Virus record (IMG/VR): IMGVR_UViG_3300049893_002901
Coordinates: 1-26,914 of that record
From: a virus
Reading direction: 5' to 3' (one strand)
DNA length: 26,914 nucleotides
The notes under the pieces: model-generated
What the model saw: the letters and a program-made list of their open reading frames with translations, nothing else
Databases searched by the model: none
What the model was told of the DNA's origin: nothing
Made by a program: the position numbers and the translations under genes
Shown: piece by piece, positions 1 through 26,914 of the stretch
Layout of the letters: each line of letters begins with the position of its first letter
Position numbering within the stretch: position 1 is the stretch's first letter

Positions 1-498
1 CTGGTATATAGCGGTGGGCTATTTTATCCAAGTAGTGCCAGCGTAGTAAATTCAGGCAACTTCTCAACTATTGCAAATGGTCCTGGAGGAAATCCGAATT
101 ATTCAACAGCGCTAGGCACCAGAACGTACTGGAGATATTTTTATTTTGCATCATCAACGCAGAACTTTGTATTGAATATTGCACATACCGGAGCAAATTT
201 TAAAACCGTTGCATCTGGTATCTCCATCGGAACGGGGGATGCTAATATAGAATTACTAGCACCTAATACCACTTCCAATGGCGTTTCGGTAGAGTTTAAA
301 GATGTGATTGTATCCTATACGACTGACAATGCGATTGGATGTCATGCTGCGACATACGGAAGTACAGCATATACATCATGGGGTATGACGCTAGGAACTC
401 AATCGACAGCCACCAGCGGAAGTGCTATAATTCTACGTATTACAGTTCCATCTGACTGGACTGCCACCATATCCAATATATCAGTTACAGCGGCATGA
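1..498 (+). CDS. Fibre-like virion protein, C-terminal part (5' end outside window)
   Basis: Frame 1 is open from the first base to the TGA at 496-498, giving 165 residues of a protein whose start lies upstream. A start at 172 would be an internal TTG (Leu) codon with no ribosome site and no break in the upstream coding, so I treat the whole stretch as one partial gene. The visible part is a Ser/Thr/Gly/Ala-rich beta domain with motifs such as YWRYFYFASS and NAIGCHAATYGS, and it ends SNISVTAA. Such compact beta domains commonly end phage fibre or tail-surface proteins; that role is inferred from composition and from the 949-aa fibre gene starting 7 bases downstream. No enzymatic residues are recognisable. 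It could equally be the C-terminal domain of another beta-helix protein like those at 5306 and 9999. Confidence 0.7.
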   Translation: MVYSGGLFYPSSASVVNSGNFSTIANGPGGNPNYSTALGTRTYWRYFYFASSTQNFVLNIAHTGANFKTVASGISIGTGDANIELLAPNTTSNGVSVEFKDVIVSYTTDNAIGCHAATYGSTAYTSWGMTLGTQSTATSGSAIILRITVPSDWTATISNISVTAA

Positions 499-505
499 GG
501 TATAA

Positions 506-3355
506 ATGACATTTATAGTTGATACTGCAGCTAAAGCAGCCTTTAAAAGATTATACGGCAAAGCCCATACTTCAAACGCAAAAGATATTGGAAATGAATC
601 TGAGGCATCTGGATTAAGTCTAGTAGCACAGAGAATTTTTGCCAGCACAATACCATCAACCGGCGCAGCTGCTGTATCAGGAGGAATTGCAGCTTTTGTA
701 AGCATTCCACTAGTATTAGATCCATCATCTGGCGGGAAGTCTTATTTTGCTAAAATTACCGGCTCTGTACCTGCCGGTTTAGTAGGAGAAACAAATCCGC
801 TAACAGGAACGGTATACGCCACAGGGCAGAGGGTTGGTACATTTATTCCAGATTATCTAGGATCCGACTTTCGTATTATATTAAAGGATGGTGTAACCGA
901 AATACCTCCACTAGCATCACAGGATTGGTTTTTTGATTATTATGCTGGCATAGTAACTAGTGAAGATAATCTCAGTCTATCTTCTGGAACAGTCGAGGGA
1001 TACATTTATACTGGAGTGATGTTATCAGCTACAACATCTCCATGGACATCAGCTGGTGTGGACATCTATAATATAAACACCGGCAGTGTATTAGTACAAA
1101 ATGATTTAGGTATAGCTGGAAATGGATATGCTGAACTAAAATTCGGTATCGGAACGACAGATCCGACGGATCCAATTAACAGTGACTCCAAGCTTCTTAT
1201 TAAATACGGTGATCTTGTAATTGATGATGATAGTGGCGCAAACGTTCCATCCATAGATTTGCGCGGCAACGAAACCTTGGCATCAAATGTTGTTGGTCAT
1301 CTAGCATTTGGCAATAGCCAATCGGCAGCATCATTACGTCGTATCGCTACCATAGATGGGCTAACAGGAGACCCGTATGATGCTGAGGCTGGGCAGTTAG
1401 CATTTACCACTGCAGATACAGCAGGCTCATTAACAGAACGTATGCGCATTGATGAAGATGGGCATATAGGCTTAGGTACTTCTAGCCCTGCCACATTGTT
1501 GCATCTCAGTGCGCCATCATCAGCGACGATAGGGACCACTCAAGGGGCAATACTAAGACTTGACTATAATGATACATCGTGGATAGTTGGTGACGTGCTA
1601 GGCGCTGTAGAGTGGTACGGCAATGATGCAAGTTCGGGAGCTTCAGGAGTAAGGGCAAGAATTCAAAGTGTAGCGGGCAGTACGACCGGTGCAACAACAC
1701 TGCAATTCTACACCACTAATAGTTCTAGCACTACATTAAATCATGTAATGTCAATAGATTATAATCAGAGAATTGGCGTTGGTACAGACTTACCAGATAC
1801 CAAGCTACACATTATGCTCTCAGATGCATCTGCAACATCAAATGCAAACGCAATAGCAACATTTGAACGATCAGGAACTGGATATTTGCAATTACTTACA
1901 CCAGATGCAAATGAGAATGGCATCCTATTTGGATTAACGTCAAATAGCGCTAGCGGAAGTATTATCTATAATAATAGCTCAAATACAGAAGGTATTCAGT
2001 TTAGAACTGGAGGTAACTCCACAAGAGCAGTAATTACTAGCAGCGGGGATATTGGTGCAGGCACACTAACACCAGACAGTAAACTACATATTATGGTTTC
2101 AGATGCCTCGGCTACATCAAGTGCAAGCGCAATAGCAACATTTGAGCGATCAGGAACGGGATATTTGCAATTACTTACACCAGATGCAAATGAGAACGGA
2201 ATTCTATTTGGGTTAACATCTGATAATTCTAGTGGTGGAATTATCTATAATAACAGCTTAAATTCAGATGGAATGCAATTTAGAACCGGAGGCAATGCTA
2301 CAAGAGCAGTAATTACTAGCAGCGGAGATATAGGTATAGGTACTACAGCACCAGATGCAAAACTTCATGTAATGAGAACAGATGCATCTGCAACATCAAA
2401 TGCAAGCGCAATAGCAACATTTGAGCGATCAGGAACGGGTTATCTGCAATTACTTACACCAGATATAAATGCTAACGGAATACTTTTCGGGCTAGCATCA
2501 AATAATTCTAGCGGTGGAATCATATACAACGATACTGTCTCGCAAGGGTTTAAATTTAATACTGGCGGTGGCACTACTAGAATGGTAATTACTAGCGGCG
2601 GAAATGTTGGCATCGGCACATCAGGGCCATCAACTGCACTCGATGTGTCGGGCACCACGCGCAGTACATCATTAATTACTACCGGAGGAGAAGTACATTT
2701 TGATCTTGATGGTACAGCAGATGAAAAGATTAACTATAATAGTGGCACAAATACTTTTGAATTTTATGATGGCACATTAACGCCAGAGGCAGATATTGAG
2801 GCCGGAAATTATTATTATGGAAGCGAGCGTGAGGGCGAGGTTAGGTTTAGGATAGATCCGGTATTTGTACAGAATGCCGCTTCTGCGACATTTACAACGC
2901 CTGACGGAACAGATGAATTGATAGGATACTCTGCAACAATTTCCGCCAGCTTTGATAGTCAAATAGGATTTTGGCTTCCACCACCAATATCAAACGCCTC
3001 ATTATACCAACTACATGGAAGAATAAAGGTATTTTGTACTGGTACTATCGATTTAGAAGTAAGAGCATATGCGTGTTGGGCAAATAATACAGAGTGGGAT
3101 CGCGGAGGTCTAGACTTTGGTGGAGTACATACAACTCCGATTAGAGATGAAAATATTTTTGCCACAGTAAATAATGGAGATATACTATCAATACTATTCA
3201 CCTGGGGTACAGGAATAGAATCATATAGTGGTAATAAAATTGAGGGTGTATTATTAACAATTGGAGCTTCCGGTTCTATGGGCACGGTTGTCATGTATCC
3301 GTATAATTTCAAAGCCACTTATAAGTCAACTAGGTCAGGATTATTCGATGTATAG
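506..3355 (+). CDS. Tail fibre with N-terminal anchor domain and three tandem modules (949 aa)
   Basis: Probable tail fibre or short spike. ATG at 506 follows TGAGGT with suitable spacing. Residues 1-170 form a compact domain (MTFIVDTAAKAAFKRLYGK through VEGYIYTG) of the kind that attaches virion proteins to the baseplate; this is from general resemblance, not a search. From about residue 313 come fibre motifs of the type MRIDEDGHIGLGTSSP and GNVGIGTSGPSTALDVSG, found in many phage fibres between shaft modules. Residues 433-525, 526-618 and 619-710 are three consecutive near-identical modules, each starting KLHIM or KLHVM and containing FERSGTGYLQLLTPD. The last 180 or so residues are a different beta-rich domain (FWLPPPIS, YACWANNTEWDRGG), probably the receptor-facing tip. 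I see no S74 intramolecular chaperone at the C terminus, although GIGT-type shafts often carry one. Likely co-transcribed with the preceding gene. Confidence 0.8.
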   Translation: MTFIVDTAAKAAFKRLYGKAHTSNAKDIGNESEASGLSLVAQRIFASTIPSTGAAAVSGGIAAFVSIPLVLDPSSGGKSYFAKITGSVPAGLVGETNPLTGTVYATGQRVGTFIPDYLGSDFRIILKDGVTEIPPLASQDWFFDYYAGIVTSEDNLSLSSGTVEGYIYTGVMLSATTSPWTSAGVDIYNINTGSVLVQNDLGIAGNGYAELKFGIGTTDPTDPINSDSKLLIKYGDLVIDDDSGANVPSIDLRGNETLASNVVGHLAFGNSQSAASLRRIATIDGLTGDPYDAEAGQLAFTTADTAGSLTERMRIDEDGHIGLGTSSPATLLHLSAPSSATIGTTQGAILRLDYNDTSWIVGDVLGAVEWYGNDASSGASGVRARIQSVAGSTTGATTLQFYTTNSSSTTLNHVMSIDYNQRIGVGTDLPDTKLHIMLSDASATSNANAIATFERSGTGYLQLLTPDANENGILFGLTSNSASGSIIYNNSSNTEGIQFRTGGNSTRAVITSSGDIGAGTLTPDSKLHIMVSDASATSSASAIATFERSGTGYLQLLTPDANENGILFGLTSDNSSGGIIYNNSLNSDGMQFRTGGNATRAVITSSGDIGIGTTAPDAKLHVMRTDASATSNASAIATFERSGTGYLQLLTPDINANGILFGLASNNSSGGIIYNDTVSQGFKFNTGGGTTRMVITSGGNVGIGTSGPSTALDVSGTTRSTSLITTGGEVHFDLDGTADEKINYNSGTNTFEFYDGTLTPEADIEAGNYYYGSEREGEVRFRIDPVFVQNAASATFTTPDGTDELIGYSATISASFDSQIGFWLPPPISNASLYQLHGRIKVFCTGTIDLEVRAYACWANNTEWDRGGLDFGGVHTTPIRDENIFATVNNGDILSILFTWGTGIESYSGNKIEGVLLTIGASGSMGTVVMYPYNFKATYKSTRSGLFDV
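1802..2635 (+). repeat. Three tandem in-frame ~279-bp repeats in the fibre gene
   Basis: Copies at 1802-2080 (93 codons), 2081-2359 (93 codons) and 2360-2635 (92 codons). All begin with a Lys-Leu-His codon trio and end before a GAGTL, GIGTT or GIGTS turn. Conservation is visible in the DNA, for example the stretch around GCAATAGCAACATTTGA in all three, so the array looks like a fairly recent tandem duplication. The third copy is the most diverged at its end (SQGFKFNTGGGTTRMV). Confidence 0.95.
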
Positions 3356-3368
3356 CATATGCTATAAT
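3351..3368 (+). promoter_or_regulatory. Candidate extended -10 promoter inside a 16-bp palindrome
   Basis: The 41-base gap between the fibre and the next gene holds TATAGCATATGCTATA (3351-3366), a perfect inverted repeat. Overlapping it is TGCTATAAT (3360-3368), an exact extended -10 element (TGN-TATAAT). The -35 region is poor (TTATTC, 16 bases upstream). Transcription would start near 3375, before the ribosome site at about 3389-3392 (GGAG). The palindrome could be an operator or simply a short hairpin at the fibre stop codon. AT-rich DNA produces such matches by chance, so this is a candidate only. Confidence 0.4.
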
Positions 3369-3396
3369 CTACATATCGCATTTTTATGGAGTATAT

Positions 3397-3930
3397 ATGG
3401 GAATTAGAAAAGGAACAGTCACGCACTTCGGTCTGAATGCTGAAAATGCATATCATAGAATTAAAACCGTACGTGGAGAAAATGGCGGCGTTATTAAGTA
3501 TGAAGTAGAAACATATCTCGATCAAGATGCCAGACTGAACGGATTTCGTCCACTTACATCGGATATATTTGCTGTGCCAGGCGACTTACAGAGTAGACTG
3601 GGCATTATATCAGAACTATATAATATCTTAAAGCTAGAACCTGGCTATGAGGGAGCGGAGGATATCTTCGAGCCAACATCATTTCCGCATATAAGCGGTC
3701 AGATATCAAATGCTTATATGCTTATGGCAACCTCTATAAGCGGACTAGATACAGATACTATGAGCGTTAATGATGGTTATGTTACTGGTAAATTTGTCAT
3801 GAACGGATATGTGGTTCAGGGAACTCTAGCATCTGCTAGTATATCAAATATAGCTAGTTTTGGAGACGGCTATAGGAATGGATACATATCAGAAGCTGAA
3901 TTAGACGGATATATAGTGCAGGTACTGTAA
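3397..3930 (+). CDS. Hypothetical virion-region protein with Gly-Tyr-rich C terminus (177 aa)
   Basis: Function not recognised. ATG at 3397 follows TGGAG with 7-base spacing. Residues 1-85 look like a small folded domain of mixed helix and strand (GTVTHFGLNAENAYHRIKTV, then QSRLGIISELYNILKLEPGY). The last 60 residues hold five Gly-Tyr turns: NDGYV, MNGYV, GDGYR, RNGYI and LDGYI, three of them Asp-Gly-Tyr. The spacing suggests short beta hairpins rather than an exact repeat. There is no signal peptide or membrane helix. It sits between a fibre and two membrane proteins in the same strand and operon, so a small virion component or adaptor is plausible, but this rests on context only. The Asp-Gly-Tyr motif recurs in four larger structural proteins downstream. 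Confidence 0.75.
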   Translation: MGIRKGTVTHFGLNAENAYHRIKTVRGENGGVIKYEVETYLDQDARLNGFRPLTSDIFAVPGDLQSRLGIISELYNILKLEPGYEGAEDIFEPTSFPHISGQISNAYMLMATSISGLDTDTMSVNDGYVTGKFVMNGYVVQGTLASASISNIASFGDGYRNGYISEAELDGYIVQVL

Positions 3931-3939
3931 GGGATTATT

Positions 3940-4248
3940 ATGAGAACTATAAAATTTAAGATGTCTAGTAGCAAGTTTTTTCTAGCAGTGTCTATGATTG
4001 TAATGGCGAATTTACTCATGTGGGTACCAGTTATTGTAAATATAACTGCTGGTACAGCGCTACTATTAATAACTGGCTCTGAATACGTAAGTTTGATGAT
4101 TGGTATATACGGACTTTACTGCGGACTGAATGTTGCCCAAAAAAGAGTGCTATCTCAGGCAGGGACGTCAGATCCAGATCTGGATGATATAGTGCGGCCA
4201 ACACCTAAAAAGGCAAAGCAACACCAGGAAGATATGACTGCAGATTGA
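3940..4248 (+). CDS. Small protein with two membrane segments (102 aa), holin-like candidate
   Basis: ATG at 3940 follows AAGGGA, 9 bases after the previous stop. Two hydrophobic segments are visible: about residues 13-37 (FFLAVSMIVMANLLMWVPVIV) and 42-66 (LLLITGSEYVSLMIGIYGLYCGL). The tail is hydrophilic (residues 68-102, with PTPKKAKQHQEDMTAD), so a two-helix inner-membrane protein with both ends in the cytoplasm is likely. Size and topology match class II holins, and the next gene encodes a membrane-anchored coiled-coil protein that could be spanin-like. However, no endolysin is visible in the window and two helices are common in unrelated small membrane proteins. The holin role is a hypothesis; the membrane location is well supported. 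Confidence 0.75.
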   Translation: MRTIKFKMSSSKFFLAVSMIVMANLLMWVPVIVNITAGTALLLITGSEYVSLMIGIYGLYCGLNVAQKRVLSQAGTSDPDLDDIVRPTPKKAKQHQEDMTAD

Positions 4249-4258
4249 TGGAAGTTAT

Positions 4259-5290
4259 ATGGAAGATAATAAAAAGAAGAGCTTAGCCATCTGGAGCATG
4301 ATTATTATAATATCTATGCTCGGATTTCTAGTATTTACTACTACTCGCGAGTTAGATCGAATAAGAAATGAACTAACGGCTCGTGATGCGCAAATACAAG
4401 AAATGGACGTTAAGTTAGGCCTTGCCAGATCATCACTTCTGGAATTATCTCAACTAAATGATAAATATAAAGACGAGATAGATTCTTTTCCAGATAAATT
4501 AAAGGGAATAATAGACTCATATAATCTGAAGCTGATGAGTCGTGATAAGACAATAGCGATGCTGAAAAATACTGTCTCTGGTGGCAAGACTAATGTTATA
4601 GTACAATCAGGAGATGCAGATAAGAAAGCCACTGATATCAAAGAGCAGCTGAAAATATCATATGAATGGTCAGATGAGCTGAGTAGATTTCATCTGATCG
4701 ATCCAGATATATTCGCACAGAACGATGAACGATTTACATATAGCCAGCACGTTGCAGTTACTGGGCACGTTTTTTACGGTAAAGATGGTAGATTACAGAT
4801 ACGAAGAATGGAACTTCATGAGGTAGTACCTGACGGTACAGATGATGCCGGTAAGCCTAAGTTTAAAGATGTCGAAGGAAGTTCGATGGAAATCGTTGAT
4901 AGTAAATTTGAATATGCAGATATAGCTAAAAAGGAAAGGCGTCTAATAGATATACTGCACCCACGTTTAATTGCGTCAGTTAGCACCCAAATGAACGTAC
5001 CGACATTCAATACTATAATTAGACCAGGAATTGGAATTGAAATTATCAATCTAGGAAGATATATCGATCATGCTAATCTTGGACTAAATATACAAGCATT
5101 CCCAAATATAGAGGACATACGCGGCGGGAGTCTATTGCGTACAGGAATTGGCGTAGGAATAGCCTACACGCTATTGCCGCCCCTATTTAATACAAATATA
5201 GGTTTAGGATTAAGCGCCTCAACTCCTTCTAATAATTTGTTAAATGAATGGCGATTCAACGTAGACGCCATACTCTACGCGACAAATTGA
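4259..5290 (+). CDS. Membrane-anchored coiled-coil protein with C-terminal beta-rich domain (343 aa)
   Basis: Function not recognised. ATG at 4259, 10 bases after the preceding stop, with a GGAAG-type site. An N-terminal basic patch (DNKKKS) precedes one hydrophobic helix at residues 9-27, giving an N-in single anchor with the bulk in the periplasm or outside. Residues 28-100 are charged heptad-like sequence (RELDRIRNELTARDAQIQEM), a probable coiled coil. A middle domain (residues 125-235) contains SYEWSDELSRFHLIDPDIF and alternating strands. The last 100 residues show alternating glycine and aliphatic residues (GIGIEIINLGRYIDH, GIGVGIAYTLLPPLF, GLGLSAS), resembling beta-barrel or membrane-associated strands. 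Together with the two-helix protein just upstream it could be a lysis or envelope-spanning pair; alternatively it serves virion assembly at the membrane. Both are inference. Confidence 0.75.
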   Translation: MEDNKKKSLAIWSMIIIISMLGFLVFTTTRELDRIRNELTARDAQIQEMDVKLGLARSSLLELSQLNDKYKDEIDSFPDKLKGIIDSYNLKLMSRDKTIAMLKNTVSGGKTNVIVQSGDADKKATDIKEQLKISYEWSDELSRFHLIDPDIFAQNDERFTYSQHVAVTGHVFYGKDGRLQIRRMELHEVVPDGTDDAGKPKFKDVEGSSMEIVDSKFEYADIAKKERRLIDILHPRLIASVSTQMNVPTFNTIIRPGIGIEIINLGRYIDHANLGLNIQAFPNIEDIRGGSLLRTGIGVGIAYTLLPPLFNTNIGLGLSASTPSNNLLNEWRFNVDAILYATN

Positions 5291-5305
5291 ATTTTAGGTG
5301 CTAAT

Positions 5306-8300
5306 TTGAGTAAATATCCAAGCCAGCTAGATACAAACGCTGAGCTAACCCCTGTAGCTGATAATGTAACTGAACTTACATCAGAGCACATAAATGCCCT
5401 GCGTAATGCTATTTTTGCCATAGAGAGAACTCTAGGGGTAAATCCGCATGGTTCAGCAACAGATCTTAAAACCAGATTAGAGCAAATAATAAATCCTGAT
5501 GGCACCTTTAAGTCAGCAGCATTAGTATCTGCAGGGCTGATAGCTTTGCCGATCACCAACACTATGATAGGGGGCTCGGCAGCAATCAGCGAGTCGAAGC
5601 TAGATCTTGACGTAGGTACACAAACTCTACAGAATCAAATATCCTCAAATGATATCGACATAGCTGCCCTACAATCATTATATAACTCACTATTATACAC
5701 TTATAACAATCATGCTAACGGTATAGCACAAAGACATGATGGATATGATATTGATATTGCCGGAGGATTAAGTTCTGCACCTACAGTAGGTACCATCGGT
5801 CATGCTGTAGACTTTATCTACAATTCACTCCTATCACATAAGGATCCTAATTCCGTAGAACAACATGCAGCATCGTCCATCACATACATCCCAGATTTAT
5901 CTGGACCGATTACAGCATACAATGTACAGGATGCGATTACGCAGGTCGATTCGGCATTTCAAGAAGATAGGAGAATACATAATGCTATAGCTCACGACAA
6001 TGGAATTGTGACAGATGGATATGCTCCGTATACTGGTCGTTCAGATTCACATTTGGCAGCACTTAGAACTTCTATATTTCAGCCATCATCATCAAGAGCA
6101 GAGATTAAAATAGGCCATATCTCCGCAGCATCGATAAAAACGCTCGGACTTAATCCTCTAGCCATAAGCGCATCAGCGCAGAATTTAGATTTTACAATTA
6201 AATCAGGGACCTCAGTACGCACCTTTTCAGTTACAGGACTGCATACTGCAACATATCCAGTTACATATGATAAATACCCAATTAAAGCACTGGTAAATTA
6301 TCTTAATGCAGCTTTTGCAAATACTGCAGATCAAATCTCCCTGCAAGCATATGATGCCGGTGACGGCGAAATTATTATACAACATAATATTGACAGAGAT
6401 GATTGCACCATAACATTAACGACACCTGCAGTCAACTCAGCACTGGGCGCATTTGGCTGGACTGACTTAGTGGGGATAGTATTTTCCCCACGTAGGACCA
6501 CGCAGGCGTATATTGATGGATATCAATTAGAAGCACTAAAGAAGATACATGAGGGAGCCTATACACTAATGGCTCCATTTGCAATCATTGACTTGGGTGT
6601 AGTTAGTGGCAGTAGCGGACTGAATCTAAAGGTAGGCAGTTTAGTACATATCTATAATCACTCTAGCTCAAATGGTGCAAGAACGCACAGAATAACATCC
6701 GTACCCCCACCACCATCAACGCAAATTAGCGTAGATACTCCAATAGATGCCGGTACTTTCAACTACATTATTTATGAAGACACTGCATATATTCCATCAG
6801 GCGGCAATCCTCGCAGTATAGATATCTTTTATAATTCAAATCAGACAATAGAAGCACAGGTCAGATATGAAGTATCTCTCGCCCCAATATCAAATATTCA
6901 AATTCTTGAAGTTACTCCCCAATTATCCGGTAGCGGATTTCTCCAATTAGTTACAGGGTCGCCAAACACTTTGCAGCTAACTATAAATTCACAATCTGGA
7001 GCAGCAGCGGCATTTTATACTGGGTATATCGGCGAAGTAAAGGTATATGCTGCTGATGGCATCAATTATATAACATGCTTAATCTCATCAACGACATTAT
7101 TGCCAACGACCAGTACTATTACTATATACCCGCGACAATCATCACACACACAGATGTTGCTCGGCAGCTCATACTACAATGGCGCTAATTCAATATATGT
7201 ACCAGTAGATAAAACCAATGTAGGTTCTGTAGGTATAAATGAGGTGTCGTCAAGCTTTATAAAAGAGAGAATAGATACACCATTGTCGCTTATATGTGGC
7301 GCAGGAGTTATATCCGGATTGCAAGTAACATCGCCATCGTCAACTACGCTGGAGTTTACTGGCGGGCAGTGTGTTGTTTCCGGAAAAATTATACAAGTAG
7401 CCAAGACAACTATATCAGTATTCAATACTGTCTCTGCTACTGGTTTATGGAATGCTATAGTCAATAACCATGGCAATATTGAACTTCTAGATGATTCGCA
7501 GCCTGGACATAGTATAGCTGAGCTGGCTACATCTGCAGAAGTAGCATTGCTTGCACAATTCACTACATTAGCCAGCAACATTACCTCAGTACTTGATGCT
7601 AGGTCATTTGTTAATAATCTATCAGCAAAACATCTGCCTACACTAAACACTCAGGAAGGATTCGGAACATTCGCCACATTACAGGCAGCACAGCTTTATG
7701 CTGCAGAATCAGCCAGGGCGGTAGATTCATATATAATTGCCACAGACTCAATAGTTGTATCCTCAAGCATTACGATCGCCGCAGATACAATTCTAGAATG
7801 CCTATCAGATCTTACTGGTACAAGTATAACTGTAGATACGGGCGCGACCTTATATGTGCGCGGAAATCTAACGGCATCCAGCATCACGCTGCAGAGTTCG
7901 AGTACTCTGGTAGTTGATGGTCAATTGACAATCAGCGGCACACTAACGCTATCCTCATCTACTCAAATGCAGATCAATGATACATCTTCTGTAGGGAGTA
8001 TATCATTTACTGGCGATAACAATCTGTTTGTTGGAAAGAGGGAGGTAGAGCTCAATCTATTAGGTGTTATAACGCCAGGCATATCCATTGCTGCAGCAAA
8101 TAATATCATAAGAAATATACAAATTACAATACCGAATTCAGCCAATACTACCGTAATACAAACTTCGGCTGGTGCCAGCGAGACGTTGATAGATAACTGT
8201 ACAATAACACGGCTTGGTGCAGCTGGCTCATGGTCATCAAATCAAATTGGTATACAAGTAGCCGATGCGGTAGCTGTATCACATATAGAAATACGGAACA

Positions 8301-9991
8301 CAACAATAAGCAATTTCTATACTGCTATAGATATCGCATCCACTGCGGTGCAAGTAGGCAGAGTGGAGATATTTGAATGTAATATCTACGACTGTAACTC
8401 AGCAATCAAATCCAATAAGACTGATGCACTAACAATAGCAGGAAATACATTCAGCTCAATATATGACGAGTATATACTGCTTGATCCAAGTGGAATCAAT
8501 AGTCTTCATGCAGATGTCAGCATAATTGGCAATAGATTTATCCAAGAATACTCTGGAGGATCAGGGCTGTGTATCAAGGCAGGTTCAAAGCTAGCTACGC
8601 TACGAGTAAAAGATAATGTTTTTGATAATATAACTTCCAGTGGACACATAGTAGATTGCACTTACACGCTTATATCAGATCAGGCATCATATGCAGTAGA
8701 ATCAAATATTTTCTTAGAGTGCAATACGCCGGTATCAGGCACAGAGTTCGCGATCTCGTATCATTCGATAGATGGCGGGTTAATCTGTGCAAATAATATT
8801 TTCAGCTCACATTATGGTGCAATGTTGTCTGCTATGGGTCCGGCCACAATTAGCAATAATTTATTGATTTCACAGAGCGCGGAGATTACTCCATATGCTA
8901 CAATTGTATTGCAGAGTGACTTCCGCAGCATATTTAGCAGCAATTTACTTAGTACCTCATCAGATCAATTACTTTCGTTGTCAGAATCTGTAGTCAGGGG
9001 TAATATAATAGAGGTAGGATATATAGATATCGCGGCAGTAAATGCCAAAGATATAATAGTCGACAACTACATTCTATTGTCATCGGTGTCCGCAGCAGAC
9101 TCGATTCACATAAATTATACCACTACATCTCAAAATTACGCTACAATAAGTGATAATATAATCTTTACAAATGCAACGACATATGGTATACATGTGGAGG
9201 GTGATGGCAGCATAGTGTTCTCAGGTAATATCATTTCACCGCTATCGCCATGTTCTGCGATACTATTTGCTGCACTGGCAGGCTCAACTGGGACACAGAC
9301 GCTACTATCAAATAATGTATTTGCGGCCAACTATTCTACAGTAACAAATACATTGCTGATAGAAAAGCATTCAACATCAATTGTCGGAAATCTATTATAC
9401 TCATCGGTATCATCACCAACTACATCATCAGTAAACATAAATGGAGCAACACTTTCTAATATTGTAGTGCAAGGAAATATATTAGGAAATGCAAGCACAG
9501 CTGGACGGCAAATTATAAGCACCTCCACTGTTGATGTGCTTATTGAAAATAATAAAAATGCAGAGAGCAAAATACAGACATCGGCGCTGAGCGGTATTAT
9601 CACTACTACCACTGGGTCACTCACAACTTCGGGATGGACAGTAGATACAGGAGGTCTCTTCCTTAACTCTACATCGGCAACTACATATAATGTTACCGTG
9701 CCGCTCACTAAAATGCCAATAGGAGCACGCTTAGTAAGTTGCAGTATATATGGGGCTAGTTCAAGCGTAGGTTCTTTTACAATCCAATTATTTGTCAGAG
9801 ACCTAGGTGCCGGTACCGCAGCTACCTCAATATCTTCAACAGCATCAAATGTTGGTACAGGAGCTATTACAATAACAGCTACCCCAACATCGACGCACTA
9901 CATATCGCAGAATAAAGAATATTTATTAAAAATTACCAGTACGCAGGCCGGCAACCAGCTAGGCAATATATCTGCAATAATATATAACTGA
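5306..9991 (+). CDS. Giant virion beta-helix protein, first paralogue (1561 aa, TTG start)
   Basis: The start is TTG at 5306, preceded by TAGGTG. It is chosen because the resulting N terminus (MSKYPSQLDTNAEL) aligns without gaps to the ATG start of the next gene (MSRFPTSLDTDADL); 64 of the first 102 residues are identical by eye. Residues 1-150 form a conserved virion N-terminal domain with NPDGTFKSAALV and LIALPITN. Residues 250-780 are further beta domains (IKTLGLNPLAIS, then AYIDGYQLEAL). From about residue 785 (FATLQAAQLYAAES) to about 1430 comes a long right-handed parallel beta-helix, seen as irregular strand turns with Asn ladders (IAGNTF, IIGNRF, ISNNLL). Residues 1435-1561 are a separate C-terminal beta domain. 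Such architecture is typical of tail spikes, fibres and surface-binding or polysaccharide-degrading proteins; no catalytic residues can be named. Three Asp-Gly-Tyr motifs lie before the helix. Confidence 0.85.
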   Translation: MSKYPSQLDTNAELTPVADNVTELTSEHINALRNAIFAIERTLGVNPHGSATDLKTRLEQIINPDGTFKSAALVSAGLIALPITNTMIGGSAAISESKLDLDVGTQTLQNQISSNDIDIAALQSLYNSLLYTYNNHANGIAQRHDGYDIDIAGGLSSAPTVGTIGHAVDFIYNSLLSHKDPNSVEQHAASSITYIPDLSGPITAYNVQDAITQVDSAFQEDRRIHNAIAHDNGIVTDGYAPYTGRSDSHLAALRTSIFQPSSSRAEIKIGHISAASIKTLGLNPLAISASAQNLDFTIKSGTSVRTFSVTGLHTATYPVTYDKYPIKALVNYLNAAFANTADQISLQAYDAGDGEIIIQHNIDRDDCTITLTTPAVNSALGAFGWTDLVGIVFSPRRTTQAYIDGYQLEALKKIHEGAYTLMAPFAIIDLGVVSGSSGLNLKVGSLVHIYNHSSSNGARTHRITSVPPPPSTQISVDTPIDAGTFNYIIYEDTAYIPSGGNPRSIDIFYNSNQTIEAQVRYEVSLAPISNIQILEVTPQLSGSGFLQLVTGSPNTLQLTINSQSGAAAAFYTGYIGEVKVYAADGINYITCLISSTTLLPTTSTITIYPRQSSHTQMLLGSSYYNGANSIYVPVDKTNVGSVGINEVSSSFIKERIDTPLSLICGAGVISGLQVTSPSSTTLEFTGGQCVVSGKIIQVAKTTISVFNTVSATGLWNAIVNNHGNIELLDDSQPGHSIAELATSAEVALLAQFTTLASNITSVLDARSFVNNLSAKHLPTLNTQEGFGTFATLQAAQLYAAESARAVDSYIIATDSIVVSSSITIAADTILECLSDLTGTSITVDTGATLYVRGNLTASSITLQSSSTLVVDGQLTISGTLTLSSSTQMQINDTSSVGSISFTGDNNLFVGKREVELNLLGVITPGISIAAANNIIRNIQITIPNSANTTVIQTSAGASETLIDNCTITRLGAAGSWSSNQIGIQVADAVAVSHIEIRNTTISNFYTAIDIASTAVQVGRVEIFECNIYDCNSAIKSNKTDALTIAGNTFSSIYDEYILLDPSGINSLHADVSIIGNRFIQEYSGGSGLCIKAGSKLATLRVKDNVFDNITSSGHIVDCTYTLISDQASYAVESNIFLECNTPVSGTEFAISYHSIDGGLICANNIFSSHYGAMLSAMGPATISNNLLISQSAEITPYATIVLQSDFRSIFSSNLLSTSSDQLLSLSESVVRGNIIEVGYIDIAAVNAKDIIVDNYILLSSVSAADSIHINYTTTSQNYATISDNIIFTNATTYGIHVEGDGSIVFSGNIISPLSPCSAILFAALAGSTGTQTLLSNNVFAANYSTVTNTLLIEKHSTSIVGNLLYSSVSSPTTSSVNINGATLSNIVVQGNILGNASTAGRQIISTSTVDVLIENNKNAESKIQTSALSGIITTTTGSLTTSGWTVDTGGLFLNSTSATTYNVTVPLTKMPIGARLVSCSIYGASSSVGSFTIQLFVRDLGAGTAATSISSTASNVGTGAITITATPTSTHYISQNKEYLLKITSTQAGNQLGNISAIIYN

Positions 9992-9998
9992 GAGATTT

Positions 9999-12900
9999 AT
10001 GTCAAGATTCCCAACATCGCTAGATACTGACGCTGATTTGCCAATGGTAACGAACAATATTACTGAAGTTGGCGCTGAAGTAATTAATGATATAAGAGCA
10101 GCAATATTTGCAATTGAGGCTGCATTAGGTGCCGGTATTAATGGATCGGCGATTTCGTTACAAGAGCGCATCAATACAGTATTGAATCCAGACGGAACAT
10201 TTAAATCAGCGGCCCTAGTAGCGGCAGGCCTTATCGCACTGCCGATCACCAATGCCATGGTAGGTGCGTCAGCAGCCATACTAGAGTCAAAACTTGATCT
10301 AGATCACTCTACTCAATCACTCTATAATCAGATTATTTCAAACGACGTAGATATCGCCACACTACAAACTAACATTAGCGCAGTATTGGCAAATTTCCTA
10401 TCTCATGTATCTGGTGCTGCATTTAAGCATGATGGTTACCAAATTCTTCTAGAAACAGCCCACCCAACATCTCCGCCGCCAAATATAGCACCACTTGCAT
10501 CCGTAAGTGTCGGAGATGCAGTATTTAAAATCAAGGATTACCTATTCGATCACATCGACCAGCTTAAAGTTGGTGCGCACACAGCAGCGAACATAGCACT
10601 TGATACATCAGAATTAACTCGCATAACTGCAAGCAATTTGCAGCAGGCAGTGCAGCAGCTGGAAGTTATTGGAGAGACGCTTTTTATAGATCATAGAGAC
10701 GATCTTCATGCCAGCGGATTTTCTAATTTTGCAAACTCGCGAGACGGATATGGTATAAATAGGCAGTTGCTACCGACACAGTACGGCGCTACGGTGACAG
10801 CATATATAATGTCGGACAGACAAACTGTATTTTTCGATGGGTATGTGCTAGCCGCACTGGGTATCAATGCAGGTGACGTAGTAGTGGTAACCTCCCCTGT
10901 AGAAGCGCGATTGACTATAGAAGGAGTTGGTCCTAGATTAGCGCTAGGCAGCAAATCAGCACTTACGAATAACCAATTATCGCTAGCAGAGCATGCCCCA
11001 GTAGACGGATATATAGCAGCAGCCATCTATACGCCAAGCTCAACATCGCTGTTGAAAGGCAATATGGCCCCCACAATTCATCAGTCGGATATTAGAGTAG
11101 ATAGCATTCAGGTATCTCGCCCAAATGCAGCAAGGATTACGACTCTTGGGCTAAATCCAAAATTCATCACAGCTGCACATAGTATCGGTATAGAAGTTGG
11201 GGTAGGTAATGGCCAAACACGCACAATAAGCGTTAATAATTTACATCTAACACGATCGGGCCTGCCATCCCCTACGGTAACTATAGATACAATAGTTGAG
11301 CGACTCAATCACGTATTTCACAATCGTTCTGATGGTTATGCATATCCAGTATCAGCATATAGAGTTGGCGATGAAATTATGCTATCTCATAACTGGGTGG
11401 GCTCAGATGAGTACTTCTTAAGTATCACTTCGTTAGGGTCAACAACACAATCATTATATATACTGGGACTTGATGATTATGGCGCAAGCGTAGTAGATGC
11501 TAGAATTTACCCAACACAAAATGCCAGCCTTTATATTAATGGGGCGCGACTAACTGATGTAGGGACGATCCTGCAAACTACTGCCAATATTTCAGGACAG
11601 ATCTTCACTTTTCCAGGAGGAGAGAATCCACTAGAGTTGGGCGTTAAAATCGGCCACCTACTACATTTAAAAACACATGCGAATGCTTCTGAAGTAGGGA
11701 CTTACTTTATTACAGGAGTGAATACCTCTAGTATTACAATACATAAAAATGCAGGTATAACTGCGGAAAACGGAGTATACATAGAGGTATTTCACGATGT
11801 GATTCCACTTGATGAATTACAAGGTTATACTCAGCACTCTCTAATAGAAGTATACTGTGATTATGAAGGCAAATTAGGATATGATATAAGATGGGATAAT
11901 GATCTCGTTACAAATGTAACGAATAGTATTAGAGTAGTAGACGTATCGGATAATTTCGCTGCAGGAGGAGTAACGATCGATATTACTGCTGCTGGCACCG
12001 GTCGTCGATTGACATTTACTGGTGGGATACCAAGAGAGATTCCGTATGATTTCAGTGGAGAGATTAAACTACGAGATCTGTCAAATGCCTCATATGCCAC
12101 ATTGCGGATACAAAGTCCAATAATAGGAACGGGCACGATCACCGCAACGTCGCATAGCCATACTTTAGAAGAAGAGGTTCTCGAATTATGCGCAGTATGG
12201 TTTGATGGCGGACTTACACTTAATCACATTAGAGATCGGCGCTTATTTGGCACTACCGGACTGGACGAAATACGAGAAGATGTGGTTAGAGAATACTCTG
12301 AACTGCCGATACGAGAATTGCGCGCAGATGGTATCATCACCGGCCTAGACATAATAACTGTAAATTATACCGATGCAGAGAGTATAGCAAACTTAGGTAG
12401 CAATATCTATGGCATACTATTTCGCGGAGGCACTGTTTATGTTGATGGCGTCAGAACAGACGTTAGCTCACAGGTTGTATATTTTCCATACCAGTCAGCA
12501 TCATATATAGCATATATTAATCATTTAGGCAATATACATTTTATACCGCACGGAACCACTTCTGTGGACGGATATTCGTCTGTAGCAGAGGTACTCGATG
12601 GATATATTGGTCCATCTGCACCAATTGCGCTAGTTACTCATAGCGGCTCTGGAGTCACACCTCTCAGTGCAGTAGATTTACGGTACTTCATCAACAATCT
12701 AGATAACAAGTTAGACTTAGTACTGGATATATCAAACAGGCGTATAGGAAATATAGCATCTTTTGAGGCTGCAGAATACTATATAAATAATAGTGGAGCA
12801 GATGCGATTACAGCATTAAGAATAGCATCAAATACCCCGCTAACATCTATAAGTACAAGCGTAGGATCAAAGAGTTATACCTTAAGTATAGATGGTTCAG

Positions 12901-15900
12901 TTGGCAGTCTAACACTCAATAGCAGCATCAGACTGACTTCTAACTCTACCAAATATCCAGCTATACCGCAGGTATCACAACTAACAATAGCAGACTCATG
13001 CATATCAGCATCCATAAGCAACATACATATTTCAGGCAGCATTACTATAGATAGTGTATCTGATACTAATACAGTAGAGTTCAATAACTGTATTTTCGAC
13101 GGAGCAATTACAAGCTCAGCGCTATCATATGCTAAAATAATATTCAAAGGTTGTACATTTTCAGATATGTCCTCTGTCTTGATTGAAGGGGATGATATTA
13201 GAATAGAAGATTGCACTGTAACAACAAATTCATTTACACTGGAGCTATCACGGACCTGCTCAGTAACAAATTGCAACTTCAGCGCAGACTCTGTATTTGC
13301 AACGTTTACTCGCTCAGCCACACTAGGGGTATCTCCGATAGCCACTCATTTAGTGATGTCTGGCTGTAGATTTGATGGGCAAAATGGAGGATATACGCTA
13401 GGAATAGCGGTAACATCAACGATATCAGATTGCGCCTTTTCTAATATAACCAAAAGTACGGATTCTCTGGTTGGTATAATTGACGTTACATCAAATACTG
13501 CAAATCCAGACGTGATTGTACAAAGCTGCACATTTGAGAGCTTGACAGTTTCTAGCGGACACAAAGTAACACTTTGTGAGCAACAGACACTGCTAGAGGT
13601 ATCTAATTGCATATTTACAAGTTGCACACTTCCAACAGCCGTCAATCTAGTAGCTACTAAGTTTAATAACAATCTAATAAATATCCACTCAAGCTCGACA
13701 CTACATGTGGCGCTTACTGGCTCACTTGCTATGTGCAACTACAACGAACAGCTTGGGTCAGTCGAGTATCTGGGGGCCGGCAGTGCCGAGCATATACAAG
13801 CTATAGTCGGCAACGTATTCTCTAGTACTGATTCGCTGGGCTACAATATCAGCATAAACAGCACAGGGACAGTGGTCTCACCAATAAGTATTACTGATAA
13901 TAAGATAGTATTAAAGGTATTACTCAGTACAGCGGCTAAATATGTAATTATATCAAATAATGTATTTACAGGCTCAAGCGCACAAATTGACTTCGGTACG
14001 CTCAGCACCTCATCGGCATATATAGTTGTAGATAAAAATACATTTAATACCGTAACAACACCATTCGCATTTTCAAATCCAGTAGGAACTCTAATAATTA
14101 GAGATAATCTATTTGAGTCAATTACTAGCGGTACGGTGTCAATGACGTTCGCATCAAACTGCACATATGCTAGTAATATAAGCCTTGATGTCAATACGAT
14201 AGTTGAGATAAACAATCCATCATCCATTAGCAATATTAGCATTATAGATAATATACTAGGACACAACTTTTACATATCGTCCCCGTTAACATCCTCACGC
14301 ATATCAGGAAATATTTTTAACTCTGGAGGAGCGGAGCTCAGACTAAATACAAGCATGACGCTGTCTAGCACGATAATATCAGATAACAGAATAGGCACGC
14401 TAAGATTTACATCTGGAAATACACTAACTGATGTACTGCTTGACAATAACTACATCAATACAATAACAAATTCTGCTGTATGGACGCGATCAATAATATC
14501 AAACAATAGACTTTCAAGTACGATGTCTGCATTTGACTGCGGTGCGACAGGGGAAAATATATTTACTGGAAATAACAGTACTTCTGCACTGCAATTAACA
14601 TCATCGACCACTATACTAAAGTGCTCAGTTACAAATAACACAGTAGGTGATATAGACATTTTAGCTGCGGCTGATAGTCTATCTATATGTGCCAATACAG
14701 CAACTGACATTTCTTTGGTAAATGCAGATTCAGCATTTATATCAAACAATATATTAGATGGAGCAGTGGCCATTATAGGTCAAATATTCAATAGCTCAAT
14801 ATCGCAGAATAGAGTAGATTCACTAGATATCCGGCCATCTACTGGTAGTAATGGACTGGACATTACAGATAATATAATTTCTACCACTTTAGATATATTT
14901 GAACAGTCAGGCTCTACAGCAAATGAGATATCGAATTTAAAGATATTTGGCAATACTGTTTATGGTAATATAGAGTTCTTTGGTCCAACAAATGCAAGCG
15001 CGCACAGGACGGTTACCAACTTAAATATATCAAATAATAACATGCAGGCCTTAACAATTCTAGGTAGTGCTAGAGATCCGGCAGCGATATTCACAATAGA
15101 TATAATAAATATCTCACATAATCAATGCGAGGATATCACATTATTGTCGCTACTTGGAGATGCTACCAATATATCAAATATCACTATTATTGGTAATAAA
15201 TGTGAGGATATTGCTACACATGCAGGAGCTGCATCTGTAGGCACAATGTCAAATTATAGCATTCAGCATAATTACTGCAATAGGATAGCGATAAATACAG
15301 GAGGAGGTCTCTTCACTGCAGAAGATATAATAATTTCTCACAATATACTGAGCGGCTTTATCTTTATAGATGCATATGATACATTAATCAGTGCAACAAT
15401 TAAAGCAAATGATACCCCTAGCACAATATCGCTAGGAGCAGCTGATACTATATCTTTTACTAATATCTCTGATAACGCTAGTGGCGCAGGAATCGGCATT
15501 AGTGTAGATACTGGAATTCTATCTAATATGATTATATCACAAAATCGCATTATAGGCAACCTAACTGTAACAAGCAATAATACAGGGCCATCAGGCACAG
15601 TAGCCTATAGTGCAATGCATATAGCTGATAATATAGCAACTACACTCGAATTTACACTGGGACCAAGCAATCTTGTAATGGAAAACAGTATCATATCTGC
15701 GAATACATTATCTGCAAATATAAATCTACCGGGGAGAATGACAAACACATCAGTAATGAACAATATTGCATCAGCAATATCCTTGGCAGACTCCACTGCA
15801 GCTAGTTCAATAACAAGATTAAACTTCTGCTTCAATACAATTTTAACTACCTGTACACTGCCAAGCAGCGAATCATGTTTTGTATCTGGAAGCGGACAAA

Positions 15901-16097
15901 GTAAATTTATAGGAAACTTCGCAGCAACATGGTCAGCACCAGGCACATTTAACACATCAGGAGACACATATCTATTCCCACTAGGGAATACTTCTACAAA
16001 TGCCAGTTCGAACGTTACATTTGCCGGCACTACAGCAGTAGATATTACAACGATGAACAACGTAGATACCATAGCTGGTGGCGGCATAACAAACTGA
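9999..16097 (+). CDS. Giant virion beta-helix protein, second paralogue (2032 aa)
   Basis: Largest protein in the window. ATG at 9999 follows GAGAG, 7 bases after the previous stop. The N-terminal 150 residues are paralogous to the preceding protein. A domain with TTLGLNPKFITAA and LYINGARLTDVG matches its TLGLNPLAIS and AYIDGYQLEAL region, so the two arose by gene duplication and later diverged. About 130 extra residues (roughly 230-360, HASGFSNFANSRDGY onwards) are inserted relative to the first copy. From about residue 917 (IASFEAAEYYINN) to about 1990 runs an unusually long parallel beta-helix with Asn-rich turns (IISNNVF, ISDNRI, ISHNQCEDI, IIGNKCEDI). The end (ITTMNNVDTIAGGGITN) is short and lacks the larger C-terminal domain of the first paralogue. 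Seven Asp-Gly-Tyr motifs occur, all before the helix. Likely a fibre or spike-like surface protein; substrate unknown. Confidence 0.85.
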   Translation: MSRFPTSLDTDADLPMVTNNITEVGAEVINDIRAAIFAIEAALGAGINGSAISLQERINTVLNPDGTFKSAALVAAGLIALPITNAMVGASAAILESKLDLDHSTQSLYNQIISNDVDIATLQTNISAVLANFLSHVSGAAFKHDGYQILLETAHPTSPPPNIAPLASVSVGDAVFKIKDYLFDHIDQLKVGAHTAANIALDTSELTRITASNLQQAVQQLEVIGETLFIDHRDDLHASGFSNFANSRDGYGINRQLLPTQYGATVTAYIMSDRQTVFFDGYVLAALGINAGDVVVVTSPVEARLTIEGVGPRLALGSKSALTNNQLSLAEHAPVDGYIAAAIYTPSSTSLLKGNMAPTIHQSDIRVDSIQVSRPNAARITTLGLNPKFITAAHSIGIEVGVGNGQTRTISVNNLHLTRSGLPSPTVTIDTIVERLNHVFHNRSDGYAYPVSAYRVGDEIMLSHNWVGSDEYFLSITSLGSTTQSLYILGLDDYGASVVDARIYPTQNASLYINGARLTDVGTILQTTANISGQIFTFPGGENPLELGVKIGHLLHLKTHANASEVGTYFITGVNTSSITIHKNAGITAENGVYIEVFHDVIPLDELQGYTQHSLIEVYCDYEGKLGYDIRWDNDLVTNVTNSIRVVDVSDNFAAGGVTIDITAAGTGRRLTFTGGIPREIPYDFSGEIKLRDLSNASYATLRIQSPIIGTGTITATSHSHTLEEEVLELCAVWFDGGLTLNHIRDRRLFGTTGLDEIREDVVREYSELPIRELRADGIITGLDIITVNYTDAESIANLGSNIYGILFRGGTVYVDGVRTDVSSQVVYFPYQSASYIAYINHLGNIHFIPHGTTSVDGYSSVAEVLDGYIGPSAPIALVTHSGSGVTPLSAVDLRYFINNLDNKLDLVLDISNRRIGNIASFEAAEYYINNSGADAITALRIASNTPLTSISTSVGSKSYTLSIDGSVGSLTLNSSIRLTSNSTKYPAIPQVSQLTIADSCISASISNIHISGSITIDSVSDTNTVEFNNCIFDGAITSSALSYAKIIFKGCTFSDMSSVLIEGDDIRIEDCTVTTNSFTLELSRTCSVTNCNFSADSVFATFTRSATLGVSPIATHLVMSGCRFDGQNGGYTLGIAVTSTISDCAFSNITKSTDSLVGIIDVTSNTANPDVIVQSCTFESLTVSSGHKVTLCEQQTLLEVSNCIFTSCTLPTAVNLVATKFNNNLINIHSSSTLHVALTGSLAMCNYNEQLGSVEYLGAGSAEHIQAIVGNVFSSTDSLGYNISINSTGTVVSPISITDNKIVLKVLLSTAAKYVIISNNVFTGSSAQIDFGTLSTSSAYIVVDKNTFNTVTTPFAFSNPVGTLIIRDNLFESITSGTVSMTFASNCTYASNISLDVNTIVEINNPSSISNISIIDNILGHNFYISSPLTSSRISGNIFNSGGAELRLNTSMTLSSTIISDNRIGTLRFTSGNTLTDVLLDNNYINTITNSAVWTRSIISNNRLSSTMSAFDCGATGENIFTGNNSTSALQLTSSTTILKCSVTNNTVGDIDILAAADSLSICANTATDISLVNADSAFISNNILDGAVAIIGQIFNSSISQNRVDSLDIRPSTGSNGLDITDNIISTTLDIFEQSGSTANEISNLKIFGNTVYGNIEFFGPTNASAHRTVTNLNISNNNMQALTILGSARDPAAIFTIDIINISHNQCEDITLLSLLGDATNISNITIIGNKCEDIATHAGAASVGTMSNYSIQHNYCNRIAINTGGGLFTAEDIIISHNILSGFIFIDAYDTLISATIKANDTPSTISLGAADTISFTNISDNASGAGIGISVDTGILSNMIISQNRIIGNLTVTSNNTGPSGTVAYSAMHIADNIATTLEFTLGPSNLVMENSIISANTLSANINLPGRMTNTSVMNNIASAISLADSTAASSITRLNFCFNTILTTCTLPSSESCFVSGSGQSKFIGNFAATWSAPGTFNTSGDTYLFPLGNTSTNASSNVTFAGTTAVDITTMNNVDTIAGGGITN

Positions 16098-16105
16098 GGT
16101 AATAT

Positions 16106-16600
16106 ATGAAAGAGCCGATTCAAATGATTGAGGAAATGTACAGCATAATACTTAAGATGCAAGGTCAACTTGCAGTTATGGATAATAATATAAAGCTATT
16201 ACAAGCAAAGGTAAATGCAGAAGTATTTGCAGGACTTTCGGGCATGCTAACAACAAATCAACTTACGCACACAAGTCCGCCCAATATACCACTTCCACAA
16301 GCGCCACCTCCACAAGTTCAACCAAAAATAGCACTTCCACAGGAAGAGAGCATTACTTATAAAGGCACCATGGTGCAAGGGAAAATCTTATCAGATGAAG
16401 GTAAGCCATTGCATGGAATATCCATTAAAATAATGAATTCTGATAAAAAGGTAATAAAAGAAACTTCTACAAATCGTGCCGGGTTATGGATGGCACAGTT
16501 AAAACCAGGTAAATATATAGCCAAAGCTATTATGGATAATAAACCAGCGCAGTTTAAGTTATTTGATGTTATAGAGGGTCAGGCGGCACAGGACGTATAA
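16106..16600 (+). CDS. Coiled-coil / Pro-rich linker / beta-sandwich protein (164 aa)
   Basis: ATG at 16106 follows TGAGGTAAT, 8 bases after the giant gene. Three parts are visible. Residues 5-40 (MIEEMYSIILKMQGQLAVMD) are a likely oligomerising coiled coil. Residues 55-80 are a Pro/Gln-rich linker (PPNIPLPQAPPPQVQPKIAL). Residues 87-160 are a small Ig-like sandwich with GTMVQGKILSDEGKPLHGIS and a TNRAGLWMAQLKPGKYIAKA turn, the pattern of carboxypeptidase-regulatory-like or Cna-B-like domains. No catalytic site is expected. Such proteins in tail operons usually decorate virions or trim fibre attachment, here inferred from the position between the fibre-like genes and the neck and sheath genes. 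Family assignment of the C-terminal domain is from pattern only. Confidence 0.75.
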   Translation: MKEPIQMIEEMYSIILKMQGQLAVMDNNIKLLQAKVNAEVFAGLSGMLTTNQLTHTSPPNIPLPQAPPPQVQPKIALPQEESITYKGTMVQGKILSDEGKPLHGISIKIMNSDKKVIKETSTNRAGLWMAQLKPGKYIAKAIMDNKPAQFKLFDVIEGQAAQDV

Positions 16601-16602
16601 TA

Positions 16603-17373
16603 ATGAGCATAGGCAGTAGCGCAATAGTCTTTTCTGACATATATCAATTAGATAACATCGTGCGTAATACGGCTATGATGGCCGGCAGGAATTTACTTAT
16701 AGATATTCTTAGAGAGATGTTTAAAAGAGATAGGGAATACAGATATGTGACAGATAAATTTGGATTTCCTAAAACTCCTAACAATCTTGGATTATCAGCA
16801 GACGATGGGCGTACAAATGAGAGAACCACTAGGTTGTTCATAGGCGGCGCATATAGACAGGACATCTCATTCTTACCTGCAATAACTGTACGTCCAGCAT
16901 CGACGTCATATGCCCCAATATCATTCAATCAAAATGAACAAACGATAGCATATTCATCACAAAAAGTTATAGATGGATATGGCAATCAATCTATAATAAA
17001 TGCCCCATCAGCTGTTATTTTCGCAGGCGCATGGGAGCAGTCATTTGAAGTAAAGGTAGTTGGCCGCTCTCAAGAGGATGTGCTATCTATCGGAGATCTC
17101 GTGTTGGTAGGATTGCAGAACACTTATAGAGGAGTTCTGCGACAAAGTGGACTATTTATAAAAAATGTCAGTAGTTCTGGACAATCAGAGGAACAGATTG
17201 GCGAGGCAGATCCGGCATTCTCAACTAGTATTACAGTTAACACGTATTCTGAATGGAGAAGAGAAATTCCGATAACAACACTAGTAGATAGAATACATCT
17301 TTGTTTTGAGGTGGACGCCTCTACTGAAGATATACCTGCGGTACATCTTGGTGGAGAGATAAATCTAAGTTAA
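16603..17373 (+). CDS. Neck / tail-completion-like virion protein (256 aa)
   Basis: ATG at 16603, only 2 bases after the upstream stop, so translation is probably coupled. Features include an N-terminal helix (NLLIDILREMFKRDREYRYV), a FPKTPNNLGLSADDG loop, then beta-rich sequence with RLFIGGAYRQDISFLPAI, APISFNQNEQTIAYS, VIFAGAWEQSFEVKV and EWRREIPITTLVD. This layout, just upstream of the sheath gene, fits the tail-completion, neck or sheath-terminator class in contractile-tailed phages. That is resemblance plus synteny; I cannot name the family with certainty. It has one Asp-Gly-Tyr (VIDGYGNQS) in the central sheet. The 83-base gap after it is the longest gene-free stretch in the window. Confidence 0.65.
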   Translation: MSIGSSAIVFSDIYQLDNIVRNTAMMAGRNLLIDILREMFKRDREYRYVTDKFGFPKTPNNLGLSADDGRTNERTTRLFIGGAYRQDISFLPAITVRPASTSYAPISFNQNEQTIAYSSQKVIDGYGNQSIINAPSAVIFAGAWEQSFEVKVVGRSQEDVLSIGDLVLVGLQNTYRGVLRQSGLFIKNVSSSGQSEEQIGEADPAFSTSITVNTYSEWRREIPITTLVDRIHLCFEVDASTEDIPAVHLGGEINLS

Positions 17374-17456
17374 TGTATTCAGATGCCAGTATACTCTACT
17401 AATTAATATGCTTCTGGATATAGATAATCATCAGGCAGTTATTAAGGAGATTATTC
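17374..17456 (+). promoter_or_regulatory. Leader before sheath gene with strong Shine-Dalgarno
   Basis: This 83-base gap precedes the sheath ATG and carries AAGGAGA at 17444-17450, the strongest ribosome site in the window, as expected for an abundant virion protein. TATACT (17390-17395) and GATAAT (17423-17428) are -10-like, but neither has a recognisable -35 box or an extended -10 TG. A sheath promoter is possible but not shown. Confidence 0.35.
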
Positions 17457-20015
17457 ATGGCAAATATTATCCCAGGAGTTCCACAGCGCACTCAGCCAAG
17501 GGTTTTTGTACGCACTAAGACACTGTCGCGTTCTATTGCTGGCAACACCGGCTCAAGACTTTTGTGTATTATTGGTGAGGGTGAGGCGGAGGAGACATTA
17601 GTCGAATCAGCTCTAGGCTCTGGCGCCGATGGTGTAAATCCAGATTTCTCCGGCTCAAGCACTCCTGACGGTCGTCATTTTCAGATCTCCAAGACCAGCC
17701 TTATCGAAAATAGGACTACTATACTTAAAAACGGCTCACCATTACGGGTACTAGAAGCGCAGATTGATACAGACCCATTTGACTCGCGCTATGACGCTCG
17801 TTTAGAAATCTCCACTGGCCGCATACAATTACAACAGGCATATCTGATAAATCAAGGTGGCACTACAGCTGTTCCGCAATATTGGTCATCGCCATTGACC
17901 AATGCCGGAAATGGAAGCCCTAACCTAACGGCAGATTCACTGGTAGACACCAGCTCGCCAGCAGAAGCATGGACCCTTCGCTGCATATCAGTTATACGCG
18001 ATGGATATGGAGCTATAATCTCCGGCAAGGCCACATTTGCACTATCTGGTTCAGTTAGCGGCGTCATAAAGGATGTAAATGGCAGTCCAATTCGCTGGAA
18101 ATCGGATGGCTATGTTCACAGCAACGAACTTCTAAGCTTCTCCATCTCAGAAGGAGCTGTCCCATTCGATGTGGGTGATCGGTTTACAATTGAAGTTGGA
18201 TCAGGGGTACTGGCTAAGAATGATAATCTGGCTGTGCGATATATTGCAGAGCAGGACCTTAATGACCCAGAGATCTTTGACAGCGGCCAAGCCTTATTTG
18301 CTAAGCACGGTGAGCCTTCAGTAGCAAACTCACTATCACTAGCTTCACAAATGGCCTTTGAGAATGGGGCTCCGCGAATATTAGCGTTGCAAGCTAAGCC
18401 GCCAGTACCGCGCCGCACTAGCGCACAACTACTTGCTGCAGACAATCCACTAACTATTGCAGTTGAGGGAGCTACTGGAAATACCGATAGCTCAGATTGT
18501 ATCTTTCCACTACCATTAGGGGCTAAGCCAGATGGAGATACTGAAGTCCATATCTTCGTGGTTTCTTCAGATGGAACAGAGGAACAGCTAGTTCTCACCA
18601 AGGAGTCATTCTACGACCCTGCATATAATACAATTGCCAATGCATATGCTAACTTTGTACAGGGCGCATTTTCTCAGTCATATACTATGATTGAAGCTTC
18701 AGAAGTAGAAGATAGCGGCTCAGATGGGTATGCGCTTGCGACTACTACGACCGACATCACTTTCCAGTCAGACACAGCATTTTTCTCAGTAGATTTCCTC
18801 GATGCTGGTGAGGATGATACGCTCAAGCAAATCGAGATTATCTCACCAGCCGCTCTCGCCGCAACTTACAATATTTTAAGTGTAGGTGATGGCTATGGCG
18901 ACAATACTACTGTGACAGCTCAGCGTACGTCAGGTACACACACTGCCGGCCTAGGATTCTCAGATGTACAATGGCGTATAATTGATACTGCAGACACTGG
19001 GACATACCTATGTCTAACAGATGATATTGTACAGGATTACCTCACAGCAGGTAAGGGAGTGCGCATTACCTATGTAGATCAAAAAGATGCGGACTTTTTC
19101 GATTCAAACTGGGGCACAGCTCTTGAAAATCTTGAAACAGTAGAGCTGCAGATGTTGGTACCAGTACCATCGGCAACGATATCCAATGTTATACAAGCAG
19201 CTAGAGTACATTGTGAGGTAATGTCTAATGTAGTAAATGCGCGAGAGCGTCACCTTATTACCGGCGCGATCAATGGACTGACTCCAGATAATCTTATCGG
19301 AAGAGAAGATGCTGCAGTAGAAGATATAGGATTGCTAGAAGGCATTCAGGGCGATGATGTTGAGGAAGTGCTTGGTGGCAACATCGAAGATCTAGCCGAT
19401 TACTCGGTCTCCGCAGCATTCGGCAATACATATCGAGTTACCTACATGTGCCCAGATCAGATTGTCAGAAGCATTAACGGAAGCAATACAGTGCTTTCTG
19501 GCCTTTACCTCGCAGCCTGTTTAGGAGGGCATCTGGCCGCGCAAAGTGACTTCGCGCAACCAGTAACCTTTAAGACTCTTGCAGGATTTAATATTCTACG
19601 CGATCGACAATATCGTCAAGTTGTTCTTGATGAGCTGGCAGATGCCGGGGTCTGTGTGGTTCAACCAGTTGCTGGCGGAGGAAAGATTCTACATGGCCTT
19701 ACCACCACTCAATCTGGTGCACCAGAAGAAGAAGAGATTTCAATTGTCCACATTCGTGATGCTACAGCCAGAGCCCTACGTAGCGCAGTAGACCCGTTTA
19801 TAGGCACCGTAGCTGGGCCTACGACCATACCGTCAATCACCTCAGCGGTCAAAAATACGCTCGAGGAACTTGTTACACAGGGACTTTTGACAGGTTTCTT
19901 CAATTTACAAGTCAAGCGCAATCCGATTGAACCGCGACAATACGATGTTAGTGTAACCATTGCACCGGCTACCCCAATTAACTGGGTATTTGTCGACGTA
20001 ACAGTTACAATATAA
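17457..20015 (+). CDS. Contractile tail sheath protein (852 aa)
   Basis: Forms the contractile sheath around the tail tube. ATG at 17457 with a strong AAGGAGA site. The N terminus has IIPGVPQRTQPRVFVRT, the entry typical of large-phage sheaths. The middle (about residues 160-560) is a set of inserted beta domains exposed on the sheath surface. The conserved C-terminal sheath domain spans about residues 620-852: YMCPDQIVRSINGS, then FKTLAGFNILRDRQYRQVV, then a final NLQVKRNPIEPRQYDVSV strand. That terminal strand normally joins neighbouring subunits. Length is at the large end for sheaths, as in big myoviruses. Ile codons are more often ATT or ATC than in the fibre genes, consistent with high expression. 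Four Asp-Gly-Tyr motifs occur, all in the inserted middle domains. The tube gene follows 32 bases downstream. Confidence 0.93.
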   Translation: MANIIPGVPQRTQPRVFVRTKTLSRSIAGNTGSRLLCIIGEGEAEETLVESALGSGADGVNPDFSGSSTPDGRHFQISKTSLIENRTTILKNGSPLRVLEAQIDTDPFDSRYDARLEISTGRIQLQQAYLINQGGTTAVPQYWSSPLTNAGNGSPNLTADSLVDTSSPAEAWTLRCISVIRDGYGAIISGKATFALSGSVSGVIKDVNGSPIRWKSDGYVHSNELLSFSISEGAVPFDVGDRFTIEVGSGVLAKNDNLAVRYIAEQDLNDPEIFDSGQALFAKHGEPSVANSLSLASQMAFENGAPRILALQAKPPVPRRTSAQLLAADNPLTIAVEGATGNTDSSDCIFPLPLGAKPDGDTEVHIFVVSSDGTEEQLVLTKESFYDPAYNTIANAYANFVQGAFSQSYTMIEASEVEDSGSDGYALATTTTDITFQSDTAFFSVDFLDAGEDDTLKQIEIISPAALAATYNILSVGDGYGDNTTVTAQRTSGTHTAGLGFSDVQWRIIDTADTGTYLCLTDDIVQDYLTAGKGVRITYVDQKDADFFDSNWGTALENLETVELQMLVPVPSATISNVIQAARVHCEVMSNVVNARERHLITGAINGLTPDNLIGREDAAVEDIGLLEGIQGDDVEEVLGGNIEDLADYSVSAAFGNTYRVTYMCPDQIVRSINGSNTVLSGLYLAACLGGHLAAQSDFAQPVTFKTLAGFNILRDRQYRQVVLDELADAGVCVVQPVAGGGKILHGLTTTQSGAPEEEEISIVHIRDATARALRSAVDPFIGTVAGPTTIPSITSAVKNTLEELVTQGLLTGFFNLQVKRNPIEPRQYDVSVTIAPATPINWVFVDVTVTI

Positions 20016-20047
20016 TTAATGAGAAGAGTGGATTGAGGAGAGAATAA

Positions 20048-20725
20048 ATGGCATATCCAAATACAAATTCAAGACTTGAGACGTTCATCTCAACATCGCT
20101 ATCAACTCAGATTCTAGTTGAAGTAGATGGTAAGAAAGTCGGCGCACTGCAGAATATGACGATTAATCAAAATCGTTCTGTGATGCGCGTTAGTGAAATT
20201 GGGTTTGATGGTGTTCTAGAGGTGGTGCCTAACTCTGCGCCGGAAATAGAGTTGAGTGTTTCAAGGATTACCTTCGACGGACTAAGTCTGCCGCTTGCAT
20301 TTGGCCGACCATTCCATAATATAAAATCACAACGCATTCCATTTACAATCAAAGTATTTGATATGATGTATGCGCAGGCAGGCGAGGCACCAGACTTCTC
20401 TCCAGTAGAAAACTCCCCCGGCATGATTATACATGAATATAAAAACTGTTGGTTTACGCGACTTAGCGGAAGCTATCAAATACGAGAGTATATAATAACA
20501 CAAGAAGCCACTATTGTTCCAGAGGATGTAGTTACTTATTTTGCTAATGGCACCACATCTCCAGCACTTCCAGCTAATGATTTCTTTAGCGGTTATCTTG
20601 GTGGGCCAGGAGCAGATAATTTAGCTTATAATATTGAAACCACAACAGACGTCGGTAGAAGGGGTACGCTCGATGCTGCATCATTAGGCCTGTTTCTTAA
20701 TGACTCACCGATATTTGGCGGATAA
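20048..20725 (+). CDS. Tail tube protein (225 aa)
   Basis: ATG at 20048 follows GAGGAGAGA. Position directly after the sheath and before chaperone and tape measure is the standard place of the tube gene. The sequence begins with a strand-rich region (STQILVEVDGKKVGALQN) followed by QNRSVMRVSEIGFDGVLEVV, the type of start seen in contractile-tail tube subunits, and continues with paired strands (IELSVSRITFDGLSL, HEYKNCWFTRLSGSYQ). There is no membrane segment or signal. The C-terminal 60 residues (PALPANDFFSGYLGGPG) are loop-like, perhaps a surface extension. Expected to stack as hexameric rings inside the sheath and on the tape measure. The assignment is strong from context and size, moderate from sequence alone. 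Confidence 0.85.
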   Translation: MAYPNTNSRLETFISTSLSTQILVEVDGKKVGALQNMTINQNRSVMRVSEIGFDGVLEVVPNSAPEIELSVSRITFDGLSLPLAFGRPFHNIKSQRIPFTIKVFDMMYAQAGEAPDFSPVENSPGMIIHEYKNCWFTRLSGSYQIREYIITQEATIVPEDVVTYFANGTTSPALPANDFFSGYLGGPGADNLAYNIETTTDVGRRGTLDAASLGLFLNDSPIFGG

Positions 20726-20749
20726 TAATTAATATTCCTCACACCTGAT

Positions 20750-20788
20750 ATACCTAGGATGTATATGCATCTTAGGTATTTTTGTTTT
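20750..20788 (+). terminator. Rho-independent terminator after tube gene
   Basis: A 12-base stem, 20750-20761 (ATACCTAGGATG) against 20768-20779 (CATCTTAGGTAT), pairs fully with one G-U pair around a 6-base loop. It is followed directly by TTTTTGTTTT. It lies 24 bases after the tube stop and probably lowers expression of the downstream genes relative to sheath and tube. Confidence 0.9.
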
Positions 20789-20798
20789 AGAGGTTAGA

Positions 20799-21014
20799 TT
20801 GAATAAATCACTATCAACAAAATTAGATAATAAAGATGAAACACTTAAGTCCAGGCTGCAGATAATAGTAGATGACATACTAAAAGATTTAAACTCGCAG
20901 GAGATTATTCCTACGATAGATTATAATATAGAGATCAGACAAGAACCTGGATGTCCAGCAACTTATGAAGTTAGAATATCATTTATACCACTCATTCCGT
21001 TGTATTTACCCTAG
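20799..21014 (+). CDS. Small hypothetical protein (71 aa, TTG start)
   Basis: TTG at 20799 follows AGAGGT with short spacing and begins MNKSLSTKLDNKDE. Residues 8-35 form an amphipathic helix (LKSRLQIIVDDILKDLN), then two likely strands (IDYNIEIRQEPG, TYEVRISFIPLIPLYLP). No known family is recognised. It sits between the terminator and the chaperone gene, so it depends on readthrough or its own unseen promoter. The TTG start, short length and lack of an identified family keep confidence moderate, but frame, ribosome site and composition look like coding sequence. Confidence 0.6.
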   Translation: MNKSLSTKLDNKDETLKSRLQIIVDDILKDLNSQEIIPTIDYNIEIRQEPGCPATYEVRISFIPLIPLYLP

Positions 21015-21034
21015 ATGTATATATCTAAGATATA
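21008..21034 (+). repeat. Degenerate copy of the terminator hairpin sequence
   Basis: ACCCTAGATGTATATATCT and the following AAGATA resemble the upstream terminator (ACCTAGGATGTATATGCATC, then TTAGGTAT). Only a 5-bp stem (21012-21016 with 21023-21027) remains and there is no T-run, so I do not call a terminator. The two related elements flank the 71-aa gene, whose stop codon lies in this copy. Confidence 0.45.
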
Positions 21035-21055
21035 ACAATTCTACGGAGTATAGAA

Positions 21056-21652
21056 ATGAAGATATCCCATCCGTCACAACCACATGTATCACATGGTACA
21101 CATTCAGCACACTCTGGTCCCAAGGTATATACTGTAGCCCCGCCTGATGATGAAGAGTTGTTTGAGCGACAAATGGCCGAAATAGAACAGGCCACAGATC
21201 AAGCACAATCTGGCGAAGAACAAGTTGAATCAAAAGTGATGCCGGAAGATCCACTTCTCAAGAAGGAAGTCGAAAAAAAGATGGCTTTTGAGAAGCTTAT
21301 GTTTCTCAGCCAGCCACACACCAAAGAGATCGAGTATGGCGGACTTACATTTAAATTCAAAGTATTAACTTCAAATGATAATGCTAAAATATTAGATTTG
21401 CTACACGAATCTAATATGACTGAGATTTATCAGGCTTCAGTGATGGGCCTAGCCGCATCTTTGCTATCGGTAAACGATATACCATTTGAAAGCTTTTATA
21501 CTGGTGAAGAGCAGATTTCTAACGTATTATTACGCAAGTACTCTGAACTATCACGCTGGCCGGCATTCATGGTTACAGCTCTAACGGCATTCTCTGCTAG
21601 CGTTCAGCGAGAAACCGAGAAGGAGTTTGGCAAAAGTTTTTTAGACAAATAA
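21056..21652 (+). CDS. Tail assembly chaperone, short form (198 aa)
   Basis: The zero-frame product of a two-frame tail chaperone (role of lambda gpG). ATG at 21056 follows CGGAG. The N-terminal 20 residues are His-rich (HPSQPHVSHGTHSAHSG); an acidic region follows (DDEELFERQMAEIEQATDQA). The folded part (residues 75-190) contains TKEIEYGGLTFKFKVLTSND, ASLLSVNDIPFE and LRKYSELSRWPAFMV, a helix-rich layout known for chaperones of contractile-tailed phages. It ends FGKSFLDK just after a slippery site at 21637-21643. Position between tube and tape measure is diagnostic. Known role of the family: binds the tape measure and recruits tube subunits, and is absent from the finished tail. Confidence 0.85.
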   Translation: MKISHPSQPHVSHGTHSAHSGPKVYTVAPPDDEELFERQMAEIEQATDQAQSGEEQVESKVMPEDPLLKKEVEKKMAFEKLMFLSQPHTKEIEYGGLTFKFKVLTSNDNAKILDLLHESNMTEIYQASVMGLAASLLSVNDIPFESFYTGEEQISNVLLRKYSELSRWPAFMVTALTAFSASVQRETEKEFGKSFLDK

Positions 21653-21978
21653 CCTCTGATTCTACTCACCGAATTAGATGGGAATTGTCAAAGACATGGG
21701 GAGTGCCAGTATCAGATAGTAAGATTGCCTCACTATCTATTGTAGAATTGCAGTGGTATGCTTGTATGATTGAGCATGATCTGCAAGAAGCATCTAATAA
21801 AACAATAGAATACATAGAATACCTTGCAGCATTTGCAGAGCCAGATGTCGTTGAGCGCGTTCGCAAAGAGCGTGAAAATGCAAAAACTCGGCCAGAAAGT
21901 GACCCGGAAGTTTTTGCAAGCGTTCTAGCTAAACATTTTGGCAAGGAACTGAGCAAAGAAGAGTTGATCAATGGCTGA
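21056..21978 (+). CDS. Tail assembly chaperone, -1 frameshift fusion (about 307 aa)
   Basis: Reading the zero frame through 21643 and continuing in the -1 frame from 21643 yields RQITSDSTHRIRWELSKTWG with no stop until TGA at 21976-21978. That gives 196 plus 111 residues. The -1 extension (IASLSIVELQWYACMIEHDL, then KERENAKTRPESDPEVF) has no ribosome site or ATG of its own; a TTG at 21685 is the only nearby candidate and would discard the RIRWEL stretch. The family makes both a short form and a fusion in a fixed ratio (lambda gpG and gpGT); here the fusion would be the minor product. The last 8 bases overlap the tape-measure start at 21971, so translation is likely coupled. Confidence 0.85.
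21637..21681 (+). promoter_or_regulatory. Programmed -1 frameshift site: slippery heptamer plus hairpin
   Basis: T TTT TTA (21637-21643) is a canonical X XXY YYZ heptamer, in phase with the chaperone frame. Downstream, TCTGATTC (21655-21662) pairs with GAATTAGA (21671-21678) as an 8-bp stem with one G-U pair. CC (21653-21654) can add two pairs with GG (21680-21681) across a bulged T. The loop is 8 bases. The spacer from heptamer to stem is 9 to 11 bases, at the upper end of the range for stimulatory structures. The zero-frame stop at 21650-21652 is 6 bases after the heptamer. Confidence 0.85.
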
Positions 21979-24187
21979 TCCGACAAACCCAACAGACCTG
22001 CCAGATCCGGCTACGCTGCAAAAAATACAGCAAATATTTTCTCATATAGTTGAGCTAGCCAAGCAGTTACCGGGAATAGCCAAATCCGGCTCTGGAATAT
22101 TTGATAATGTTGGTGCTAGTGCGCAGAAATCAGAGCGACAAGTACGCGATTTGCTAAATGGTGCAAATGAATTTTTCGATAAAATAGTTAAAGGCAGTAG
22201 AGAGGCAGGTCATGCTCTTGCCGACTTTAGTATAAAGAATATTGGAGACGAGCTATTAGCCGCAGCAAAGATTGATAAGACGTTGCTTGCATCATCTTTG
22301 CATGGAGCATTTGATGCTATGCTAACAGAAGCCAGGGTTGGCACAGATAAAATGAATAGATTAATCTCAGCTAATAGAATTAATCTCGCAGATGCCCTAG
22401 TATTTAACTTAACGTCATCAGCGATGAGTTCGCTATTATCTCCTATTACAGACCTAGAATCAAAGATCACTGATAAGGTCAAAGGTATTGCTCCATCTAT
22501 AATGAATCTAGGCGGCACTGGTGATAGAGCCGGTATGGGCAGAGGAGCATTTGATGAACAAGTAGAGGAAGCGCTAGCTGGCTCAGCAAGAGCAGCAAGA
22601 GAGCTCGGTGTATCAACTGATGTCACAAATAGAGCATTGAATACATTGACTAGTGCAGGAGTAGCTGCTTATGAGGTATTTGGCAACCTAAATCAGCAGG
22701 TAGCTGACTCAGATACCCATTTAAATGGGCTGGCAGCATCATTAACCCTCTCTAGCGCAACTGGGCTTGAGATGGATAAAATTGCAGAATATACGCAGCA
22801 GAGTATTCGTCAACTTGGAAGAGCCGCCACTGACACAGGAGCTATGTTTGCAGCTTTATCGTTGGCTCAACGAGGTACGGGATTATCGATGTCATCGGTC
22901 TCTGACGAAGTTATGGGTTCGGCCTCATCGCTCAGGTATTATGGCACATCAGTAGAAAGTCTAGCAAATACATTTAATGCCTTTACTACCTCAGTAGGCA
23001 AAAATAAGCAACTACTAGGCAAAGAATTATTTAAAGACACTATCACACAGATAGAAAATATGTCATTTGGTATGAGAGCATTTTTAGGAATGCAATCTCA
23101 AGTAGGTAAAGGACGCGGCGCTATAGATGCCGGACTAGAAGTAGAGCAGGCCCTTGCTGAAGGCAGGACGGGTGAAATATTTACGGCAATCAGAGAGCAG
23201 CTAGAGCGCGTTGGCGGTGGGCAAGTACTAACTAGACAACAGGCTCTCGATACGAATCAGGGCAGCCAGTATCTGCTTCAAAGGCAGCTACTACAAAGTA
23301 TGCTAGGGCCAATGGACGCTGGTAAAGCAGATACTACACTTGGCATATTGCAACGAGGAGAGGTAGAGAGAGCTACTGAGGTTTTTGCCAAACCGCAAGA
23401 TATAGAGACTAGACGACAACAGCTACTAGAATCTGGTCAGCATAGAATAGAGATGGAGACCGGCGCAGTGCAAGGGGAAATAAATAAAATGCGCGCACGG
23501 GAAGCCGAAGGTATTGGTAAGATGGTATCGGCTTATGGAGAGGCTACGGCTTCATTAAAAGACATCGCATCCTCCCTCTTAAAACATGTAGAGCCAGTAT
23601 TTAGAATGGCATACGATGCAACGGCAGGCATTAAGGGCAGGTCTAAGGAAGCAGAGTATGCTACCTCTGATATGCTAAAAAATCCATTAATGCTTGATAC
23701 CGCTCCTTCTCTAGAGACTATTAGAGAGCAAGGATCATTAGTGCCTTTTACCCAAGATATTGCAAATGCTCCTTCAATAGCACCTACAATAGGAGACATA
23801 GCTGGAGCACCCAATATAACTCCTACAACTAGAGAAGTGGCCAATGCGATGTCCCCATTTACTCAACTCTCTGATACTTATAGTAATAATAACCTAAGTA
23901 TTGATGCTGGAACCCTCAATACTATTAGAGATTATTTATTACAACAATCACAACAGCAAATAGATATACGCGCCCCAAATATACCCGCTCCAACAGCTCC
24001 TATTACAGAGCAGCCGGCAGTGTTACAGCAAGCTGCTACAACCAATGGTCCAACGGCACTTCAGTTTGAAGCACAGGAGCTAAAAATACCAATCTCATTT
24101 AAGATAGATGGAGATAGCATCAAGGCTGTTATTTCAACAGTAAATAAAGACCTGATAGTACAAATAAAGAAATCAATTATAATATAG
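21971..24187 (+). CDS. Tail tape measure protein (738 aa)
   Basis: ATG at 21971 lies in the last 8 bases of the chaperone fusion frame. The protein is helix-rich, with long Ala/Gln/Leu heptad-like stretches (LQKIQQIFSHIVELAKQLPG, ARELGVSTDVTNRALNTLTS, REQLERVGGGQVLTRQQAL). A block around residues 255-340 (GLEMDKIAEYTQQSIRQLGR, SLRYYGTSVESLANTFNAF) is of the kind seen in tape measures of large myoviruses. The C-terminal 130 residues are low-complexity Pro/Thr/Ala (APNIPAPTAPITEQP), then a short strand-rich end. No lysozyme or peptidase domain and no convincing membrane segment is seen. In this class length sets tail length; at about 0.15 nm per residue, 738 residues predict a tail of roughly 110 nm, using a family rule of thumb. 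Confidence 0.85.
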   Translation: MADPTNPTDLPDPATLQKIQQIFSHIVELAKQLPGIAKSGSGIFDNVGASAQKSERQVRDLLNGANEFFDKIVKGSREAGHALADFSIKNIGDELLAAAKIDKTLLASSLHGAFDAMLTEARVGTDKMNRLISANRINLADALVFNLTSSAMSSLLSPITDLESKITDKVKGIAPSIMNLGGTGDRAGMGRGAFDEQVEEALAGSARAARELGVSTDVTNRALNTLTSAGVAAYEVFGNLNQQVADSDTHLNGLAASLTLSSATGLEMDKIAEYTQQSIRQLGRAATDTGAMFAALSLAQRGTGLSMSSVSDEVMGSASSLRYYGTSVESLANTFNAFTTSVGKNKQLLGKELFKDTITQIENMSFGMRAFLGMQSQVGKGRGAIDAGLEVEQALAEGRTGEIFTAIREQLERVGGGQVLTRQQALDTNQGSQYLLQRQLLQSMLGPMDAGKADTTLGILQRGEVERATEVFAKPQDIETRRQQLLESGQHRIEMETGAVQGEINKMRAREAEGIGKMVSAYGEATASLKDIASSLLKHVEPVFRMAYDATAGIKGRSKEAEYATSDMLKNPLMLDTAPSLETIREQGSLVPFTQDIANAPSIAPTIGDIAGAPNITPTTREVANAMSPFTQLSDTYSNNNLSIDAGTLNTIRDYLLQQSQQQIDIRAPNIPAPTAPITEQPAVLQQAATTNGPTALQFEAQELKIPISFKIDGDSIKAVISTVNKDLIVQIKKSIII

Positions 24188-24203
24188 TATTATCGGAGCA
24201 CCA

Positions 24204-25181
24204 ATGGCATATCAACCACTAGATCCATTTCCACCAGAGCCTACGTTAGCGAATCCAGAGTTGCTAGCAAATCGGTCAGCGGCTATTCGAGCTTCATCTG
24301 GCAAAGTAAATGCTTCAATTCTAAATCTCATCGATCGCCCACACGTAGGACGAGTCGTACGGGAAATGGTAACATGGAGGACCCCACATTTAGGTTATGT
24401 GCAGATGTACATAAATCCTCAGCAAATTAAAATAATGCATTCCAAGGTAATACAGCATGTTAGAACCAAAGGGGGCTTTATTATACAGTATGGTGGAGAA
24501 AATTTAGATCAAATTATTATTAATGGAACGACGGGCTCAGCTGGTATGGAAGGTATTAATATACTCAAAGCCATATATCGTTCGGAACAACTTGCATTCG
24601 AGGGTATAGCTGCAGCTCTAGAGGAACAACTATCTAATGTTCAATTAGATCAATCAATAGGTAGTATACTTACTAGTGCGCAACAATCTGGAAGTGCAGC
24701 GGGCAGCGGTTTTCTTGTTGGACAGAACGTACTGCAGATTACATCACAGTTATTTAACGGATTAAATCACCCCCGCCCTACACTAGCCTCTCTGGCATCT
24801 AATATAGATATGTTCTTTCAAGGTATACTATATCGCGGATATTTTAAAAGCTTTAGCGTCACAGAATCAGTACAAAAGCTAGGGTGGTTTGATTACGATA
24901 TTGAGTTTAACGCCTATGCGACTCAGGGTTCAAGACATAACTTTATGCCATGGCATAAACAACCCGAAGGTCCAGCAGGGCCGTCAAATCCATATAGTTT
25001 TACTGAATTAGATCAGCCAATTGGAGCGCTTGAAGTCGATAGCGAAGCGGGAGAGGTTAGAGGCGGAGCAGACCATTCAAATAGCAAAGTAAGTCAGACG
25101 CTGATCGATAGTCGCAATGCAGCAGCCAGTCCCAATGGCGAAAACATTCTTGATATAGATTTACTCAACAGCTTTCTATAA
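24204..25181 (+). CDS. Baseplate / hub-proximal virion protein (325 aa)
   Basis: ATG at 24204 follows CGGAGCACC, 16 bases after the tape measure. Residues 45-115 contain a beta core (HLGYVQMYINPQQIKIMHSK, KGGFIIQYGGENLDQIIING, TTGSAGMEG). This arrangement, right after a tape measure, belongs to distal-tail or baseplate hub-associated proteins in contractile-tailed phages. The middle (residues 118-190) is Ser/Gln/Ala-rich helix. A second strand region (YRGYFKSFSVTESVQKLGWF) supports a two-domain beta protein. The C terminus (residues 255-325) is acidic and loop-like. Known neighbours of this kind link the tube tip to the baseplate wedges. Exact family not certain; virion location strongly supported by synteny. 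Confidence 0.75.
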   Translation: MAYQPLDPFPPEPTLANPELLANRSAAIRASSGKVNASILNLIDRPHVGRVVREMVTWRTPHLGYVQMYINPQQIKIMHSKVIQHVRTKGGFIIQYGGENLDQIIINGTTGSAGMEGINILKAIYRSEQLAFEGIAAALEEQLSNVQLDQSIGSILTSAQQSGSAAGSGFLVGQNVLQITSQLFNGLNHPRPTLASLASNIDMFFQGILYRGYFKSFSVTESVQKLGWFDYDIEFNAYATQGSRHNFMPWHKQPEGPAGPSNPYSFTELDQPIGALEVDSEAGEVRGGADHSNSKVSQTLIDSRNAAASPNGENILDIDLLNSFL

Positions 25182-25195
25182 GATAGAGGTAGTTA

Positions 25196-26914
25196 GTGGC
25201 AATATTATTTAATACCGCAAGATCGCGATACCCCGATATTACTGGCAATGATTCTGGAGAATTTGCGGCAAAGATGCAAAAATCGATACTAAGCGTACTG
25301 CAAGCTGTAGGCGCAAGGGTATTCCAAAACTCCTTTATTGAAGATGGTACCGAGCGAGTACCAGGCACATCATTTGCTGGGTCTCAGATTTCTGACATCG
25401 TAGCTCCGGCAAAAAGAAAAATATTATCTCAGGACATACAACCATCGCTAATTATAAAAAAGAGGATGTTTTCGACCCTAAGAGAAAACTTTGATCCTGA
25501 CTATTTTGATGAGAAGGAGCAGTTATATATCAGAGCCACCAAAACACTATTTAGGAAAAAGTGTGAGGATATAGCATTCTATGAGTCGCTTATATATGTA
25601 AATAAGATAATTGAAGATCCTGATTTCATCTATGCCTCTAATACGCTCGGAAATCTATTTAGTATACTAGGTAATATAGCAGCTGGAGCAGTGCCGACAA
25701 TTAATTTATTGGGCGGCCTAGCGATTTCTGCAACATTTGCGCAAGAGTACATCGGTCAAACAATAAGAGATGCCGCCTCGTCTATGCCATGGCTAAAGCA
25801 ATTGCTGAGAATATCACAGGTTTCAGAGCAGGCCAAGCAAAATAAGTTTACCACATGGATTACAGATCCACTTGCAGGAGACTCGCTTGGTACCGGACCA
25901 GGAGTGGGAGTAATGGAGCTTACCATGCTCTCAGCCATACGAACATCGACGTCACTTTCAACTGGATCCGGCTCATGTAATATTACGCTTCAGGATCCGT
26001 ATCGCCTATCACTTATTTTAGAAGCCGATATTGATAGGGCACTCAAAGAAGCGTATTTAGAGAATGGAAGAATACCGTCGTATATCTCAGAGCGTGCAAG
26101 GCAGATATCAGATGAAGCTATGAGATTAGATATTGAGCTAAACGCTTCACGTAGACAGCGAAGAGTAAGCTCAATCAATTTCGACTTTCCATTTGGTACA
26201 GATACCGAAGTATCAGCCACACTAGTAGAATTAAATCAGTCATTTACACAATCAGACCTAATATATGGCACTGATATTATAAGTTCGGCGCATAGAGTTG
26301 TTAGTGAAAGTCTGACAAATCAAAACTCATCATTTTCAAATATACCAGAGGATCAAAGGTTTACTGCCACAGAAGAGGTACGCGTCAGACAAATATTCAA
26401 TCTATTACGAGAATATAAAGTAATTCAAGACAGAGCAATAGATGAATTTCAATTACTTAATAATTTAAATAGCGACGTACTGGATAGATTAAGACAAGAT
26501 TTTGTAGGACATAGTATCATACAGCACATGGACTCTGTCCATGTATTCGCAAACTCACATACACGGAATGAAACACCAGTATATGATTCTAGTATGGCAC
26601 AAATGATCCAAAATCTCACATCTTCAGTAATGAGTCGCGAAGATACTGAAGCGCGTATTAGCGATGAATTTATAGATCAAGAAAGATCAGAGCTAGCACC
26701 AGATATTCCACTCTGGATATACAAATTAATGCGAAATCCTCACGTTTTTCGTGGCACCGGACCACAGATATGGCAAGGTATAGTAACGGATGTTTCTGGA
26801 GACTATCAGGCTTCAACAGGGGAATATACTATTGAGATAGTTGCTAGGGATAACTTATATTTCTTAGAGTTGTCCAGTATAAATACACAGCCAAGTGTAT
26901 TACAATTACAGGGT
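25196..26914 (+). CDS. Large baseplate hub-like virion protein, 3' end outside window
   Basis: Frame 2 is open from GTG at 25196, with AGAGGT 7 bases upstream, to the last base, giving 573 residues with no stop. The start lies 14 bases after the previous gene. It begins MAILFNTARSRYPDITGNDS. A helix-rich central part includes a Gly/Ala-rich hydrophobic stretch (SILGNIAAGAVPTINLLGGL, about residues 161-180), perhaps a membrane-active or buried helix. Then come NITLQDPYRLSLILEADIDR (around 263-282), long charged helices, and near the visible end a beta unit (HVFRGTGPQIWQGIVTDVSG, then YTIEIVARDNLYFLELSS) of the kind found in hub gp27 or gpD-like domains. It probably continues as a large hub or hub-spike protein. 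The role is inferred from that unit and from position after the tape measure. Confidence 0.75.
   Translation, partial: MAILFNTARSRYPDITGNDSGEFAAKMQKSILSVLQAVGARVFQNSFIEDGTERVPGTSFAGSQISDIVAPAKRKILSQDIQPSLIIKKRMFSTLRENFDPDYFDEKEQLYIRATKTLFRKKCEDIAFYESLIYVNKIIEDPDFIYASNTLGNLFSILGNIAAGAVPTINLLGGLAISATFAQEYIGQTIRDAASSMPWLKQLLRISQVSEQAKQNKFTTWITDPLAGDSLGTGPGVGVMELTMLSAIRTSTSLSTGSGSCNITLQDPYRLSLILEADIDRALKEAYLENGRIPSYISERARQISDEAMRLDIELNASRRQRRVSSINFDFPFGTDTEVSATLVELNQSFTQSDLIYGTDIISSAHRVVSESLTNQNSSFSNIPEDQRFTATEEVRVRQIFNLLREYKVIQDRAIDEFQLLNNLNSDVLDRLRQDFVGHSIIQHMDSVHVFANSHTRNETPVYDSSMAQMIQNLTSSVMSREDTEARISDEFIDQERSELAPDIPLWIYKLMRNPHVFRGTGPQIWQGIVTDVSGDYQASTGEYTIEIVARDNLYFLELSSINTQPSVLQLQG

Follow-up and report, generated by a model that had tools for sequence, protein, structure and literature searches.

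The window analysed in this study is the whole 26,914-nucleotide stretch of the IMG/VR virus record IMGVR_UViG_3300049893_002901. Its tail genes lie on the plus strand, and the tripeptide Asp-Gly-Tyr (DGY) recurs in five of the proteins, always in frame, at the start positions given below.

506..3355, plus strand: 949-aa tail fibre; no DGY
3397..3930, plus strand: 177-aa virion-associated protein (PHROG 18037, unknown function); 3 DGY (3772, 3865, 3904)
5306..9991, plus strand: 1561-aa tail/baseplate-associated protein, N-terminal domains followed by a beta-helix; 3 DGY (5738, 6014, 6515)
9999..16097, plus strand: 2032-aa paralogue of the 1561-aa protein; 7 DGY (10431, 10743, 10836, 11004, 11331, 12567, 12597)
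16603..17373, plus strand: 256-aa tail protein; 1 DGY (16972)
17457..20015, plus strand: tail sheath (PHROG tail sheath); 4 DGY (18000, 18105, 18723, 18888)
20048..26914, plus strand: tail tube, chaperone-like ORF, tape measure and hub-like ORFs, internal components; no DGY

A previous sequence-only reading of this DNA counted 18 in-frame DGY copies in five proteins, and all of its coordinates were correct, with 3, 3, 7, 1 and 4 copies per ORF. Its estimate that residue frequencies would predict about one copy agrees with the composition expectation of 1.2; additionally, 3000 residue shuffles of the window proteins gave a mean of 1.2 and a maximum of 7, and a first-order Markov model using the DG and GY counts gave 2.6. 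When all tripeptides of the window were ranked, DGY was the most over-represented (P ~1e-15); the runner-up, at 4e-6, trails it by nine orders of magnitude. The residue following DG was Tyr 18 times and Thr 8 times, and never Phe or Trp. The distribution described earlier also held, as the fibre, tube, tape measure and hub ORFs have zero copies each and the beta-helices are avoided: the copies in the 1561-aa protein are confined to its N-terminal part, and the C-terminal beta-helix of the 2032-aa protein has none. In the 177-aa protein all three copies fall in the C-terminal third, and its C-terminus (FGDGYRNGYISEAELDGYI, window 3865-3930) is EF-hand-loop-like. The sheath copies are at residues 182, 217, 423 and 478.

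A scan based on the sheath returned 51 viral loci, and where the sheath is at least about 45% identical to that of the window (88% in the nearest relative) DGY tends to lead the tripeptide ranking of the longer loci. Among 11 relatives counted over whole contigs, many of them fragments, DGY ranks first in 10 and second in G007, with P from 1e-8 to 1e-82. Copies seen against those expected were 95/5.2 in G003 (1e-82), 69/5.6 in G001, 63/4.9 in G002, 86/9.3 in G004, 105/14.7 in G005, 83/15.7 in G006 and 100/16.1 in G008. DGF, DGW, NGY and EGY were near expectation in these contigs. Neither a DGY frequency as low as that of Asp-Gly plus other aromatics nor conservation for ordinary fold reasons, the two outcomes named beforehand as counting against the proposal, was found. 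DAY is likewise enriched in most members of one lineage (48/10.3 in G008) and in G003 (18/4.5), whereas G001, G002, G010 and the window have no more of it than chance predicts. Judged from these counts, DGY enrichment is a clade-wide trait of huge phages.

Within the relatives, the carriers of DGY are the tail sheath, the 256-aa tail protein and proteins of the baseplate or fibre network; their tube, tape measure and hub have none, and the non-tail region of G001 has zero copies. Homologues of the 1561-aa protein in L001, L002 and L007 likewise carry DGY, those of the 2032-aa protein have 3-7 copies apiece, and the single site of the 256-aa protein is kept in 17 of 17 aligned homologues. A likely major capsid protein, named by eye (G005, 203147-204169), has no DGY; it is 87-89% identical to its counterparts in G003, G004 and G008, although the sheaths of those three share just 48-66% identity with that of G005. 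A separate tripeptide, AIG, is strongly enriched proteome-wide (58/19.2 in G003, 35/11.0 in G002), perhaps through trimeric-adhesin-like fibre repeats. The control phages SPO1, a Gordonia phage and a Streptomyces phage showed no DGY enrichment. The T4 tail region has a mild excess (8/2.4), and a scan with the T4 sheath, which returned only near relatives of T4, found 24 copies where 16.5 were expected. Bacterial sheath loci make a weak baseline because each supplies only ~3.3 kb.

In the relatives a GT4 glycosyltransferase gene lies directly downstream of the tail module, next to the baseplate genes; in G001, the contig with the 88% identical sheath, it spans 66382-67545. Its product matches Pfam PF00534/PF13692 (GT-B group 1), has an EX7E motif with E265 and E273 invariant in alignment A1, and its profile matches the sequences of GT4-type PDB entries including 3oy2. 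After it come variable GT2, GT47 and GT8-like enzymes, RmlA/RmlB-like, FdtA, DegT, Gmd and Fcl-like sugar genes, methyl- and acetyltransferases and, in some phages, sulfotransferases (families without a Pfam match were named by eye). GT4 is the only conserved gene of this cassette, being present in nearly all contigs that reach that point with enough sequence. It is also present in a sister clade poor in DGY, whose few copies are mostly clustered in the pair of genes just before GT4, in runs as long as (DGY)6. The window, a 27-kb fragment, ends before any GT4, so we infer the machinery of this phage from its relatives.

The association was also examined from the enzyme side. A GT4 alignment search made without reference to DGY gave 80 viral loci (L207-L286), in which DGY is the top tripeptide when pooled (744/87.5), ranks first in 51 and has P < 0.01 in 70. 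When the deduplicated genes were divided by position, those upstream of GT4 had 653 DGY against 48.9 expected and the cassette genes downstream had 15 against 27.6, a deficit that possibly reflects avoidance of self-modification. Bacterial loci picked by the same profile had 40 against 46.9. Upstream enrichment was seen in 40 of 42 testable groups when GT4 was clustered at 70% identity and in 17 of 19 at 55%; groups L261 and L284 did not show it. Conversely, loci chosen by the protein beside GT4 contained GT4 in 68 of the 69 cases with enough sequence, and this adjoining protein has 324 DGY against 15.6 expected. One DGY-rich locus (L388/G011) has no GT4 within 4 kb downstream. In the gene-content comparison the conservation of FAD oxidoreductase, epimerase and HNH genes did not track DGY. 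A search of bacterial genomes for a host brought up general GT4 enzymes and nothing else. Streptomyces phage Blueeyedbeauty (NC_048720, 6177-8152) has two adjacent GT4-like genes, distant relatives of this GT4, and no DGY enrichment.

The sites themselves are constrained within three residues and little beyond them. Sheath DGY sites turn over between homologues, often by change of the residue following a DG turn, and the flanks of 693 sites are almost unconstrained. Phe accounts for 2-5% of the replacements of a DGY Tyr, as opposed to 26-49% of those of the remaining Tyr in these proteins; the homologue pairs behind these figures are not independent, and the contrast is present in each identity band. 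It follows that aromaticity is not what is kept, and the Tyr hydroxyl appears to matter at these sites. The Tyr of DAY in one lineage is also rarely replaced by Phe, as are those of DSY and DNY on small numbers. AlphaFold models of the N-terminal region of the 2032-aa protein (mean pLDDT 62) and of the sheath (pLDDT 48) were too weak for an exposure or fold search. In the former, the sites at residues 280 and 445 lie in loops and that at 336 on the border of a loop and a strand, and sheath site 478 is in a hairpin loop of the low-confidence model. The better-modelled sites, in models that are weak overall, fall in loops or at loop edges, save sheath 423, which is in a strand.

Three meanings had been offered for the repetition: a favoured turn, a site for a modification or ligand, and in-frame insertions. 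The second is the one that the data favour, given the strict Asp, Gly and Tyr hydroxyl, the free flanks, the site turnover and the adjacency of GT4 and a glycan cassette, whereas a mere turn or general insertions fare poorly. On balance, the sequence comparisons lead us to favour D-[G, less often A]-Y as a minimal sequon for phage-encoded Tyr modification on exposed virion proteins, most likely O-glycosylation. A more tentative extension, which we would put at slightly under even chances, is that the tripeptide is read by the dedicated phage GT4 and that the tails of the whole clade are coated with lineage-specific sulfated, methylated or acylated glycans. The sheath, 256-aa, baseplate and fibre-network proteins would display DGY on loops and turns, and a cytoplasmic GT4 would add the first sugar to the Tyr hydroxyl by reading Asp at -2 and the small residue at -1. 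The variable cassette enzymes (GT2, GT47, nucleotide-sugar synthesis, methyl-, acetyl- and sulfotransferases) would then extend and cap the glycan in each phage, and the resulting coat may shield or tune the tail surface. A priming glycosyltransferase with a sequon would be expected to give rise to the three-residue strictness, the need for the Tyr hydroxyl, the turnover, the restriction to exposed proteins and the adjacency of a conserved GT4 and variable tailoring genes. Virion proteins remain cytoplasmic, which fits a soluble glycosyltransferase rather than a membrane oligosaccharyltransferase. Counting against the proposal are the sister clade that has GT4 and little DGY, the GT4 groups L261 and L284 and the L388/G011 locus. 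A further caveat is that GT4 and DGY are co-inherited in one phage lineage, so that finding them together is no independent proof that they are related as enzyme and substrate; GT4 could instead act on a glycan intermediate, DNA or a host polymer.

The same hydroxyl and Asp requirements would be compatible with Tyr sulfation, or another non-sugar modification, carried out directly by phage sulfotransferases with Asp at -2 as an acidic determinant. Several relatives do have sulfotransferase genes (PF13469/PF00685): one in G003 sits between two fibre genes rich in DGY, and G006, G008 and G013 have others in their cassette region. However, no match was found in the DGY-rich G005 (340 kb), G001, G002 and G004, although some of these contigs are incomplete, whereas GT4 is near-universal. 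A sulfotransferase as universal writer (TPST/RaxST type) is therefore rejected, having no match in these motif-rich contigs, and those within sugar cassettes are more simply explained by glycan capping, which leaves direct sulfation an unlikely reading. An unlikely reading too is that DGY is a non-covalent docking motif through which a lectin-like or adaptor protein of the phage assembles or decorates the tail surface. The strict three-residue specificity and the presence in exposed components only would suit it, and tandem runs such as (DGY)6 would increase avidity. However, the gene-content comparison found no candidate reader conserved like GT4, and docking is also at odds with sites that lack flanking conservation.

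That DGY is merely a favoured beta-turn or calcium-loop sequence of surface beta domains seems quite improbable, even though aligned sites are mostly at DG turns and the T4 tail region has its mild excess. Two of the proposed substrate proteins give a weak, below cut-off match to dockerin, but the DxDxDG flank pattern of EF-hands and dockerins is absent from the 693 sites, which have just a weak excess of D at -3. A turn alone would also not account for NGY, EGY and DGF being near chance, for the avoidance of Phe as a replacement or for the lack of a comparable excess in unrelated contractile-tail phages, and is disfavoured as the whole explanation.

Finally, the repetition was held to lie in the protein and not in a DNA motif, which is upheld by the coding-frame copies and by codons in line with genome usage. 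The pattern GAYGGNTAY occurs 19 times on the plus strand of the whole window and 0 times on the minus strand, the extra match (15008) being out of frame. Asp and Gly codons at window DGY match window usage; both Tyr codons had been reported, and TAC does occur, but in one copy only (17:1 TAT:TAC vs 74:26 overall, P 0.049). In relatives of 31 to 56% GC the DGY codons track the usage of each genome, which indicates that selection acts on the protein, and a DNA-level repeat as the cause is ruled out by codon use. Homologue alignment, proposed earlier as a way to separate substitution from insertion, showed that many sites arose by substitution at existing DG turns, while local 9-bp tandem runs do occur in relatives. 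Small in-frame insertions spreading between genes are consequently not general, and a general 3-residue insertion is ruled out by the alignments and by gap lengths, among which 3 is only mildly enriched. In one 3295-aa ORF of G013 (IMGVR_UViG_3300010883_028422) there are tandem DGY runs, with GACGGTTAT repeated unchanged six times at 71333-71386 and GACGGATAT five times at 72749-72793; these are a recent 9-bp slippage expansion of the motif. A near-identical segment with KALFVMSTHDGYDGYDGYVDKSGQFF carries DGYDGYDGY in the low-GC viral contigs L109, L121, L125, L128 and L135, which were not retrieved by the sheath or GT4 searches and have at most one or two further DGY. A selfish or slippage-prone 9-bp element that places DGY in frame would fit the identical-codon runs of G013 and the over-representation of gaps at DGY, but the dispersed copies draw on every codon at the frequencies typical of each genome, follow the reading frame of the coding strand, and are no more frequent than chance predicts in the cassette and in other genes outside the virion set. 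Such an element is very improbable and refuted as a general cause, explaining local runs only.

No acceptor is known for many phage glycosyltransferases, those of the jumbo phage core among them. If the proposed sequon is correct, this GT4 family would gain a target in the form of a three-residue motif that can be read from sequence, and modified sites would become predictable in hundreds of virion proteins. It would also suggest a shielding or receptor-tuning layer on the tail surface, and tyrosine glycoengineering could gain a short tag together with its cytosolic enzyme.

Tyr O-glycosylation and the glycosylation of virions by viral enzymes are already known, each on its own; neither a DGY motif in phages nor a D-[G/A]-Y sequon was found in the literature searched (preprints and most subscription papers were outside its scope). 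Chlorovirus capsid glycans are N-linked to Asn. As here, chloroviruses have their own glycosyltransferase and sugar genes, and their GT4-type B736L (PDB 3oy2) matches the GT4 profile, though they are eukaryotic algal viruses with a different fold and host (PMC7019647). In bacterial S-layers Glc or Gal is linked to Tyr, and dTDP-sugar genes of the aminotransferase and ketoisomerase type resemble the cassettes described here (PMC2943079). However, transfer in S-layers is thought to be co-secretional, via an oligosaccharyltransferase and at few Tyr, as opposed to the cytosolic GT4 and many sites proposed here, and the S-layer text searched does not report a DGY sequon (PMC2943079). Moraphages and other metagenomic jumbo phages offer a further comparison: they are large and have several core glycosyltransferases of unknown target, to which the relevant passages of PMC12619734 tie no sequence motif. 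In mycobacteriophages, phage-encoded glycosyltransferases are reported to modify capsid and tail proteins, and the glycans are located at the C-terminal ends of the capsid and tail-tube subunits (Freeman et al. 2023, cited in PMC12619734). Unlike that case, DGY here is absent from the tube and the likely major capsid protein, and the D-[G/A]-Y sites are internal and dispersed over sheath and baseplate proteins.
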